64,000 nt of DNA from Nonomuraea angiospora (lineage in GTDB: Bacteria > Actinomycetota > Actinomycetes > Streptosporangiales > Streptosporangiaceae). The notes under the pieces are model-generated. The model saw nothing but the letters and a program-made list of their open reading frames with translations. It had not been told where the DNA came from and did no database searches. Numbering within the stretch: position 1 is the first letter of the stretch; the number at the start of each line of letters is the position of its first letter. Both the position numbers and the translations under genes were made by a program. The stretch covers positions 12,586,001-12,650,000 of the forward strand of contig NZ_JADBEK010000001.1 in the NCBI RefSeq assembly GCF_014873145.1, written 5' to 3'. This document shows positions 1-64,000 of this stretch, piece by piece.

Positions 1-100
1 GATGGCCACCGCGGTGCTCGCCTCCATCCCGGCGGCCCTGCTGCTGATCTTCGCCCAGCGCTACATCGCCTCCGGCGCCATCAACGGCGCGATCAAATGA
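1..100 (+). CDS. Sugar ABC transporter permease, C-terminal end only
   Basis: The window opens inside this gene; 32 codons and a TGA remain. The tail has a hydrophobic stretch followed by [14 protein letters not shown], which matches the usual C-terminus of MalG/UgpE-type inner-membrane permeases of carbohydrate ABC importers (last membrane helix, then a short cytoplasmic tail with Gly-Ala-hydrophobic-Lys). It sits 13 bases before the ThuA gene and on the same strand, so transporter and the two following enzymes probably form one saccharide operon. Subfamily and substrate cannot be told from this fragment. Confidence 0.75.
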
Positions 101-113
101 GAAAGGAACACGT

Positions 114-893
114 GTGAAGACCCACGTCACCGTATGGGGCGAGAACCGCCACGAGCAGCTCGAACCCCGGGTCGCCGAGATCTACCCGGACGGCATGCAC
201 AACGCCATCCGCCGGGGGATCGAGGGCTGGCTGGGTGACAGCGCGACCGTCGCCACGGCCACGCTGGACGATCCCGAGCACGGCCTGACCGAGGAGGTGC
301 TCGCCAACACCGACGTGCTCATCTGGTGGGGTCACGCCGCCCACGCGGAGGTGGCCGACGAGGTGGTGGAGCGGGTGCACCGGCACGTCCTGTCGGGCAT
401 GGGGCTGGTGGTGCTGCACTCCGGCCACTGGTCGAAGATCTTCACCAAGCTCATGGGCACCACGTGCACGCTGCGCTGGCGCAGCGACAACGACCGCGAG
501 CTGGTCTGGACGGTCAACCCGACCCACCCCATCGCCCGCGGCATCCCGCACCCCATCGAGATCCCCGCCCAGGAGATGTACGGCGAGCAGTTCGACATCC
601 CCACGCCCGACGAGCTGATCTTCATCAGCTCCTTCAGCGGCGGGGAGGTCTTCCGCAGCGGCTGCACCTTCCGGCGCGGCAACGGCAAGATCTTCTACTT
701 CAGCCCCGGCGACCAGGACTATCCCGTCTACCACCACCCGGACGTCCTGCACGTCATCGCCAACGGCGCCGAGTGGGCGGCCGGCGACCGGTCGCGGCGC
801 GAGCTGCCGATCCTGCTCCGCTACGAGACGGGCGACTTCTTCAACGGGCACGGCTACCGCGGCGCCCTGCACAACAAGGAGAACGCCGAGTGA
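114..893 (+). CDS. ThuA-domain protein (trehalose utilization family)
   Basis: A 259-residue protein matching the ThuA-like glutamine-amidotransferase fold across its length. VLIWWGH (about residues 68-74) and [16 protein letters not shown] (about 97-112) are conserved in the family. ThuA homologues lie in sugar catabolic operons and are linked to disaccharide or keto-sugar metabolism; the exact reaction is not settled. The GTG start is preceded at a good distance by GAAAGGA (101-107). The stop overlaps the next gene's GTG. Context (sugar permease before, sugar oxidoreductase after) supports a role in uptake and modification of a saccharide. Confidence 0.85.
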
Positions 894-1996
894 ACCGCTC
901 CGGCGCGCGCCCGCTCCGCGTCGTGCAGGTCGGGGCGGGCGCGATGGGCCTCGCCTGGACGCGGACCCTGGCCGCGTCCGGCGACGTCGAGCTGGTCGGG
1001 GTGGCCGACCTCGACACCGACCGGGCGGCGCAGGCCGTACGGGCCGTCGGCGTGGACGCCGAGGTCGGCGCCTCGCTCGGCGAGCTCCTGGCGACCGAGC
1101 CGGACGCCGTCGTCAACGTCACGATCCCGGCGGCCCACACCGCGGTGAACGTCGAGGCGCTGTTCGCCGGGCTGCCGGTGCTGTGCGAGAAGCCGGCCGC
1201 GCCGACCCTCGCCGAGGCGCTCGTCCAGGCCGCCGCCGCCGAGGCGACCGGGCGGTTACTGATGATCAGCCAGTCGCGCCGGTACTTCGCCGCCCTGGAG
1301 GCGTACCGGAGCCGGATCGCCGAGCTCGGCCCGATCGGGCTGCTCACCACCGGGTTCTACCGCGCCCCGCGCTTCGGCGGCTTCCGTGACGAGATGGAGC
1401 AGCCGCTCCTGGTGGACATGGCCATCCACGCCTTCGACGCCGCCCGACACCTGCTCGGCGCGGAGCCGGTCTCGGTCGGCTGCGAGAGCTGGAACCCGCC
1501 GTGGAGCTGGTACCGGGGCGACGCGGCGGCGACGGCGACCTTCCTGTTCGAGGAGGGCACCCGTTACGTGTTCACCGGTAGCTGGTGCGCGGAGGGGGCG
1601 GGGACGTCCTGGAACGGGGAGTGGCTGGCCAGCGGCGCCAAGGGCACCGCCACCTGGGACGGCGAGGACCGCGTCACGTCCAGCGCGGGCGGCGCCGCTG
1701 ACGTGCCGCGGGGCGACCGGGAGCAGATCGCCGGGGCGCTGGCGGAGTTCGTGGCGGCGCTGCGGGCGGGGGTGGAGCCGCCGGGGGCGATCGCGGGCAA
1801 CGTCCGCAGCCTCGCGATGGTCGAGGCGGCGGTCCGCTCCGCCGAGTCCGGCCAGCGCGTCGAGATCGACGCGCTGCTGGAGCGGGCCTACCGGGACGCG
1901 CTGTCGCACCCCGTACGAGAGGAGATCCGTACGCGGCTCGAGTCCTGGGGAACGGCGACGGCGGCGCTGCCGAGACAGCGGGCCGTCACGAGCTGA
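890..1996 (+). CDS. Gfo/Idh/MocA-family oxidoreductase
   Basis: A 368-residue NAD(P)-dependent sugar or inositol dehydrogenase-type enzyme. The N-terminal Rossmann motif is VGAGAMG (about residues 13-19), the strand-end Asp is in VADLD, and the family signature CEKP lies near residue 103, where the Lys is catalytic. The C-terminal alpha/beta domain follows. The GTG start overlaps the thuA-like stop by four bases (GTGA), implying translational coupling. ThuA and Gfo/Idh/MocA pairs are common in operons that oxidise and epimerise sugars after import. The substrate is unknown. Family assignment is firm; pathway is inference. Confidence 0.9.
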
Positions 1997-2001
1997 GGTG
2001 A

Positions 2002-2595
2002 CTACGGAGTCAGGGCGGGCGGGAAGAGGAGCCGGACCGCCTTGACGACGGCGGCCCGGCGGGCCTGCGTGCCGGGGTCGCGCGCCTGCCGGGCGGACAG
2101 CTGAGCCACCTCGGGCTGCCCGACCCAGGACATGGTGATCTGGCTGACGAGCGAGAGGATGTCGACCGGGTCCCATGCCGGGTCGAGGTGGCCGGCCCGC
2201 TGGGCTTCGCGGAGCTGTTCGAGCTTGCGGGTCATGGCCGCCCAGGTGGGGCCCTCGGCGTCGGGCGTCTCGCTCAGCTCCAGCCGGCCCCACGCGAGCA
2301 GCCGGTAGTGCTCCGGGTGGCCGGTGAAGTAGTCGAAGACCCGCCCGGCATAGCCGGGCAGGTCGGTGGGGTCCATGCGGGTGGCCTCGGCCATGACCGT
2401 CAGCTCCTGTCCCGCGACGAACGCGTAGAGCGCCTCCTTGCTGCGGAAATACGCGTAGACGCGCTCCTTGCTGGTCCGGGCCTCCCTGGCGATCCGGTCC
2501 ACCCGCGCCCCGGCGATCCCATGCCGGGAGAACTCGGCCTTCGCCGCGGTGACGATCCTGTCGCGCGTCGAGTCGGCGGGGCCCCGGTCGGTCAT
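2002..2595 (-). CDS. TetR-family transcriptional repressor
   Basis: A 197-residue protein with an N-terminal TetR helix-turn-helix (residues about 10-55: RDRIVTAAKAEFSRHGIAGA, then VDRIAREARTSKERVYAYF) and a helical ligand-binding C-terminus. It is divergent from the aldo/keto reductase at 2699; the 100-base gap holds two CAAAC/GTTTG palindromes, so it very likely represses that gene and itself. The inducer is unknown; the reductase suggests an aldehyde or ketone, perhaps a xenobiotic. No strong ribosome binding site precedes the ATG, and the upstream palindrome lies close to it. Confidence 0.9.
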   Translation of the reverse strand: MTDRGPADSTRDRIVTAAKAEFSRHGIAGARVDRIAREARTSKERVYAYFRSKEALYAFVAGQELTVMAEATRMDPTDLPGYAGRVFDYFTGHPEHYRLLAWGRLELSETPDAEGPTWAAMTRKLEQLREAQRAGHLDPAWDPVDILSLVSQITMSWVGQPEVAQLSARQARDPGTQARRAAVVKAVRLLFPPALTP

Positions 2596-2610
2596 GGACC
2601 AAGCGTAGTC

Positions 2611-2627
2611 AACCGAACCGTTTGGTT
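2611..2627. promoter_or_regulatory. Probable TetR operator 1
   Basis: Arms AACCGAAC and GTTTGGTT are separated by a single C; one mismatch in eight positions. It lies 16 bases upstream of the TetR start codon, suited to autorepression, and matches the core of the perfect palindrome at 2656-2678. Assignment to this TetR is inferred from position. Confidence 0.65.
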
Positions 2628-2653
2628 TGGCACTTGTCCCTTCCTCGGAGTAG

Positions 2654-3673
<1,020 letters not shown>

Positions 3674-3769
3674 GGCGCTCAGGGCGCCGGCGGTGGTCCA
3701 GATCGGGCCGCCCCCTCTGGCCGGACGGGACCGCGCGGCGCGTACAGTCCTGCGGGTGGAGGTGCGGTG

Positions 3770-4525
3770 ATGCCGGAATGGCTGGAGGCTGGGCTGTGGG
3801 GTTCGGTGGCCGGCGGGGCCCTGGTCGTGGGGGCCGCGGTCGCCTGGTGGGTGAAGGTCCCGGCGCGCTGGATCGCCATGATCATGGCCTTCGGGGCGGG
3901 TGTCCTGATCTCGGCGCTGTCGTTCGAGCTGATGGACGAGGCCGAGCGCGCCGGCGGGCTCTTACCGGCCGCCGCCGGCTTCCTCGCCGGCGCCTGCGCC
4001 TACGTGGCGGCCAACGCGCTGCTGGCCCGCTACGGCGCGCGGCACCGCAAGCGTTCGGGTGACCAGCAGCCGAGCGAGGCCGACGTCCAGGGGAGCGGCG
4101 CGGCGATCGCCATCGGCGCCCTGCTGGACGGCGTGCCCGAGTCCGTGGTGCTCGGCCTGTCCCTCGTGGGCGGAGGGAAGATCGGGCTCGCGGTGCTCGC
4201 CGCGGTGTTCATCTCGAACGTCCCCGAAGGGCTCTCCAGCGCCGCCGGGATGAAGCGCGCGGGCCGCGGCGCCCGCTACGTGTTCGGCATCTGGGGCGGG
4301 ATCGCGCTGGCCAGCGGCCTGGCGGCGCTGCTCGGCAATCTGACCATGCAGTCCGCCTCGCCCGCGGTCACCGCGGTGATCATGGGGGTGGCGGCGGGCG
4401 CGATCCTCGCCATGGTGGCCGACACGATGATCCCCGAAGCCTTCGAGCGCGCGCACACCCTCACGGGGCTCGTCACCACGATCGGGTTCCTGGCGGCCTT
4501 CGCCGTCGAGCGCCTGGCCGAGTGA
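3770..4525 (+). CDS. ZIP-family metal transporter
   Basis: A 251-residue integral membrane protein with about eight hydrophobic segments. Two paired helices carry the ZIP metal-site motifs in variant form: DGVPES (about residues 122-127) and SNVPEG (about 153-158), like the HNxPEG and DGxPE motifs that bind Zn(II) or related divalent ions in the pore. A charged loop near residues 90-108 separates the halves. The first half also has FGAGVLISALSFELMDEA, typical of bacterial ZIPs. GGAGG at 3758-3762 favours the ATG at 3770 over the GTG at 3767. No metal regulator is adjacent. Confidence 0.85.
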   Translation: MPEWLEAGLWGSVAGGALVVGAAVAWWVKVPARWIAMIMAFGAGVLISALSFELMDEAERAGGLLPAAAGFLAGACAYVAANALLARYGARHRKRSGDQQPSEADVQGSGAAIAIGALLDGVPESVVLGLSLVGGGKIGLAVLAAVFISNVPEGLSSAAGMKRAGRGARYVFGIWGGIALASGLAALLGNLTMQSASPAVTAVIMGVAAGAILAMVADTMIPEAFERAHTLTGLVTTIGFLAAFAVERLAE

Positions 4526-4528
4526 GCC

Positions 4529-5065
4529 TCACCGGCTGAGCCACCGGCGCGAAACGCGGATCCGCAGCCGGCCGTAGGGGATCGTCCCGGTGACCAGAAC
4601 GTGCGGAGCGCCGGGACGCGGCCGGCCCGGCGCCTCGCAGGTCACGCGGCCCCATTCGGTGCGCACCCCGTCGGCGTTCGCGCTCGCGCCGCGCGGCAGG
4701 ACGATCGTGGCGGACCCGTAGCCGAGCCGGAGGCCGATCTCGATCTCGGCATGCGCGATGACGGCGCGGGACAGATCCAGCCGTACCTGGCCGTACTCGG
4801 AGTCGATCCGCAACCGGCGCGGGACCTGCCAGTCGCCCGCCCGCCTGATGCGGCCACCGGCGGAGCTCAGCTCCACCGTCTCGTCCGGGAGCTCCGGCAG
4901 GTCGGCGGTGACCGCCACCAGGTCGCCGTGGGAGGTGGCGGTGAGCGCGCGTTCGAGCCGCTCCTCCATCTCGGCGGAGCCGAGCCGGCCGTCGGCGAAG
5001 GCCTGCTGAAGTCGCTGAACGGCCATGTCGCGGTCGCCGTCGGAGACCCGCGTCCGGAGTTTCAT
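4529..5065 (-). CDS. DUF1707 / LiaF-like domain protein
   Basis: A 178-residue protein. Residues about 5-57 form the actinobacterial DUF1707 helical domain (VSDGDRDMAVQRLQQAFADG, then EEMEERLERALTATSHGDL), often found at the N-terminus of membrane or cell-envelope proteins. The rest (about 80-178) is beta-rich (RRLRIDSEYGQVRLDLSRA and GYGSATIVLPRG) and resembles the repeats of cell-wall-active-antibiotic response (LiaF-type) proteins. No transmembrane helix is evident. Function is unknown; envelope stress sensing is a family-level guess. It lies 36 bases downstream of the broken EXLDI gene on the same strand. Confidence 0.75.
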   Translation of the reverse strand: MKLRTRVSDGDRDMAVQRLQQAFADGRLGSAEMEERLERALTATSHGDLVAVTADLPELPDETVELSSAGGRIRRAGDWQVPRRLRIDSEYGQVRLDLSRAVIAHAEIEIGLRLGYGSATIVLPRGASANADGVRTEWGRVTCEAPGRPRPGAPHVLVTGTIPYGRLRIRVSRRWLSR

Positions 5066-5100
5066 GGGTGCCTTCCTGTTCGGTCGTGGCGGCTGGCCGG

Positions 5101-5587
5101 TCAGAGGTCGAGGTCTTCCACGACGGGGCGTTCGGCGATCCTGGCGATCCGGTCGTGGAACTCGGCGGGGATCCTGCCGCGCAGCTCCTCCATCGTGCCG
5201 ACGACCTCCACGGTGGCCTCGCCCGGTACGAAGCCCCAGGCCTGGGTGAGACGAAGCCGGTCGCCGGACTCCGAACCGCTCACCCACTCGGGCGACCGAT
5301 CGACGTGCAGGACGAACGTGCCCTGGCCCGAGCGGTACACCCGGAACGTCTCCACCCGCCCGCTGCGGCCGGCGCGGCCCCACTCGCCGAGCAGCACCCC
5401 CGGGAAGCGCCGCTCGTCGCCGGCGACCTGGATGACGATCTCGTCGTAGCCCTGCCGGCGGCCCTCCTCCGCCTCGACGTAGCGCCTCGCTGATCGCCGC
5501 CGCCGGCGTGCCGCCCGCCAGGTCCTGCGCCCGCTCCAGCAGCGGAAGGTCCTCGTCCGGGATCTCGATCGTCGTGTCGCGCGCCAT
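5101..5587 (-). pseudogene. EXLDI family protein, frameshifted
   Basis: The first frame encodes MARDTTIEIPDEDLPLLERA through AAAISEAL, the CopG-like N-terminus of actinobacterial EXLDI proteins. The family continues with a RRYVEAEEG-type segment, but that lies here in another frame (RRYVEAEEGRRQGYDEIVIQ, then LLGEWGRAG and FRVYRSGQGTFVLHVDRSP) and ends in EDLDL, matching the C-terminal E-x-L-D-hydrophobic signature. The break is at about 5481-5490. Read straight through, the first frame runs on as Arg/Gly-rich nonsense. A net loss of 8 bases (or gain of 1) would explain it. Either a recent pseudogene or a sequencing error; the intact family function is unknown. Confidence 0.7.
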
Positions 5588-5605
5588 GGTCGCCCTCCTC
5601 GTGTA

Positions 5606-5627
5606 TACGTATAAGCCTACGTATAAG
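5606..5627. promoter_or_regulatory. Tandem TACGTATAAG boxes upstream of the EXLDI gene
   Basis: Two perfect copies of TACGTATAAG (5606-5615 and 5618-5627) are separated by CC, giving a 12-base period; each contains the self-complementary TACGTA. This AT-rich block starts 19 bases upstream of the EXLDI start codon in very GC-rich DNA. CopG-like proteins commonly bind tandem short palindromes in their own promoters, so an autoregulatory operator is a reasonable inference. It could also include the -10 region. Confidence 0.55.
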
Positions 5628-5648
5628 AGGGAGTGGTGGCAACAGGCT

Positions 5649-6326
5649 TCAGAACAGGCCCGGCTGCTCGCTCGGCCGGTGCGGTGGCCGTTTGGGCGCG
5701 AGGCCGCCGACGGCGTCGAGGTCGTACAGGGACCTCCAGCGCGTGCGGCCCCCCTCGGCCAGCAGGCGCCGCAGCAGCAGCGCCGTCACCTCGGCGTCCG
5801 GCAGGGCCCGGTGACGACCGGCCGGGCGGGGGATGCCCAGGTGCGCGAGCAGCGTGTCCAGGCTGTGGGAGGGCAGCCGCGGATACAGGTGACGGGCCAG
5901 CCGTACCGTGTCGAGCAGGGGGACGGCGGCCAGCCGCGGGCACCACGACCGCAGCCCGGCGATCAGGGCCGCCTCGGTCGCGGCGTGATGGGCGACGAGC
6001 CGGTACGGCGGCTCCGTCAGGCGCTCGTCGAGAGCGGCGATGACCTGCCCGGCCGGCGGGGCGGTGGCGAGCATCGCGTCGGTGATGCCGGTCTGCCGCA
6101 CGTCCCACGGGGTGACGGACACGCCCGCCGGCGGTGCCATCAGCGACTCGAACCGCCACACCTCGGCCAGGTCGCCGCCGCTCGCCTTGACGGCGCACGC
6201 GCCCACCTCGACCGGCACCAGGGGACGGCCCTGCGGCGTCAGGCCCTCGAAGTCGATGACGACCAGGGTGTGGCGGGTGAAGACGGCGTCGCCGTACAAG
6301 GCGATCCGTGCCGCGGGCGCATCCAC
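5649..6326 (-). CDS. DnaQ-like 3'-5' exonuclease
   Basis: A 225-residue protein of the DEDDh exonuclease fold. Motif I is VVIDFEG (Asp-x-Glu); motif III is HRALPDAEVT, with His and Asp in the expected spacing. Motif II reads VAHHAATEAALI, so the usual Asp is a Glu. These residues bind the two metal ions that hydrolyse the terminal phosphodiester. The protein stands alone rather than fused to a polymerase. The GTG start at 6326 has no obvious ribosome binding site, so the first 10 or so residues are uncertain. Role (repair, RNA or small-molecule hydrolysis) is unknown. Confidence 0.75.
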   Translation of the reverse strand: MDAPAARIALYGDAVFTRHTLVVIDFEGLTPQGRPLVPVEVGACAVKASGGDLAEVWRFESLMAPPAGVSVTPWDVRQTGITDAMLATAPPAGQVIAALDERLTEPPYRLVAHHAATEAALIAGLRSWCPRLAAVPLLDTVRLARHLYPRLPSHSLDTLLAHLGIPRPAGRHRALPDAEVTALLLRRLLAEGGRTRWRSLYDLDAVGGLAPKRPPHRPSEQPGLF

Positions 6327-6381
6327 GCGGTGACGGTACCCCGTCGCCCGTCCGGGACACCGCGCTCAGGAGGTCGCGGGC

Positions 6382-7329
6382 TCAGAAGGTGAGGAGGGAG
6401 TGGCAGTGATGTGCCACGAACGCGGCCAGACCGGGCACCAGCGCCACCGCCGCGGGCCCGCTCAGCAGCAGGGCCACGCTCGCCACCCCGGTCAGGCGCT
6501 CCACGCGCCGGAGCGGGGAGGCGGGGTTGAGCATGCGGCGTACGCGCAGGAGCGCGGTGTCGCCGCCGGCGCCGAGCGCGAACGCGGGCGCCCGCCCGGT
6601 GGCCAGGCCGACGAGCGCGGCGGCGATCTGCACCCGGGGATGGCGCCGCGCCGCGACATCGTCGGCCAGCAGCTCGATCAGCCGGGCGATCTCCGCCCTG
6701 GCCGCCCCGAACACGGGCACCTTCGGAAACGCCCTGGCCAGCGTGTGGGCCGCGGCGAGCGCCAGGTGATGTCTGCCGCGCAGGTGGGCGCGCTCGTGCG
6801 CCAGGACGGCGGCGACCTGCTCGGGAGTGAGGCTGCGCAGGGCGCCGGTGGTGATGACGGTCTGGGCGCGCCTGCCCGGCAGGCAGTAGGCCAGCCGCTC
6901 GTCGTGGTCGAGCACGATCGCGTCGAGGTCGCGGTCGCGCCGGCCGAGCAGGCCGAGCATCTCCGCGTGCGTGCGCCGTTCCCTGCTCGTCCTGGCCAGG
7001 ACGGCCGCGCCGCACGAGAGCAGGCGCGCCAGCACCGCGCCCGCGGCCAGCAGCGCGCCCGCGCCGGCCACGGTCAGGCCCTGGCCGTCCGACAACATCG
7101 CCGCGCAGATCTCGAACAGCCCGGCCAGCCCGTGGCCCACGACGTCGGCGGGCACGGCGAAGGCGAACGCGGCCAGGACGGCGGAGGCGACCACGGAGGC
7201 GCCGGCCGCCTGCCACATCGCGATCGCCAGCCGGGGCGCCCGGTCGGCCCAGCGCGCGGTCCGCATCAGCCGCGGCAGCCAGATCGCGGCGGCCACCGTG
7301 TAGAGCGCCAGGACGGCGGCTGCGATCAC
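6382..7329 (-). CDS. M56-family membrane metallopeptidase (BlaR1-like)
   Basis: A 315-residue membrane protein with two N-terminal helices, two more near residues 85-130, and a C-terminal helix. The zinc-protease motif is AHERAH (HExxH-type: His, Glu, His) followed by GRHH and, further on, IELLADDVA with the third ligand region. M56 proteins paired with BlaI-type repressors sense envelope stress and cleave the repressor. Unlike full BlaR1, no penicillin-binding sensor domain follows. The GTG start overlaps the upstream repressor stop by four bases (GTGA), so the two are co-translated. Confidence 0.85.
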   Translation of the reverse strand: MIAAAVLALYTVAAAIWLPRLMRTARWADRAPRLAIAMWQAAGASVVASAVLAAFAFAVPADVVGHGLAGLFEICAAMLSDGQGLTVAGAGALLAAGAVLARLLSCGAAVLARTSRERRTHAEMLGLLGRRDRDLDAIVLDHDERLAYCLPGRRAQTVITTGALRSLTPEQVAAVLAHERAHLRGRHHLALAAAHTLARAFPKVPVFGAARAEIARLIELLADDVAARRHPRVQIAAALVGLATGRAPAFALGAGGDTALLRVRRMLNPASPLRRVERLTGVASVALLLSGPAAVALVPGLAAFVAHHCHSLLTF

Positions 7330-7745
7330 GCCTGCCCGCCCTTGGGCGGGAACACCTGCAGGGCCGCCTCCAGGGCGGTCGCCTCCTCGGGGGTGAGGCG
7401 TTCGAGGAAGTGCACCAGCGTGGCGGCCTGGTTGCCGCTGCCGGCCAGCGCGGCCCGCATCAGGTCGGCCGTGTAGGCCTCCTTGGAGGCGACCGGCTCG
7501 TAGATGTAGGCGCGGCGGACGGGCTCGCGTTTGAGCAGGCCCTTGGTGTGCAGCTTGTCCATCACGGTCATGACCGTCGTGTAGGCGATGGTGCGCTCCT
7601 GCTGCAGTTCTTCCAGCACGTCCCGGACGGAGGCAGGCTGCCGCCGGGCCCACATGCGCTCCATGATGGTGGATTCGAGCTCTCCTAGGCCGCGCATCAT
7701 GGCACGAATGCTATCCGCGGTCGTAGTCCCCGGAACAGCGCTCAT
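7326..7745 (-). CDS. BlaI/MecI/CopY-family repressor
   Basis: The conserved core MRGLGELESTIMERMWARRQ, VRDVLEELQQERTIAYTTVM and TVMDKLHTKGLLKREPVRRA is the winged-helix DNA-binding domain of BlaI-type repressors, followed by a helical dimerisation tail ending in PPKGG. It is coupled to an M56 protease that likely inactivates it. Start choice is open: the ATG at 7745 lies 7-8 bases from a TATACC box, consistent with a leaderless message and a 139-residue product; the ATG at 7700 or 7697 would give the more usual length of about 124. Neither has a good ribosome binding site. Confidence 0.85.
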   Translation of the reverse strand: MSAVPGTTTADSIRAMMRGLGELESTIMERMWARRQPASVRDVLEELQQERTIAYTTVMTVMDKLHTKGLLKREPVRRAYIYEPVASKEAYTADLMRAALAGSGNQAATLVHFLERLTPEEATALEAALQVFPPKGGQA

Positions 7746-7776
7746 ACGGAGGGAGGGTATAGTCGGCCCGGTAAGC

Positions 7777-7792
7777 CGTACATAGGTGTACG
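7777..7792. promoter_or_regulatory. Palindrome between BlaI and the molybdenum hydroxylase operon
   Basis: Perfect arms CGTACA and TGTACG flank TAGG. BlaI/MecI operators commonly have a TACA...TGTA core, so this is a candidate BlaI site. It lies 32 bases from the BlaI ATG and 18 bases from the start of the divergent (2Fe-2S) subunit gene, so one site could control both. Confidence 0.55.
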
Positions 7793-7810
7793 AGTTAGAG
7801 GGGTTTTCGG

Positions 7811-8296
7811 ATGCCATCCATACAGGTCTGCTTGTCGGTGAACGGCCGCCGGCACGAGCTGGAGCTCGACACCCGCGTCAGCCTGCTCGACTGCCTGCGC
7901 GAACACCTCGCCCTGACCGGGACGAAGAAGGGGTGCGACCAGGGCGCCTGCGGCGCCTGCACGGTGCTGGTGGACGGCGAGCGGGTCAACTCCTGCCTCG
8001 TGCTCGCCGCCCAGTGCCAGGAGGCGGAGATCGCGACCATCGAGGGGCTCGGCGAGCCGGGGCGGGCGATGCGGGAGGCGTTCGTGCGCCACGACGGCCT
8101 GCAGTGCGGCTACTGCACGCCGGGGCAGATCTGCTCGGCGGTCGCCATGCTCGCCGAGTACGACGCGGGGGTGCCGAGCGCCGTCGGGGCGGCCGGCCTG
8201 ACGGACGCCGAGATCAGGGAGCGCCTGGCCGGGAACCTGTGCCGGTGCGGCGCGTACAACGGGATCCTCGCGGCCGTGCGGGAGGCCGGCCGGTGA
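7811..8296 (+). CDS. Molybdenum hydroxylase, (2Fe-2S) small subunit
   Basis: A 161-residue electron-transfer subunit of the xanthine dehydrogenase/aldehyde oxidase family. The N-terminal plant-type ferredoxin domain has KGCDQGACGACTVLVDG (three Cys) and the later NSC; the C-terminal helical domain binds the second cluster through GLQCGYCTPGQI and NLCRCGAYNGI. It passes electrons from the molybdopterin subunit to the FAD subunit. The ATG follows GAGGGG. No Tat signal is visible, unlike E. coli YagT. First gene of a three-gene operon with GTGA and ATGA overlaps. Confidence 0.93.
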   Translation: MPSIQVCLSVNGRRHELELDTRVSLLDCLREHLALTGTKKGCDQGACGACTVLVDGERVNSCLVLAAQCQEAEIATIEGLGEPGRAMREAFVRHDGLQCGYCTPGQICSAVAMLAEYDAGVPSAVGAAGLTDAEIRERLAGNLCRCGAYNGILAAVREAGR

Positions 8297-9255
8297 ACCC
8301 GTTCTCCTACGTCACCGCCACCGACCCGGCGGCGGCCCGCGCCCTCGCCGCCGAGGGGGCGAAATACCTGGCGGGCGGCACCAACCTCGTCGACCTGATG
8401 CGCGAGGGCATCGAGACGCCGGAACGGCTGGTGGACATCGGCCGGCTGCCGCTGGCCGGGATCGAGGACCTGCCCGGCGGCGGGCTGCGGATCGGCGCCC
8501 TGGCCCGCAACACGCGCGTGGCCGCCGACCGGCGGGTCCGCGACCGCTACCCGCTGCTGTCCCAGGCCATCGTGAACGGCGCCTCGCCCCAGCTCCGCAA
8601 CCGGGCGACGGTGGGCGGCAACCTCCTGCAGCGCACCCGCTGCGGCTACTTCTACGACCGCCACTCGGCCTGCGGCAAGCGCGAGCCGGGCGCCGGCTGC
8701 GACGCCCTCGACGGCTTCAACCGCATGCACGCCGTCCTCGGCGCGGGGGAGAGCTGCATCGCCGTACACCCGTCGGACATGTGCGTGGCCCTGGCCGCCC
8801 TCGACGCCGTCGTCAACATCGCCGGCCGCGACCCCGTGCCGCTGGTGGACTTCCACCTCCTGCCCGGGGACACCCCCCACGTGGAGACGGTGCTCCGGCC
8901 GGGCGAGCTGGTCACGTCGATCGACCTGCCGCCCGTCCCGCCCGGCCACTCGGCCTATCTGAAGGTCCGCGACCGGGCCAGTTACGCCTTCGCGCTGGTG
9001 AGCGTGGCCGTGGCCACCCACCTGGAGGACGGGCGGGCGAGCCGGGTGCGCGTCGCGCTGGGCGGGGTCGCGCCCAAGCCGTGGCGCGCGTACGAGGCCG
9101 AACGGCTCCTCACCGGCACCTCGCTCGACGACCACCTCATCGACCGGGCCGCCGAGCTGGCCCTGGCGGACGCGCGGCCGCGCGAGCACAACGCGTTCAA
9201 GCCCGAGCTGGCCCGGCGGCTGATCCGCCGAGCCCTGAAGGGAGCCCTCTCATGA
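8293..9255 (+). CDS. Molybdenum hydroxylase, FAD subunit (YagS/PaoB-like)
   Basis: A 320-residue subunit with the FAD-binding motif LAGGTNLVDLM (about residues 29-39) and ATVGGNLLQRTRCGYF (about 108-123). After that comes an insertion, CGYFYDRHSACGKREPGAGC, with several Cys. This Cys-rich segment is the mark of the PaoB/YagS subgroup, which carries an extra 4Fe-4S cluster, and separates it from ordinary CoxM-type subunits. The GTG start overlaps the small-subunit stop. The enzyme probably oxidises aldehydes or aromatic heterocycles; the substrate is unknown. Confidence 0.9.
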   Translation: MNPFSYVTATDPAAARALAAEGAKYLAGGTNLVDLMREGIETPERLVDIGRLPLAGIEDLPGGGLRIGALARNTRVAADRRVRDRYPLLSQAIVNGASPQLRNRATVGGNLLQRTRCGYFYDRHSACGKREPGAGCDALDGFNRMHAVLGAGESCIAVHPSDMCVALAALDAVVNIAGRDPVPLVDFHLLPGDTPHVETVLRPGELVTSIDLPPVPPGHSAYLKVRDRASYAFALVSVAVATHLEDGRASRVRVALGGVAPKPWRAYEAERLLTGTSLDDHLIDRAAELALADARPREHNAFKPELARRLIRRALKGALS

Positions 9256-11534
9256 CCCTCGCATCGCGCGGGTTCGCGCTGGCGAGCAAGGCGATGACCA
9301 GGCTGGGCAGGCTCCTCCCGGACGGCAGGCCCGACCCCCTGGCCCACCGGCGCGCCGAACTGGGCCGCCCCGCCGACCGGCTGGACGGCCCCGCCAAGGC
9401 CGCGGGCGCCGTCCGCTACACGGCCGAGCACCGGCTCCCCGGCCTCGTCCACGCCGTCGTGGTGGGCAGCACCATCGCCAGAGGCCGCGTCACCGCCATC
9501 CACGTGCCGCCCGCGCCCGGCGTGCTGCTCGTGATGACCCACCACAACGCGCCCGCGATGAAGCGCACCGCCGCCTACGCCACCCTCCGTGGCCCGCTGG
9601 GCGCCGCCGCGACGAGCCTGCCCGTGCTCAACACCGACGAGATCTTCTGGTACGGCCAGCCCATCGCGGTGGTCGTCGCCGAGTCCCTGGAAGAGGCCAG
9701 GTACGCGGCGTCCCTGATCCACGCCGACTACCAGCGCCGGCCCGCCGCCCTGTCGATGAGCGGGCAGCGGCCCTTCACGCCCGCGCACGCCGTACTGGAG
9801 GAACCGGTGACCAGGGTCGGCGATCGCCGCACCGCCCGGGCGGCGGTCACCGTCGAGGCCGAGTACGCCACCCCGCTCGAGTACCACAACGCGATGGAGC
9901 CGCACGCCACCGTGGCCCACTGGGAGGGCGACCGGCTCACCGTCCACGACACCTCGCAATACCCCTACGGAGTCAAGGAGATGCTGGCCAGGAAGTTCTC
10001 CCTGGCCGAGGAGAACGTGCGCGTGCTCGCGCCGTTCATCGGCGGCGGCTTCGGCGGCAAGACCGTCGCCTGGCCGCACGTCTGGCTCGCCGTGGCCGCG
10101 GCCAGGCTCTCCGGCCGGCCGGTCAAGCTCGTCCTGTCGCGCGCCGACCTGTTCGCCATGACCGGCGGCCGGGCCCCGACCCGCAGCCGCGTCTCGCTCG
10201 GCGCCGACGACTCCGGGCGGCTCACCGCGCTGGAGCACCACGCCCTGTCCTCGTGCAGCGCCGACGAGTTCGCCGAGGCCGCGGTCATCGCCTCCCGGCA
10301 TCTGTACGCCTGCCCCAACCTGCACAGCGCCCAGCAGGTGGTACGCCTGGACCGCATCCAGAACGCCTTCTTCCGCGGCCCCGGCGTCGCACCCGGCTCC
10401 TTCGCCCTGGAGTCGGCCATGGACGAACTGGCCGGGCGGCTCGGCCTGGACCCGCTCGAACTGCGCCTGCGCAACGAGCCGGACCGCGACCCGGCCACGG
10501 GCAACCGGTTCACCAGCCGTCACCTGCGCGAGGCGTACCTGCTCGGCGCCGACGCGTTCGGCTGGTCGCGGCGCCCGCCCGCGCCCCGCGCGACCCGCGA
10601 CGGCCGCTGGCTCGTCGGGTACGGGATGGCCGCCGCGATCAACCCCGACGCCGTGCTCATCGCCGGGGTCAGGCTGCGCCTGTCCGCCGACGGCACGGTC
10701 ACCGTGCGCAGCAGCACCAACGAACTGGGCGCCGGCACCTCCACCGCGCAGAGCCAGGCCACCGCCGACCGGCTCGGCCTGCCCCTCGACCGGGTCCGCT
10801 TCCACCAGGGCGACTCCGACGTGGCCAGGACCCGCATCCCCGGCGCCTCGGCCGCCACCACGACGCTCGCCTCCGCCATCTGGTCGGCCCGCGACAACCT
10901 CGTCCGCGAGCTGCTGAAGCTGGCGCGCGGCACCGGTTCGCCGCTGGCCGGCCTGTCGCCCGGCGAGGCGGAGACCCGCGACGGCGGCCTGTTCGGCCCG
11001 CGGGGAGGCGAGACCTACGAGCGCATCCTGGCCAGGGCCGGGCTGGACGCGGTGGAGGTGGAGGGCAGGTCGGCGCTGCCGTACCAGACGATCAAGCGCG
11101 GCACCTACTCCTACGGCGCGCACTTCTGCGAGGTGCGGGTGGACGAGGACACCGGCGAGACGCGCGTCACGCGCTGGGCCGGGGCGTTCGACGGCGGCCG
11201 GATCGTCAACCCCAAGCAGGCCGCCGGCCAGATGCGCGGCGGGATCATCATGGGCATCGGCATGGCGCTGACCGAGGAGGCGCTGCTCGACGAGCGCACG
11301 GGCCTGATCGTCAACCACGGCCTGGCCGACTACCACGTGCCCACGCACGCCGACGTGCCCGACATCGACATCCGCTTCGTCGACCGGCCGGACCCGCAGA
11401 CCCCGCTGGGCGCCAAGGGCATCGGCGAGCTCGGCATCGTGGGCGTGGCGGCCGCCGTCGCCAACGCCGTCCACCACGCGACCGGCGTACGCGTCCGATC
11501 CCTGCCCATCACCCCGGACAAGCTCATGTTTTGA
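9252..11534 (+). CDS. Molybdenum hydroxylase, molybdopterin subunit (YagR-like)
   Basis: A 760-residue catalytic subunit. Features seen in order are an RLDGPAKAAGAVRYTAE lead-in, HNAMEPHATVAHWEGD, the pterin-binding GGGFGGKT (about residues 264-271), AFFRGPGVAPGSFALESAMDE, and PLGAKGIGELGI near the C-terminus, whose Glu is the expected general base. The ATG overlaps the FAD-subunit stop. No XdhC/PaoD-type cofactor chaperone or MobA-like gene is next to it, so maturation must use factors encoded elsewhere. Confidence 0.92.
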   Translation: MTLASRGFALASKAMTRLGRLLPDGRPDPLAHRRAELGRPADRLDGPAKAAGAVRYTAEHRLPGLVHAVVVGSTIARGRVTAIHVPPAPGVLLVMTHHNAPAMKRTAAYATLRGPLGAAATSLPVLNTDEIFWYGQPIAVVVAESLEEARYAASLIHADYQRRPAALSMSGQRPFTPAHAVLEEPVTRVGDRRTARAAVTVEAEYATPLEYHNAMEPHATVAHWEGDRLTVHDTSQYPYGVKEMLARKFSLAEENVRVLAPFIGGGFGGKTVAWPHVWLAVAAARLSGRPVKLVLSRADLFAMTGGRAPTRSRVSLGADDSGRLTALEHHALSSCSADEFAEAAVIASRHLYACPNLHSAQQVVRLDRIQNAFFRGPGVAPGSFALESAMDELAGRLGLDPLELRLRNEPDRDPATGNRFTSRHLREAYLLGADAFGWSRRPPAPRATRDGRWLVGYGMAAAINPDAVLIAGVRLRLSADGTVTVRSSTNELGAGTSTAQSQATADRLGLPLDRVRFHQGDSDVARTRIPGASAATTTLASAIWSARDNLVRELLKLARGTGSPLAGLSPGEAETRDGGLFGPRGGETYERILARAGLDAVEVEGRSALPYQTIKRGTYSYGAHFCEVRVDEDTGETRVTRWAGAFDGGRIVNPKQAAGQMRGGIIMGIGMALTEEALLDERTGLIVNHGLADYHVPTHADVPDIDIRFVDRPDPQTPLGAKGIGELGIVGVAAAVANAVHHATGVRVRSLPITPDKLMF

Positions 11535-11551
11535 ATACGGTAGGGGGGTAT
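11535..11551. promoter_or_regulatory. Probable CsoR operator
   Basis: ATAC and GTAT bracket nine bases that include a run of six G, 31-47 bases before the csoR start codon. G-tract boxes flanked by ATAC/GTAT are the known type of actinobacterial CsoR copper operators, and CsoR usually represses its own operon. Confidence 0.65.
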
Positions 11552-11581
11552 GGTACGTTGCAGGGGTCGGAAGGGGGAGAC

Positions 11582-11863
11582 ATGGTCGGATACAGCGGCA
11601 GCAAGCAGGACCAGCTGCGCCGACTGCGCCGGATCGAGGGTCAGGTGCGGGGGCTGCAGCGGATGGTCGAGGACGACAAGTACTGCATCGACATCCTCAC
11701 GCAGGTGTCGGCGGCCACCAGCGCCCTGCAGTCGGTCGCCATCTCCCTGCTGGAGGATCACCTGGCCCACTGTGTCGCCGAGGCCGCCGCCCAGGGCGGG
11801 CCGGAGGCCCAGGCGAAGGTCAAAGAGGCTTCCGACGCCATCGCGAGACTTGTTCGTTCCTGA
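11582..11863 (+). CDS. csoR: CsoR-family copper-sensing repressor
   Basis: A 93-residue all-helical DUF156 protein. Cys35 (KYCIDIL), His60 and Cys64 (EDHLAHC) reproduce the Cys-His-Cys copper(I)-binding triad of Mycobacterium CsoR, which favours copper over the formaldehyde or nickel members of the family. RLRRIEGQVRGLQRMVEDD is the family core. When copper binds, the tetramer should leave the promoter. It has its own G-tract operator upstream and is followed 28 bases later by a copper chaperone gene, supporting a copper-response operon. Confidence 0.9.
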   Translation: MVGYSGSKQDQLRRLRRIEGQVRGLQRMVEDDKYCIDILTQVSAATSALQSVAISLLEDHLAHCVAEAAAQGGPEAQAKVKEASDAIARLVRS

Positions 11864-11891
11864 CATGCATCACCGGAGAGGGCTGATCGAT

Positions 11892-12104
11892 ATGGCTACC
11901 GCTACCTACACCGTCAAGGGCATGACCTGCGGCCACTGCGTGAGCTCGGTGAAGGAGGAGGTCGGTGAGGTCTCCGGGGTCACCTCGGTGGAGGTGGACC
12001 TGGCCAGCGGCCTACTGACCGTGGAGAGCGACAGCCCCGTGGACGCGGCGGAGATCGTCGCCGCCGTGGAGGAGGCGGGCTACGAGGTGGCGGGCCAGTC
12101 ATGA
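11892..12104 (+). CDS. Heavy-metal-associated (CopZ-like) copper chaperone
   Basis: A 70-residue single-domain protein with the ferredoxin-like HMA fold. GMTCGHC (Cys13 and Cys16) is the MxCxxC metal-binding loop, and the C-terminal half reads VDAAEIVAAVEEAGYEV as in CopZ. It carries Cu(I) in the cytoplasm, normally to a CopA ATPase or to CsoR. It is the second gene of the csoR operon. No CopA follows; the next overlapping ORF stops after 16 codons. Confidence 0.9.
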   Translation: MATATYTVKGMTCGHCVSSVKEEVGEVSGVTSVEVDLASGLLTVESDSPVDAAEIVAAVEEAGYEVAGQS

Positions 12105-12151
12105 ACGCGGCGACCAGGCTGGGCGCCGTCGCAAAGGGCCGCTTCACGTAG
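12101..12151 (+). pseudogene. Truncated third ORF of the csoR-copZ operon
   Basis: An ATG at 12101 overlaps the chaperone stop (ATGA), the hallmark of a coupled downstream gene, but the frame ends at TAG after 16 codons (MNAATRLGAVAKGRFT). In actinobacterial csoR-copZ operons the third gene is usually a copper ATPase or a membrane or secreted metal protein; the opening MNAATRLGAVA could be the start of one. I infer that the rest was lost by deletion or rearrangement. It could also be a chance mini-ORF. Confidence 0.35.
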
Positions 12152-12158
12152 GGACGGC

Positions 12159-12635
12159 TCAGCCGCAGGCCACGCCGAGGACTTGGCGCTGGCCGTTGTA
12201 TCCGGTTTCGGGGCCGGTGTGGTCGCCGTGCAGGGCGTGGATGTACATGCACAGGTTCTTCCCGTAGACCCGCACGGGGCCCGCGTAGTACTTGAAGCGC
12301 CCGCTGTCGGAATCCTTGTTGTTCTTCACGTTGTCGTCGGTCAGGCGCGAGTTCCACAGGTGGATGGCCATCGGCGTACGCTCTCCGTACCGCGCCTGGC
12401 CCGGCCGCTTGGCGAGGACGGCGCAGTTCCAGCCGGTGCTCGCGTCGTAGAAGAGCTTGATGTCGCTGCGGTAGTAGGTACCCCCGGTCACCAGGTCCCG
12501 CAGAGGCACGGCCCAGCTGCCCACCTGCGACCCCGAACAGCCGTAAGCGCCGGCGCTCGCCGGTGCGGACGCGACCGCCTGCGACGCCGTGACGACGACT
12601 ACCGGCAGCATGATCGACAGAACTCTGCGGAACAT
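12159..12635 (-). CDS. Small secreted protein of unknown function
   Basis: A 158-residue protein with a Sec signal peptide (MFRRVLSIMLPVVVVTASQA, cleavage probably near ASAPASAGA). The mature part of about 125 residues has four Cys, enough for two disulfides, and many Tyr, Lys and Asn (NNKDSDSGRFKYYAGPVRVY). I do not recognise the family; the pattern resembles small extracellular spore- or surface-associated actinomycete proteins. The ATG at 12635 follows AAGGGGAG; in-frame codons further upstream would not give a signal peptide at the N-terminus. It converges on the copper operon. Confidence 0.7.
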   Translation of the reverse strand: MFRRVLSIMLPVVVVTASQAVASAPASAGAYGCSGSQVGSWAVPLRDLVTGGTYYRSDIKLFYDASTGWNCAVLAKRPGQARYGERTPMAIHLWNSRLTDDNVKNNKDSDSGRFKYYAGPVRVYGKNLCMYIHALHGDHTGPETGYNGQRQVLGVACG

Positions 12636-12747
12636 CCGACTCCCCTTGCGACGGCTCTGGACCACCAGGATGGCAATGCCATGGCCGGAGTGTCGTTGGC
12701 GGAGCGTCCACAATCCCTTGACGATGAGTGCCCTGAGGAGAGATCAC

Positions 12748-13275
12748 ATGCGACGGCTCGCCGCGCTCGACCCCGCCGAAGCCCCGGAGAAGTCCCGGGA
12801 GCTGCTGAACGACATCATCGGCCGCACCGGCTCGGTCGGTGAGATGGTCTCCACCATGGCGCACTCCCCGGCGACGCTCCAGGGCTACCTGGACCTGTCG
12901 CGGGCCATGAAACGCAGCAAGCTGCCCCGCGCCCTCAGCGAGAAGATCTCGCTGGCCCTGCAGGAGTGGATCGGCTGCGGGCTCTGCCTCGACGCGCACG
13001 CGGCGGGCGCCCGGGCGGCGGGGCTGAGCGAGACGGACATCGCCCTCGCCCGCCAGGGCACCTCCACCGACGCCCGGGAGGCGGCGCTGATCGCGGTGGC
13101 CACCCGGGTGCTGGCCGAGCCGTCGTCGCTGAAGGACGAGGACGTGGCCGAGTTGCGGGCTCACGGCTGGAGCGAGCGGATCATCGCGGAGCTCCCCGGC
13201 CTGGTCGCCCTCAACCTGCTCACCGGCGCCTTCAACCTGCTGGCCGGCCTGGAGCCGGCCGAGAAGGCTACGTGA
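12748..13275 (+). CDS. AhpD-like carboxymuconolactone decarboxylase family protein
   Basis: A 175-residue all-helical protein. EWIGCGLCLDAHAAGAR carries the Glu, CxxC and His arrangement of AhpD-like peroxidase/disulfide reductases rather than true carboxymuconolactone decarboxylases, which lack the Cys pair. Probable role: thiol-dependent detoxification of hydroperoxides. The ATG follows GAGGAGA at a good distance. The downstream end overlaps the convergent serine hydrolase by eight bases. Such proteins often pair with ECF41 sigma factors; one lies about 2 kb away but is not adjacent. Confidence 0.85.
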   Translation: MRRLAALDPAEAPEKSRELLNDIIGRTGSVGEMVSTMAHSPATLQGYLDLSRAMKRSKLPRALSEKISLALQEWIGCGLCLDAHAAGARAAGLSETDIALARQGTSTDAREAALIAVATRVLAEPSSLKDEDVAELRAHGWSERIIAELPGLVALNLLTGAFNLLAGLEPAEKAT

Positions 13276-14344
13276 GCGGGCAGAAGTGGCTCTCCAGGAG
13301 CGTGCCGAAGGTCGTGAGGAAGTCGTTCCAGTCGCCGTTCAGGTTGGCGACCAGCGTCTGGGCGCCCTGACGGTCGCCCATCGCGTACGTCGTCGAGCCC
13401 TGGATGAAGCCGCCCCCGCCCCAGAGCGTGACCCCGCAGGAAAGGCGCTGGGAGTAGACGCCGAGGCCGTACCTGGTGTTCGGGACCCAGTCCGCGCCCT
13501 CCGTCGAGACGGTGGTGAACATCTCCTCCTGCTGCGCCGGCGCGAGCAGGCGGCCGCGCAGCAGGGCCCGCAGGAAGCGGTGCAGGTCGGAAGTGGTCGA
13601 GACCATCCCGCCGGCGGCCCCGGCCCAGCTCAGGTCCGCGTGCGTCACGTCGTGGACCTCCGCGGGCCGGCCGGCCTCGTCGAACTTCGAGTAGTGCCGG
13701 GCGTGCGGGTCGCGGACGGTGTTGTCGGCGCCGGGCAGGTACGTGCCCGTCAGCCCCAGCGGGCGGGCGATGCGGCGGTCGATCTCGTCGGCGAGGGTCG
13801 AACCCGTCGCCGACTCGACGATCATCCCCGCGAGGTTGTAGTTGACCTTGGAGTAGATGAAGCGCCTGCCGGGCTCCTCGGGGCGCGGGGTCTCCTGGCC
13901 GGGGAGGGCGTCGGGGAGCCCGCTGGTGTGGTTGAGCAACTGCCTGACAGTGATCTTGGTCCCGTCCCCGCCGAGGTGCTCCTCCACCACGCCGGGCAGC
14001 CACTTCGCCACCGTGTCGTCCAGGCTCAGCTTGCCGTCGGCCGCCACCTGCAGGACCACCGTGCCCACGAACGCCTTGGTGAAGCTGCCGATGCGGAAGT
14101 GCTCGCCCGGCCGGCGGTGGCGTCCGGTCTCCAGGTCGGCCACCCCCGCCGTCCCGAACCACGGCGCCGCGTCGCCGTCCCTGAGCTCGGCGACGATGCC
14201 GGGGCCGCCGCCGTCGGCCACGGCCTGGTCGAGCGCGCGCCGGAGCCTGGCGTGGCCACGGTCGGCCGCGGCGGCGGGGATCGTCATCGTGGTGGCCGTC
14301 GCGGCCAGGGCGGCGACGAGCAGGCCGGCACGGAGCATGGACAT
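13268..14344 (-). CDS. Secreted serine hydrolase (beta-lactamase / DD-peptidase family)
   Basis: A 358-residue exported protein. A signal peptide (MSMLRAGLLVAALAATATTM...AAAADR) is followed by the class C beta-lactamase fold. Catalytic motifs: IGSFTKAFVG (SxxK), YSKVNYNLAG (YxN) and a Gly-rich GGGGFIQGSTT near the third-motif position. RQLLNHTSGLPD is typical of this family, which includes D-alanyl-D-alanine peptidases and esterases. The ATG at 14344 is preceded by GGAGG. A striking nested palindrome lies about 60-115 bases upstream, pointing to a dedicated regulator that is not in the neighbourhood. Confidence 0.88.
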   Translation of the reverse strand: MSMLRAGLLVAALAATATTMTIPAAAADRGHARLRRALDQAVADGGGPGIVAELRDGDAAPWFGTAGVADLETGRHRRPGEHFRIGSFTKAFVGTVVLQVAADGKLSLDDTVAKWLPGVVEEHLGGDGTKITVRQLLNHTSGLPDALPGQETPRPEEPGRRFIYSKVNYNLAGMIVESATGSTLADEIDRRIARPLGLTGTYLPGADNTVRDPHARHYSKFDEAGRPAEVHDVTHADLSWAGAAGGMVSTTSDLHRFLRALLRGRLLAPAQQEEMFTTVSTEGADWVPNTRYGLGVYSQRLSCGVTLWGGGGFIQGSTTYAMGDRQGAQTLVANLNGDWNDFLTTFGTLLESHFCPLT

Positions 14345-14404
14345 GGAGCCTCCATGGAGGTCGGAAAAGGGCGTGGTCATCCGCCGGGCAGAGGCGCCGG
14401 CAGT

Positions 14405-14457
14405 GACAAGCAACGCTAGTTGACTAATCCGGGCTTAGTCAACATGAGTTGCTTGTC
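14405..14457. promoter_or_regulatory. Nested double palindrome upstream of the serine hydrolase
   Basis: Outer perfect 10-base arms GACAAGCAAC (14405-14414) and GTTGCTTGTC (14448-14457) enclose inner perfect 9-base arms GTTGACTAA (14419-14427) and TTAGTCAAC (14435-14443) around a 7-base centre. The inner part resembles MarR-type sites. No T-run follows, so a terminator is unlikely. Best explained as two overlapping dimer sites or one large operator for the leftward serine hydrolase promoter. Confidence 0.65.
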
Positions 14458-14584
14458 CGCTCTCTCTGGCCCCGGGCTCACGAGGGGCCGCTGACGTGAC
14501 GGCCTCGTCCTCGCGAGCGAACAGTGGGACCGCCCGCCCCGGGCGAAGGTCCCTCTGTCGGCCCAGCTCGGCGCGGCCATGCGG

Positions 14585-14941
14585 TCACCAGGGTCCGTGG
14601 TAGGCCAGGTTCACGGCCAGGGCGGCCACCGCCAGGGAGGAGAACGCGGCCCACGGGCCGAAGTGGTGGTCGCGGGCCCGCAGGTGCACGGCGAACGCCC
14701 CGATGAAGTACAGCACCAGGCCGGCGGCGGCGAGCGTGCCCAGCACCGGCAGGGCGAACCCGGCCAGCAGCCCCAGCGAGCCCGCCCCCAGCAGCAGGCC
14801 CAACGGGAGCATCCAGGAGCGGGGGACGCCCATGCTGTCCGCCTGGCGCTTGGGGTAGTCGTGGCCGACGAGGTTGGCGACGGCGGCCAAGCCGATGATC
14901 GCCGAGGCGAGGAGGGTGATGACGAGGTAAACGGCGAACAC
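14585..14941 (-). CDS. DoxX-like membrane protein
   Basis: A 118-residue protein with four hydrophobic helices. HDYPKRQADSMGVPRSWMLP and the final AVNLAYHGPW match the actinobacterial DoxX-like group (DUF4267/DoxX relatives), thought to act in membrane redox or envelope chemistry; no catalytic residues are known. The GTG at 14941 follows GAAGGAGA. It lies 83 bases downstream of an ECF41 sigma factor on the same strand. DoxX-like proteins are frequent partners of that sigma group, so it may be the target of the sigma factor. Confidence 0.78.
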   Translation of the reverse strand: MFAVYLVITLLASAIIGLAAVANLVGHDYPKRQADSMGVPRSWMLPLGLLLGAGSLGLLAGFALPVLGTLAAAGLVLYFIGAFAVHLRARDHHFGPWAAFSSLAVAALAVNLAYHGPW

Positions 14942-15024
14942 GGAGGTCTCCTTCTCTGTGAGAACGGTCGCCTCACGGACGGGGCAGCGCCCCGGGGAGT
15001 GACAACGTGCGCGTGTGACATAGG

Positions 15025-15921
15025 TCATGGCGCCACGCCGGCGAGCTTCTCCGGGTTGCTGACCACGTGCACCGTCTTGATCGCCCCGTCCAGCAGGTGC
15101 AACGTGATCGCCAGCACCGGCGTGCGTCCCGAGCGGACGACGATCCCCGGGGCGCCGTTGACCTGGAGCACCTGGGCGTGCGAGCCGGCGGGCATGCGCC
15201 TGGAGAGGATGACGATCGCGCGGGCCACGTACTCGTGTCCGTGGATCGGCTTGCGGGGCGCGCCGGTGAGGCCGCCGCCGTCGCTCACCATCGTCACGTC
15301 CGGCGCCAGCACCGCCAGCAGGCTCTCCAGGTCGCCGCCGAGGCAGGCGGCCAGGAACCGCTCGGTGGCCTGCTGCCTGGTCACCGGGTCGGTGTCGTAG
15401 CGGTGGCGCCGTTCCTCGACCGCCTTCCTGGCGCGGTGCGCGATCTGCCGCACCGTTGCGGGGCTGCGCCCGACGAAGTGCGCTATCTCGGCGTTGCTGT
15501 AGCCGAAGGCCTCGCTCAGCACGAACACCGCGCGCTCCGTCGGCGAGAGGATCTCCAGCACGAGCAGCATCGCGGTCGACACCGAGTCGGCGAGCACCAC
15601 GTTCTCGGCGACGTCCGGAAGGGTGAGCATCGGCTCGGGCAGCCACGGCCCGACGTAGGACTCGCGCCGCACCCGCGCGCTGCGCAGCCGGTCGATCGCC
15701 AGCCGGGTGGCCACCCGCACCAGGTAGCCTTCGGCGTCCGCGACGGCGGCCACGTCGACGCGGCTCCAGCGCAGCCAGGCGTCCTGCACCACGTCCTCGG
15801 CCTCGGTGACGCTGCCCAGCACCCGGTACGCCACGGCGTGCAGCAGGCCCCGGTGCTCGGTGAACTTCCGCTCGGCCTCAAGCATTCGCGTCATGAGGAA
15901 GGGCTTACCAGGTGAGCCCAT
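15025..15921 (-). CDS. ECF41-group RNA polymerase sigma factor (SigJ-like)
   Basis: A 298-residue sigma factor. Region 2 is EHRGLLHAVAYRVLGSVTEA, then DVVQDAWLRW; region 4 is LSPTERAVFVLSEAFGYSNA, then IAHFVGRSPATVRQIAHRAR. The C-terminal SnoaL-like extension carries three ECF41 hallmarks: WLPEP in the linker, DGGG, and NPEKL near the end. In this group the extension replaces an anti-sigma factor and controls activity in cis. The ATG at 15921 has GGGAG upstream; a later ATG at 15894 is possible. Next gene is DoxX-like. Confidence 0.9.
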   Translation of the reverse strand: MGSPGKPFLMTRMLEAERKFTEHRGLLHAVAYRVLGSVTEAEDVVQDAWLRWSRVDVAAVADAEGYLVRVATRLAIDRLRSARVRRESYVGPWLPEPMLTLPDVAENVVLADSVSTAMLLVLEILSPTERAVFVLSEAFGYSNAEIAHFVGRSPATVRQIAHRARKAVEERRHRYDTDPVTRQQATERFLAACLGGDLESLLAVLAPDVTMVSDGGGLTGAPRKPIHGHEYVARAIVILSRRMPAGSHAQVLQVNGAPGIVVRSGRTPVLAITLHLLDGAIKTVHVVSNPEKLAGVAP

Positions 15922-15971
15922 GGACGGAGCTCCCGCCCCCGCCACGGGCGGCCACAAGCGGGCCGCATCTC

Positions 15972-16029
15972 TTGTCAAGGTGTGGTGTCAGGGCTACGAT
16001 CACACCGACCTTTAGGAAACTTTCCTAAA
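15972..16029 (+). promoter_or_regulatory. Promoter with ROK-type operator for the alginate-lyase-family gene
   Basis: TTGTCA (15972-15977), 17 bases, TACGAT (15995-16000) form a good sigma-70 type promoter. It is followed at 16011-16029 by a perfect palindrome with 9-base arms TTTAGGAAA and TTTCCTAAA around one C, just where a repressor would block early transcription. AGGAAA-N-TTTCCT palindromes are operators of ROK-family repressors such as CsnR, which controls actinomycete chitosanases. No ROK gene is in the window. Confidence 0.75.
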
Positions 16030-16044
16030 TAAGGAGTGGGGTCC

Positions 16045-17247
16045 GTGGTCCGTCCCCGTCGTCGCGGGATCCTGTCGTCGCTCGCCATCGCTCTGGCGAT
16101 CCCCCTGATCACCGCCGTCCTGTCCCCGCCCGCCGCCGTGGCCCGGACGGCGCCGGCCGCCTTCGCGCATCCCGGCGTGCTCGTCAGCAAGGCCCAGCTC
16201 GACTTCGTCCGCGCCAAGGTCAACGCCGGGGCCCAGCCGTGGAAGGGCGCCTACGACCAGATGATCGCGAGTCCGCTCGCGTCGTTGTCGCGGACCCCGA
16301 AGCCGCGGGCCGTCGTGGAGTGCGGCCCGTACTCCAACCCCAACAACGGCTGCACGGACGAGCGCCAGGACGCGCTGGCCGCCTACACCGACGCGCTGGC
16401 CTGGTACATCTCGGGAGACAGCCGGTACGCGCAGAAGGCGATCCAGATCATGGACGCCTGGTCCGCCGTGATCGCCGACCACACCAACAGCAACGCGCCG
16501 CTCCAGACCGGTTGGGCGGGATCGTCCTGGCCCAGGGCGGCCGAGATCATCCGCTACACCTACACCGGATGGTCCGCCACGGGCGTCAACCGCTTCACGA
16601 CCATGCTCCGCGACGTCTACCTTCCCGAGATCATCAACGGCAGCGCCCGCACGAACGGCAACTGGGAGCTGACGATGATGGACGCGTCGATCGGGATCGC
16701 GGTGTTCCTGCAGGACAAGGCCGCCTATGACAAGGCCGTGAGCACGTTCCGGGCCCGCGTGCCCGCCTACATCTACCTCACCACCGACGGCGCCTTCCCC
16801 AAGGGCCCGGCGGGCAGCGGCATCGACACGCGGGCCGAGGTCGTCGACTACTGGCAGGGCCAGGACACCTTCGTCGACGGGCTCTCCCAGGAGACGTGCC
16901 GCGACTTCACCCACACCGGGTACGGCCTGGCGGCGATCGCGCACATCGCCGAGACGGCCCGGATCCAGGGGCAGGACCTCTACCCCGAGATCGCCGACCG
17001 GCTGCGGCACGCGCTCGGCCTGCACGCCAAGTACCAGCTCGGCACGGCCGTGCCGGCGTGGCTGTGCGGCGGGAGCCTCACCCTGGGCCTCGGGCCGGTC
17101 ACCGAGGTCGGCTTCAACGCCCTGCACAACCGCATGGGCATCGCGATGAGCAACACGCAAACCCTCACCGAGCAGCAGCGCCCGGCGGGCACCAACAACC
17201 TCTTCGTCGCCTGGGAGACCCTCACCCACGCCGGCAATCCCAACTAA
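16045..17247 (+). CDS. Secreted alginate lyase family protein
   Basis: A 400-residue exported protein with an Arg-rich signal peptide (VVRPRRRGILSSLAIALAIP, ending near AVARTAPAAFA). The mature part fits the alginate-lyase (PL5-like alpha/alpha barrel) family: HPGVLVSKAQLDFVRAKVNA, GAQPWKGAYDQM, NGNWELTMMDASIGIAVFLQ, CRDFTHTGYGLAAIAHIAE. Likely cleaves a uronate-containing or other plant or microbial polysaccharide outside the cell; alginate itself is not proven. The GTG at 16045 sits 8 bases after AAGGAG, while the earlier GTG at 16036 overlaps that site. A paralogue lies at 45022. Confidence 0.82.
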   Translation: MVRPRRRGILSSLAIALAIPLITAVLSPPAAVARTAPAAFAHPGVLVSKAQLDFVRAKVNAGAQPWKGAYDQMIASPLASLSRTPKPRAVVECGPYSNPNNGCTDERQDALAAYTDALAWYISGDSRYAQKAIQIMDAWSAVIADHTNSNAPLQTGWAGSSWPRAAEIIRYTYTGWSATGVNRFTTMLRDVYLPEIINGSARTNGNWELTMMDASIGIAVFLQDKAAYDKAVSTFRARVPAYIYLTTDGAFPKGPAGSGIDTRAEVVDYWQGQDTFVDGLSQETCRDFTHTGYGLAAIAHIAETARIQGQDLYPEIADRLRHALGLHAKYQLGTAVPAWLCGGSLTLGLGPVTEVGFNALHNRMGIAMSNTQTLTEQQRPAGTNNLFVAWETLTHAGNPN

Positions 17248-17414
17248 CTAGCTGCTACATATGTCTTTCGCATCGCTGTGAATGTGTGGCAAGTTGAGTA
17301 TCTGTGAGCGTACGGGGCATGGCCGCGTCCAGCGCGTCGGCGCTCCGCATACAGGAGCTCGCCACACTCGACTCAGTCGTGAAGCAACGGCAAATCAGCG
17401 TAGAGAGAGCAGCG

Positions 17415-18893
17415 ATGAGCACCGACTCCCGTACCGGCGCCGCCCCCCTGCCCGGCGGCCCGCTCAGCCGCGTGGACTACAGCGAGCGCATCCCCAACAA
17501 CGTCGACCTCGCGGGCGACCGCCGCCTGCAGCGGGCGCTGGAGGGCTGGCAGCCGAAGTTCCTGGACTGGTGGAAGCAGCTCGGCCCGGCCCTGCCGACG
17601 AAGGACGTCTACCTGCGCACGGCGGTGGCCGTGGGCCGCGACGGCTGGGCGCACTTCGAGCACGTCCCCATGGAGGAGTACCGCTGGGGGATCTTCCTGG
17701 CCGAGCGCGACCCCGACCGCAAGGTCGGCTTCGGCAAGCACAAGGGCGAGCCCGCCTGGCAGGAGGTGCCAGGCGAGCATCGCGCCGACCTGATGCGGCT
17801 GATCGTCGTGCAGGGCGACACCGAGCCCGCCAGCGTCGAGCAGCAGCGCGTCCTCGGCAACACCGCGCCCAGCATCTACGACCTGCGCAACCTCTTCCAG
17901 GTCAACGTGGAGGAGGGCCGCCACCTGTGGGCCATGGTCTACCTCCTGCACGCCTACTTCGGCAGGGAGGGCCGCGAGGAGGCCGAGCAGCTGCTCAAGC
18001 GCAACTCCGGCGACCTGGACGCGCCCCGCATCCTGGGCGCGTTCAACGAGGAGACCACCGACTGGCTGCAGTTCTTCATGTTCACGTACTTCACCGACCG
18101 CGACGGCAAGTACCAGCTCGGCACGCTCAAGGAGTCGGCGTTCGACCCGCTGGCGCGCACCTGCCAGTTCATGCTCAAGGAGGAGGCCCACCACATGTTC
18201 GTGGGCACCACCGGGGTCCAGCGCACGGTGGAGCGCACGGCCGAGCTGATGAGGGCGCACGGCACGGCCGACGTCCTGCCGCACGGCGGCATCCCGCTGG
18301 ACATCATCCAGAAGTACCTGAACTTCCAGTTCTCGGTCTCGATGGACCTGTTCGGCTCCGAGCAGTCGACCAACGCCGGCAACTACTACACCTCCGGGCT
18401 GAAGGGCCGCTGGATGGAGACCCGGCGAAAGGATGACCACGTGCTGCTGGAGGCCACCCGCGAGCTGTGCCACGTCGAGGGCGGCGAGATCAGGACCAGG
18501 ACGGTGCCGCTGCTCAGCGCGCTCAACCTCGACCTGCGCGACGAGTACGCGGCCGACTGCGCCCACGGCGTGCGCCGCTGGAACCAGGCCCTGGAGGAGG
18601 CCGGGCTGGACGAGCGGCTGTACCTGCCGCACGAGGGCTTCAACCGCAAGGTCGGCGTCTATGCCGGCCACCACGTCAGCCCGCACGGCGAGGTCCTCGG
18701 CGAGGCCGCCTGGCAGGCCCGCGCCCACGAGTGGCTGCCCACGCCCGAGGACCGCGAGAAGGTGGCCGCGCTCATGGTCCCCGAGTACGAGTACGGCAAG
18801 TTCGCCGGCTGGATCGCCCCGCCGAAGACCGGCATCAACGACCAGCCGGTGGAGTTCGACTACGTGCACCTGGCCGACGAGGGCCTCCTCTAG
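17415..18893 (+). CDS. boxB: Benzoyl-CoA 2,3-epoxidase, oxygenase subunit BoxB
   Basis: A 492-residue class I diiron protein matching BoxB along its length. Iron-ligand helices include VNVEEGRHLWAMVYLLHAYF (about residue 164 on) and LKEEAHHMFVG (about 255 on), with the paired Glu and His ligands. BoxB inserts one oxygen of O2 into benzoyl-CoA to give the 2,3-epoxide in the aerobic hybrid benzoate pathway. It needs electrons from the reductase BoxA, which is not in this window. The gene ends tail to tail with a PaaX-type repressor, the two TAG stops sharing one CTAG. Confidence 0.92.
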   Translation: MSTDSRTGAAPLPGGPLSRVDYSERIPNNVDLAGDRRLQRALEGWQPKFLDWWKQLGPALPTKDVYLRTAVAVGRDGWAHFEHVPMEEYRWGIFLAERDPDRKVGFGKHKGEPAWQEVPGEHRADLMRLIVVQGDTEPASVEQQRVLGNTAPSIYDLRNLFQVNVEEGRHLWAMVYLLHAYFGREGREEAEQLLKRNSGDLDAPRILGAFNEETTDWLQFFMFTYFTDRDGKYQLGTLKESAFDPLARTCQFMLKEEAHHMFVGTTGVQRTVERTAELMRAHGTADVLPHGGIPLDIIQKYLNFQFSVSMDLFGSEQSTNAGNYYTSGLKGRWMETRRKDDHVLLEATRELCHVEGGEIRTRTVPLLSALNLDLRDEYAADCAHGVRRWNQALEEAGLDERLYLPHEGFNRKVGVYAGHHVSPHGEVLGEAAWQARAHEWLPTPEDREKVAALMVPEYEYGKFAGWIAPPKTGINDQPVEFDYVHLADEGLL

Positions 18894-19738
18894 TGCCGGG
18901 CGGCGGCCTCTTCGTCCATGAGGTCCCATTCGGCCTGCGCGCGCCGGTGCCAGCGGTTGTGCAGGTCGTGGAAGACGGCCGCCGCCCGGGGCCCCGGCCA
19001 GGCGTGGTCGAGCAGCTCGGCCGGCAGGTCGGGGTCGAGGAACGGGAACCGGCGCCACTCCTGGATGAGCAGCACCTGGTTGACGAACGCCTCCCGGCCG
19101 GAGGCGACCGCGCGGCCCTCGAACTGCTCGATGAAGCTCACGTACCGCTTCTCCACGTCGTCGAGGTCCCACGCGGCCGAGATGAGCTTGGCGGTGTCGC
19201 CGATGGCCGCCGACGGCCCGGTCCAGGCGTAGGCCCGGTCGGTCAGGTCCAGCTCGCGGATGACCTCGCGTACCGCGGCCTCCTTGGAGGCGTCGGGGAT
19301 CACCCAGAGCGCGGGGGAGGGGGAGCCGAGCCCGAGCCAGGTCAGCTTGGTCCGCAGCCGGTGGCGGAGCCGGCGCTGGGTCTCCGGCACGCCCGCGGTG
19401 AGCACGAGCCAGCGGCCGTCCCACTGGTGGGGGGCGCGCATGAAGCCGTAGATGCGCTCGGTGCCCTCGCGCAGCAGCCGGTCGCCGGCCTCGGTCAGCC
19501 TCCAGCGCACCTTGCGGCCGTGACGTTCGGACTCCAGCAGCTCCTCGGCGGCGGTGCGGGCCAGGGCCTGGCGTGCGGACTTCTCCTCCACGCCGAGCGC
19601 GCCGAGCGCGGCCACCAGTGTGCGCGTCCACACCTCGCCCCCGCGCGGCAGGACGAACTCGCCCAGGACCGTCAGCAGCGTCGACCGTGCGCTGGCGGAC
19701 GCCTTCTCGCGCGGGCGCTCCACGGACTCGGCCGGCAA
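18890..19738 (-). CDS. PaaX-family transcriptional repressor
   Basis: A 282-residue regulator with an N-terminal winged helix (RSTLLTVLGEFVLPRGGEVW, then GVEEKSARQALARTAAEELL) and the PaaX middle and C-terminal domains (PHQWDGRWLVLTAGVPE, then RRFPFLDPDLPAELL). PaaX proteins repress aromatic acyl-CoA catabolism and release DNA on binding an acyl-CoA such as phenylacetyl-CoA; in this setting benzoyl-CoA is the likely inducer. The TTG at 19738 is 6 bases after AGGAGGG and is preferred to upstream codons. It diverges from boxC and converges on boxB. Confidence 0.88.
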   Translation of the reverse strand: MPAESVERPREKASASARSTLLTVLGEFVLPRGGEVWTRTLVAALGALGVEEKSARQALARTAAEELLESERHGRKVRWRLTEAGDRLLREGTERIYGFMRAPHQWDGRWLVLTAGVPETQRRLRHRLRTKLTWLGLGSPSPALWVIPDASKEAAVREVIRELDLTDRAYAWTGPSAAIGDTAKLISAAWDLDDVEKRYVSFIEQFEGRAVASGREAFVNQVLLIQEWRRFPFLDPDLPAELLDHAWPGPRAAAVFHDLHNRWHRRAQAEWDLMDEEAAARH

Positions 19739-19772
19739 CGGTTGCCCTCCTGTCGTTCGACACGCTCGTGAC

Positions 19773-19809
19773 GCGCATTCTGCCAGGTCGGGCGCCCTCG
19801 TGAATGCGC
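19773..19809. promoter_or_regulatory. Candidate PaaX-type operator between repressor and boxC
   Basis: Perfect 8-base arms GCGCATTC (19773-19780) and GAATGCGC (19802-19809) are 21 bases apart, that is, centres about three helical turns apart. They lie in the 161-base divergent gap, near the PaaX-type start. A TTGACG box for boxC follows at 19835. Assignment is from position only. Confidence 0.45.
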
Positions 19810-19899
19810 AGGCAGGCGGAAGCACTACAAACACTTGACGCCTCTAATGATAGACGTCGAGTATTTAAAGCAAGGCCCCACGCCTCTCCGGAGCACGCA

Positions 19900-21549
<1,650 letters not shown>

Positions 21550-21551
21550 CC

Positions 21552-21617
21552 ATGCCCGGGTTCGACGCCGGCGACCGGCTCGTCCGGGTGGACACCCCCA
21601 TGGTCGCGGGCAGGTAA
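21552..21617 (+). CDS. 21-residue ORF between boxC and the amidohydrolase gene
   Basis: An ATG two bases after the boxC stop opens a 21-codon frame (MPGFDAGDRLVRVDTPMVAG plus Arg) ending at TAA, five bases before the amidohydrolase ATG. The TAA sits within AGGTAAGGAGC, which is the amidohydrolase ribosome binding site, so a translated leader could couple the two genes. It lacks a clear ribosome binding site itself and may be a chance frame or a remnant. Confidence 0.25.
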   Translation: MPGFDAGDRLVRVDTPMVAGR

Positions 21618-21622
21618 GGAGC

Positions 21623-22483
21623 ATGATCGACGGCATGCCCCTCATCGACGCGCACGTCCACGTGCCGCTGCTCGGCACCCTGAAGCCCGCCTGGCTGCGC
21701 TGGGCCCGCGACTTCGGCGAGCACGGCGTGCTGGAGGACGTCTGGGACCGCGCGGGCCGGCCGCGCCCGGACCGCCTGGACGAGCTCTTCGCCGCCCAGG
21801 GCGTGGACGTCGCGCTGCTGTTCTGCGAGTACAGCCCCAAGGCGACCGGCACGCAGGCGTTCGAGGACCTGCTGCCGATCGTCGAGCACAACCCGGTCCG
21901 CTTCCGGCCGGTCGCCAACGTCAACCCGCACCTGCACTTCCCGCTCGCCGAGGAGCTGCGCCGCCAGCTCGACCTCGGCGCCGCCGCGCTCAAGCTGCAC
22001 CCCGTGCACGGCGGGTTCCGCTGCGACGACGCCGCCCTCTACCCCGCCTACCACGTGCTGGAGGAGCGCGGCGTCCCGCTCGTCGTCCACTGCGGCACCA
22101 GCTCCTTCCCGGGCGCGGCCAACGAGAACGCCGACCCCGGCTTCCTCATCCCGGTCATCCGCGACTTCCCCGGCCTCAACGTGGTGCTCGCGCACGGCGG
22201 GCGCGGCTGGTGGTACGACACCGCCGCCTTCCTCGCCCTGTCCAACGACACCGTGTGGCTGGAGCTGTCCGGCCTGCCGCCCAAGCGGCTGCCCGAGTAC
22301 TACGCCAGGTACGACCTCACGCGGCTCGGCCGCAAATGGATCTTCGGCACCGACTGGCCCGGCGTCCCCGGCACCGCCGCCAACGCCCGGGCCGTCGCGG
22401 GACTCCTGCCGGACGAGGTGGCCAGGGCCGTGCTCGCCGGGAACGCGGCCAAGGTGTACGCCGGCCTGCGCGCGGGGGAGTGA
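21623..22483 (+). CDS. Amidohydrolase family protein (ACMSD/COG2159-like)
   Basis: A 286-residue TIM-barrel metal-dependent hydrolase. Metal motifs: IDAHVHV (His11, His13), KLHPVHGG, VVHCGTSS, LAHGGRG and FGTDWPG with the late Asp. This group holds decarboxylases and hydrolases of aromatic-acid pathways. It is preceded by AAGGAGC and follows boxC, so it may process a ring-cleavage product or hydrolyse a precursor of benzoate; the reaction is unknown. It ends 7 bases before a convergent small gene. Confidence 0.82.
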   Translation: MIDGMPLIDAHVHVPLLGTLKPAWLRWARDFGEHGVLEDVWDRAGRPRPDRLDELFAAQGVDVALLFCEYSPKATGTQAFEDLLPIVEHNPVRFRPVANVNPHLHFPLAEELRRQLDLGAAALKLHPVHGGFRCDDAALYPAYHVLEERGVPLVVHCGTSSFPGAANENADPGFLIPVIRDFPGLNVVLAHGGRGWWYDTAAFLALSNDTVWLELSGLPPKRLPEYYARYDLTRLGRKWIFGTDWPGVPGTAANARAVAGLLPDEVARAVLAGNAAKVYAGLRAGE

Positions 22484-22489
22484 CCCGCG

Positions 22490-22864
22490 TCAGGGGCGCT
22501 CGCCGGGCCGGGGCCAGCGGGCCTTCAGCTCGAGCTCGGCCTTGGCCATGGCGGCCTGCAGCTGGTCGGGGCTGCCGGCCTCGAGGACGGTGCAGCGCAG
22601 GGGGTCGCGGCATTCGAAGGCGGTGTAGGCCTGCCGCCAGGCTCCCCAGGTGATGACCCAGCCCGGCCACCGTGCCTGCAGGGCGTCGAGGTTGCGATCG
22701 ATGGCGGCCGACGAGTCGGGGGTGCCGGCGTCCTGCCGCGGAGGTGGCTGGGCGGGGCCACCGCGCGAGCGTCGATGGCGGGGTCGCTGCGGTCTGTCTA
22801 CGGGGTCTTCCCGGGAGGGCTCCTCCCGGTCGGGCGGTGGGGCGGGCGGCGTGGGTGCCGGCAT
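22490..22864 (-). CDS. Small Pro/Arg-rich protein of unknown function
   Basis: A 124-residue protein. The N-terminal half is low-complexity (Pro, Arg, acidic: APTPPAPPPDREEPSREDP); the C-terminal half looks folded: RWPGWVITWGAWRQAYTAFE and PDQLQAAMAKAELELKARWP. Similar short proteins lie beside XRE/DUF5753 regulators in actinomycetes, and an XRE regulator is divergent here. The ATG at 22864 has GGAG at a normal distance; the ATG at 22876 is possible. Role unknown; perhaps a target or partner of the regulator. Confidence 0.65.
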   Translation of the reverse strand: MPAPTPPAPPPDREEPSREDPVDRPQRPRHRRSRGGPAQPPPRQDAGTPDSSAAIDRNLDALQARWPGWVITWGAWRQAYTAFECRDPLRCTVLEAGSPDQLQAAMAKAELELKARWPRPGERP

Positions 22865-23160
22865 CAAGATCTCCATCGAGGGGGTAGATCGTGGTGCGTG
22901 CGAGGGCTAATCCTTCCCACTCGTCATTCCCCGATGCAAGTACGTCTGCACATGCATTCCAAGAAAATTGCATATGCACGTGCACGGGCCGCGCGTTGAA
23001 AGGAAGAAAGGGATGGCGAGTCCCATTTACAATGACGTGTCGGCTTCTGTGTTGTATGGGGTGAAGTGTGCGGCGCGAATATCGATGCATGGTCGGAAGG
23101 AGCATGAAACAGTAGGTAACGTAAGGAACAATGAGTCCTCGCCCGGCAAAAGGATCGATG
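22865..23160. other. AT-richer divergent control region
   Basis: About 296 bases without a supported gene, clearly richer in A and T than the surroundings. It holds overlapping palindromes TGCATATGCA (22969-22978) and TGCACGTGCA (22975-22984), with a related TGCACATGCA at 22947-22956, between the small leftward gene and the rightward XRE regulator. Probably contains both promoters and the regulator binding sites. In-frame ATG codons at 23131 and 23158 are alternative starts of the XRE gene. Confidence 0.5.
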
Positions 23161-24066
23161 ATGATCGTTGCAGAGCCTGACGGAGACGGCGTCCCCGCCG
23201 GCGTCTTACGTGGTGCCCGAAGCGGGCCGACCGCGTTGCGGATCATGGTGGGTACGCAGCTGCGCCGGCTGCGCGAGGCCAAGGGCATCACCGGCGAGAA
23301 GGCCGCGGAGACGATCCGCGCCAGCCACTCCAAGATCAGCCGGATGGAGCTGGGCCGCAGCCCCTTCAAGCAGCGTGACGTGGCCGATCTGCTCACCTTG
23401 TACGGCATCACCGCCCCCGGCGACCGGGAGAAGGTGCTGGAGCTGGCCCGCCAGGCCAGCGCTCCGGGATGGTGGCACCAGTACAGCGACGTGCTCCCCG
23501 GTTGGTTCGAGCCCTACCTCGGGCTGGAGCAGGCGGCGCGCACGATCCGCAACTACGAGGCGCAGTTCGTGCACGGCCTGCTGCAGTGCGAGCCGTACGC
23601 GCGGGCCTTCATCGGCATCCGGCACGGCGACGCCGACCCCGACGACCTCGAGCGCCGGGTGGCGATGCGGATGCGCCGCCAGGACCTGCTCACCGACGGC
23701 GACGCGCCCACCCTGTGGGCGATCATGGACGAGGCCGTGCTGACCCGGCCGATCGGCGGCCGCGACGTCCAGCGGGCCCAGCTGGAGCACCTGCTCGCGG
23801 TCTGCGACCTGCCGAACGTCACCCTGCAGATCATGCCCTTCCACATCGGCGGGCACGCGGCGGTGGGCGGCCCGTTCACGCTCTTGCGCTTCGACGCCCC
23901 CGACCTGCCCGACGTGGTCTATCTGGAGCACCTCACCAGCGCGATGTACCTGGACAAGCCCACCGACATCGACGACTACAGCAAGGTGATGAACACCTTG
24001 ACCATCCAGGCCGCTCCGAAGGAGGCGACCCCGGCGCTGCTCAAGGGCATGCTCGACGAGCTCTGA
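23161..24066 (+). CDS. XRE-family regulator with DUF5753-like domain
   Basis: A 301-residue protein. Residues about 25-85 form the Cro/C1 helix-turn-helix (GTQLRRLREAKGITGEKAAE, then IRASHSKISRMELGRSPFKQ). The rest matches the actinomycete DUF5753 region (WWHQYSDVLPGWFEPYLGLE, NYEAQFVHGLLQCEPYARAF, NVTLQIMPFHIGGHAA). These regulators, of the Scr1/BldB-linked class, number dozens per Streptomyces genome and pair with small proteins in morphological or antibiotic control. Start at 23161 is favoured by AGGA six bases upstream; 23131 is possible. No DUF397 gene follows. Confidence 0.88.
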   Translation: MIVAEPDGDGVPAGVLRGARSGPTALRIMVGTQLRRLREAKGITGEKAAETIRASHSKISRMELGRSPFKQRDVADLLTLYGITAPGDREKVLELARQASAPGWWHQYSDVLPGWFEPYLGLEQAARTIRNYEAQFVHGLLQCEPYARAFIGIRHGDADPDDLERRVAMRMRRQDLLTDGDAPTLWAIMDEAVLTRPIGGRDVQRAQLEHLLAVCDLPNVTLQIMPFHIGGHAAVGGPFTLLRFDAPDLPDVVYLEHLTSAMYLDKPTDIDDYSKVMNTLTIQAAPKEATPALLKGMLDEL

Positions 24067-24070
24067 GCGG

Positions 24071-24856
24071 CTAGCGTGCCACGTCGCGGGCGGCCGTGTG
24101 CCAGCTCGTCGACCTGCGCGCCAGAGCGCCGAAGCCGAGGAAGACGGCCAGCCCGAGCAGAGACGCCAGAGCGACCGCCGCGAACAGCTGCTCGGACTGC
24201 AGCCGGGACCGGTAGAGATCGATGAGCGTGCCGAGGCCCGGCTCGCCCTGCCGGAAGAAGAAGTCCCCGACCACCGCGCCGATGACCGACAGGCCGGCGG
24301 AGACGCGCAGGCCGGTGAGGATGTGGGGCAGCGCCGCCGGCAGCTGGAGCTTCCACAGCCGGGCCGCCCACCCGGCCCGCGCCAGCGTGAACAGGTCGTG
24401 GTGGGCCTCCTCGACCGACCGCAGCCCGAACAGCGTGTCCGTCACGATGGGGAACAGCGCGATCAGCGCGCAGACCAGGACGCGGGTGAAGAACCCGAAG
24501 CCGAACCAGAACCCGAACAGCGGCACCAGCGCCAGGATCGGGATCGTCTGCAGGATCACGAGGTACGGGTGCAGCGACCGCTCCAGCCAGCTCGCCCGTG
24601 CCATGGCGATCGCGCACCCGACGCCGGTCACGGCAGCGATCGCCAGGCCCAGCAGCGCGACCTGGCCCGACAGCAGCAGGCCGGCGAGCAGCTCGGCGCG
24701 GTTGACGGGGTCGAGGAGCCCCACCCGCACGACGGCGTCCGGCGGGGGCAGCAGGAACCGCCGGTCCGGGGTCAGCAGCACGTACGTGACCGCGTACCAC
24801 AGGGCGATCACCAGGACGAAGACGATCAGCGGCGGAACCCACCGCGGCCACCTCAT
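24071..24856 (-). CDS. ABC transporter permease (SsuC/TauC type)
   Basis: A 261-residue permease with about six membrane helices. The ATPase-contact loop is in LRSVEEAHHDLFTLARAGWA through LPAALPHILTGLRVSAGLSV, the EAA-type motif. This is the class that imports sulfonates, nitrate, thiamine precursors or aromatic acids. It is the last gene of a three-gene operon (binding protein, ATPase, permease), with ATGA overlap at its start. Substrate unknown. Confidence 0.9.
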   Translation of the reverse strand: MRWPRWVPPLIVFVLVIALWYAVTYVLLTPDRRFLLPPPDAVVRVGLLDPVNRAELLAGLLLSGQVALLGLAIAAVTGVGCAIAMARASWLERSLHPYLVILQTIPILALVPLFGFWFGFGFFTRVLVCALIALFPIVTDTLFGLRSVEEAHHDLFTLARAGWAARLWKLQLPAALPHILTGLRVSAGLSVIGAVVGDFFFRQGEPGLGTLIDLYRSRLQSEQLFAAVALASLLGLAVFLGFGALARRSTSWHTAARDVAR

Positions 24857-25620
24857 GCGGCCGTCCCCCGCAGCCAGGCCGACACCTGGCCCGCGATCCG
24901 CGCGAAGCCGGGGCTGAAGCGCAGCTCGGGCGGGCGCGGGTAGGGGAAGGGCACGTCGCAGGCGCCGACGATCCGCCCCGGCCGTTCCGACAGCACGATG
25001 ATCCTGGTGGCCAGGAAGACGGCCTCGCCGACGGAGTGGGTGACGAACACCGCGGCGAAGCCGCGTAAGCCGAACAGCCGCAGCAGCTCCGACTGCAGCC
25101 GCTCGCGCGTGATCTCGTCCAGCGTGCCGAACGGCTCGTCGAGCAGGAGCAGGTCGGGCCGGACGGCGAGCGCGCGGGCCAGCGACACCCTCATCCGCAT
25201 CCCGCCCGACAGGGTCCGGGGACGGTGGTGGGCGAAGCCGGCCAGCCCCACCAGCTCGATCGCCTCGTCCGCGCGCCGCCGCCGCTCCGCCCTGGGCAGG
25301 CCGCCCAGCTCGCCGAGCAGCTCCACGTTGGCGCGGGCGGTCCGCCACGGCAGCAGGGCATGGTCCTGGAAGACGTAGCCCACGGAGGTGGTGTCCCGGC
25401 GCACCGAGCCCTCGGTGGCGTCGGTCAGCCCCGCGGCCAGGCGCAGGAGGGTGCTCTTGCCGCACCCGGAAGGGCCGACCACCGCGACGAACTCGCCGGG
25501 GGCGACGGCCAGATCGACCTGGTCCAGCGCCCGCGTGCCGTCGTCGTAGCGCTTGCCCGCGCCGGAGAACGACAGCAAGGAAGTGGCGGCCTGACCGGGC
25601 ACCCGGCCACTAGACCACAT
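24853..25620 (-). CDS. ABC transporter ATP-binding protein (SsuB/TauB type)
   Basis: A 255-residue ATPase. Walker A is GPSGCGKST, the Q-loop is YVFQDHALLPW, the signature is LSGGMRMR, Walker B is LLLLDEPFGTLDE, and the switch His is in FVTHSVGEAV. It energises import with the adjacent permease. The start is uncertain: ATG at 25620 was chosen, but GTG codons at 25641 and near 25600 are in frame, and none has a strong ribosome binding site. It overlaps the permease by four bases and follows the binding-protein gene closely. Confidence 0.9.
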   Translation of the reverse strand: MWSSGRVPGQAATSLLSFSGAGKRYDDGTRALDQVDLAVAPGEFVAVVGPSGCGKSTLLRLAAGLTDATEGSVRRDTTSVGYVFQDHALLPWRTARANVELLGELGGLPRAERRRRADEAIELVGLAGFAHHRPRTLSGGMRMRVSLARALAVRPDLLLLDEPFGTLDEITRERLQSELLRLFGLRGFAAVFVTHSVGEAVFLATRIIVLSERPGRIVGACDVPFPYPRPPELRFSPGFARIAGQVSAWLRGTAA

Positions 25621-25650
25621 CGGACAGGACACGGGCAACACGCCGATCGG

Positions 25651-26853
25651 TCAGCCGGCGCGGTAGCCGATCTTCGGGTCGACGAAGTCGTTGGTGACCA
25701 CGTCGGAGGGCTGAAGGCCGTCCTTCACCGGCTTGTTCTGCTTGGCGAAGATCGGCCTGGTGATGTCGATCAGCCGCTGCACGCGGGCGGTGTCGAAGTT
25801 GCCGACGGTGTCGTCGGGGCCGTTGCCGGCCAGCTTGAGTGTCTTCATCTGCTGGACCGAGAACTCCGAGCTCGGCCTGGTGTACTGGGTGGCGACCTTG
25901 TACGCCTGGTTGAGCCGCAGGGTGAGATCGATCGTGGGGCCCGGCTCGGCCAGCACGTCGACCTGCGCCTGCTGGAAGATGGGAATGAGCTTGCGCAGGC
26001 ACGGCGCGAGCTTCTGCTTGTCAGCCGGGCGGATCACCAGCGGGGGACCGTAGTTGGGGTAGCCGGCGTCGTAGACCAGCTGATACTTCACCGGTTTGCC
26101 CCACTGCGGCACGTCCTTCTCGTAGATGTACGGCTCGGCGTTGGCATAGCCGGCCACCGCCGCCTTGCCTCCGGCGGCCACGAAATGGGACGGCGAGCCG
26201 TCGTAGGATCCGTCCACCTGGCCGCGCTTCAGCAGCCCCGCCCCCACCAGATACTCCATGTAGGTGTTGCCGCCGAAGTAGAGCACCTTCGTGTCCGTCC
26301 GGCCGATGTCCTTGATGGTGTTGAAGGTGGGGTACGTGGCCGGGTCCCACAGGATGATCTGCGGGTGGATCTCCAGCAACGCCATGACCGCGAGGGTCGG
26401 CTGGGTGGCCGACATCTGGATGCCCTCGTCCATGCCGCCCAGCACGCCGAGGGTGATGCCGGGGTCGGTGTACAGCTGCGCCGACGACTGGGTGAAGCCG
26501 ATCGCCGGCCCGCCCGCCCGCAGCTCCAGCGTGACCCCGGTGTCCTTGCCCCGGACGACCAGCGGCGCGCTCACCCGCTTCCTGCCGGCGTCGATGGCGG
26601 GGTTCGCGCCGAGCAGGTGGTACATCCCGCCTTCGACGGTGATGTGCGGCGTCCACTGGGTCTGCACCACGACGGTGGCCGGGCAGACGCCGCGCAGGTC
26701 GGTCGGGTCGCCGGGGTTTCCCGACGCCGCCGCCGGTTTCGGCTGGGGCGGCTGTTGCGTGCCGGTGCACGCCGCGAGCAGGAGGAACAGCCCGGCTATC
26801 GCCGTGGTCCTCGCCGTGTTACGTCCCGCATGCCGTGGCCGGCGCACGCGCAT
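25651..26853 (-). CDS. ABC transporter substrate-binding lipoprotein (NMT1/THI5-like)
   Basis: A 400-residue lipoprotein: signal sequence with lipobox LLAAC (Cys near residue 29), then a periplasmic-binding fold of the NMT1/SsuA class (VQTQWTPHITVEGGMYHLLG; FNTIKDIGRTDTKVLYFGGN; YDAGYPNYGPPLVIRPADKQ). It is somewhat longer than typical SsuA proteins. GGAAGGAT precedes the ATG. First gene of the operon with the ATPase and permease. Candidate substrates are sulfonates, pyrimidine precursors or aromatic acids; nothing nearby decides it. Confidence 0.88.
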   Translation of the reverse strand: MRVRRPRHAGRNTARTTAIAGLFLLLAACTGTQQPPQPKPAAASGNPGDPTDLRGVCPATVVVQTQWTPHITVEGGMYHLLGANPAIDAGRKRVSAPLVVRGKDTGVTLELRAGGPAIGFTQSSAQLYTDPGITLGVLGGMDEGIQMSATQPTLAVMALLEIHPQIILWDPATYPTFNTIKDIGRTDTKVLYFGGNTYMEYLVGAGLLKRGQVDGSYDGSPSHFVAAGGKAAVAGYANAEPYIYEKDVPQWGKPVKYQLVYDAGYPNYGPPLVIRPADKQKLAPCLRKLIPIFQQAQVDVLAEPGPTIDLTLRLNQAYKVATQYTRPSSEFSVQQMKTLKLAGNGPDDTVGNFDTARVQRLIDITRPIFAKQNKPVKDGLQPSDVVTNDFVDPKIGYRAG

Positions 26854-27151
26854 GGTGCCATCCTTCCGATGGGCGGCGATTGAATATTCGCGGCAGAAAC
26901 CATGTCAAGCGCTGTTCCGATATTCCTGGTCCTGCGCGAGCGGAAGACAATTCCCGGAACTTACCATGCTTTCTCGGGCAGACGGCATTTCAGATGAGGG
27001 CCTATGACGCCTCTGTGGGTGGTTTGTCCAGTCGTGTGAGATTTAGATTCGGGAGAAGTTCACTAACGGCGACTTCCGTGGCAAATGGGTATGATCACCT
27101 TGCGGGTGCGTCGCCGCCGGGGACCTTATGCTCAAGCCTGGAGACCTCTGA
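26854..27151. other. Intergenic region without a supported gene
   Basis: 298 bases, AT-richer than average, between the leftward binding-protein gene and the rightward methyltransferase gene. It must hold both promoters. Short open frames exist but have poor codon use and no ribosome binding sites. I see no convincing palindrome, terminator or RNA element. Confidence 0.5.
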
Positions 27152-27958
27152 ATGACAGCAGACAACTCGACCACGGACCGGTGGCCGCCGGAGATCGACA
27201 CGACCGTGGCACACTCGGCGCGGGTCTGGAACTACTGGCTGGGCGGCAAGGACCACTACGCGGTGGACCGGGAAGTCGGCGACCGGTTGAGCCGGATAAA
27301 TCCGGACATCGCCTTGACGGCCCGTGCCGACCGCGCCTTTCTCCACCGCTCCGTGCGCCATCTGGTGGCCGAGGCGGGGGTACGGCAGTTCCTGGACATC
27401 GGCACCGGGCTGCCCACGGCGGGCAACACGCACGAGATCGCCCAGAGTCTGGCTCCGGAGACGCGCGTCGTCTACGTCGACAACGACCCCGTCGTCCTCG
27501 CCCACGCCAAGGCCCTGCTCGTGGGCACGCCGCAGGGCCGGACCAACTACATCCAGGCCGACCTCCACGACCCGGACACCATCCTGAGAGCGGCCGCCGA
27601 CACGCTCGACTTCACCCAGCCGGTCGCGATCATGCTGCTGGGGATCGTCCACTTCATCAACGACGACGAGGAGGCGTACACGATCATCAAACGCCTGCTC
27701 GACGCCGTCCCCGCCGGCAGCCACCTGGCGCTCGTCCACATCACCGCGTTCTTCAACCCGGAGGCGAAGCGCGAGGAGGTACGCCACTGGAACGAGCACG
27801 GCACGCCCAAGCTGACCATCCGCACGCCCGAGCAGATCGGGCGCTTCTTCGAAGGTCTGGAGGTCCTGCCCCCCGGCATCGTCTCCACCACGCGTTGGCG
27901 CCCCGACATCGACGACGTCCCGGAAGTGGACGGATTCTGCGGGGTCGGCAGGAAGTAG
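27152..27958 (+). CDS. SAM-dependent methyltransferase, DUF574 family
   Basis: A 268-residue protein of the actinobacterial DUF574 group (Methyltransf_19). AHSARVWNYWLGGKDHYAVD (about residues 20-39) is the family signature; FLDIGTGLPTAGNTHEIAQ is the SAM-binding motif I and VVYVDNDPVVLAHA carries the acidic residue for the SAM ribose. Family members are numerous in actinomycetes and rarely characterised. It stands alone, so its substrate cannot be inferred from neighbours. Confidence 0.9.
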   Translation: MTADNSTTDRWPPEIDTTVAHSARVWNYWLGGKDHYAVDREVGDRLSRINPDIALTARADRAFLHRSVRHLVAEAGVRQFLDIGTGLPTAGNTHEIAQSLAPETRVVYVDNDPVVLAHAKALLVGTPQGRTNYIQADLHDPDTILRAAADTLDFTQPVAIMLLGIVHFINDDEEAYTIIKRLLDAVPAGSHLALVHITAFFNPEAKREEVRHWNEHGTPKLTIRTPEQIGRFFEGLEVLPPGIVSTTRWRPDIDDVPEVDGFCGVGRK

Positions 27959-28175
27959 GACCGTCCTGAAACTTTCACCGAGGGGAATCGGCGGCCGGCG
28001 CGCTCCGGCCACCCCATAACCGCCGGTGAGCGGAGAGGCCGGCCCCCTTATCAGCCGGGCGTTCGGCCTGGTTAGCGCGCGCCCGATTCCGGCCCGACGA
28101 ATCCTCTGGTGGACGGCTCGGCGGTCTCCGGCGCAGGGTGATGCCGACGCCACGTCAGACAGAAGGGGACGGGAA

Positions 28176-28655
28176 TTGTTATCCGACATCCTGCGACGCC
28201 GCACGACGAGGCTCCTGACCGTCGTTCTCACGCTGCTGGCCGCGGTCGCCCTGCCGGTCGCTCCGGCCCACTCGGCCACCGCCCAGGTGCCGATCTTCCT
28301 GGAGGTACGCGGGGACAACAGCCAGAAGCTGGCCGGCATCTACGGCTGGATCGAGTTCAACGACGGCACGACGTACACCTACCAGTTCTACCTGTGCCGC
28401 GAGTCGAGCTACAGCGCCGCCGGCGGGTACGTCCTGATCAACGACCGCGCCACCCTGCGCGCCTCGTACAGCCTGAACTGGGGCGACACGCCGATAGCCG
28501 AGTGCAAGTATCCGGCCCAGCTGTACGGCACGACGGACGCCGCCGGCGGCACCGTCAGGAACGTCACGGTCGAGGTGGAGGGCGTCAACTTCAACGGCCA
28601 GAACCAGGCCACCTGGAAGAGGAGGTCGTCCACCTACGACAACCCCTTCAACTGA
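28176..28655 (+). CDS. Small secreted protein of unknown function
   Basis: A 159-residue exported protein: Arg-rich N-terminus and hydrophobic core (LSDILRRRTTRLLTVVLTLL), cleavage probably after APAHSATA, leaving about 127 residues. The mature chain is beta-prone with two Cys (YLCRES and AECKYP) and many Tyr, Thr and Asn. I do not recognise the family. The TTG at 28176 follows a weak purine-rich site; longer upstream readings would put the signal sequence mid-protein. It overlaps the convergent lacI-type gene by eight bases. Confidence 0.65.
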   Translation: MLSDILRRRTTRLLTVVLTLLAAVALPVAPAHSATAQVPIFLEVRGDNSQKLAGIYGWIEFNDGTTYTYQFYLCRESSYSAAGGYVLINDRATLRASYSLNWGDTPIAECKYPAQLYGTTDAAGGTVRNVTVEVEGVNFNGQNQATWKRRSSTYDNPFN

Positions 28656-29739
28656 CGATCCTCTCGCCCACCGATCCGCGCACCACGATGTGCGTGCCCA
28701 GGATGACGTGCTGCGGCCGGCCGAGGTCCAGGGCCAGCCGCACGGCGGCGCGGCCCAGCTCCTCGGTGGGAATGTGCACCGTGGTGAGCCCGGGGACCAG
28801 GTCGGCGGCCAGCGGGATGTCGTCGTAGCCGGCGACCGACACGTCCTCGGGCACCCGCAGGCCCGCCTCGCGCAGCGCGGCCAGCACGCCGGCGGCGACC
28901 ATGTCGGTGCCGGCGAAGATGGCGGTGAACTCCGTCCCCGCCGCCAGCAGCCGCCTGGTCCCCTCGTAACCGGCGGCGCGGGAGAAGTCGCCGGGCAGGA
29001 CCAGGCCCGGATCGCAGGGGATCCCGAAGTCCTCGTGCGCGCGGCGGAAGCCGGTCACGCGGTCGATCTTGGTGGTGCTCTGGTCGTCGGCGGTGGCGGC
29101 GCCGAGGTAGACGATCCGGCGGTGGCCGCGCGAGAGCAGGTGGCCGGTCATGGCGTACGCGCCGGCCTCGTTGTCGTACTCGACGACGGTCGTCGGCACG
29201 TCGTCGCCGAGCGGCGGGCGCCCGCACAGCACGAGCCGGGAGCCCGCCTTGTCCAGGGCGTGCGCGAAGTGCGACATGCGCGCGCGGTAGGCGTCGTCGG
29301 CCGAGCCGCCGCCGACCAGGATCACCGCGTCGGCGCGCTGCTCGCGCATGGCCTCGACGACCGCCAGCTCGCGCGCCGGGTCGCCGTGCGTGGCGCACAC
29401 CAGGCAGAGCCGGCCCTCCTCGGTGGCCTGCTGCTCGACGCCCTTGGCGACGTAGGCGAAGGAGGGCCCGGTGACGTCGTCGAGCACGAAGGCGACCATC
29501 TTGGTGCCGGCCCCGGACAGGGCGCGGGCGTGCACGTTGAGGACGTAGTCCAGCTCGCGCATGGCCCGCAGCACGCGGGCGCGGGTGGCCTGCGCGACCG
29601 GATAGTCCCCTTTGAGCACCCGGGAGACCGTGGACGCGGAGACCCCGGCGCGGGCGGCGACGTCGCGGATGGTGGCCCGCTCCAGGTCATCCACAGGCGC
29701 GGCGGGGTCCGGCTTCGGGGACGTCAGCTTTCGTGGCAA
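28648..29739 (-). CDS. LacI-family regulator 1
   Basis: A 363-residue repressor. The HTH is TIRDVAARAGVSASTVSRVL (after about residue 20), then the hinge LDYVLNVHARALSG and the periplasmic-binding-like effector domain (ADAVILVGGGSADDAY; GYDDIPLAADLVPGLTTVHI). The TTG at 29739 follows AAAGG and overlaps the GH36 stop by 16 bases; a GTG at 29694 lacks a ribosome binding site. As the last gene of the dehydrogenase-GH36-lacI operon it probably controls its own operon and the facing transporter, via the CG-centred boxes near 32.8-33.0 and 40.2-40.5 kb. Paralogue at 56306. Confidence 0.9.
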   Translation of the reverse strand: MPRKLTSPKPDPAAPVDDLERATIRDVAARAGVSASTVSRVLKGDYPVAQATRARVLRAMRELDYVLNVHARALSGAGTKMVAFVLDDVTGPSFAYVAKGVEQQATEEGRLCLVCATHGDPARELAVVEAMREQRADAVILVGGGSADDAYRARMSHFAHALDKAGSRLVLCGRPPLGDDVPTTVVEYDNEAGAYAMTGHLLSRGHRRIVYLGAATADDQSTTKIDRVTGFRRAHEDFGIPCDPGLVLPGDFSRAAGYEGTRRLLAAGTEFTAIFAGTDMVAAGVLAALREAGLRVPEDVSVAGYDDIPLAADLVPGLTTVHIPTEELGRAAVRLALDLGRPQHVILGTHIVVRGSVGERIVS

Positions 29740-31793
29740 GGCGCACCTTTCGTCAGGCGGAGCAGCGCCGCGGAGTACGGCTCGGGCAGCACGACGCCGA
29801 GCGTGCCCGCCTGCCAGCCGGCCTCGGTCGCGGACGGGAAGAGCGGGGTCACCTCGTAACCGGCGGGCCAGGGGAGCTCGATCTTCGCGGACGGCCCGCC
29901 CCTGCGCCACACGGCGAGGTAGGCGGTGTCCCCGCAGTCCACGGCCAGGGCGAGGCGGTCGTCCCGCCAGCCGGGCAGCCCGAGCGGCCAGCGCGGCAGG
30001 CCGTGCGCCAGCTCGCCGCGGTAGGTCTTGTAGACGCCGATCGCCTCGGCGACCTCGGCCAGCCGCTCCGGGGCCAGCAGGTCGAGCCGGCCGCTGAGGT
30101 GGATGCGGCCGAGCATCGCGGTGACCATGGACCAGGCGACCCGCTCGGCGGGGTAGGCCCACATCGCGCCCTGCTCCGGCGGCACCGCGGCGGGCGCGGC
30201 GGCGGCGATGGCGGGCAGCAGCAGCTCGTCCTGCTGGTCGGTGAGCGAGGCGATGGAGTGCCTGGCCAGGGTGGCGCCGTCCAGCCGCATGCCGCCGGCC
30301 GCGCAGGACTCGATCACCAGACCGGGGTGGCGCTCCAGCAGGTGCTCGACCCAGGCGAGGTAGGCGCGGTTGTGTTCGAGCAGCCGATCGGCCGGGCCGA
30401 CGTCGATGTTGTAGTCGAACTTGAAGTAGCCGATGCCGTGCTCGCGGACCAGCCGGTCGATCACGGCGTCGAGGTGGGCGACGGCGGCCGGATGGCTGAG
30501 GTCGAGCTGGTGGCGGCCCCACTCGGCCAGCCTGGTTCCGGCCCGTCGCAGGAACGCCTCGCCGGGCAGGACGACCCCGCTGCGTACGCCGATGACCTCG
30601 GGCTCCAGCCACAGCCCCGGGACCATGCCGTGACCCTTGATCGCGTCGATGACCTCGCCGATTCCCCCGGGGAAGCGCACGGTGGACGGCTCCCACGCGC
30701 CGACCGTGTCCCACCAGCCCGGCACGCCGCCGTCACCGGGCCCGGCCAGCGAGTCGTCGTACCAGCCGGCGTCGACGCAGAAGTACTCCGCGCCCGCCCG
30801 GGCGGCCGCCTCGACCAGCGGCAGCAGGCGCTCGGTCGAGGGATCGCCCATCAGGCAGTTCATGAAGTCGTTGAAGACCACCGGCAGCTCGGCGTTGTCG
30901 CGGTGCGGCCGGCGCACGGCCCGGCGGTAGGCGGTCAGGGCGGCGACGGGGTCGCCGGCCACGGTGAACGCGGCGGTCGCGGTGGTGAAGCTCTCGCCCG
31001 GCGCCAGCCGGGCCGACCAGCCGTGCTCGCGCTGGGACGGGCCCGACAGCGCCAGGTAGACGTCGTCGAACCGGTCGGCCAGCTCGGCGTGCCAGGGGCC
31101 GTTGTGCTCGATCTGCCAGGCGAGCGTGCCGCCGTCGCACTCCAGCCACCCGGTCGGCAGGTGCTCGGAGGAGGGCCACGAGCCGGTGCTGGTGAGCGCG
31201 ACGCGGTTCTTCGTCCCGGTCTGGCCGAACCGCGTCATGCCGACGTCGTGCAGCTCCAGTGGCCGGCCCGACCAGCGGAACTCGCCGCTCCACGGGTTGC
31301 GGGCGCTCCACACCGTCAGATCCCAGGGCAGCCCGGCGAACGCGAAGCTCGACACGTGCTCCAGGACCAGCTCCTCCGTCGCGGTCACCGTCGACCAGCA
31401 CCGGACGACCTGTCCGATCACTGGGCCGATCACTGGGCCGGTCGCTGGGCCGGTCGCTGGGCCGATCACTGGGCTGGCCGCTGGGCTGGCCGTTGGGCCG
31501 GTCGCTGGGCCGACCGCTGGGCCGACCGCCTGGAAGACGGTCGTCACGCGGACGCCGTCGCCGCCGGAGCGGATCGTCAGCCGGTCGTCCTCGGCGCGGT
31601 GGCTCTCGTAGCGCAGCTTCAGCCCGTCCACGTGCCGCTTGCCCGCCGTGCCGCTCCTGCCCCGGCCGGTCACCTCGATCTGCACCACCGGCAGCGCCGA
31701 GCGGCCGTTGCCCCGGAACGGGCCGATCGCCAGCAGCCGGGGCGGAGCGCCGGCGGTCAGGTCGAGGACGAGGTCGCGCCAGGTCACCTCCAT
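29724..31793 (-). CDS. GH36 alpha-galactosidase-like enzyme
   Basis: A 689-residue cytoplasmic glycosidase (no signal peptide). After an N-terminal beta-sandwich comes the TIM barrel: FVDAGWYDD-like segment (YFCVDAGWYDD), GLWLEPEVIG, GYFKFDYNIDVG with nucleophile Asp460, ESCAAGGMRLDG, and a TDQQDE segment where Asp near 519 is the candidate acid/base. Likely removes terminal alpha-galactosyl units from imported oligosaccharides. The ATG shares one base with the upstream dehydrogenase stop (TGATG). Residues about 88-127 are a VGPA-type tetrapeptide repeat encoded by a 12-base tandem array, unusual inside this domain. Confidence 0.88.
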   Translation of the reverse strand: MEVTWRDLVLDLTAGAPPRLLAIGPFRGNGRSALPVVQIEVTGRGRSGTAGKRHVDGLKLRYESHRAEDDRLTIRSGGDGVRVTTVFQAVGPAVGPATGPTASPAASPVIGPATGPATGPVIGPVIGQVVRCWSTVTATEELVLEHVSSFAFAGLPWDLTVWSARNPWSGEFRWSGRPLELHDVGMTRFGQTGTKNRVALTSTGSWPSSEHLPTGWLECDGGTLAWQIEHNGPWHAELADRFDDVYLALSGPSQREHGWSARLAPGESFTTATAAFTVAGDPVAALTAYRRAVRRPHRDNAELPVVFNDFMNCLMGDPSTERLLPLVEAAARAGAEYFCVDAGWYDDSLAGPGDGGVPGWWDTVGAWEPSTVRFPGGIGEVIDAIKGHGMVPGLWLEPEVIGVRSGVVLPGEAFLRRAGTRLAEWGRHQLDLSHPAAVAHLDAVIDRLVREHGIGYFKFDYNIDVGPADRLLEHNRAYLAWVEHLLERHPGLVIESCAAGGMRLDGATLARHSIASLTDQQDELLLPAIAAAAPAAVPPEQGAMWAYPAERVAWSMVTAMLGRIHLSGRLDLLAPERLAEVAEAIGVYKTYRGELAHGLPRWPLGLPGWRDDRLALAVDCGDTAYLAVWRRGGPSAKIELPWPAGYEVTPLFPSATEAGWQAGTLGVVLPEPYSAALLRLTKGAPCHES
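31412..31531. repeat. 12-base tandem array within the GH36 gene
   Basis: Ten imperfect copies of a 12-base unit such as GGCCGGTCGCTG, 120 bases in all, keep the reading frame and encode repeated tetrapeptides (VGPA, TGPT, SPVI, IGPV types) in the N-terminal domain of the GH36 enzyme. Such arrays vary in length by slippage. Confidence 0.85.
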
Positions 31794-32779
31794 CAGGCCA
31801 CCCGGTCCAGGTCCTCGTGCGTCACCTGGTGCGCCAGCGGCAGCCCGGCGACCAGCCGTTCCAGCTCGTCCAGGGCGACGGCGCCCATCCGGGACAGCTC
31901 GTTGCCGTGCGAGCCGGCGATGTGCGGGGTGAGGAAAACGTTGGGCAGGTCGAACAGGGGCGAGTCGGGCTGCAGCGGTTCGGGCTCGGTGACGTCGAGG
32001 ATCGCCGACAGCCGGCCGGCCTTCAGCTCGCTGATCAGCGCGCCGGTGTCGACGAGCGACCCGCGCGCGGTGTTGATCAGCACCGCGCCGTCCGGCATCA
32101 GCGCCAGCCGCGCCCGGTCGAGCATGTGCTCGGTCTCGGGGGTGGCGGGGGCGTGCAGGCTGACGATGTCGCTGCGGCGCAGCAGCTCCTCCAGCGAGAC
32201 CTGCCGTACGCCGGGAACCCGGGTGTAGGGGTCGTACAGGCACAGGTCCAGGTCGTACGGCGCCAGCAGGTCGAGCACCTTGCGGCCGATGCGGGAGGCG
32301 CCCACGACGCCGACCGTGCGGCCGTTGTTGCCGATGCCGGGCTCGATCTTGCCCAGGGTGAAGGAGCGCTCGCGCCGGTAGCGCCGGTTGAGGGCGAAGA
32401 CCCCCTTGCCGGCCAGCAGGATCGCGCCGACGGTGTACTCGGCCACCGGGACGGCGTTGGCCTCCGCGGCCGAGGAGACCAGCAGGCCGCGTTCCCACCA
32501 GGCGGGGCTGATCATGCCCTTCACCGAGCCGGCCGCGTGCAGGACGGCGCGCAGGCGGGGGGCGGCGGCCAGCAGCGCCTCGTCGATCGGCGGGCAGCCC
32601 CAGCCGGTGATGAGGACCTCGACGCCGGTCAGGTCCAGGCGCGGATCGTCGAACCGCTCGGCGACCACGGCGACGTCGATGTCGGCCAGCGTGTCCAGCC
32701 GCCGCAGCAAGGGCGCGGGGAAGAGCAGAGCGAGATGTTCCTCGCGCATGGCGAACAGCGCCTTCGGGCGTGGGGACAC
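31793..32779 (-). CDS. D-2-hydroxyacid dehydrogenase family protein 1
   Basis: A 328-residue NAD-dependent enzyme of the D-isomer-specific 2-hydroxyacid dehydrogenase family. The nucleotide motif is VGVVGASRIGRK; catalytic residues are expected in INTARGSLVD (Arg), LDVTEPEPL (Glu) and TPHIAGSHG (His). VLITGWGCPPIDEALL and HAAGSVKG mark a subgroup common in saccharide loci. It probably reduces or oxidises a sugar-derived acid. The GTG at 32779 lies 8 bases after GGAGGG. First gene of the leftward operon. Its paralogue at 55314 accompanies a second lacI-type gene. Confidence 0.88.
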   Translation of the reverse strand: MSPRPKALFAMREEHLALLFPAPLLRRLDTLADIDVAVVAERFDDPRLDLTGVEVLITGWGCPPIDEALLAAAPRLRAVLHAAGSVKGMISPAWWERGLLVSSAAEANAVPVAEYTVGAILLAGKGVFALNRRYRRERSFTLGKIEPGIGNNGRTVGVVGASRIGRKVLDLLAPYDLDLCLYDPYTRVPGVRQVSLEELLRRSDIVSLHAPATPETEHMLDRARLALMPDGAVLINTARGSLVDTGALISELKAGRLSAILDVTEPEPLQPDSPLFDLPNVFLTPHIAGSHGNELSRMGAVALDELERLVAGLPLAHQVTHEDLDRVA

Positions 32780-32797
32780 GGGGGAAGCCCTCCATTC

Positions 32798-32843
32798 GAT
32801 AGAGACCGGTTTCTAAAGTAGGAGCGCGGCCCTTCGCGGTCAA
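32798..32843 (-). promoter_or_regulatory. Leftward promoter and LacI operator of the dehydrogenase-GH36-lacI operon
   Basis: Read on the minus strand: TTGACC (32843-32838), 17 bases, TACTTT (32820-32815), then at once TAGAAACC/GGTCTCTA (32815-32800), a 16-base palindrome with one mismatched pair, extended to CTATC (32802-32798). The operator directly follows the -10 box, ideal for repression. CTATC recurs six bases from the centre in three other boxes. Confidence 0.8.
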
Positions 32844-32910
32844 CGGGCAATCCCTGATTAACCTCTAGGGTGCGTCTTACCTGGATCTGTCGGTTGTCCT
32901 GCGCCGATCT

Positions 32911-32983
32911 GTAACGTCTCTGTAACGCAGCCTTGAACGTGCTGGCCGCTCGGACGTAGCGTTCGCAGCGACCGGTTTCTATC
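32911..32983 (+). promoter_or_regulatory. Rightward promoter of the LplB-type transporter operon, with direct repeat and LacI box
   Basis: GTAACG at 32911-32916 and 32922-32927 (11-base period), a 5-base gap, TTGAAC (32933-32938), 18 bases, TAGCGT (32957-32962), then GCGACC/GGTTTCTATC (32968-32983) centred at 32973/32974. GTAACG-N5-GTAACG resembles the direct-repeat box I recall for the response regulator MtrA of actinobacteria; that link is from memory. The same design recurs at 40387-40458. Confidence 0.75.
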
Positions 32984-33028
32984 AACCTTGAGAGCCAGCC
33001 TGCTGCCGCCTCAGACGGGACTTCGGTG

Positions 33029-34015
33029 ATGAGCACGCTACAGACGAGGCCAGAGCCTCAGACGAGACCGCCTTCCGGGGCGCCGGACCGGCGCCGCGTC
33101 CGACGCAGGGCGGTCCGTACGAACTGGACGATCGGGCTGCTCGCACTGCCGGCCGTCGTCTTCTTCCTTGTCTTCAGCTACCTGCCGATGTCCGGCCTGG
33201 TGGTGGCGTTCAAGGAGTTCGACGTCAACCTGGGGATCTTCGGCAGCCCGTGGAACGGGCTGGAGAACTTCACCTACTTCCTGGAGTCCGGGGACGCGGC
33301 GAGGATCCTGTTCAACACCCTCTTCCTCAACATCCTGTTCCTGGGCGCGACGCTGGCCGCCGGGATGGTTCTGGCGATCATGCTGAACGAGATCCGCAGC
33401 ACCTTCTTCAAGCGGGTCTCCCAGTCCGTCGTCTTCTTCCCCTACTTCGTCTCCCCGGTCGTGATCAGCATCATCCTCCAGGTGCTGCTGGCCGGGGCCT
33501 CCGGCGGGGGCGGGGCGGTCAACGACGCCCTCGGGGGCCTCGGGTTCCCCGCCGTCGACTGGTACACGGAGCCGGGACCGTGGCCGTGGATCCTCACCGT
33601 GGTGAAGATCTGGCAGCTCGGCGGCTACCTGAGCGTCATCTTCCTGGCCGCGATCACCGGCATCCCCGAGGAGGTCTACGAGGCCGGGACGATCGACGGG
33701 GCCTCGCGGGCCCAGATGGCCTGGCGCATCACCCTCCCGCTGCTGAAGCCCACCGCGGCGGTCCTGCTGGTGCTGGGCGTCGGCCGCATCTTCTACGGCG
33801 ACTTCGGCACCATCTACGCGATCGTCGGGGACAACGGCACCCTGTTCGACAGCACGGACGTCATCGACACCTACGTCTTCCGCGCCCTGCGCCAGCTCGG
33901 CGACTTCGGCACCACGGCCGCGATCGGCCTGTTCCAGTCGGTGGTGGGTTTCGTCCTCGTGGTGATCGCGGTGCTGATCCAGCGCAAGTACTCGAAGGAG
34001 ACCAGCGTCCTATGA
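33029..34015 (+). CDS. Sugar ABC transporter permease 1 (LplB type)
   Basis: A 328-residue permease with six predicted helices and the EAA loop EVYEAGTIDGASRAQMAWRI. Its C-terminal TLFDSTDVIDTYVFRAL and IQRKYSKETSVL match LplB/YteP-type permeases, which import oligosaccharides such as rhamnogalacturonan fragments, and use a shared MsmX-like ATPase encoded elsewhere. A 45-residue Arg/Pro-rich tail precedes the first helix. The ATG at 33029 is preferred over GTG 33026 by spacing from GACGGGA. First gene of the rightward operon. Confidence 0.9.
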   Translation: MSTLQTRPEPQTRPPSGAPDRRRVRRRAVRTNWTIGLLALPAVVFFLVFSYLPMSGLVVAFKEFDVNLGIFGSPWNGLENFTYFLESGDAARILFNTLFLNILFLGATLAAGMVLAIMLNEIRSTFFKRVSQSVVFFPYFVSPVVISIILQVLLAGASGGGGAVNDALGGLGFPAVDWYTEPGPWPWILTVVKIWQLGGYLSVIFLAAITGIPEEVYEAGTIDGASRAQMAWRITLPLLKPTAAVLLVLGVGRIFYGDFGTIYAIVGDNGTLFDSTDVIDTYVFRALRQLGDFGTTAAIGLFQSVVGFVLVVIAVLIQRKYSKETSVL

Positions 34016-34878
34016 GCGGCAAGAAGCTGGAACCGTTCACGATCGTCAGCATCATCGGCGTCTCCTTCGCCGTGCTGGCCTGCGCGATCCCGTTCTGGAT
34101 GATCATCTCGGGGTCCCTCACCAGCGAGTCCGAGCTCGCCACGACGGGCTACAGCCTGTTCCCCGCCGCCTTCGACCTCACCGCGTACAAGATGATCTTC
34201 ACGGGCCCGGCGGTGCTCGACGCCTACTTCGCCAGCGTCTTCATCACGGTCGTGGGCACGGCGCTGTCCCTGGCGGTGACCTCGGGGCTGAGCTGGGTGA
34301 TCGCCCGCAGGCTGCCCGGCATCAGCCGGCCGCTGACCGTCTTCTCCTACCTGCCGATGCTGTTCTCCGGCGGCCTGGTGCCCCTCTACCTGCTGGTCAC
34401 GCAGTACCTGAAGCTGCAGAACAGCTACTTCTCGGTGATCCTGCCGCTGCTGGTCATGCCGTTCCTGGTCTTCGTCCAGGTCAGCGCGTTCCGCCAGCTG
34501 CCGGAGTCGATCTTCGAGTCGGCCAAGATCGACGGCGCGGGGGAGCTGCGCATCTTCTTCACGATCGCGATCCCGCTGTCCAAGCCGATCCTGGCCGTCG
34601 TCGGCCTGTTCTACGCCGTGCACTACTGGAACGACTGGTTCATGGCGCTGCTGTTCATCGACGACGTGCACAAGTTCCCGCTGCCCCTCGTGCTGCAGAA
34701 CCTCATCTCCAACATCTCGTTCACGCAGATGCTGCCGCAGCTGGCCGAGGCGGCCACCCCCGTCTACCAGCTCCGCCTGGCTCTCACGACCGTCGCCATC
34801 GGCCCGATCCTGCTCGCCTACCCCTTCGCCCAGCGCTACTTCGTCAAGGGCATCACCCTCGGTGCCACCAAGGGCTGA
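34012..34878 (+). CDS. Sugar ABC transporter permease 2 (YtcP type)
   Basis: A 288-residue permease, MalG-like, with six helices; the ATPase-contact loop is ESIFESAKIDGAGELRIFFT, followed by LPLSKPILAV-like sequence. The C-terminus AQRYFVKGITLGATKG is the usual YtcP-type ending. It overlaps the first permease by four bases (ATGA), so the pair is co-translated and forms the channel heterodimer. No ATPase gene is in the operon. Confidence 0.9.
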   Translation: MSGKKLEPFTIVSIIGVSFAVLACAIPFWMIISGSLTSESELATTGYSLFPAAFDLTAYKMIFTGPAVLDAYFASVFITVVGTALSLAVTSGLSWVIARRLPGISRPLTVFSYLPMLFSGGLVPLYLLVTQYLKLQNSYFSVILPLLVMPFLVFVQVSAFRQLPESIFESAKIDGAGELRIFFTIAIPLSKPILAVVGLFYAVHYWNDWFMALLFIDDVHKFPLPLVLQNLISNISFTQMLPQLAEAATPVYQLRLALTTVAIGPILLAYPFAQRYFVKGITLGATKG

Positions 34879-34906
34879 TCCCGCTCCCCCCACCTCAGGA
34901 GTTACC

Positions 34907-36478
34907 GTGTCCCACCACCTCATGTCGCGGCGCCGCCTGCTGGCCACCGGCGGCGGTCTGTCCCTGGCCGCCCTCCTCGCCGCCTGCTCGGACGACTCCC
35001 CGAAGTCGCAGGCCACCGGCGGCGCCCAGAGCGCCGGCGCGCTCGCGCTGAGCCTGCTGCTCCCCGGCGACGTCCCGGCCGGCTGGGACGCCGTCCTGGC
35101 CGAGGTCAACAAGAAACTCCAGGCGGACCTGGGCTTCACCATCAAGCCGCAGTTCATCCCGTGGACCAGCTACGGCCAGCAGGCACTGCTGAAGTTCACC
35201 GCGGGGGAGAAGTTCGACACCGCGCTGCAGGCGCGCTGGCTCAACATGACCCAGCTCGCGGCCAGCGGCTCGATCGTCGAGCTGAGCAGCCTGCTGTCGA
35301 GCGGCAAGTACCCCAACCTGACCGCCACGATCGACCCGAAGATCATCGAGCTCAACCGGTGGAGCGGCAAGCTCTACGGCCTGCCCCAGATCAACTCGGT
35401 CGCCCGCTTCCACCACTTCAGCATCCGCCAGGACTTGGCGGACAAGCTCGGCATGAGCGACATCACGGACTTCGCCGGGCTGGAGAAGTTCTGGTACGAC
35501 GTCAAGCAGAAGAACAAGGACATCATCCCGATCGGCGTCAGCTCCCGGATGCCCAAGCTGCTGGTGGCCTGGAACCCGGTCGGCTGGCTCAACCCCTACA
35601 TGTGGGACAACCCCACCATGAGCATCGCCTCCTTCACCGGCGACTCGCTCAACTTCGTCCTGGCCGCCGACGGCAAGCAGACCGGCTCGTCCAACCCGAT
35701 CCCGTGGTGGGAGGCCCCGGGCATGGTGGACGCGCTGCGCAAGATCCGCAAGTACTACCAGGACGGGCTGATCAACAAGAACGCCCTCACCCTGGACTCC
35801 AAGGCGCTGGACTCCCAGTTCAAGGCCGGCCGCGTCGCCACCGGCTGGGCCATGACCGACGGCCTGTCCTCCACGGGGCTGCCCGAGCTGACCAAGAACG
35901 TGCCGGGCGCGATGATCGCGAACGTGATGCCGCTCAAGGGCGGCGAGAGCGCCAAGCCGTACCAGACCTTCCAGAGCGACAACTTCGTCGTGCTCAACGC
36001 CAAGGGCGAGAGCAACGAGAAGGCCATGCAGCTGCAGGACTGGGTGTCGATCAAGGAGAACCACGACCTGCTCAACTACGGCCTCCCCGGCAAGGACTGG
36101 AACCCCGTCGGCGACGACAAGTACGAGCAGCTGTCCACCTACGCCTTCCCCGGCTTCGCCCTCTCCTGGCGGGCCAAGCTGGAGCGCCGGGTCAAGGGCA
36201 TGACCGAGTCCGAGGCCAAGTGGTTCGACTGGGCGCAGGACATCGACAACTTCACCGTCGACCCCTACGCCGGCTTCGTCCCCGATCCGGAGCCGATCAA
36301 GCGGGAGAACACCCAGGTCACCGCGGCCATGACGCAGTTCGCCAACCCGCTGTTCATCGGCGCCGTGGACGTCGACCAGGGGCTCGACAAGCTGAAGAAG
36401 GCGTTGGAGCGGGCGGGCCTGGCCAAGGTCCAGGCCGAGATGGCCAAGCAGGCCGACGCCTACCTGAAGGGCCAGTGA
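34907..36478 (+). CDS. Sugar ABC transporter substrate-binding lipoprotein (LipO type)
   Basis: A 523-residue binding protein. The N-terminus combines a twin-arginine-like motif (MSRRRLLATGGG) with a lipobox LLAAC (Cys near 27), so it is likely a Tat-exported lipoprotein. Length and motifs (KLYGLPQINSVARFHHFSIR; DWVSIKENHDLLNYGLPGKD) fit the large LipO/LplA class that partners LplB/YtcP permeases. The GTG at 34907 lies 6 bases after AGGAG. It supplies the transporter with oligosaccharides produced outside the cell. Confidence 0.9.
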   Translation: MSHHLMSRRRLLATGGGLSLAALLAACSDDSPKSQATGGAQSAGALALSLLLPGDVPAGWDAVLAEVNKKLQADLGFTIKPQFIPWTSYGQQALLKFTAGEKFDTALQARWLNMTQLAASGSIVELSSLLSSGKYPNLTATIDPKIIELNRWSGKLYGLPQINSVARFHHFSIRQDLADKLGMSDITDFAGLEKFWYDVKQKNKDIIPIGVSSRMPKLLVAWNPVGWLNPYMWDNPTMSIASFTGDSLNFVLAADGKQTGSSNPIPWWEAPGMVDALRKIRKYYQDGLINKNALTLDSKALDSQFKAGRVATGWAMTDGLSSTGLPELTKNVPGAMIANVMPLKGGESAKPYQTFQSDNFVVLNAKGESNEKAMQLQDWVSIKENHDLLNYGLPGKDWNPVGDDKYEQLSTYAFPGFALSWRAKLERRVKGMTESEAKWFDWAQDIDNFTVDPYAGFVPDPEPIKRENTQVTAAMTQFANPLFIGAVDVDQGLDKLKKALERAGLAKVQAEMAKQADAYLKGQ

Positions 36479-36480
36479 CG

Positions 36481-36691
36481 ATGGCGCTCCCCATCAGCCG
36501 GAGGACCGCGCTTGCGTCCTCCGGCACGCCGGCCGCCGCCACCTGGTCATGGAACGGCGAGGCCGCCGCCACGAAGGGCCGTGCCGCACGGCACCAGGTC
36601 CCGTGACCTCGTGACCGGCCGCCGCGTCCGCCTGGGAGCCCCGACCGAGGTCGCGCCCCTCAGCACCGTGGTGCTCTTCCTGGAGGACTGA
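36481..36691 (+). pseudogene. Probable remnant of an exported glycoside-hydrolase-like gene
   Basis: Two unrelated-frame pieces fit the ends of one lost gene. The first (36481-36606) starts MALPISRRTALASSGTPAAA, a Tat-type signal start, and stops after 41 codons. The second, in another frame, reads DLVTGRRVRLGAPTEVAPLS then TVVLFLED and TGA at 36689-36691, much like the C-terminal beta-domain of glycoside hydrolases (D-hydrophobic-TG at its start and PLSTVVL near the end). It lies between the binding protein and GH43, where a hydrolase would fit. Interpretation is inference; it could be chance. Confidence 0.45.
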
Positions 36692-36843
36692 TGCACTCCT
36701 CGCCCGGGCCGTCGCGCCCCCTGGGCCGACGGCGTCCGGGCCGGGAGCATCTCGCTGATCGACCAGACCGTTACCGTTGTTCACCGTGCCTCGGGCCTGC
36801 GCCGAATAGTTGAGCTGTCCGCTGGAAAGAGTGTGGAGATCGT

Positions 36844-38358
36844 ATGATCCGCAATCCCGTCCTGCCCGGTTTCGACCCCGACCCCTCGATCGTGCGGGTG
36901 GGAGAGGATTACTACCTGGCCACCTCGACCTTCGAGTGGTGTCCGGGCGTCCGCGTGCACCACTCCCGTGACCTGGTGAACTGGCGCCCGCTGGGCGGCG
37001 TCCTGACCGAGCGCAGGCTGCTCGACCTGTCCGGCGTGCCCGACTCGGGGGGCGTCTGGGCGCCCGACCTGACCTATCACGACGGGCTGTTCCACCTGGT
37101 CTACGGCGTGATGGACAACTACGCCCTCGGCTACAAGGACATCGCCAACTACCTGATCACCGCACCCTCGATCGAGGGGCCGTGGTCCGACCCGGTCCGG
37201 CTGCCGGGCCGCGGCTTCGACGCCTCCCTCTACCACGAGGACGGCCGGAGCTGGCTGCTCAACATGGTCTTCGACTCCCGGCCGGGCCGCGGGTTCGCCG
37301 GGATCGAGCTGCAGCCCCTCGACGGTGGCAAACCCGAGCTGATCCTGCCCAACCGCAGCGTCACCGAGGGCCCGCACCTCTACAAGATCGACGGCTGGTA
37401 CTACCTGATGGTGGCCGAGGGCGGCACCGGCTACGAGCACGGGGTCACGGTGCTGCGCTCCCGCTCGATGTCGGGGCCGTACGAGGAGGACCCGGCGGGG
37501 CCCATGCTCACCTCCCGTCACGACCGCAGCCTGGAGCTGCAGAAGGCCGGGCACGGCTGCCTCGTGCGGACGCAGACGGGGGAGTGGTACCTGTCCCACC
37601 TGATGGCCCGGCCGTACCACAACGGCCGGTGCGTGCTCGGGCGCGAGACCGCGCTGCAGCGCGTGACCTGGGAGGACGGCTGGCCGCGCGTGGCGGGCGG
37701 CGTGCCCGCCGTCGAGGTGGCCGCGCCCGAGCTGCCCGCGCACCCGTGGCCGGCGAGCGAGGGCTGGAACGGCTCGCCGTCCGCCGGCGGGCTCGGCCCG
37801 GACTGGAGCACGCTGCGGCGGCCCGCCTCGCCCGACTGGCTCTCCGCCGACCAGGGCGGGCTCACCGTCCAGGGCGGTCAGTCCCCGTACGGCCTGCGCA
37901 CCCCGAGCCTGGTCGCCCGCCGGGTCACGGACCGCACGTGCTCCCTGGAGACGGTCATGCGGTTCGAGCCGGACAGCGTCCACCAGTGGGCGGGCATCGT
38001 CGCCTACTACAACTCGCGCAACTGGCACTACCTGGCCGTGACCGCCGACGGCCTGGTGCTGACCACCAGCGACCAGGGGACCCGCACCGAGCGCCTGCTC
38101 GGTCCCGCGGGAGGCCCCGCGGGAGGCCCTACGGGAGGAGAGGTCGAGCTGCGCGTGGAGTTCGACGGGCCGGTCGTGCGCTTCAACCACGGCCCGGACC
38201 TGGACGCCACGATCCTTTCGGACGAGCACGCCGACGAGTTCATCGACGGGAAGGTGCGGGCCTTCGGCTTCACCGGCGCGTTCGTGGGGTTCTGGGTGCA
38301 GGACCTGGCGGGGGAGGGCTGCTCGGCGCGCTTCGAGCGGATCAGCTACCGCACATGA
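36844..38358 (+). CDS. GH43 family glycosidase (beta-xylosidase / arabinofuranosidase type)
   Basis: A 504-residue cytoplasmic enzyme. The five-bladed propeller has PGFDPDPSI (general base Asp13), GFDASLY (Asp126, pKa modulator) and VTEGPHLYK (general acid Glu175); VWAPDLTYHDG is also typical. The C-terminal part from about residue 310 is the concanavalin-like GH43_C2 domain (LRTPSLVARRVTDRTCSLET; WAGIVAYYNSRNWHYLAVTA). It likely trims xylosyl or arabinosyl units from imported oligosaccharides. GGAGA precedes the ATG. It overlaps the next gene by four bases. Confidence 0.92.
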   Translation: MIRNPVLPGFDPDPSIVRVGEDYYLATSTFEWCPGVRVHHSRDLVNWRPLGGVLTERRLLDLSGVPDSGGVWAPDLTYHDGLFHLVYGVMDNYALGYKDIANYLITAPSIEGPWSDPVRLPGRGFDASLYHEDGRSWLLNMVFDSRPGRGFAGIELQPLDGGKPELILPNRSVTEGPHLYKIDGWYYLMVAEGGTGYEHGVTVLRSRSMSGPYEEDPAGPMLTSRHDRSLELQKAGHGCLVRTQTGEWYLSHLMARPYHNGRCVLGRETALQRVTWEDGWPRVAGGVPAVEVAAPELPAHPWPASEGWNGSPSAGGLGPDWSTLRRPASPDWLSADQGGLTVQGGQSPYGLRTPSLVARRVTDRTCSLETVMRFEPDSVHQWAGIVAYYNSRNWHYLAVTADGLVLTTSDQGTRTERLLGPAGGPAGGPTGGEVELRVEFDGPVVRFNHGPDLDATILSDEHADEFIDGKVRAFGFTGAFVGFWVQDLAGEGCSARFERISYRT

Positions 38359-39080
38359 GCAACAGCATCTCAAATGTGCACGTCGAGACCTGGGGCAGCG
38401 GCGGCCCGCCGCTGCTCCTGGTGCACGGCTGGGGCGGCGACCACCGGCTGTGGCGCGCCCTGGACTTCGGGGGCCGCCGGGTGATCGCCCCCGACCTGCG
38501 CGGCCACGGCCGCTCCCCGGTTCCGGCGACCGGGTACCGGCCCGTCGACCTGGCCCGCGACCTGGTGCCGCTGCTCGACGAGCCGGTGCTGGCCGTCGGG
38601 CACTCCATGGGCGCCCAGGTGGTCACCGCGCTGGCGGTCGAGCACCCGGAGCTGGTCAGCGGGCTGGTCGTCGTCGCTCCCGCCTACGGCGCCGACGAGG
38701 AGGAGGAACGGCTCATCCCCGGGCGCCTGGCGGCGTTGCGCGCCGACGGCGTGGCCGCCGCGCTGCGGCAGCTCGGGCCGCTGCCCGCGCCGATCACCGG
38801 GCAACTGCTGGCCACGCCCGGTCACGTGCTGGCCGAGTGCTACGCCGGGATGTACACCGTGCCGGGCGCGTTCGGGGTGCGCCGGGAGTCCGAGCGGTAT
38901 CTGGCCGGACGCGCCTGCCCGGTGCTCGCCGTGCACAATGTGCCGGAGGCCGCGCGGTGGGAGGCGGGCCTGACCGGCCACCCGCGCTCCAGGACCGTGG
39001 TGTGGCCGCAGGCCGGGCATTTCCTGCATGTGGAGCGTCCGGCGGAGTTCGTGGAACTGGTGGCCGGCTGGGGCGGGTGA
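38355..39080 (+). CDS. Alpha/beta hydrolase
   Basis: A 241-residue cytoplasmic hydrolase. LLLVHGWGGDHRLW holds the oxyanion region, VGHSMGAQ is the nucleophile elbow (Ser), and AGHFLHVERP carries the catalytic His; an Asp before it completes the triad. Coupled by ATGA overlap to GH43, so it may remove acyl groups (acetyl or feruloyl) from the same oligosaccharide, or act as a lactonase. Substrate is not proven. Confidence 0.88.
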   Translation: MSNSISNVHVETWGSGGPPLLLVHGWGGDHRLWRALDFGGRRVIAPDLRGHGRSPVPATGYRPVDLARDLVPLLDEPVLAVGHSMGAQVVTALAVEHPELVSGLVVVAPAYGADEEEERLIPGRLAALRADGVAAALRQLGPLPAPITGQLLATPGHVLAECYAGMYTVPGAFGVRRESERYLAGRACPVLAVHNVPEAARWEAGLTGHPRSRTVVWPQAGHFLHVERPAEFVELVAGWGG

Positions 39081-39195
39081 GTCTCCTGGGGCCGGTGCCT
39101 CGCCCCTGACTGTGGCCTTCACAACTCGGGTTCGGCAAACGTGAAGACCATCACATACACTCTGACCAGCGGTTACGCGGTGGCCGTTCGTGCCG

Positions 39196-39225
39196 CCGCC
39201 CGGCCTCAGCGCAGCGGCCGGGCGG
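39196..39225 (+). other. Strong hairpin upstream of the ribose-type binding protein gene
   Basis: Perfect 10-base arms CCGCCCGGCC and GGCCGGGCGG flank a 10-base loop, ending 81 bases before the next start codon. No T-run follows. It may be a terminator for the GH43-hydrolase operon or a leader structure of the downstream gene. Confidence 0.55.
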
Positions 39226-39306
39226 TCACGGGTGCGTGTGTAGCGCGCCCGCCGCCCGCGTCGGTGCCCTTTCGCAGCAGGGCTGAGCCCAACGAGAAGA
39301 AGAATC

Positions 39307-40233
39307 ATGCGAAGTCTCGCGTTCGTCATAGCCGGGGTCGCGCTGGGCGCGGCCGCCTGCGGTGCGTCCGCCAGCAGCGAGTCTGCGGCGGATCTCACCA
39401 TCGGCCTGTCGGTCTCGACGATGAGCAACCCGTACTTCGTCCAGTTCCGCGACGGGGCGGAGGCGGCCGCTCAGCGTTTCGGGGCCAAGCTGTCCGTCTC
39501 CGACGCGCAGAACGACGCCTCGCGGCAGGCGGCGCAGGTCCAGGGCTTCACCAGCCGGAGGATGAGGGCGGTCATCATCAACCCGGTCGACTCCAACGCG
39601 CTCGCCACGCAGGTCAAGGCGGCCAACCTGGCCGGCATCCCGGTGATCGCGGCCGACCGCGCCATCAACCACGCCTGGGTGGCGGAGACCCTGACCTCGG
39701 ACAACGCCGCCGGGGGCCGGCTCGGCGCGCAGGAGCTGGCCAAGCAGATCGACGGGAAGGGCGACGTGGTCGTGCTCCGCGGCACGGCCGGCACCTCCGC
39801 CTCCCGGGACCGCAGCAAGGGCTTCGACGACGGTCTCGCCGCGTACCCGAAGATCAAGGTCGTGGCCACGCAGCGGGCCGACTTCGACCGGGCCAAGGGC
39901 CAGAACGTCATGACGGGCCTCATCCGGTCGCATCCCGGCCTCGACGGGGTGTTCGCGGAGAACGACGAGATGGCGCTGGGCGCGATCCAGGCCCTGGGGC
40001 CGAAGGCGGGCCACCGCGTCAAGGTCGTCGGCTTCGACGGCACGCCGGACGGGATCAAGGCGGTGCGGGCGGGCACCATGGCCGCCACGGTCACCCAGCA
40101 GCCGCGGCTGATCGGCTGGCAGGCGGTGCAGGACGCCATCAAGGCGGCCAGGGGTCAGACGGTCGCCAAGACGGTGGCGGTCCCGGTGAAGCTGGCGACC
40201 AAGGAGAACGCGCACGAGTTCTGGACCTTCTGA
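39307..40233 (+). CDS. Orphan ribose-type substrate-binding lipoprotein
   Basis: A 308-residue protein with lipobox AAACG (Cys18) and a type I periplasmic-binding fold like RbsB: LTIGLSVSTMSNPYFVQFRD, AVIINPVDSNALATQVKAAN, GIPVIAADRAI, DGVFAENDEMALGAIQAL, VVGFDGTPDGIKAV. It should bind a monosaccharide. No RbsA/RbsC-type genes are next to it, so it must share a transporter elsewhere or act as a sensor. GAGAAG precedes the ATG. A LacI-type box lies 12 bases after its stop. Confidence 0.88.
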   Translation: MRSLAFVIAGVALGAAACGASASSESAADLTIGLSVSTMSNPYFVQFRDGAEAAAQRFGAKLSVSDAQNDASRQAAQVQGFTSRRMRAVIINPVDSNALATQVKAANLAGIPVIAADRAINHAWVAETLTSDNAAGGRLGAQELAKQIDGKGDVVVLRGTAGTSASRDRSKGFDDGLAAYPKIKVVATQRADFDRAKGQNVMTGLIRSHPGLDGVFAENDEMALGAIQALGPKAGHRVKVVGFDGTPDGIKAVRAGTMAATVTQQPRLIGWQAVQDAIKAARGQTVAKTVAVPVKLATKENAHEFWTF

Positions 40234-40244
40234 GCCAGAGAGCG

Positions 40245-40262
40245 TAGTTACCGGTTCCTATC
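40245..40262. promoter_or_regulatory. LacI-type operator, distal copy
   Basis: TAGTTACC/GGTTCCTA (two mismatched pairs of eight) followed by TC gives the same CTATC extension six bases from the centre as the boxes near 32.8, 33.0 and 40.45 kb. It lies 198 bases upstream of the box at 40443, suited to looping by a LacI-family tetramer, though loop formation is speculation. Confidence 0.65.
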
Positions 40263-40386
40263 AGAGTGCGCTCAGCGTAAATGCGGACCGGCGGGGCAGC
40301 AAGAGGGGGAAAGCGCATTCCGATCTGCGCGATCGTCAATCATGCGTGTGAGCAGGTAAAACGTTCGGCCTGAGTTGATCGCCTGT

Positions 40387-40458
40387 GTAACGCCTGGGTA
40401 ACGGGTGCTTGTCGGGCCTCTCGCTGCGGCCTAATCTCCGGGGAGAACGTTTTCTATC
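40387..40458 (+). promoter_or_regulatory. Promoter of the 1,492-residue protein gene, with direct repeat and LacI box
   Basis: GTAACG at 40387-40392 and 40398-40403 (11-base period), a 5-base gap, TTGTCG (40409-40414), 17 bases, TAATCT (40432-40437), then GAGAAC/GTTTTCTATC (40443-40458). Element order and spacing match the transporter promoter at 32911-32983 almost base for base. Confidence 0.8.
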
Positions 40459-40470
40459 GGGAGATCCGCC

Positions 40471-43400
40471 ATGCTCATACGGCACCGGTTAGGCGGCCCG
40501 CTCGCCGCGATCCTGCTGCTGCCCTTCCTCGCCGCGCCCCCCGCGATGGCCGCCCCCTTGCCCGCCGGATACGTGGACGTGGTCACGTTCGGCGACACCG
40601 ACTCCGAGAGCGCGCACGCGCTGCAGGCGGCCTCCACCGCGGTGGTCGAAGGGGCGCTGGGGGAGCCCGCCCGCGTCGCCAAGCCGACCTCCCCGGCCAC
40701 CGTCAAGGGCGGTGAGCTGCGGTTCAGGGTCGCGGTCGATCCGGTCGCGCAGAACTACTTCACGCTGAAGTTCTGGGGGAGCGACGCCTCGCCCTACAAG
40801 ACGATCGCCTACGTCAACGGCGAGCAGATCGGCTACCGGCGCTCGGGCGACTACGAGGCGATCAACCTCGGATCGAGCAGGGCGCTGCCGGGCCGGTTCT
40901 ACTACAACACGATCATGCTGCCGCTCGGCCACACCCTGGGCCGGCGGGTCGTGGAGATGACCGTCCGGACGTACGACGCCGGGTTCGCCCAGCCCGTGAC
41001 CGCCGACTCGCGCGGCTACTACCGGGCCTACACGCACACCACCGCGTACCTGGACGTCTCCGGCGAGAAGCAGGGGACGGTCACCCCGGACACCACGCCC
41101 GCGCCCGGGCCGTCCGACGCCGAGAAGCAGGCGATGGTCGACCGCTACAGGAAGAGCCAGATCGACCTGTTCAACCAGTACAGCGCGCAACTCGACGCCT
41201 CGCCGGCGGCGAAGCTGTCGATCGTCCGCTACCAGGACGACCTGCGCTTCTACGCCTCGGCGCTGCTGGAGCCGTGGGCGCCGGCGAACACGCCCGAGCT
41301 GAGGAAGGCGGCGCTGGGACGCCTGTTCAAGGCGATCGACAACCACGTCAAGGACTACTACGCCGACACCCGGCTGCTGCTGCGGGGCGGCCACCAGGGC
41401 GACTGGGGCGGCTACTACGGGGCCCTGGGCGAGGCGCTGTACATCGTGGAGAACCTGATCCCCGAGGTGTACGGCGCGCAGGAGTTCGAGGCGTTCCTGG
41501 ACGAGCCCTTCGTCACCGGCACGCAGGACGGGCCGTCCTCGCTCAAGGGCGTGGACTGGGACGGCGGGGAGCTGTCCCGGCGCGAGGCGTACGAGCGGGT
41601 GCTGAAGGCCAACTTCGACTTCGCCCGCGCGCGGCTGTCCTACATCTACAACCAGGTGATGTACACCTACGAGGGCGCGTGGGAGGCGCACGAGGGTCTG
41701 CGGGTGATCGGGTCGCGCTTCTACGAGGGCAAGGCCAGGAGCCACCGGATCCTGCTGGAGGCGCTCGGCGTCGAGCCCTTCCTCGGCGAAGAGGTGCTGG
41801 TGGGGCCCGACGGCAAGGACCTGGACCTCTACCACTCGCTCTTCTACCACGACACCACCGCCCGCTTCACCGACGACTTCGCGCAGATCGTGGGCAAGGG
41901 CCTGGCCAGGAGCAAGCTCGGCCCCGACGGGGGCGTGGTGCGCCGCCTGCCGTACGGCGAGCACTACACCGGCATCACCAAGGCCGGGCTGACCAGGGAG
42001 AACACCTTCGTCGCCAACTACGGCGAGGCCACCAACTACCTGCCGGAGTACTTCTTCCGCACCTGGGGCCACAAGGGCGACGAGAAGCTCAACGACGAGA
42101 TCCTCAAGCTGGCGCTGAAGAACCTGCACGCGCGCGGCTTCACCCGCTACACCGGCACGGACGACAACGGCAAGCGGGTGGCCCTGGCGGAGATGGCCGT
42201 GGACGAGCGCAACGCGACCTACCCGGGCTGGCCCGCCTACGCCCTGCGCAACACCGAGGGCCGCACGATGGAGTACGTCACGCTGGACAAGCACCTGGCC
42301 GAGCACGCCGAGCGCTACGCGGGCCCGGAGTGGGAGCCGTACCGGCGCTACGCGAACGAGGCGGCCGGGTTCGTCCAGCAGCAGCTCGCCGACAACCAGT
42401 ACTTCAACACCTTCTCCTCCGTGGAGGCGAAGCGGAAGTACGACATGTGGCTACCCGAGACCTACGCCTACCTGCGCGCCCGTCCGGCGGCCGGGGCCGT
42501 GCTCCCGCAGACGGACTTCGCCGCGTACACGCCCGCGGAGCTCGCCGCCCTGGGCGTCGACCCGGCCCGCTACGAGCGGTTCGCGTTCGCGGACGTGGAC
42601 GACATGTTCGTCTCCGTCCGCGACGGCGACACCCGGATCTTCGGCTCGCTGTACGAACGGCAGCGCGGCGTGGCCGGCAACGGGCGGCTGCACGTCCTGG
42701 CCAAGGACCACCACAACGTCGTGCAGCTCGCCACGGACACGCAGTTCGCCTACCGCGACTACAACCTGCGGATGGACAACATCGACGTCGACTTCATGGA
42801 GGACCAGCAGAAGGGCGACGGCGGCCTGCCGCAGGCGCTGGCCGGTGAGATCCTGCCCGCCGCCCACCAGCCGGGCGTGGGCACCGTGCGGCGGGAGAAC
42901 TACGAGTTCGACACCCCCTACTCCGGGTACGCCGACTTCCTGACCGCCCGCTACGGCGACTACGTCTTCGCCTTCAACACCACCCGGGACGAGTATGGCA
43001 ACAAGCGCTCGTTCTCGCTGGACGTGCCCGGCGACGCGGTGGACCTGGTGTCGGGCAGGCGCGTGGCCGGGGGCGCGGTGAGCGTGCCGCCCGAGACCGC
43101 GATGGTGCTGAGGCTGGACGGCGGCGTGGCCGAGCGGCCGATCCCGCACCACGTGGACTTCGTCCAGGCGCTGCGGGACCGCGACGGCGTCACCCTCACC
43201 TGGAAGCCCGCCGCCGGCGCCGAGTCGTACACGATCAGGCGCGACGGCAGGGTGATCGCCGCCGGGGTCCGCGGCACGACGTACGAGGCCGGCAGGCAGT
43301 CCGGCGCGTACACCGTGACCGGCGTGAACCGCCACGGCTCCGGCTGGGCCTCGCAGGCCGTCCGGCCGCCCGCCGCGCCGGTGGACCGCGTCGGCGAGGT

Positions 43401-44949
43401 CGCGGGCCGCGTCAAGGCGGACGGGCACCGCGTCGAGCTCACCGGGGGCGACGGCAAGGGCCTCGGCGACGGCGACGACTACTACCTGGACAAGCGTGAC
43501 ATCAAGGACAGCCTGCTGTTCTCGAACGAGGTGCTCACCGGCAGCGGCTCGGTCAGCGCCCGGATCGAGCAGGCGCGGGGCCCGGCCAGTGGCGTGATGC
43601 TCCGGGCCGACGCCCGCTACATCTACTTCGGCGCGGACGCCTCGGGCCGGCTCGTCCTGCGCAACCGCACCCGAGACTCCCGCCACGACTGGCAGGACGA
43701 CCGGCGCAGCCCGATCGACGCCGGCATCCAGGGATACACCGCGGCCGAGTACCCGTTCGTCAAGCTCGTACGGGACGCCGACGCCCAGATCGTGCGGGCG
43801 TGGGCGAGCAAGGACGGCCGGTCGTGGTCGTACGTGGCGGAGCTGTTCACGCCCTTCCCCGAAGGCGTGTACGCCGGGGTCGCGGCGGCCACGGCGGCCA
43901 CGTTCACCCACGTCACGGTGTCGCCCGACCGCGAGGGGACGCTGTACGCCCGGGTGGAGCGGGCCCGCGACCGCGTGACGCTGCGCTGGAGCAAGCCGGA
44001 CGCCGCCACCCGGTTCACCGTCTACCGCAAGGACGGCGCGGGCGCCCCCTGGCGCCCGGTCCTGTCGAGCGCGCTGACCTTCGACTTCACCGACGAACCG
44101 CTGCGGCACGGCACCCGCTTCTACCGGATCGCGGCGATCGGCGCGGACGGCGCCGAAGGGCCGGGCTCGGGCCTGCTGATGGCGGCGGCCGAACCGCTCG
44201 CCACCGTGATCGCCGAGACGGAGAAGCTGCCCGCGGCCGACTACACCAAGGGCAGCTACCACCTGCTGACCCGGGCGCTCGCCGAGGCGCGGGCGGGCGG
44301 CGACGAGGACGCGCTGATCGACCGGATCTACGCCGCCGTCGAGCAGCTCGTGCCGGTCGGCACGCTGCTGAAGAAGGTGACCGTCGAGCCGTCCATGGTG
44401 GAGGCGTCCACCGAGGCGTGGGGAGGCGGCGGCACCAAGGCCCAGAACGGCTGGCGCGCCTTCGACGGCGACCCGGCCACCGCCACCGACACCACCACCT
44501 CGGCGGGCTGGATCGACGTGCGCCTGCCGGCGGCGGTGGCGCTGGACGCCATCCGCTACCACCCGCGCTCCACCCACGTCACGCGGCTGAACGGCGCCGT
44601 GTTCAGGGGATCCGCCGACGGCGGCGCCACCTGGACCGACCTGCACACGGTCAGCGGGGTCGACACGGCGCGGTGGTACTCCGCCGCGCTCGCGCGGAGC
44701 GCGGCCTACCCGTGGCTGCGCGTCGCCTTCCCGTCGGGCAACGCGAACGTGGCCGAGATCGAGTTCCTGTCCATGGGCGACGACCGTACCCTGCTCGACC
44801 TGCTCATCGAGGAGGCCGAGGCCGTCGACCCGAGCCGCCGCACCCCCGAGCTGACCGCCGCGCTGGAACACGCCCGCTCCGAGCTGAGCGGTCAGGAGCA
44901 GATCGACGCCGCGGCCGAGCGGCTGCGCGTCGCCCTCGCGAGCCTGTGA
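40471..44949 (+). CDS. Large secreted multidomain protein, candidate polysaccharide-active enzyme
   Basis: 1,492 residues. Signal peptide 1-28 (ends PPAMAA). Then: beta-rich domain, about 29-205; long alpha-helical region, about 213-670 (DAEKQAMVDRYRKSQIDLFN; YPGWPAYALRNTEGRTMEYV); beta region to about 885; fibronectin-III-like domain (VTLTWKPAAGAESYTIRRDG) near 893-965; lectin-like beta domain, about 973-1150; second fibronectin-III-like domain, 1160-1235; FIVAR-like helices near 1243-1290; discoidin/F5-8C-like domain 1300-1433; helical tail. Add-on domains are typical of extracellular polysaccharide enzymes, but I cannot assign the catalytic core; an alpha/alpha-toroid hydrolase or lyase is possible. 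Confidence 0.75.
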   Translation: MLIRHRLGGPLAAILLLPFLAAPPAMAAPLPAGYVDVVTFGDTDSESAHALQAASTAVVEGALGEPARVAKPTSPATVKGGELRFRVAVDPVAQNYFTLKFWGSDASPYKTIAYVNGEQIGYRRSGDYEAINLGSSRALPGRFYYNTIMLPLGHTLGRRVVEMTVRTYDAGFAQPVTADSRGYYRAYTHTTAYLDVSGEKQGTVTPDTTPAPGPSDAEKQAMVDRYRKSQIDLFNQYSAQLDASPAAKLSIVRYQDDLRFYASALLEPWAPANTPELRKAALGRLFKAIDNHVKDYYADTRLLLRGGHQGDWGGYYGALGEALYIVENLIPEVYGAQEFEAFLDEPFVTGTQDGPSSLKGVDWDGGELSRREAYERVLKANFDFARARLSYIYNQVMYTYEGAWEAHEGLRVIGSRFYEGKARSHRILLEALGVEPFLGEEVLVGPDGKDLDLYHSLFYHDTTARFTDDFAQIVGKGLARSKLGPDGGVVRRLPYGEHYTGITKAGLTRENTFVANYGEATNYLPEYFFRTWGHKGDEKLNDEILKLALKNLHARGFTRYTGTDDNGKRVALAEMAVDERNATYPGWPAYALRNTEGRTMEYVTLDKHLAEHAERYAGPEWEPYRRYANEAAGFVQQQLADNQYFNTFSSVEAKRKYDMWLPETYAYLRARPAAGAVLPQTDFAAYTPAELAALGVDPARYERFAFADVDDMFVSVRDGDTRIFGSLYERQRGVAGNGRLHVLAKDHHNVVQLATDTQFAYRDYNLRMDNIDVDFMEDQQKGDGGLPQALAGEILPAAHQPGVGTVRRENYEFDTPYSGYADFLTARYGDYVFAFNTTRDEYGNKRSFSLDVPGDAVDLVSGRRVAGGAVSVPPETAMVLRLDGGVAERPIPHHVDFVQALRDRDGVTLTWKPAAGAESYTIRRDGRVIAAGVRGTTYEAGRQSGAYTVTGVNRHGSGWASQAVRPPAAPVDRVGEVAGRVKADGHRVELTGGDGKGLGDGDDYYLDKRDIKDSLLFSNEVLTGSGSVSARIEQARGPASGVMLRADARYIYFGADASGRLVLRNRTRDSRHDWQDDRRSPIDAGIQGYTAAEYPFVKLVRDADAQIVRAWASKDGRSWSYVAELFTPFPEGVYAGVAAATAATFTHVTVSPDREGTLYARVERARDRVTLRWSKPDAATRFTVYRKDGAGAPWRPVLSSALTFDFTDEPLRHGTRFYRIAAIGADGAEGPGSGLLMAAAEPLATVIAETEKLPAADYTKGSYHLLTRALAEARAGGDEDALIDRIYAAVEQLVPVGTLLKKVTVEPSMVEASTEAWGGGGTKAQNGWRAFDGDPATATDTTTSAGWIDVRLPAAVALDAIRYHPRSTHVTRLNGAVFRGSADGGATWTDLHTVSGVDTARWYSAALARSAAYPWLRVAFPSGNANVAEIEFLSMGDDRTLLDLLIEEAEAVDPSRRTPELTAALEHARSELSGQEQIDAAAERLRVALASL

Positions 44950-44955
44950 CCCCCC

Positions 44956-44994
44956 GCGGTACGGCTCGCACCCGTCCGGTGCGAGCCGTACCGC
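44956..44994. terminator. Perfect intergenic hairpin
   Basis: Arms 44956-44972 and 44978-44994 pair over 17 bases (GCGGTACGGCTCGCAC on the left) with a 5-base loop, starting 7 bases after the large gene's stop. No T-run, as often in actinomycetes. It probably ends or attenuates transcription before the following lyase gene. Confidence 0.75.
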
Positions 44995-45021
44995 ACCTCC
45001 AACACCCCCTAAGGAGAGGTC

Positions 45022-46224
45022 ATGTCCGCACGCACCCCCGCCGTCACCCGTCGCGGCGCCCTCAAGGCCGTGCTGGCGGCCGGCGCCGGCGCGGCCCTGC
45101 TGGGCCGCGCCGACCCGGCCGCCGCGGCCAGCCACCCCGGCCTGCTGCACACGCAGGCCGACTTCGACCGCATGCGATCGATGGTCAACGCCGGAGCCCA
45201 GCCCTGGAAGGCGGGCTGGGACCGGCTCGTGGCCAACTCCCACTCCCAGAGCACCTGGACGCCCAACCCGCAGGCGACCATCGTCCGCGGCGGCGACGGC
45301 CAGAACTACGGGATCCTCTACAACGACATCCACGCCGCCTACCAGAACGCGCTGCGCTGGAAGGTCAGCGGCAGCACCGCGCACGGCGACAAGGCCCGCG
45401 ACATCCTCAACGCCTGGTCCGGCACGCTCACCACGGTCACCGGCAACGCCGACCGGTTCCTGGCCGCGGGCATCTACGGCTACCAGTTCGCCAACGTCGC
45501 CGAGATCATGCGCGGCTACGGCGGCTTCGACCTGGCCCGCTTCCAGCGGATGATGCTCAACGTCTTCCACCCGCTCAACGAGAGCTTCCTGACCAACCAC
45601 AACGACGCCTGCATCACCAACTACTGGGCCAACTGGGATCTGTGCACCATGAACTCGATCCTGGCCATCGGCGTGCTCTGCGACCGGCAGGACCTCATCG
45701 ACCGCGCCGTCACCTACTTCAGGACCGGCGCGGGCAACGGCTCGATCATGCACGCCATCCCGTTCCTGCACGGCGGCGGGCTCGCGCAGTGGCAGGAGAG
45801 CGGGCGCGACCAGGGCCACACCATGATGGGCGTCGGCCAGATGGGGGCCTTCTGCGAGATGGCCTGGAACCAGGGCATCGACCTGTACGGCTACGACGGC
45901 AACCGGTTCGCCAAGGCGTGCGAGTACATCGCGAAGTACAACCTGGGCGAGGACGTCCCGTTCACCGCCTACACCTGGGGCACCGGCCAGAACTGCGCCC
46001 AGCAGACGCACACCGCGATCGCGGCGGCGAGCCGCGGCGAGGTGCGGCCCGTCTGGGAGACCGTCTACAACCACTACGCCGTCAGGCGCGGCCTGGCGAT
46101 GCCGTACTCGGCCGCGTTCGTCGCCAAGGTGCGGCCAGAGGGCGGCGGCGGCGACTACGGGCCCAACAGCGGCGGCTTCGACCAGCTCGGGTTCGGCACG
46201 CTCACGCACGCCAGGGTCAGGTGA
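45022..46224 (+). CDS. Secreted alginate lyase family protein 2
   Basis: A 400-residue exported protein with a Tat-like signal (VTRRGALKAVLAAGAGAALL, cleavage near AAAASHP). It shares the start of its mature chain (HPGLLHTQADFDRMRSMVNA and GAQPWKAGWDRL) and length with the protein at 16045. The core has NHNDACITNYWANWDLCTMN and GRDQGHTMMGVGQMGAFCEM, with conserved Asn, His and Tyr of the alginate-lyase alpha/alpha barrel. Likely cleaves a uronate-containing or related polysaccharide. AAGGAG precedes the ATG. It lies downstream of the large secreted protein, past a hairpin. Confidence 0.83.
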   Translation: MSARTPAVTRRGALKAVLAAGAGAALLGRADPAAAASHPGLLHTQADFDRMRSMVNAGAQPWKAGWDRLVANSHSQSTWTPNPQATIVRGGDGQNYGILYNDIHAAYQNALRWKVSGSTAHGDKARDILNAWSGTLTTVTGNADRFLAAGIYGYQFANVAEIMRGYGGFDLARFQRMMLNVFHPLNESFLTNHNDACITNYWANWDLCTMNSILAIGVLCDRQDLIDRAVTYFRTGAGNGSIMHAIPFLHGGGLAQWQESGRDQGHTMMGVGQMGAFCEMAWNQGIDLYGYDGNRFAKACEYIAKYNLGEDVPFTAYTWGTGQNCAQQTHTAIAAASRGEVRPVWETVYNHYAVRRGLAMPYSAAFVAKVRPEGGGGDYGPNSGGFDQLGFGTLTHARVR

Positions 46225-46333
46225 GCGTGTCCAGCGACGCCCAGACCTGCCTTCACGGCCTGGGCCTGACCCCGTACCCCCGCCTTCACTGAAGGTGATC
46301 ATGTCCTTTCTTTCCGGTTGTTTCCGGGAGATC

Positions 46334-46364
46334 GCCGGATCTTCACCGCTACGATCCGGCTTTT
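46334..46364 (+). terminator. Terminator-like hairpin
   Basis: Perfect 8-base arms GCCGGATC (46334-46341) and GATCCGGC (46353-46360) with an 11-base loop, followed by TTTT. It lies 110 bases after the lyase stop and 38 bases before the next start codon. Confidence 0.65.
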
Positions 46365-46401
46365 CCGGAAGTAAAACCGAGAGAAAGAGAGACGGACCCC
46401 T

Positions 46402-47301
46402 ATGTGGATCGCACTGGGCGTGATCGTCGCACTGGTCGCGGGCGTGGCCCTGTGGTGGAGGTTCCGAGATCCGCTCAGAGGCGAGGACTTCTACAAGTTC
46501 CACGTCGAACGCAAGTGGGCCTGGGAGCTCGTTCTCGATGACGAGCAGGAGCGGGCGTTCATGGCCGGGCTGGAGGCGTACGACGCGGAGAGCACCGTCT
46601 TCCCGCACCGGGAGGCCGGCGCCCTGCGCGTCTACCACCCGTCCATGATGATCTCCCTGTTCCTGCTCGCCGAGCAGTTCGCCGAGCTGGGGCCGCAGGC
46701 CCTGGCCGACCCGGCGGGCGCCGTACGCCACCTGATCGACCGCGCCGCGCAGAGCGAGACCGGCGGCGTGCTGCACCTCGACGACGACTGGATGGCCGAG
46801 CCGGTCGACGGCATGGACAAGTACGACTTCACCAGCGCGATGATGAGCGCCACGCACGCCCAGGGCGTGGACGGCGGCGTCGGCGGCTACGGCGACGAGG
46901 ACGGCGGCTACGGCATGCTCACCGTGCTCGCGGAGATGCCGCGGCACGTGGCGCGCATGTACGACGACGCCCACAGCCACGCCGCCCCCGGCGAGATCCG
47001 CAACCGGCTCGACGTCTACAAGGCCGTGATCGAGGAGCCGGAGCCCGAGTTCGTGGCGGGGCTGGAGAGCGCCGACGCCGAGCGCAGCCGCTTCACGAAC
47101 ACGCTGATGTACGACTACGGCCGGGTGCTCGCCGGATACCGGTCGATGCGCCCGCGGCTGCCGCACGCGCAGCCGTCCGACGTCCTGTCCATGGTCATGG
47201 CGCGCATGCTCTCGGACAGCCTGCCCGGCATGACCTGGACCCGGCAGCCGTCGACCGAGCAGTACCAGCGCGCTCTGGAGCTGATCTCAACGAGAGGCTG
47301 A
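46402..47301 (+). CDS. Membrane-anchored protein of unknown function
   Basis: A 299-residue protein with one N-terminal helix (MWIALGVIVALVAGVALWWR) and a soluble remainder rich in acidic residues and Met. Segments such as KYDFTSAMMSATHAQGVDGG and GYGDEDGGYGMLTVLAEMPR suggest a folded helical domain. I do not recognise the family. The last 15 bases overlap the convergent SMI1-like gene. A purine-rich GAGAAAGAGAGACGG leads to the ATG. Confidence 0.6.
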   Translation: MWIALGVIVALVAGVALWWRFRDPLRGEDFYKFHVERKWAWELVLDDEQERAFMAGLEAYDAESTVFPHREAGALRVYHPSMMISLFLLAEQFAELGPQALADPAGAVRHLIDRAAQSETGGVLHLDDDWMAEPVDGMDKYDFTSAMMSATHAQGVDGGVGGYGDEDGGYGMLTVLAEMPRHVARMYDDAHSHAAPGEIRNRLDVYKAVIEEPEPEFVAGLESADAERSRFTNTLMYDYGRVLAGYRSMRPRLPHAQPSDVLSMVMARMLSDSLPGMTWTRQPSTEQYQRALELISTRG

Positions 47302-48900
47302 CCCGCCGCGGGCGAACCGGCCCGCGAAGCTCCGCACGTCCGCCGACCTGCCGGCCAGGTCGGCCGCCCACTTGACCGCCGTTTTCAGCGACGGCTCCGG
47401 GGCGTGGTAGGACCTGTCGACCGACCACCACCAGGCCCGCTCCCGGGGCGGCTCGGCGGCCAGCTCGGCCGCCGCCAGCCCCGGCGGGTGGCCCGCCCGC
47501 TCCCAGAGCTCCTCCCACTGCGCGCGGCGCAGGCGCAGGTAGAGCAGGTTCTTGAGGTCGGCGAGCACGCCGAGGTCGTTGACGGTGGCCTCGGACAGGT
47601 CCAGCCCGTACAGGCGCGGGCACGACACGAGCGGCGCCAGGTCGACGGGGTGCGCGGTGCGCAGCGTCAGCAGGCGCAGCGTGGCGTGGCCCGCCAGCGG
47701 CCACAGGTTGATCGTGTCCATGGCCAGGTCCAGCAGCTCCACCGGCGTGTCGCGGAGCGGGCCCAGGTCCGCTCCGGGCACGTTCTCCACGGTGATCTGC
47801 CACAGCGTCGGCGTCCCGCGCAGGGGCCGGAAGTCGGCCAAGGGGGCGTTGAGCACCGTCAGGCGTTCGATCCCGGGGCGCATGCCGCGCATGGAGGCCG
47901 CGTCGGCGCCGGCGACGACCAGCGCGCGGGGCTCCTCCTCCGGCTCCTCGACGTCGATCCACAGCTCGCCGTCCTCGACCCGGTACGCGCCCGCCCGCAG
48001 CGCGGCGACGTGCCGCCGCAGCAGGCCGGTCACCGAGTCGGCGACGTAGGCCGGGCCGTCGTGGTGGTGCGCGCCGATGCGGATGACCTGGCCGGAGCGC
48101 CCGCCGGGGCCCGGCGCGAGGTCCACGGCCAGGAAGTCGCCGCCGGTGCTGGTGGCGAACGGGATCCAGCCCGGGTGGTCCGACGCCCGGCGCACCGCCA
48201 GCCGCGGGCCGGCGCTGGTGATCAACGGGTTGCGCAGGTGGTCACGCCAGGCGCGGCCCGTGGCCCACCAGCGGTTCTCCGGGCGGCTCTGGCTCACCAG
48301 CCTTTCCAGGCCGAACCAGGGGTACCGCTCCAGCAGCCCCTCGCCGCCGTCGCCGTCGATGTGCGCGTACAGGGCGCGCAGGTCGTCGGGGAGCCCCATG
48401 GCGAGCTCGGCCCGGCGCGCCTCGGGCAGCGCGGGCGGCGGCGCGTACGTGTCCCGCCCCAGGATCCGGTCCCGCTCGCGCAAATAGGCGCCGAGCAGGG
48501 CGACCGCCTCCCGCGGGTCGCCCGCCTGCGTGGACTCCACCGGGCCCGGCTGGAACGCGGCCGGCTCGGCCGGGAGCGCGTGCCGATCGAGCACGTACAG
48601 GAAGCCGCCGTCGGGGGCCCGCTCCAGCGACTCGCTGACCACCGCCTCGAACCGCCCCTTGGCCTCGACGACCAGCTCGACGGTCAGATGATCGCCGGCC
48701 GGCGCGGCCAGCGTGTGGACGGCGCACAGCTCGGCGTGCAGATCGACGTCACCGCCGCCGGCGCCGCGCTCGTACGTCAGGCCGCTGTGCCCGGACCCGC
48801 CGCCGCCGGTCGCGAACCCCCGAAACTCGGCCCTGCGCCACTTCGGGGGCGCCGCCGCCGCGATCTTCTCGGCCATGGAACGCAGTACGTCGTCGATCAC
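47287..48900 (-). CDS. SMI1/KNR4-like protein with leucine-rich segment
   Basis: A 537-residue cytoplasmic protein. The middle (about residues 160-310) resembles the SMI1/KNR4 (SUKH) fold: GLPDDLRALYAHIDGDGGEG and HPGWIPFATSTGGDFLAVDL. Residues about 360-460 have leucine-rich-repeat-like units (RTAHPVDLAPLVSCPRLYGL, then DLSEATVNDLGVLADLKNLL). SUKH proteins often act as immunity proteins against toxins, but no toxin gene is adjacent. The GTG at 48900 follows AAAGG; the ATG at 48969 has no ribosome binding site. Confidence 0.7.
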   Translation of the reverse strand: MIDDVLRSMAEKIAAAAPPKWRRAEFRGFATGGGGSGHSGLTYERGAGGGDVDLHAELCAVHTLAAPAGDHLTVELVVEAKGRFEAVVSESLERAPDGGFLYVLDRHALPAEPAAFQPGPVESTQAGDPREAVALLGAYLRERDRILGRDTYAPPPALPEARRAELAMGLPDDLRALYAHIDGDGGEGLLERYPWFGLERLVSQSRPENRWWATGRAWRDHLRNPLITSAGPRLAVRRASDHPGWIPFATSTGGDFLAVDLAPGPGGRSGQVIRIGAHHHDGPAYVADSVTGLLRRHVAALRAGAYRVEDGELWIDVEEPEEEPRALVVAGADAASMRGMRPGIERLTVLNAPLADFRPLRGTPTLWQITVENVPGADLGPLRDTPVELLDLAMDTINLWPLAGHATLRLLTLRTAHPVDLAPLVSCPRLYGLDLSEATVNDLGVLADLKNLLYLRLRRAQWEELWERAGHPPGLAAAELAAEPPRERAWWWSVDRSYHAPEPSLKTAVKWAADLAGRSADVRSFAGRFARGGSASR

Positions 48901-49007
48901 GCGGCCTTTCCCACCCGACTCGATCTTGTGAACCGCTTTGTCGGTGATGATCTCTAATCTCCCGCCCATGACACAAGTGAGCCCCCCTCACCTGTCTGGC
49001 CGACCAC

Positions 49008-49154
49008 GTGATCACGCTGGACGAGGCCGAGTGCCCCCGATGCGGCACGACGCCCGATCGGCCTCGGACGCCCGGCCTTCGCATCAGCCTGGAGCGGGAA
49101 CGGAGACGCATTTGCCTCCTGACGCCGGATACTGAACCGGATAAGCTTGGGTAG
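49008..49154 (+). CDS. Possible 48-residue zinc-ribbon-like ORF
   Basis: A GTG at 49008 opens a short frame with high GC at third positions: VITLDEAECPRCGTTPDRPR, then a basic Arg/Glu-rich tail ending PDTEPDKLG. CPRCG is a zinc-ribbon knuckle, but only one more Cys follows (RICLL). Its TAG shares one base with the GTG of the MOSC gene (TAGTG), as for coupled genes. There is no good ribosome binding site and a stop lies 31 bases before the GTG, so it could be a remnant. Confidence 0.35.
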   Translation: MITLDEAECPRCGTTPDRPRTPGLRISLERERRRICLLTPDTEPDKLG

Positions 49155-49972
49155 TGATCCTTGATCAAATCCTGATTTATCCGCTGAAATCGGGTCAGGG
49201 TTGGGCGCGGTCCGAGGCGGTCGTTCACCCTTGGGGCCTGGACGGGGACCGGCGGTGGGCGGTCGTCGACGAGCAGGGCGACAATCTGTGGCTGGGCGAG
49301 TACCCGCGCCTGGCGTCCGTGGCCGCGCACCCCACCGACGAGGACGGTCTCCGGCTCGCGGCACGCGGCATGGAGCCCCTGACCGTGCCGCCCGCCACCG
49401 GCGCGGCCACGCCGGTCGGTTTCACCGGCCTGGACAAGGCGGTGCTCGCCGACGACGCCGCGCACGCCTGGTTCAGCGAGCTGCTGGGACGTCCGGCCCG
49501 GCTGGTGTGGCTGGACGACCCCCTGGGGCGGTCGATCGACCCGGCGCACGGTGGGTTGCCGGGTGAGGTGGTGAGCTTCGCGTGGGACGCGCCGCTGCTG
49601 CTCGTCTCGGAGTCGTCCGCGCTCGCCCTGGACGGCTGGCTGGCCGAGGAGGCCGCCAGGCACGGGGAGGAGCCGCCCGGGCCGTTGTCGCGGGTACGGT
49701 TCCGTCCCAGCGCGATCGTCGCGGGCGCGGAGCCCTTCGCGGAGGACGGCTGGCGCGAGGTGCGGATAGGCGCCGTCCCCTTCCGGGTCTCGGAGATCTG
49801 CGACCGTTGCGCGGTGACGACGATCGATCCGGAGACCCAGGAGAAGGGCAAGGAGCCGCTGCGGACGCTGGCCCGGCACCGCAAGTGGGACGGCAGGACC
49901 TGGTTCGGCATCCGCCTCGTCCCCCTCGACCTGGGCACGATCCGGGTGGGCGATCCGGTCAGCGCCCGCTGA
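49154..49972 (+). CDS. MOSC domain protein (YcbX/mARC-like)
   Basis: A 272-residue protein with the MOSC N-terminal beta-barrel (ILIYPLKSGQGWARSEAVVH, GLDGDRRWAVVDEQG) and a MOSC domain ending RCAVTTIDPETQEKGKEPLR, whose Cys (in CDRCAVT) matches the molybdenum ligand of YcbX and mARC enzymes. Such enzymes reduce N-hydroxylated compounds with a molybdopterin cofactor. No ferredoxin domain is fused. TAAGCT lies 7 bases before the GTG, so the message may be leaderless unless coupled to the small ORF before it. Confidence 0.85.
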   Translation: MILDQILIYPLKSGQGWARSEAVVHPWGLDGDRRWAVVDEQGDNLWLGEYPRLASVAAHPTDEDGLRLAARGMEPLTVPPATGAATPVGFTGLDKAVLADDAAHAWFSELLGRPARLVWLDDPLGRSIDPAHGGLPGEVVSFAWDAPLLLVSESSALALDGWLAEEAARHGEEPPGPLSRVRFRPSAIVAGAEPFAEDGWREVRIGAVPFRVSEICDRCAVTTIDPETQEKGKEPLRTLARHRKWDGRTWFGIRLVPLDLGTIRVGDPVSAR

Positions 49973-50095
49973 CCGGACCGGAAGCGCGGGTCCGCGCGGA
50001 CCGAGGCGCTGTCCGGCCGCTGCCGACTGCCGGCGGCGCGTCAAGACGCTGCCGGTGACGTTCGAGCGCGCGGAGTGGCGGACGCCCGTTAGGGC

Positions 50096-51658
50096 TCACT
50101 CGGGCTTGTTGCCGGCCGGGCCGCCGACGGTGAAGCGGGTGGTTACCCCCTCGTACATCAGATGGGCCGTGAGCCCTTCGGAGGCGTGGGGCAGGTTGTG
50201 GCAGTGGTCCATCCAGACGCCGGGGTTGTCGGCGACGAACGCGATCTCGTACGTCTGGCCGATCCCGACCTCGAGGGAGTCCACCCACCACGGGCTGCCG
50301 GTGGCGGCCACGCCGTCGCGCGTGAGCACCACCGCGTGGTGGCCGTGCAGGTGCATGGGATGCGCCTCGCCGCTGTTGTTGGAGATGCGCATCCGCACCA
50401 CGTCACCCTCGCTCACGTGGAACATGGGCACGTCGGGATAGAGGTGGCCGTTGATCGTCCACCACACGCCGGGGACCCCGTCGAGGAAGCCGGGGCGGCG
50501 GCCCACGTCGTAGTCGAAGCGCCGGTCGGCCTCGGCCGGGTCGAACCCGAGCGGCGCCCGGGTGCCGTAGGTGAGCGGGTCGAGCGTCGCCGCCGGTCGC
50601 GGCACCGGGGGCGCGTCGTACGACGTCGAGCCGAGCACGACGCCGGCGGGGCCGCCGAGGTGGATCCGCACGGGGGAGCCGTCCGCGGGCATGGTGACCT
50701 CCAGGTCGGCGCGTCCGCCTGCGGCCACCGCGACCGCCTGGTCCCGCACCGGTGCGGGCCCGCTGACCTCGGTGCCGTCCACGGCCACGAGCCGGTACGG
50801 CGCGCCGCTCACCCAGGCCGGCATGACGCCGTACTCGGTGTTGATCACCCGCACCCTTGTCCGCGCGCCGGGCGCCGCCTCGACATGGAGGTCGCCCTCG
50901 CGCCCGTTGACGGTGCGGACGCCTCCGTACAGGTGCACCAGTGCCACGACGTCCTTCGCCTGCTCCTTGCTGCCCGGTGCGACGACCAGCGCTCCGAGCA
51001 GGCCGCCGCGGACCTGTTCGTGCGACATCTGGTGCGAGTGGTACCAGAAGGTGCCCGCGCGGTCGGCGACGAACCGGTAGGTGAACTCCTTGCCGATGCC
51101 GACCGCGTCCTGGGTGACGCCCGCGACGCCGTCCGCGGCGTTGGGCACGTCGACGCCGTGCCAGTGCAGCGTGATGCCGCCCGGCACCGACTCGTTGACC
51201 AGCCGGACCTGGACCAGCTGGCCCTGGACGGCCTTGATGACCGGGCCGGGCGACTGCCCGTTGAGCGTGTAGCCGTCGAAGGCGCGGCCGGAGGCCAGCC
51301 GGAAGCGCTGCTTGCGGGCCACCACGGTCACCGTGACGTCGGCCGGGCGGTCCGCGTCGGCGACCAGTTCCGTCACGTCCCGCCCGCCGTGATGGGCCGC
51401 GGCGCCGCCCGTCGGACGTGCCCCGTGGTGGGCCGCGGCGCCGCCCGTCGAATGGGCCGCGGCGCCGCCCGTCGAGTGCGACCCGTGGGAGCCTTGAGGC
51501 CCGCCGCCGTAGTCCGCGTACCCCATGTCCATGACGGAGTACGCGGACGGCAGCAGGCTGGCCTGCCAGAGCCAGATCAGCGGCCCGAGCACGGCCGCCG
51601 TCGCGGCGCACGCGACGGCGGTGCGGACCCGGCCGCGACCCGGGCGGTTGCGACGCAC
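50096..51658 (-). CDS. Multicopper oxidase, membrane-anchored
   Basis: A 520-residue oxidase. An N-terminal helix (AVACAATAAVLGPLIWLWQA) is followed by a His/Gly/Ala-rich linker, then cupredoxin domains with four copper motifs: TLHWHGVD, FWYHSHQMSHEQ, HPMHLHGHH and MDHCHNLPHASEGL, the last holding the type 1 Cys-His. It oxidises organics or metal ions with O2 outside the membrane. The GTG start lies 6 bases after GGAG, just behind the DUF6220-like gene. A copper role fits the His-rich linker; its csoR system is 38 kb away. Confidence 0.9.
   Translation of the reverse strand: MRRNRPGRGRVRTAVACAATAAVLGPLIWLWQASLLPSAYSVMDMGYADYGGGPQGSHGSHSTGGAAAHSTGGAAAHHGARPTGGAAAHHGGRDVTELVADADRPADVTVTVVARKQRFRLASGRAFDGYTLNGQSPGPVIKAVQGQLVQVRLVNESVPGGITLHWHGVDVPNAADGVAGVTQDAVGIGKEFTYRFVADRAGTFWYHSHQMSHEQVRGGLLGALVVAPGSKEQAKDVVALVHLYGGVRTVNGREGDLHVEAAPGARTRVRVINTEYGVMPAWVSGAPYRLVAVDGTEVSGPAPVRDQAVAVAAGGRADLEVTMPADGSPVRIHLGGPAGVVLGSTSYDAPPVPRPAATLDPLTYGTRAPLGFDPAEADRRFDYDVGRRPGFLDGVPGVWWTINGHLYPDVPMFHVSEGDVVRMRISNNSGEAHPMHLHGHHAVVLTRDGVAATGSPWWVDSLEVGIGQTYEIAFVADNPGVWMDHCHNLPHASEGLTAHLMYEGVTTRFTVGGPAGNKPE
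51393..51473. repeat. Three identical 21-base repeats in the multicopper oxidase linker
   Basis: The unit GGGCCGCGGCGCCGCCCGTC plus G occurs exactly at 51393-51413, 51429-51449 and 51453-51473. On the coding strand it encodes TGGAAAH-type units in the His-rich linker between the membrane anchor and the oxidase, a possible copper-binding tether. Confidence 0.8.
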
Positions 51659-51669
51659 GGGACGCTCCG

Positions 51670-52146
51670 TCAGCCGCGGGCCGCGTGCTGCGACCCCGGC
51701 ACGGCGGCCGGGCTCACGGCAGGATTCACGGCAGGGCCCCGGCGCGCCGCGTAGAGCGCCGCGGTGAACAGCAGCAGCGCGTTGAGGCCGTGGACGAGGC
51801 CCACCATCGGGATGCTGTGGCCGACGAGGCCGAAGGCGATCTGCAGGACGACCAGCAGCAGCACCAGCCCGGCCGCCTTCACGGCCCCGGGGAGCTTCGC
51901 CCAGAACGAGGAGATCAGCAGGAGCAGCGCGAGGACCGGGATGACGAAGATCCCGTTCATGCCGTGGACCATGAGCCCGAGGCCCTCGGCGAACGGCGGC
52001 TCGCCGCTCTCCATGAGCGTCTTGTCGACCACGCCGCCCCCTTCGACCCACAGGCCGAGCCCGGCGTCGGCCCAGACCACCATCGACGCCTGCACGGCGA
52101 CCTCGATCGCCACCAGGTAGGCCAAGACCTTGTAGACGTGTTTCAT
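51670..52146 (-). CDS. Four-helix membrane protein (DUF6220-like)
   Basis: A 158-residue integral membrane protein with four predicted helices (LAYLVAIEVAVQASMVVWAD; GIFVIPVLALLLLISSFWAK; AAGLVLLLVVLQIAFGLVGH; LVHGLNALLLFTAALYAARR). Conserved His residues (GLMVHGMNG, LVGHSIP, VGLVHGLN) could bind heme or copper. The pattern fits the actinobacterial DUF6220 family, of unknown function. GGAGGG precedes the ATG. It is the first gene before the multicopper oxidase and may help its electron or metal supply. Confidence 0.75.
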   Translation of the reverse strand: MKHVYKVLAYLVAIEVAVQASMVVWADAGLGLWVEGGGVVDKTLMESGEPPFAEGLGLMVHGMNGIFVIPVLALLLLISSFWAKLPGAVKAAGLVLLLVVLQIAFGLVGHSIPMVGLVHGLNALLLFTAALYAARRGPAVNPAVSPAAVPGSQHAARG

Positions 52147-52238
52147 CGCACCCTCCCTGTCCGGTGTTGTCGCGAGTCACGTTAGGGAGGGTGACTTGGG
52201 GCGGAATGGTGGCAGACTTGGGACGGACTGAGAAGAGG

Positions 52239-53081
52239 TCAGACCGGTCGTGCCAGTCGATACTGGGTGGGCGTGACGCCGTACGAGCGGGTGAACCAGC
52301 GGGTGAGATGCGCCTGGTCGGTGAACCCGGCCTCGACGGCCACCCGGGCCGCCGGATGGCCCTGGGCGAGCAGGCGGCGGGCGGCGCGCAGCCGCAGCTG
52401 GCGCTGATACTCGCTGGGCGCGAGCCCGTAGGCCGTGCGGAAGGCCCGGTAGACGGCGTACCGGCTGGAGCCGGTCCAGGCCGCGAGGTCGTCGGCGCTG
52501 ATCGGTTCGGTGTGGCGGTCGTGGATCAGCTCGCGCGCCCTGGCGGCCAGCCAGGTGGCGGCGGGCGCGCCGAGGGCGGCGGGCGGTCTGGGCGGCGTGC
52601 GCGCGGCCAGGTGTACGAGGGCGGCGACGGTGGAGGAGAGCAGCTCGTCGCGCTCGAGCGGGCCGGCGCCGTGCTGCAGCGCGGTGTGCAGCCGGCGCAG
52701 CCGCTCAGCGAGCACGGGTGAGCCGAGGACCGGCGCGGCGAACAGGGGCAGCCCGGCGGGGCGCCCGGTCAGGTCCTGGAGCACGTCGGTGATCAGGTCC
52801 TGGCCGATGTGCACGATCCGGTAGGTGAAGCCCAGCTCGTGGGCCGCGTGCCCGTCGTGCACCTCGTCCGGGTTGAACGCCATCACCATCCCGGCCGCGC
52901 TCGTGTGCCCGGCGCCACGGCAGGTGAAGGTCTGCGCGCCGTGCTCGGTGACGCCGAAGGAGAAGGTCTCGTGGCTGTGCCGGTGGTAGCGGTGGCGCAG
53001 GAAGCTCGCGTACATGGCCTCCAGCGGCATCCCGTCCGCGCGCCAGTAGCTGGCCCACTCCTTGCGGCCCTTTCCGGTCAT
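52239..53081 (-). CDS. AraC-family transcriptional regulator
   Basis: A 280-residue regulator: an N-terminal cupin-like sensor (HRHSHETFSFGVTEHGAQTF; AFNPDEVHDGHAA) and two C-terminal AraC helix-turn-helix units (PISADDLAAWTGSSRYAVYR; ARVAVEAGFTDQAHLTRWFT, ending YGVTPTQYRLARPV). It diverges from an EamA-type exporter across 135 bases, the usual layout of an AraC regulator controlling its neighbour. The ligand is unknown, perhaps an amino acid or metabolite exported by EamA. Confidence 0.9.
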   Translation of the reverse strand: MTGKGRKEWASYWRADGMPLEAMYASFLRHRYHRHSHETFSFGVTEHGAQTFTCRGAGHTSAAGMVMAFNPDEVHDGHAAHELGFTYRIVHIGQDLITDVLQDLTGRPAGLPLFAAPVLGSPVLAERLRRLHTALQHGAGPLERDELLSSTVAALVHLAARTPPRPPAALGAPAATWLAARARELIHDRHTEPISADDLAAWTGSSRYAVYRAFRTAYGLAPSEYQRQLRLRAARRLLAQGHPAARVAVEAGFTDQAHLTRWFTRSYGVTPTQYRLARPV

Positions 53082-53216
53082 CGCCTCACCATCCGGTCGC
53101 CGCCGCGCACGAGCGTACAAGACCGGCATCGCGCCCCGGGCGCAGGCTGGATCGCCGCCGCCGCGCCCGTCTCCTCTGTTGTCCGGCGCGGACCGGCGTG
53201 TTGCGGAGGTGAACCC

Positions 53217-54191
53217 ATGGCAAGCACTGTAACGAGCGGCACCCGGCCGTACCTTCTGCTGGTCACCACGATGCTGCTGTGGGGGAGTGGCTTCAGCGCC
53301 TCCAAGGTGATCGTCGACCACCTGCCCCACTCGGTGGTCGCGACCCTGCGCTTCGGCGGTGGAGCCCTGGCGCTGCTGGTCGCCCTGCGGCTCTCCCGGC
53401 AGCCCGGCGGCCGCCGGCGGCCGCCCCTGCGCGACTGGGCGCGGGCGGCCGGCGCGGGCGTGCTGGGCGTCTTCGTCTACAACGTGCTGTTCTTCTGGGG
53501 GCTGTCGCTGGCTCCGGCGATCGACGGGAGCACCATCGTCCCGGTCATGAGCCCGGTGCTGACCACGTCGTTCCTGCTGGTCATGGGCCAGGAGCGGGCG
53601 TCGGCGGCGCGGGTGGCGGGGCTGGCGATCGGCGCGGCCGGCGCCGTGGTCTTCTTCGTGGGCTCGGGCGGGGAGGCGGGCGCGGGCCAGGGCCGGCTCG
53701 CCGGGGACCTGCTCTTCCTGCTGAGCGCCTGCTGCTGGGCGGCGTTCACGCTGACCGGCCGCCGCGTGCTCGCGGGCATCGACCCGCTCAAGGCGACGAC
53801 GTACGCGACGGTGAGCGGGGCGGTGCTCCTGGCGATCTACAGCGCGCCGTCGGCCGCCGAGGTCGCCTGGCAGGACGTGCCCGCCTACGTCTGGCTGAAC
53901 GTGGTCTTCGTGGCGCTCGGCCCGACCGCGGTGGCGAACCTGCTGTACTACCGGGGCATCCGCGACGTGGGGCCGGCGTCGGCGTCGATCATGATGTTCG
54001 TCGTGCCCGTCGTCGGGACCGCGTGCTCCGCCCTGTTCCTGGGCGAGTCGTTCGGCACCGTGCAGGCGGTGGGCGCGGCCGTGCTGCTCGTCGGCGCCGT
54101 CCTCGCCGTCACCCAGGGCAGGCTCCCGGCACGGCGGCGGGCCGTCGCTCCAGAACCCGGGCCCGAACGTCGAGGCGGGCACCTGGCATGA
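53217..54191 (+). CDS. EamA (DMT superfamily) exporter
   Basis: A 324-residue membrane protein with ten predicted helices in two EamA repeats; LLWGSGFSASKVIVDHLPHS and the glycine-rich second repeat (LLSACCWAAFTLTGRRVL; FLGESFGTVQAVGAAVLLVG) are typical. Members export amino acids, nucleosides or metabolites by proton or gradient coupling. A clear GGAGGTGAACCC precedes the ATG. It is divergent from an AraC regulator. Substrate unknown. The C-terminal 30 residues are Arg/Pro-rich and cytoplasmic. Confidence 0.9.
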   Translation: MASTVTSGTRPYLLLVTTMLLWGSGFSASKVIVDHLPHSVVATLRFGGGALALLVALRLSRQPGGRRRPPLRDWARAAGAGVLGVFVYNVLFFWGLSLAPAIDGSTIVPVMSPVLTTSFLLVMGQERASAARVAGLAIGAAGAVVFFVGSGGEAGAGQGRLAGDLLFLLSACCWAAFTLTGRRVLAGIDPLKATTYATVSGAVLLAIYSAPSAAEVAWQDVPAYVWLNVVFVALGPTAVANLLYYRGIRDVGPASASIMMFVVPVVGTACSALFLGESFGTVQAVGAAVLLVGAVLAVTQGRLPARRRAVAPEPGPERRGGHLA

Positions 54192-54201
54192 TTGGGGGCC
54201 T

Positions 54202-55218
54202 ATGACCATTTACCGGCTGCCTGCCAACACGCCCCGCTCGTTCTACCGGGGTGAGGGCCGCATCGGCAGGTTCCGCGGCGTCCGTCCCGCCGATGATCCG
54301 TACTATCCGGAGGACTGGATCGCCTCGACCACGAGCCGGTTCGGCGCGGCGCCCGCGGGGCTGACCACGCTGCCCGACGGCCGGTCGCTGGCCGAGGCGA
54401 TCGCCACCGATCCGGTGTGGTGGTTGGGGGAGCGGCACGTCGCGGAGCACGGCGCCGACCCGGCGATCCTGGTGAAGCTGCTCGACGCGGGCGAACGCCT
54501 GCCCCTGCACGTGCATCCCGACCGCCGGTTCGCCGCCTCCCATCTGGCCTCGCCGTACGGGAAGACCGAGGCATGGGTGATCGTCTCGGCCGAGCCGGGG
54601 GCGGCGGTGCACCTCGGCTTCGCCAGGGACGTCGAGCCGGGCGAGCTGGCCGGTTGGGTCGCGGACCAGCGGATCGACCGGATGCTCGACGCCACCAACC
54701 GGGTGCCGGTGCGGGCCGGCGACGCCATCCTCTGCCCCGCGGGCCTGCCGCACGCCATCGGGGCCGGGGTCCTCATGGTCGAGGTGCAGGAGCCGACCGA
54801 CTTCTCCGTGCTGCTGGAGTGGGCGGGCTTCGACGTCGACGGCCCGGCCGCCGGGCACCTCGGGCTCGGCTACGACCAGGCGCTCGCCTGCGTCGACAGG
54901 AGCGGCTGGGGCGGCGAACGGCTCGCCGAGCTGGGCCGCGACCGCCGCCAGGCGGCCGACGCCCGGCCGGGGGTCCGGCGGCTGTTCGCCGAGCTCGCCG
55001 ACGAGTTCTTCGCGGCCGAGCGGCTGCGTCCCGATCCGGTCAGCGTGCTGGAGCCGGCTTACTCGGTCGTCGTGATCACGGCCGGTGCCGGCACCGTCGA
55101 GTGCGAGCACGGCGAGCCGGTCCCGGTCGCCGCAGGGGACACGCTGCTCGTCCCGTACGCGGCCGGGCGGTGCACGCTGCGCGGCGACGTCTCGGCGGTG
55201 CGCTGCAAGGCGGCGTGA
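54202..55218 (+). CDS. manA: Class I mannose-6-phosphate isomerase
   Basis: A 338-residue cupin-type isomerase interconverting mannose 6-phosphate and fructose 6-phosphate. Zinc and active-site motifs: LPLHVHPDRRFA (two His), YGKTEAWVI (Lys and Glu), and LPHAIGAGVLMVEVQEPTDF. The C-terminal beta domain ends VRCKAA. The ATG begins 10 bases after the exporter stop, so the two may be cotranscribed. It could feed mannose from the polysaccharide loci into glycolysis, though the position may be coincidental. Confidence 0.88.
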   Translation: MTIYRLPANTPRSFYRGEGRIGRFRGVRPADDPYYPEDWIASTTSRFGAAPAGLTTLPDGRSLAEAIATDPVWWLGERHVAEHGADPAILVKLLDAGERLPLHVHPDRRFAASHLASPYGKTEAWVIVSAEPGAAVHLGFARDVEPGELAGWVADQRIDRMLDATNRVPVRAGDAILCPAGLPHAIGAGVLMVEVQEPTDFSVLLEWAGFDVDGPAAGHLGLGYDQALACVDRSGWGGERLAELGRDRRQAADARPGVRRLFAELADEFFAAERLRPDPVSVLEPAYSVVVITAGAGTVECEHGEPVPVAAGDTLLVPYAAGRCTLRGDVSAVRCKAA

Positions 55219-55313
55219 ACGAGGCCGCCCCAGGACGCCACGTCGGCACCGGGGCGGCACCGGGGATCGGGGCCAGGTGACCCGGGGCCGGTGGACGGCA
55301 CCGGGGGCCGGAG

Positions 55314-56309
55314 TCAGGCGATCCGGGGGAGGTCGGTGAGGCGGACCTGGCCGTGCAGCGGCCGTCCCGTGACGAACCGTTCGACCTCGCCCACCGCGTA
55401 CTCTCCCAGCGCGCGCAGCTCCCTGCCCCGCGCGCCGCTGACGTGCGGGGTCACCCAGACCCCGGGCGCGGACAGCAGGGGATGGCCCGCCGGCAGCGGC
55501 TCGGGGTCGGTGACGTCGAGGATCGCGTTGAGCCTGCCGGACACGCACTCGCCGGTGAGCGCCTCGGTGTCGACGAGCGTGCCGCGAGCGGTGTTGATCA
55601 GCGTGGCGCCGTCCGGCAGCAGGCCGAGGCGGCGCTTGTCCAGCAGCCGGTACGTCTCGGGCAGCGCGGGCGCGTGTACCGTCACCAGGTCGGCGCGGCG
55701 GCACAGGTCGTCGAGCCCGACCGGCTCGCAGCCGAGCTCGCGGGCCTGGCGGGCGTCCAGGTAGGGGTCGTTGAGCAGCGGGGTCACCCCGTACGGTCTG
55801 AGCCGCTCGATCACCAGGCGGCCGACGCGTGAGGCGCCGATGACGCCGACGGTGGCGGCGCCGAGCCCCGCGCGCTCGCCGGGAGCCGGCACGCCGCCGG
55901 GGCGGGGACCGTCCGGCCAGCCGCCCGTCGCGTAGGCGTGGATCCGGCGCGGCACCGACTTGGCGGCCAGGACCAGCATCGAGATCGTGTAGTCGGCCAC
56001 GGGCACCGCGTTGGCCGCGGCGGCCGACGACACGACGATGCCCCGCCGGAACACCTCGGCGGTGACGTGCCCCTTGACGCTGCCGGCGGCGTGCGCGATG
56101 GCCCGCAGCCTGGGCGCGCGCTCCAGAACGGCCGCGTCGATGCGGGGGCACCCCCAGCCGGTGATCAGCACCTCCACGTCGGCGAGCGCCCCCCCGAGGT
56201 GGGGCAGCACGGCGTCGGGGGCCTCGACCAGCCCGTCCAGCCGTTCGCGCACGTCATCGGGGAAGATCTCGCCGAACAACGCGCCGTGCATCGCGAAGGC
56301 GGCTCTCAC
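55314..56309 (-). CDS. D-2-hydroxyacid dehydrogenase family protein 2
   Basis: A 331-residue paralogue of the protein at 31793. The nucleotide motif is VGVIGASRVGRL; catalytic Arg, Glu/Asp and His lie in INTARGTLVD, LDVTDPEPL and TPHVSGARG. VLITGWGCPRIDAAVL and HAAGSVKG mark the same subgroup. It has a 15-residue insertion (GGWPDGPRPGGVPAPGE) near residue 150. The GTG overlaps the lacI-type stop by four bases. Last gene of the leftward DUF2264-lacI-dehydrogenase operon; probably acts on a sugar acid. Confidence 0.88.
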   Translation of the reverse strand: MRAAFAMHGALFGEIFPDDVRERLDGLVEAPDAVLPHLGGALADVEVLITGWGCPRIDAAVLERAPRLRAIAHAAGSVKGHVTAEVFRRGIVVSSAAAANAVPVADYTISMLVLAAKSVPRRIHAYATGGWPDGPRPGGVPAPGERAGLGAATVGVIGASRVGRLVIERLRPYGVTPLLNDPYLDARQARELGCEPVGLDDLCRRADLVTVHAPALPETYRLLDKRRLGLLPDGATLINTARGTLVDTEALTGECVSGRLNAILDVTDPEPLPAGHPLLSAPGVWVTPHVSGARGRELRALGEYAVGEVERFVTGRPLHGQVRLTDLPRIA

Positions 56310-57355
56310 CGCACGCTCCGCAGGCGCCCCACCGAGCTCCTGACCACGATGTGGGTGCCGAGCGTGATCGGCGGCTCGGCCAGCGGGTCCTTGCCGGACA
56401 GAGCGAGGCGTACGGCGGCCCGGCCCAGCTCCGCGTGCGGCAGGTGGACGGTGGTCAGCCCGATGTCCTCGGCCGGGGGCACGTCGTCGTAGCCGACGAC
56501 GGAGACGTCCTCGGGGATGCGCAGGCCGTGCTCGTGGATCGCCTGGACGGCCCCGGCGGCGATCACGTCGGTGGCGGCGAAGACCGCGGTGAAGTCGTCG
56601 TGCCCGGCGGCGAGCCGCCGCTTCATGGCCGCGTACCCGGCAGCCCGGTCGAAGTCGCAGGGCACCTCGAGCGCCGGGTCGTGGCCGAGCCCGTGGTCGG
56701 CGAGAGCAGCGCGGTAACCAGCCACGCGGCTGTCGGACGTGGTGTGCCCGGGGCGCAGCCCCAGGTAGAGGATGCGCCGGTGCCCGGCCGACAGCAGGTG
56801 GGCGGTGACCGCGTGGGCTCCGCCCCTGTTGTCGAACCCGACGGTGAGCGCCGGGACCCCCTCGCCGAGCGGCGGCCGGCCGCACAGCACCAGGCGCGAG
56901 CCCGAGGAGGCCAGCGCGTGGGCGTAGCGCGTCATGCGTTCGCGGTAGTCGTCGTCCAGGATCACGCTGCCCACCAGGATCACCGCCTCGGCCCGCTGCT
57001 CGCGCATCATCTGGACGATGCTGAGCTCGCGCTCCATGTCGCCGCCGGTGGTGCAGATGAGCGACAGGCGCCCCTCGGCGGCGGCCTGCTCCTCCACGCC
57101 CTGGGCGATGAAGGCGTAGTAGGGCACGGACACCGAGTTGACGACGATCGCCACGGCTCCGGGCGAGGCCACGGACAGCGCCCTGGCCTGGGCGTTCGGC
57201 ACGTAGTCCAGCTCGCGCACCGCGCGCAGCACCTTGTGCCGGGTGCTCGGCTGCACCGGGTAGTCGCCGGCCAGGGTGCGCGAGACGGTCGCCACCGAGA
57301 CCCCGGCGTGCTTGGCGACGTCGCGGATGGTGACGCGTTTAGCCGGTCCAGACAA
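56306..57355 (-). CDS. LacI-family regulator 2
   Basis: A 349-residue LacI repressor clearly homologous to the one at 28648 (HTH VTIRDVAKHAGVSVATVSRT; then LDYVPNAQARALS, REQRAEAVILVGSVILDDDY, and GYDDVPPAEDIGLTTVHLPH). The TTG at 57355 follows GGGGGAG and overlaps the DUF2264 stop by 17 bases, as the other lacI-type gene does with GH36. Its likely targets are the GTAACC/GGTTAC boxes in the 59.2-59.5 kb divergent region. Confidence 0.9.
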   Translation of the reverse strand: MSGPAKRVTIRDVAKHAGVSVATVSRTLAGDYPVQPSTRHKVLRAVRELDYVPNAQARALSVASPGAVAIVVNSVSVPYYAFIAQGVEEQAAAEGRLSLICTTGGDMERELSIVQMMREQRAEAVILVGSVILDDDYRERMTRYAHALASSGSRLVLCGRPPLGEGVPALTVGFDNRGGAHAVTAHLLSAGHRRILYLGLRPGHTTSDSRVAGYRAALADHGLGHDPALEVPCDFDRAAGYAAMKRRLAAGHDDFTAVFAATDVIAAGAVQAIHEHGLRIPEDVSVVGYDDVPPAEDIGLTTVHLPHAELGRAAVRLALSGKDPLAEPPITLGTHIVVRSSVGRLRSVR

Positions 57356-59213
57356 CGCGCTCCCCCACGGGTCCGTTGCGGGTGTAGCCGGGCTCGCGGC
57401 CGAGCGCGACCGTGACCCTTGATCCAGCGGCATCATTCCACGAGACCTGGTCGCCCTTCACATGGATATCCGGCGCCTGCGCGGAGGAGCCGCGGCCCAG
57501 CCGCACCGCCGAGACGTAGACCGCGGCGCCGCCCGGGTGGGCGCCGACCAGGTACGGCGTGGCGGAGTGCGGGCCGAACGCGTTCTCGTCCTGGCGCAGC
57601 GCCGCCTGCGCGGTGCGCCAGCCGTGCAGCCCGGCGATCTCGCTCACCAGGCCGGTCTCCAGGTCGTTCGCCAAGTCGCTCACACGGCCGCGCACCAGGC
57701 CGGTCGCCACGGACGCGGTGGGCCCGGCCAGGGTGACCGCGCAGGGCTCGCCGGAGGCGAGGGCGTGGCCGCCGTCGCGGACCACGCTGCCCGCCGGCGC
57801 GGTCACGCGGTGCACGCGTACCTCCCACGGGCCGTCGAGCACGGAGGCGGTCTCCACGACGACCTCGCCGTCGGCGTAGCGGGAGGCGGCGAAGCCGTGG
57901 GCGATGCCGATGCGCTCGATGCGGCGGCGGCGGGTGGCGCGCCCGTCGGGGAGGAGCACGGCGAGGTGGTTGTCGACGTTCTCGGCCCGGCCGCCGGGGC
58001 CGGTCTCGGGCGCGGTGTGCGTGGAGTAGCCGAGTTTGGCGTAGTGCGGGTCGTCCTTGGCGCTGTCGGGGTCGTTGCCGTCGCTGCCGTGGTTGACCAG
58101 GCGGGTGACCCCGTCGGTGCGGTGCAGGAGCCAGCCGGGCGCGGGCAGGGCCAGCGCGAGGTCGCCGTCGCCGGGCGCGGTGGCCGGGGCCGTCCAGACC
58201 GGGTGCTCCGGGCCGAGCAGCAGGCCCAGGAAGCCCTTGCTCGCCCAGTACGGCGACGCCGGGCCCGAGTAGCCCTGGGTCGTCGGCAGGTGCGGCCGGT
58301 GCCACCCCAGGCTGAGCAGGCCGCGCTCGTCGGGCACGCCATGGGCGGCGAAGTGGTCGAGCGTGCGGCCCGCCATCAGGCGCGTGGTCCCCGGCTCGAC
58401 GGGGGAGGCGTCGAAGATCGCGCCGAGCCAGAGCGGGGCCAGGCTCGCCATCCGGTACGTGAGCGACCTGCCCTGGTGCATGGGTGCGCCGTCGGGGGCG
58501 AAGAAGTGCCGGTAGCCGGCCAGGAACGTGCGCAGCCGCTCCTTGTGGACCGTGGCGTCGGCGCCCGACATCCTCGCCCACCACAGCGTGTAGAGGTGGA
58601 TCGCCCAGCCGCAGTAGTAGTCGTAGTTCTGCCCGGCGCCGTCGGTGTACCAGCCGTCGCCGGCGTACCAGCGCTCCACGTCCGCGAGGTGCCCGTCGAT
58701 CTCGGCCTGGTCGTACGGCCCGCCGGCCCCGGCCAGGAACTGCTCGACGATCACCTTGAACAGCACCCAGTTGCACGGCCAGGCGCGCTTGCCCACGATC
58801 CCGCCCAGCCAGGACACCACCCGCTCCCGGACGCCGGGGTCGAGCCGGTCGAACAGCAGCGGCCGGGTCTCGTGCAGCGCGATCGCGATCGAGGCGGCCT
58901 CCACGATCGTCTGGTTGAGATCGGTGATGGCCGGCCAGGCATGCTCGTGGCCGGGGTCCGTGCCGTGCGCGAGCCCGTCGGCGTAGCGCTCCAGCAGGCC
59001 GGCGGGCGCGCCGGCCGGGTCGCCGGCGAGGCGGAACGCGGCGAGCAGGAAGGTGCGCGCGAACCCTTCGAGCCCGTCGGAGCCGGGCCCCGACCAGCTC
59101 GTCCGGCCCGGCAGCCGGTACTGCGCGAAACCGGGGGAGGCGTACGGCACCACGGCGTCGAGCAGCCCGTCCGCCACCTTCACCCAGTGCTCGCGAGGAC
59201 GGTCAGCGCGCAC
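57339..59213 (-). CDS. DUF2264 family enzyme (GH154-like)
   Basis: A 624-residue cytoplasmic protein, no signal peptide. Residues about 1-370 form the DUF2264 alpha/alpha-toroid: REHWVKVADGLLDAVVPYAS, GLEGFARTFLLAAFRL, GDGWYTDGAGQNYDYYCGWA, HQGRSLTYRMASLAPLWLGA; the rest is a beta domain. CAZy places DUF2264 relatives in GH154, linked to beta-glucuronidase-type activity on plant glycans; that is from memory. It likely cuts uronate-containing oligosaccharides brought in by the facing transporter. GGAGG lies 5 bases before the GTG. First gene of the leftward operon. Confidence 0.8.
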   Translation of the reverse strand: MRADRPREHWVKVADGLLDAVVPYASPGFAQYRLPGRTSWSGPGSDGLEGFARTFLLAAFRLAGDPAGAPAGLLERYADGLAHGTDPGHEHAWPAITDLNQTIVEAASIAIALHETRPLLFDRLDPGVRERVVSWLGGIVGKRAWPCNWVLFKVIVEQFLAGAGGPYDQAEIDGHLADVERWYAGDGWYTDGAGQNYDYYCGWAIHLYTLWWARMSGADATVHKERLRTFLAGYRHFFAPDGAPMHQGRSLTYRMASLAPLWLGAIFDASPVEPGTTRLMAGRTLDHFAAHGVPDERGLLSLGWHRPHLPTTQGYSGPASPYWASKGFLGLLLGPEHPVWTAPATAPGDGDLALALPAPGWLLHRTDGVTRLVNHGSDGNDPDSAKDDPHYAKLGYSTHTAPETGPGGRAENVDNHLAVLLPDGRATRRRRIERIGIAHGFAASRYADGEVVVETASVLDGPWEVRVHRVTAPAGSVVRDGGHALASGEPCAVTLAGPTASVATGLVRGRVSDLANDLETGLVSEIAGLHGWRTAQAALRQDENAFGPHSATPYLVGAHPGGAAVYVSAVRLGRGSSAQAPDIHVKGDQVSWNDAAGSRVTVALGREPGYTRNGPVGERVVWTG

Positions 59214-59225
59214 GACTACCTCCAG

Positions 59226-59283
59226 GTAATCGGTTACTAGTCGGCTCGGGCCGAACATACGCACGCGCCACAATCGCCGTCAA
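59226..59283 (-). promoter_or_regulatory. Leftward promoter and operator of the DUF2264 operon
   Basis: On the minus strand: TTGACG (59283-59278), 18 bases, TATGTT (59259-59254), then the palindrome GTAACC/GATTAC (59237-59226; one mismatched pair) in the leader, just before the ribosome binding site GGAGG. Fits repression by the LacI 2 protein. Confidence 0.72.
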
Positions 59284-59301
59284 GGGCCGTCACGGCCGAA
59301 G

Positions 59302-59447
59302 GTAACGAGATGCTAACAACTCCACCGGGCCGTGTGGTGAACCCGCTGCTAAGTCGGGCATTTCCGGAATCGGAGTTCAAGGGACGGGTCTTGACGACCG
59401 TGTCAACGGCTTTAACGTTCAGCGCAACTTGTCGAGTAACCGGTTAC
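59302..59447 (+). promoter_or_regulatory. Rightward control region of the oligopeptide-type transporter operon
   Basis: Contains GTAACG-N5-CTAACA (59302-59318), a degenerate form of the direct repeat seen at 32911 and 40387; TTGACG (59391-59396), 16 bases, TAACGT (59413-59418); and a perfect 12-base palindrome GTAACC/GGTTAC at 59436-59447, 38 bases before the start codon. The palindrome is the best copy of the LacI 2 box. Confidence 0.65.
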
Positions 59448-59484
59448 CAAGCCCTTCGCCCCCAGCCGTTCTTGGAGTCTCGAC

Positions 59485-61482
59485 ATGGCCTATCGACCCG
59501 ATCCCCCCAGCCTCAGCCGTCGCGACCTGATCAGGCTCGGCGGCGGCGCCCTCCTCGTCACCACCTCGCTGTCGGCGTGCACCAGCGGCGGATCACAGGG
59601 CGGCGCGCAGCCGTCGAAGAGCGCGCCCCCGGCCGGCCGCCCGCTGGAGGCCCCGATGCTCGCCGAGCAGGTCAAGGCGGGCAAGCTCCCCGCGCTCGCC
59701 GAACGGCTGCCCGAGGTGGCCGACCGCCTGGTCGTGGACGGGCCCGAGGGCCTGGGCGGCTTCGGCGGCACGTACCACGGCGCCTGCCTCGGCGAGGGCG
59801 ACGACCCGTGGCTGGAGCGCCTGATCGCCTACGAGCCGATGCTGCGCGTGGACCCGGCCGGCAAGGCGACGCTGCCGGGCACGTTCAAGGAGGTCAGCGC
59901 CAACGCCGACGGCACCGAGTACACCCTCCACATGCGCAAGGGCATGCGCTGGTCGGACGGCGAGCCGTTCACCGCGGACGACGTGATGTTCGCGATCGAG
60001 GACGTCTACTTCAACGAGCAGGTCACCCCCGGGGGCGTGCCGCCGCTGCTGCACGTGGACGGCGAGCGCGCCAAGGCGAAGAAGGTCGACGACCACACGG
60101 TCAAGCTCACCTTCGCCAAGCCCAAGGGCGACTTCGTCGACGGCTGCCGCATCGCCACGTGGACCGGGACCAACTTCGGCTTCTTCCCCAAGCACTACCT
60201 GAAGGACTTCCACCCGGCGTACAACAAGGACGTCGAGAAGGACATGAAGAAGAAGGGGTTCGGCGAGTTCCCCGCCTACTGGGAGAACCGGATCAAGTGG
60301 TGGAACAACCCCGAACGCCCCACCCTGCACGCGTGGGTGGTGACCGACCCGCTCAACACCGGCGACCGGGCGGTGGCCGAGCGCAACCCGTACTACTGGA
60401 AGGTCGACTCCGGCGGCGCGCAGCTGCCCTACATCGACAGGCTGGAGTTCGCGATCATCCAGGAAGCAGAGGTGATGCTGCTCCAGGGCGTGGACGGCAA
60501 GCTCGACTTCCACGCCCGGCACATCAACTCCGACGTGAACAAGCCGGTGCTGGCCGAGGGACGCCAGAAGGGCGGCTACCACTTCACCAAGGTGGAGCCG
60601 ACCACCATGAACCGGATGATCATCTCCCTGAACCTGTGCCACAAGAACAAGGAGCTGCGCGAGGTCTTCAGGAACAAGGACTTCCGCGTCGGCCTGTCCC
60701 ACGCCATCGACCGCCAGAACATCATCAACACCGCCTACCAGCGCCAGGGCGAGCCCTGGCAGGCGGCGCCGCACCGCAACTCGGAGTTCTTCGACGAGCA
60801 GATGGCCAAGCAGTACACGCAGTACGACGTCAACCTGGCCAACCAGCACCTCGACAAGGCGGGGCTGACCCAGAAGGACGGCGAGGGCTTCCGCCTGCTG
60901 CCGGGCGGCGACCGGCTGCGCTTCTCCCTCGACCTGATCACGCTGTTCCCCGAGTGGGCCAACGCGGCCGAGATGGTACGCCAGAACTGGGCGGCGGTCG
61001 GCGTCGAGATGAAGGTCAACCCGATCGAGCGCACCCTGTTCTACGACCGCAAGTCGGCCAAGGCCAACGACCACGACGCGAATGTCTGGGCCGGGGACGG
61101 CGGCCTGCGCATCGAGATCGACGAGCCGCGCTGGTGGTTCCCCAACGGCGAGGAGTCCAACTACGCCACCCGCTGGGGCATGTACTTCCAGACCCGCGGC
61201 AAGAGCGAGGACGGGGAGAAGCCGCCCGCGCAGACGCTGCGCCAGATGGAGCTCTACTGGCAGATGCAGACCGAGCCGGACCAGGCCAGGCGCAAGGAGC
61301 TGTTCCGGCAGATCCTCGCGATCGCCAAGGAGCAGTTCTACGCCATCGGAATCGTGCTGCCCACCGACGGCTACGCGATCGTCAGCAACAAGCTGAAGAA
61401 CGTGCCGGCGAGCTACCCCGACGCCTTCCAGTTCCTCTCTCCCGGGCCCGTCAACGTGCCGACCTGGTACTTCGGGGCCTGA
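59485..61482 (+). CDS. ABC transporter substrate-binding lipoprotein, family 5
   Basis: A 665-residue binding protein of the oligopeptide/dipeptide (SBP_bac_5) family. The N-terminus has both a twin-arginine motif (LSRRDLIRLGGG) and a lipobox LSAC (Cys near 33), so a Tat-exported lipoprotein. EYTLHMRKGMRWSDGEPFTA, then DDVMFAIEDVYFNE, is the family signature. At more than 600 residues it fits members that bind oligosaccharides rather than peptides. It faces the DUF2264 operon, supporting a sugar ligand. GGAG precedes the ATG. Confidence 0.9.
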   Translation: MAYRPDPPSLSRRDLIRLGGGALLVTTSLSACTSGGSQGGAQPSKSAPPAGRPLEAPMLAEQVKAGKLPALAERLPEVADRLVVDGPEGLGGFGGTYHGACLGEGDDPWLERLIAYEPMLRVDPAGKATLPGTFKEVSANADGTEYTLHMRKGMRWSDGEPFTADDVMFAIEDVYFNEQVTPGGVPPLLHVDGERAKAKKVDDHTVKLTFAKPKGDFVDGCRIATWTGTNFGFFPKHYLKDFHPAYNKDVEKDMKKKGFGEFPAYWENRIKWWNNPERPTLHAWVVTDPLNTGDRAVAERNPYYWKVDSGGAQLPYIDRLEFAIIQEAEVMLLQGVDGKLDFHARHINSDVNKPVLAEGRQKGGYHFTKVEPTTMNRMIISLNLCHKNKELREVFRNKDFRVGLSHAIDRQNIINTAYQRQGEPWQAAPHRNSEFFDEQMAKQYTQYDVNLANQHLDKAGLTQKDGEGFRLLPGGDRLRFSLDLITLFPEWANAAEMVRQNWAAVGVEMKVNPIERTLFYDRKSAKANDHDANVWAGDGGLRIEIDEPRWWFPNGEESNYATRWGMYFQTRGKSEDGEKPPAQTLRQMELYWQMQTEPDQARRKELFRQILAIAKEQFYAIGIVLPTDGYAIVSNKLKNVPASYPDAFQFLSPGPVNVPTWYFGA

Positions 61483-61486
61483 GACG

Positions 61487-62476
61487 ATGCTGCGCTACCT
61501 CGGCAGGCGCGTCCTCGTCCTCATCCCGACGCTGGTCGCCATCTCCGTCGTCACGTTCGTGGTGATCCAGCTCCCGCCGGGCGACTACCTGACCACGCTG
61601 ACCGCGCAGCGGGCCGCCCAGGGCGACGCCGTGCCCACGGGCGAGCTGGCCCGGCTGACCGAGCGTTACGGCCTGGACCAGCCGGTCATCGTGCAGTACT
61701 GGCAGTGGATCTCCAACATCCTGTTCCACGGCGACTTCGGCGAGTCCTTCGACTACGCCCGGCCGGTCACCTCGCTGCTCGCCGAACGGCTGCCGCTGAC
61801 GATCACACTGTCGCTGGTCACGCTCGTCTTCATCTGGGCGGTGTCGTTCCCCATCGGCGTCTACTCCGCGATCCGGCAGTACTCCGCTGGCGACTACACC
61901 TTCACCTTCCTCGGCTATCTCGGGCTCGCCGTACCCAACTTCCTGATCGCGCTGGTGCTGATGTGGATCGGGCTCAAGTTCTTCGGCCTGAACGCGGGCG
62001 GGATCCTGTCGCCGGAGTACCGCGACGCCCCGTGGAGCCTGGCCAAGGTGGGCGATCTGGTGGCCCATCTGTGGATCCCGATCGTCATCTGGGGCACGGC
62101 CGGCACCGCGGGCAACATCCGCGTGCTGCGCGCCAACCTGCTGGACGAGCTGCGCAAGCCGTACGTGGTCGCGGCCAGGGCACGCGGCATGCCCGAACGG
62201 AAGATGACGATCATGTATCCGGTGCGGGTGGCGATGAACCCGTTCTTCTCCACCATCGGCTGGGTGCTGCCCGGCCTCATCGCGGCGGACGCGATCACCT
62301 CCAAGGTGCTCAACCTGCAGACCACCGGCCCGCTGATGCTGCGCGCGCTGCTCGCCCAGGACATGTACCTGGCCGGAGCGATCCTGCTGATCAGCGCCGT
62401 GCTGGTGGTGGTCGGCACGCTGGTCTCCGACGTCGCGCTCGGCTGGCTGGACCCGCGCGTCCGGCTCAGGTACTAG
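61487..62476 (+). CDS. ABC transporter permease, DppB/OppB type
   Basis: A 329-residue permease. LGRRVLVLIPTLVAISVVTF, then VIQLPPGDYL, is the N-terminal helix and following motif common in saccharide-associated members of this family; RANLLDELRKPYVVAARARG holds the ATPase-contact loop; six helices in all. It starts 4 bases after the binding-protein stop. Forms the channel with the next gene's product. Confidence 0.92.
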   Translation: MLRYLGRRVLVLIPTLVAISVVTFVVIQLPPGDYLTTLTAQRAAQGDAVPTGELARLTERYGLDQPVIVQYWQWISNILFHGDFGESFDYARPVTSLLAERLPLTITLSLVTLVFIWAVSFPIGVYSAIRQYSAGDYTFTFLGYLGLAVPNFLIALVLMWIGLKFFGLNAGGILSPEYRDAPWSLAKVGDLVAHLWIPIVIWGTAGTAGNIRVLRANLLDELRKPYVVAARARGMPERKMTIMYPVRVAMNPFFSTIGWVLPGLIAADAITSKVLNLQTTGPLMLRALLAQDMYLAGAILLISAVLVVVGTLVSDVALGWLDPRVRLRY

Positions 62477-62488
62477 GAGGGGCCGATC

Positions 62489-63568
62489 GTGAAGGATGAG
62501 ACCCTCGCCGTCGCCTCGCAGTGGAAGCTCGTCTGGTGGGGCTTCAAGCGCCACCGGGTCGCGCTGGTCTGCGGCTTCGTCACCGTCGCCATCTACCTGG
62601 TGGCGGTCTTCGCGCCGTTCCTCGCCCCCGGCTCCGGCCAGAGGACCAACGCCGACTACACCTACGCCCCGCCGCAGGCGCTGCGCTTCGACACCGATAC
62701 GGGCCTGTACGTCCACCCGTACACCTTCAAACAGGACCCGGAGACGCTGGCGCTGTCGTTCGAGGCCGACGAGGGCAAGAAGGTGCCGGTCGGGTTCTTC
62801 GTCAAGGGCGAGCCGTACGAGCTGCTCGGGTTCATCCCCTGGGACCGGCACCTGATCGGCCCTTCGGGCGGGGGGAACATGTACCTGCTGGGCACCGACT
62901 CGGTCGGCCGCGACCTGCTGTCCAGGATCATCCAGGGCACCACGGTCTCCATGTCGATCGGGCTGGTCGGCGTGCTGCTCTCGCTGGTGCTGGGCGTCGT
63001 GCTCGGCGGCGTCTCCGGGTACGTGGGCGGCCGGACCGACACGGTGATCCAGCGCGTCATCGAGATCATCATGTCGATCCCGACGATCCCGCTGTGGATG
63101 GCGCTGTTCGCGGCCGTGCCGGCCTCGTGGAGCCAGCTCGAACGCTACTTCGCGCTCACCGTCGTCATCTCGCTGGTCGGCTGGACCGGCATGGCCAGGG
63201 AGGTGCGGGGCAAGTTCTTCGCCGTGCGCGGCGAGGAGTACGTCATGGCCGCGACCGCCGACGGCGCCGGGCGCCTGCGCATCATGTTCCGGCACATGCT
63301 GCCGTCGTTCACCAGCCACATCATCGCCAACCTGTCGCTGTCGATCCCGTCGGTGATCCTGGCCGAGACCGCGCTGTCGTTCATCGGGCTCGGCCTGCAG
63401 ACCCCGATGATCAGCTGGGGCGTGCTGCTGCAGGAGGCGCAGAACATCCGGGCGGTGTCCACCGCGCCCTGGATGCTGATCCCCGGCATCGCGGTCGTGG
63501 TGACCGTGCTGGCCATGAACTTCTTCGGCGACGGCCTGCGTGACGCGGCCGACCCGTACAAGCACTGA
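62489..63568 (+). CDS. ABC transporter permease, DppC/OppC type
   Basis: A 359-residue permease with a longer periplasmic segment (about residues 50-135, TYAPPQALRFDTDTGLYVHP) between the first two helices. LLGTDSVGRDLLSRIIQGTT is the DppC signature and EEYVMAATADGAGRLRIMFR the ATPase-contact loop. The large extracytoplasmic insert is typical of permeases found with oligosaccharide-type family 5 binding proteins. The GTG follows AGGAGGGGC. Confidence 0.92.
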   Translation: MKDETLAVASQWKLVWWGFKRHRVALVCGFVTVAIYLVAVFAPFLAPGSGQRTNADYTYAPPQALRFDTDTGLYVHPYTFKQDPETLALSFEADEGKKVPVGFFVKGEPYELLGFIPWDRHLIGPSGGGNMYLLGTDSVGRDLLSRIIQGTTVSMSIGLVGVLLSLVLGVVLGGVSGYVGGRTDTVIQRVIEIIMSIPTIPLWMALFAAVPASWSQLERYFALTVVISLVGWTGMAREVRGKFFAVRGEEYVMAATADGAGRLRIMFRHMLPSFTSHIIANLSLSIPSVILAETALSFIGLGLQTPMISWGVLLQEAQNIRAVSTAPWMLIPGIAVVVTVLAMNFFGDGLRDAADPYKH

Positions 63569-63590
63569 CGCCCCTTTTCGGGAGGATCTC

Positions 63591-64000
63591 GTGGCAGAGC
63601 CGCTGCTCGGCATCGAAGGGCTGCGCACCCACTTCTTCACCTCGGAAGGCGTGCTCAAGGCCGTGGACGGGGTGGACCTGTCGGTGCCGGCGGGCAGGAC
63701 CGTCTGCCTGGTCGGCGAGTCGGGGTGCGGCAAGTCCGTCACCGCCCGCTCGATCCTGCAGCTCGTGGACCGGCCGGGCCGGATCGTCGAGGGCTCGATC
63801 CGCTGGAAGGGCGCGACCGACCTGGCCGGGCTCGACCCGGCCGGGGAGGAGCTCCGGCGGGTGCGCGGCGGCGAGATCGGCATGATCTTCCAGGAGCCGA
63901 TGGCGTCCCTGTCGCCCATGTACACCGTGGGCGCGCAGCTCTCCCAGGCCCTGCGGCTGCATCGCGACCTGACCAGGCAGGAGGCCCGGGAGGAAGGCGT
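63591..64000 (+). CDS. ABC transporter ATP-binding protein, DppD/OppD type (partial)
   Basis: The first 136 codons; the gene runs past the window end. Walker A is GESGCGKS (about residues 43-50) and the Q-loop is MIFQEPMASLSPMY, identical in layout to DppD. Signature and Walker B motifs lie beyond the window. GGGAGGATCTC precedes the GTG. A DppF-type second ATPase is expected next. It powers import by the two permeases before it. Confidence 0.92.
   Translation, partial: MAEPLLGIEGLRTHFFTSEGVLKAVDGVDLSVPAGRTVCLVGESGCGKSVTARSILQLVDRPGRIVEGSIRWKGATDLAGLDPAGEELRRVRGGEIGMIFQEPMASLSPMYTVGAQLSQALRLHRDLTRQEAREEG

Follow-up and report, generated by a model that had tools for sequence, protein, structure and literature searches.

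Which signals act at the promoters of a locus that degrades a sugar polymer? We addressed this question for a 64,000-nucleotide stretch of Nonomuraea angiospora DNA (the window), where one promoter precedes a sugar ABC transporter and another a large secreted protein. Judged from sequence comparison, the two promoters of this sugar-polymer-degrading cluster most likely carry paired sites for GlnR, a global regulator of nitrogen and carbon use, and a LacI-type sugar repressor.

Composite layout of the two promoters

Reading of the window located the exact direct repeat GTAACG-N5-GTAACG at 32911-32927 and 40387-40403. Promoter 1 consists of GTAACG-TCTCT-GTAACG, 5 bp, TTGAAC, 18 bp, TAGCGT and an operator reading ...GACCGGTTTCTATC (central CG at 32973-32974), and promoter 2 of GTAACG-CCTGG-GTAACG, 5 bp, TTGTCG, 17 bp, TAATCT and an operator reading ...GAACGTTTTCTATC (central CG at 40448-40449). 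The CG lies 46 bp and 45 bp past the end of the repeat, respectively.

32911..32927, + strand: GlnR-type box of promoter 1, GTAACG-N5-GTAACG (scan; orthologue alignment)
32933..32938, + strand: -35 of promoter 1, TTGAAC, 5 bp past the repeat (sequence; orthologue alignment)
32957..32962, + strand: -10 of promoter 1, TAGCGT (within the conserved block CGTAGCGTTCGCAG)
32965..32984, no strand: LacI-type operator GCAGCGACCGGTTTCTATCA covering the predicted transcription start of promoter 1 (alignment; genome scan)
40387..40403, + strand: GlnR-type box of promoter 2, GTAACG-N5-GTAACG (scan; orthologue alignment)
40409..40414, + strand: -35 of promoter 2, TTGTCG, 5 bp past the repeat (orthologue alignment)
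40432..40437, + strand: -10 of promoter 2, TAATCT (sequence; conservation only partial)
40439..40459, no strand: LacI-type operator CGGGGAGAACGTTTTCTATCG covering the predicted start of promoter 2 (orthologue alignment)

A preliminary description of this DNA had proposed one composite design for both promoters, with a LacI-type, CG-centred box about 46 bases past the repeat and the repeat phased with the -35 like an activator site. Every part can be read directly at both promoters and the distances agree; the helical-phase direct repeat is as for an OmpR-type activator, and the LacI-type operator covers the predicted start, expected near 32969 and 40444, 7 bases past the -10. The genes behind the promoters encode a sugar ABC permease and a large secreted protein.

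31793-32779, - strand: 2-hydroxyacid dehydrogenase gene, divergent from promoter 1
33026..34015, + strand: first gene after promoter 1, a sugar ABC permease (BPD_transp_1 by Pfam)
34033..34878, + strand: second sugar ABC permease (Pfam)
34862..36478, + strand: extracellular binding protein with DUF3502 (Pfam)
36844..38358, + strand: GH43 glycosidase (Pfam)
40471..44949, + strand: large secreted protein, 1492 aa, behind promoter 2 (Pfam; orthologues in the genus)
45022..46224, + strand: alginate-lyase-family protein (PF05426)
56306..57436, - strand: LacI-family regulator, candidate operator reader (Pfam)

A C-terminal F5/8-type C-like domain of the secreted protein scores just under the Pfam cut-off. 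Relatives of the GH43 glycosidase (68-74% identical) in five other genomes have their own exact repeat; at the promoter of the window GH43 gene no exact repeat was found. In genome G043, a relative (82% identical) of the alginate-lyase-family protein is encoded by the first gene behind a promoter-2-type promoter.

Conservation and distribution of the repeat

Promoter 1 was aligned across 12 sequences, its own included. The second half-site GTAACG is present in all 12 and the first in 11, the -35 region reads CTTG in 12/12 and the -10 block CGTAGCGTTCGCAG is invariant (12/12); the operator core ACCGGTTTCTATC is likewise found in 12/12, these sequences having themselves been located by ACCGGTTTCTAT. 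For promoter 2, seven genomes were aligned, again with our own among them. Here the first half-site is kept in 7/7 and the second in 6/7 (GTAACA in the seventh), with CTTGT at the -35 and TTTCTAT in the operator in every genome. Both promoters are thus conserved block by block, as flanks and spacers drift, and the composite layout is real and conserved in related species.

The exact repeat occurs three times in the whole 13.1-Mb genome, compared with none for a reversed-pattern control, and the third copy also precedes a sugar-ABC permease. Relaxed forms are not special: within one mismatch there are 12 copies against 9 for the control, so weak sites were left out of use, and within two mismatches the window holds 3 against 1.47 expected, a number reached by 19 of 100 shuffles. 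Across 54 Nonomuraea genomes we counted 112 exact copies (9 for the reversed control) in 48 of the genomes, a figure that overstates significance, since related copies do not count as independent. Of the 111 copies recovered, 78 stand ahead of sugar ABC permease, glycosidase or related genes, and PadR (12), BtrH-like (4) and GNAT (3) genes carry the repeat as well. No cell-wall group appears among the labelled gene groups behind the 111 copies, 14 of which are unlabelled or of unclear role.

A scan for the repeat placed 5 bp from a -35 had been suggested in the preliminary description. At 22 of the 111 copies a TTG stands exactly 5 bp past the repeat, with TANNNT 16-19 bp beyond it, compared with a mean of 0.04 and a maximum of 2 in 1000 rounds of shuffling the downstream sequence, although this test too overstates significance, for the same reason of relatedness. 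With the TTG at 11 bp and TANNNT 16-19 bp on, the count was 0/111. TTG alone is found 11 bp past the repeat in 40/111 copies, and the -10 of that promoter class is TATAGG.

The orthologue alignments are firmer evidence than these genus-wide counts. That the two promoters are alike by chance, or through recent duplication of one of them, would agree with one-mismatch repeats being no commoner than control in the N. angiospora genome; it is nonetheless extremely improbable, given the blockwise conservation amid drifting sequence, the excess of exact copies in the genus and the dissimilarity of the two window promoters outside the blocks. The alignments led us to rule it out.

The repeat has the form of a GlnR box

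In an excerpt of the Streptomyces venezuelae work (PMC3087709), the most common in-vivo GlnR motif is a single GTnAC-n6-GTnAC. Both window repeats match all its specified positions, differing in being GTAACG twice and in standing 5 bp from a -35, and the GlnR box form GTnAC-n6-G(T/A)nAC is present upstream at both promoters. The A at half-site position 4, which the GlnR box requires according to part of PMC10704036, is found in both window boxes. GlnR itself is encoded in the genome (L208; best matches 8hih and 8hig, which have a 23-residue stretch of it in common, and a further match to 4o1h, named GlnR). We hold it somewhat probable that the repeat is a GlnR-type box and that each promoter joins a global GlnR-type signal to a local LacI-type one.

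The canonical GlnR form GTAACR-N5-GAAACR is enriched (202 vs 25 for the control). Ten hand-chosen proteins beside such sites comprise two glutamine synthetases, one MFS transporter and seven of sugar type (an alpha-L-fucosidase, its LacI, an arabinofuranosidase, three binding proteins and PfkB). Ahead of the alpha-L-fucosidase-associated LacI gene in the N. angiospora genome, the box again stands 5 bp from its -35, TTGACA. Many sugar ABC operons carry GlnR sites in the sections seen of PMC6988585 and PMC10704036.

The boxes differ at half-site position 2. Glutamine synthetase boxes in the genus have GTAACR as first and GAAACA (once GAAACG) as second half-site, and the known GlnR target amtB has GAAAC in both half-sites at 30/30 loci examined. 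Sugar boxes keep T in the second half-site, in 12/12 cases at the transporter promoter and 40/40 at a ceb-like operon (80 loci, with 38 lacking the anchor uncounted, two Actinomadura loci without a box set aside and L259 read in register). This clean split between GTAAC and GAAAC would also fit two different proteins.

One such arrangement, which we rate as rather doubtful, has an AfsQ1-like response regulator reading the repeat and activating the sugar genes, with GlnR confined to boxes with GAAAC half-sites. The strict T at position 2 of the sugar boxes, as opposed to the A of amtB, fits such a reader, and three regulators in the genome (L224, L228 and L221) have recognition helices of the type D.RLVDACV.R.RAKIE. 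These three presumably resemble AfsQ1. The S. coelicolor AfsQ1 site is also GTnAC-n6-GTnAC (PMC6988585, in part), and the window repeats match it fully; however, a sugar role is documented for GlnR, and the AfsQ1 targets named in the excerpts are sigQ and antibiotic, nitrogen, phosphate and development genes. More generally, and only tentatively, Streptosporangiaceae may have a dedicated, non-GlnR carbohydrate activator that reads GTAACG-N5-GTAACG beside the -35, alongside many local LacI repressors. If so, it would be an actinobacterial counterpart of CRP acting over lac-type repressors.

The preliminary description had named MtrA and envelope control, for which we found no support: the S. 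coelicolor consensus GTAACC-N5-GTAACC (from part of PMC12323332) is at chance in the 54 Nonomuraea genomes (10 vs 9 for the control), and the genes behind the repeat are largely the sugar-related ones counted above (78/111). MtrA was dropped as first-choice reader because of this lack of enrichment, and we regard it as unlikely. Its sites are loosely conserved direct repeats of TAAC-like half-sites with equal spacing, and the window repeats share that spacing and five of six bases per half-site with the Streptomyces site (GTAACC-N5-GTAACC; GtnAcC-n5-GTnAcn), but both half-sites carry a G as base 6. An mtrA gene is present in the genome (L212), although by eye no such repeat stands in the 500 bases ahead of its reading frame. 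MtrA binds ahead of citrate synthase genes in S. coelicolor (PMC12323332, in part), so carbon genes can be its targets, and by its title Zhu 2019 reports MtrA binding to GlnR boxes.

The PadR, BtrH-like and GNAT genes count against reading by GlnR, whose carbon/nitrogen role leaves them unexplained. These non-sugar targets would suit a regulator of another kind (AraC-, SARP-type or uncharacterised), as would the half-site itself, whose T at position 2 and purine at 6 do not exactly match any of the published consensuses compared (each seen in excerpt); such a reader is very unlikely, as spacing and half-site suit OmpR-type sites well. A rough autoregulation scan ahead of the open frames of 30 of 88 regulator matches gave one match, GTCACCCCGGTGACACC before L236, and points to no reader, the scan being weak because long frames were untrimmed to true starts.

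Predicted dual control and its precedent

With GlnR as the preferred reader, two subunits would bind the 11-bp repeat in tandem, on one helix face immediately before the -35, and bring in RNA polymerase whenever the balance of nitrogen and carbon requires it. Across the start site, a LacI-family repressor would occupy the CG-centred operator until an oligosaccharide from the polymer releases it. Transporter and secreted protein would therefore be switched on together only with both the sugar and GlnR permission.

Joint control by such a regulator and a LacI repressor had been put forward as new, but it is not new in kind. The malEFG genes of Saccharopolyspora erythraea and S. coelicolor combine GlnR-dependent expression with MalR repression (PMC6988585, in part), and the double control here would be a new case of what is known at those maltose genes. 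As in the window, malEFG has a global GlnR site and LacI-family operators at a sugar ABC transporter promoter; in the excerpt seen, the MalR site overlaps the GlnR site, whereas the window operator covers the predicted start. Unlike at malEFG, the design is shared here by a secreted protein whose gene lies in an enzyme locus. The logic known for transporters would here extend to glycosidase genes and to this protein. The repeat yields a genus-wide list of genes for sugar uptake and polymer breakdown that are probably under a single global regulator, and raises the question whether T-type (GTAAC) and A-type (GAAAC) boxes have one reader or two. For work on antibiotic-producing Nonomuraea strains, it would link nitrogen supply to polysaccharide use.

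LacI-type operators and a candidate repressor

Two further operators lie in the window.

32798..32817, no strand: LacI-type operator, near-palindrome GATAGAGACCGGTTTCTAAA, ahead of the 2-hydroxyacid dehydrogenase gene (sequence)
40244..40263, no strand: GTAGTTACCGGTTCCTATCA, an additional LacI-type operator ahead of promoter 2 (sequence, genome scan)

As a CG-centred palindrome, the site at 32798-32817 is near-perfect; in the operators at 32965 and 40439 only one of the two arms is good. The sole exact genomic copy of ACCGGTTTCTATC is the promoter 1 operator (32965..32984), and with at most one mismatch it occurs at five places, 32798..32817 among them.

An unproven candidate for the protein that reads these operators is the LacI encoded at 56306..57436. 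It is 52-59% identical to the LacIs adjoining related promoters in G030, G043 and G006, and 61% identical to that of G004 across a 99-residue stretch. In the window no LacI gene stands beside the operators; in G030, G043 and G006 it is divergent and within a few hundred bases, the promoter in G030 being that of a GH43 gene, and in G004 about 1 kb off. In the recognition helix residues ahead of TVSR, the window LacI differs from every LacI beside related promoters, and those mostly differ mutually too. The operon near this LacI gene has a palindrome of its own, GTAACCGGTTAC, at 59436-59447.

Two promoters share a composite layout

Both promoters carry the exact direct repeat GTAACG-N5-GTAACG (hereafter the repeat), and the composite layout described at the outset was borne out at each: repeat, 5 bp, a TTG hexamer, 18 or 17 bp, a -10 and a CG-centred LacI-type operator, whose centre lies 45-46 bp downstream of the repeat. 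If transcription begins 7 bases downstream of the -10, as predicted, the operator centre would fall at about +5.

Promoters and genes in the window
32911-32927, repeat of the transporter promoter
32965-32984, its operator
33026-34015, + strand, first of two sugar ABC permeases, into which, with a DUF3502 binding protein, this promoter reads; a GH43 gene comes next
~38370-39080, + strand, alpha/beta-hydrolase-like reading frame (by eye), preceding the next gene
39307-40233, lone ribose-type binding protein (Peripla_BP_4), between the two promoters
40387-40403, repeat of the secreted-protein promoter
40439-40459, its operator
40471-44949, + strand, 1492-residue secreted protein, into which this promoter reads, as it does into an alginate-lyase-family protein

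The repeat is enriched and often precedes sugar-related genes

Scanning the whole 13.1-Mb genome for the exact repeat returned 3 copies against 0 for the reversed pattern, used as control. The third, at contig position C1:9467533, likewise lies upstream of a sugar permease. Across 54 genomes of the genus the repeat was found 112 times (control 9), with at least one copy in 48/54, and outside the genus 65 times (control 13) in a set of 113 genomes from the order, of which 109 belong to the same family. Among the order-wide matches, GTAACGCGRGGGTAACG was common to many genomes of one other genus of this family (g4). Of 72 distinct sequences, 20 have TTG exactly 5 bp 3' of the repeat and 11 have it 11 bp 3'.

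The 111 distinct copies recovered of the 112 counted were grouped by downstream protein and labelled from Pfam matches of one representative per group and blast to the window proteins. Sugar-related genes lay behind 78/111, a raw share: ABC permeases (51), secreted-protein orthologues (5), GH43 (5), GH35 (5), GH36 (4), the loosely related SMP-30 (4), GH10 (2), alginate-lyase-family (1) and ROK (1). Unrelated or unclear were PadR/ABC (12, 7 of them judged by eye), BtrH-like (4), GNAT (3, labelled from NCBIfam at scores below its cut-offs) and others including a ricin-lectin protein (14). In the PadR group (L118, L137, L135 and related loci) the repeat sits directly 5' of a PadR-type regulator's start, an ABC transporter follows the regulator, and no sugar link was evident in these 12 copies.

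The third copy belongs to a sugar operon (L001:1480-1600; also loci L237-L274) that we take to be ceb-like. Across Nonomuraea, Planomonospora and Planobispora its promoter shows very strong conservation, in the order CGATATATCG palindrome, GTAACR-N5-GTAACG, TGCAAAGGGTTGACG; a LacI-like site within TGCAAAGGGTTGACG apparently overlaps the -35. In two Actinomadura ceb-like loci this last part is kept and the repeat is missing.

GlnR is the likely reader of the repeat

The preliminary description had likened the repeat to the MtrA box. The S. coelicolor MtrA consensus given in PMC12323332, GTAACC-N5-GTAACC, occurred 10 times in the 54 genomes against 9 for the control; as MtrA sites are loose, this lowers the case for MtrA without deciding against it.

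According to PMC3087709, a single GTnAC-n6-GTnAC is the commonest GlnR motif in vivo in S. venezuelae, and both window boxes match it. GlnR is encoded in the genome, and the canonical form GTAACR-N5-GAAACR was enriched (202 versus 25). From 30 fetched loci with this form, 10 neighbouring proteins hand-picked for Pfam comprised two glutamine synthetases, an alpha-L-fucosidase and its LacI, an arabinofuranosidase, a PfkB kinase, three sugar-type binding proteins and an MFS transporter. At the LacI gene adjoining the fucosidase in N. angiospora, a canonical box lies 5 bp upstream of TTGACA; this divergent intergenic region holds two such boxes (L381; C1:1939491 and 1939767). There is also a precedent in malEFG, a sugar ABC transporter described in PMC6988585 as controlled by GlnR together with a LacI-family repressor.

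However, GAAACN-N5-GAAACA, a clean form of the GlnR box in this genus, lies upstream of amtB in 30/30 loci examined (L177-L206), ~141-207 bases 5' of the match to the Amt domain, whereas the second half-site of the sugar boxes retains T at position 2; this difference counts against GlnR. AfsQ1 could instead read the repeat, since its published site is likewise GTnAC-n6-GTnAC. Weighing the box match, the GlnR gene, the enrichment and malEFG against amtB and AfsQ1, we consider GlnR the likely, though not proven, reader. The literature matches listed included no report of the repeat in Nonomuraea, which does not show that it is unpublished.

Conservation of the promoters and reader of the operator

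Twelve transporter promoters were aligned, that of N. angiospora among them. Spacer and flanks drift in this set, whereas the repeat, CTTG, the -10 block and ACCGGTTTCTATC are preserved; in one sequence the first half-site is GTAACA. ACCGGTTTCTAT is present at all 12 permease orthologues; these places were located by it, so its conservation is by selection. The secreted-protein promoter was alignable in 7 genomes, and an eighth (G006) has GTAACG/ATAACA at the corresponding place. GTnAC-n6-GTnAC was absent from the 16 kb taken at two distant secreted-protein orthologues (G012, G039; 49% identical). In genome G043 this promoter type precedes an alginate-lyase-type gene; it therefore follows the locus and not one gene.

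With at most one mismatch, ACCGGTTTCTATC is rare, occurring at 5 places in the N. angiospora genome (control 1), three of them in the window. LacI genes 52-59% identical to the window LacI (56306-57436) lie near related promoters in G030, G043 and G006, divergent and at most a few hundred bases away; G004 has a 99-residue LacI stretch (61%) ~1 kb upstream of its transporter promoter. In the recognition helix, TVSR is preceded by VA in the LacI of the window, by AT in that of G030, by PS in that of G004 and by LS in those of both G043 and G006. Because these two residues differ, and the operators in G043 and G006 differ slightly too, LacI specificity is not readable from them. The repressor may be the LacI at 56306-57436 or another encoded elsewhere.

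The stretch 59302-59447, 5' of a gene for an oligopeptide-type binding protein (59485), contains the weak repeat GTAACGAGATGCTAACA together with GTAACCGGTTAC, a perfect palindrome that could serve the LacI at 56306 as an operator.
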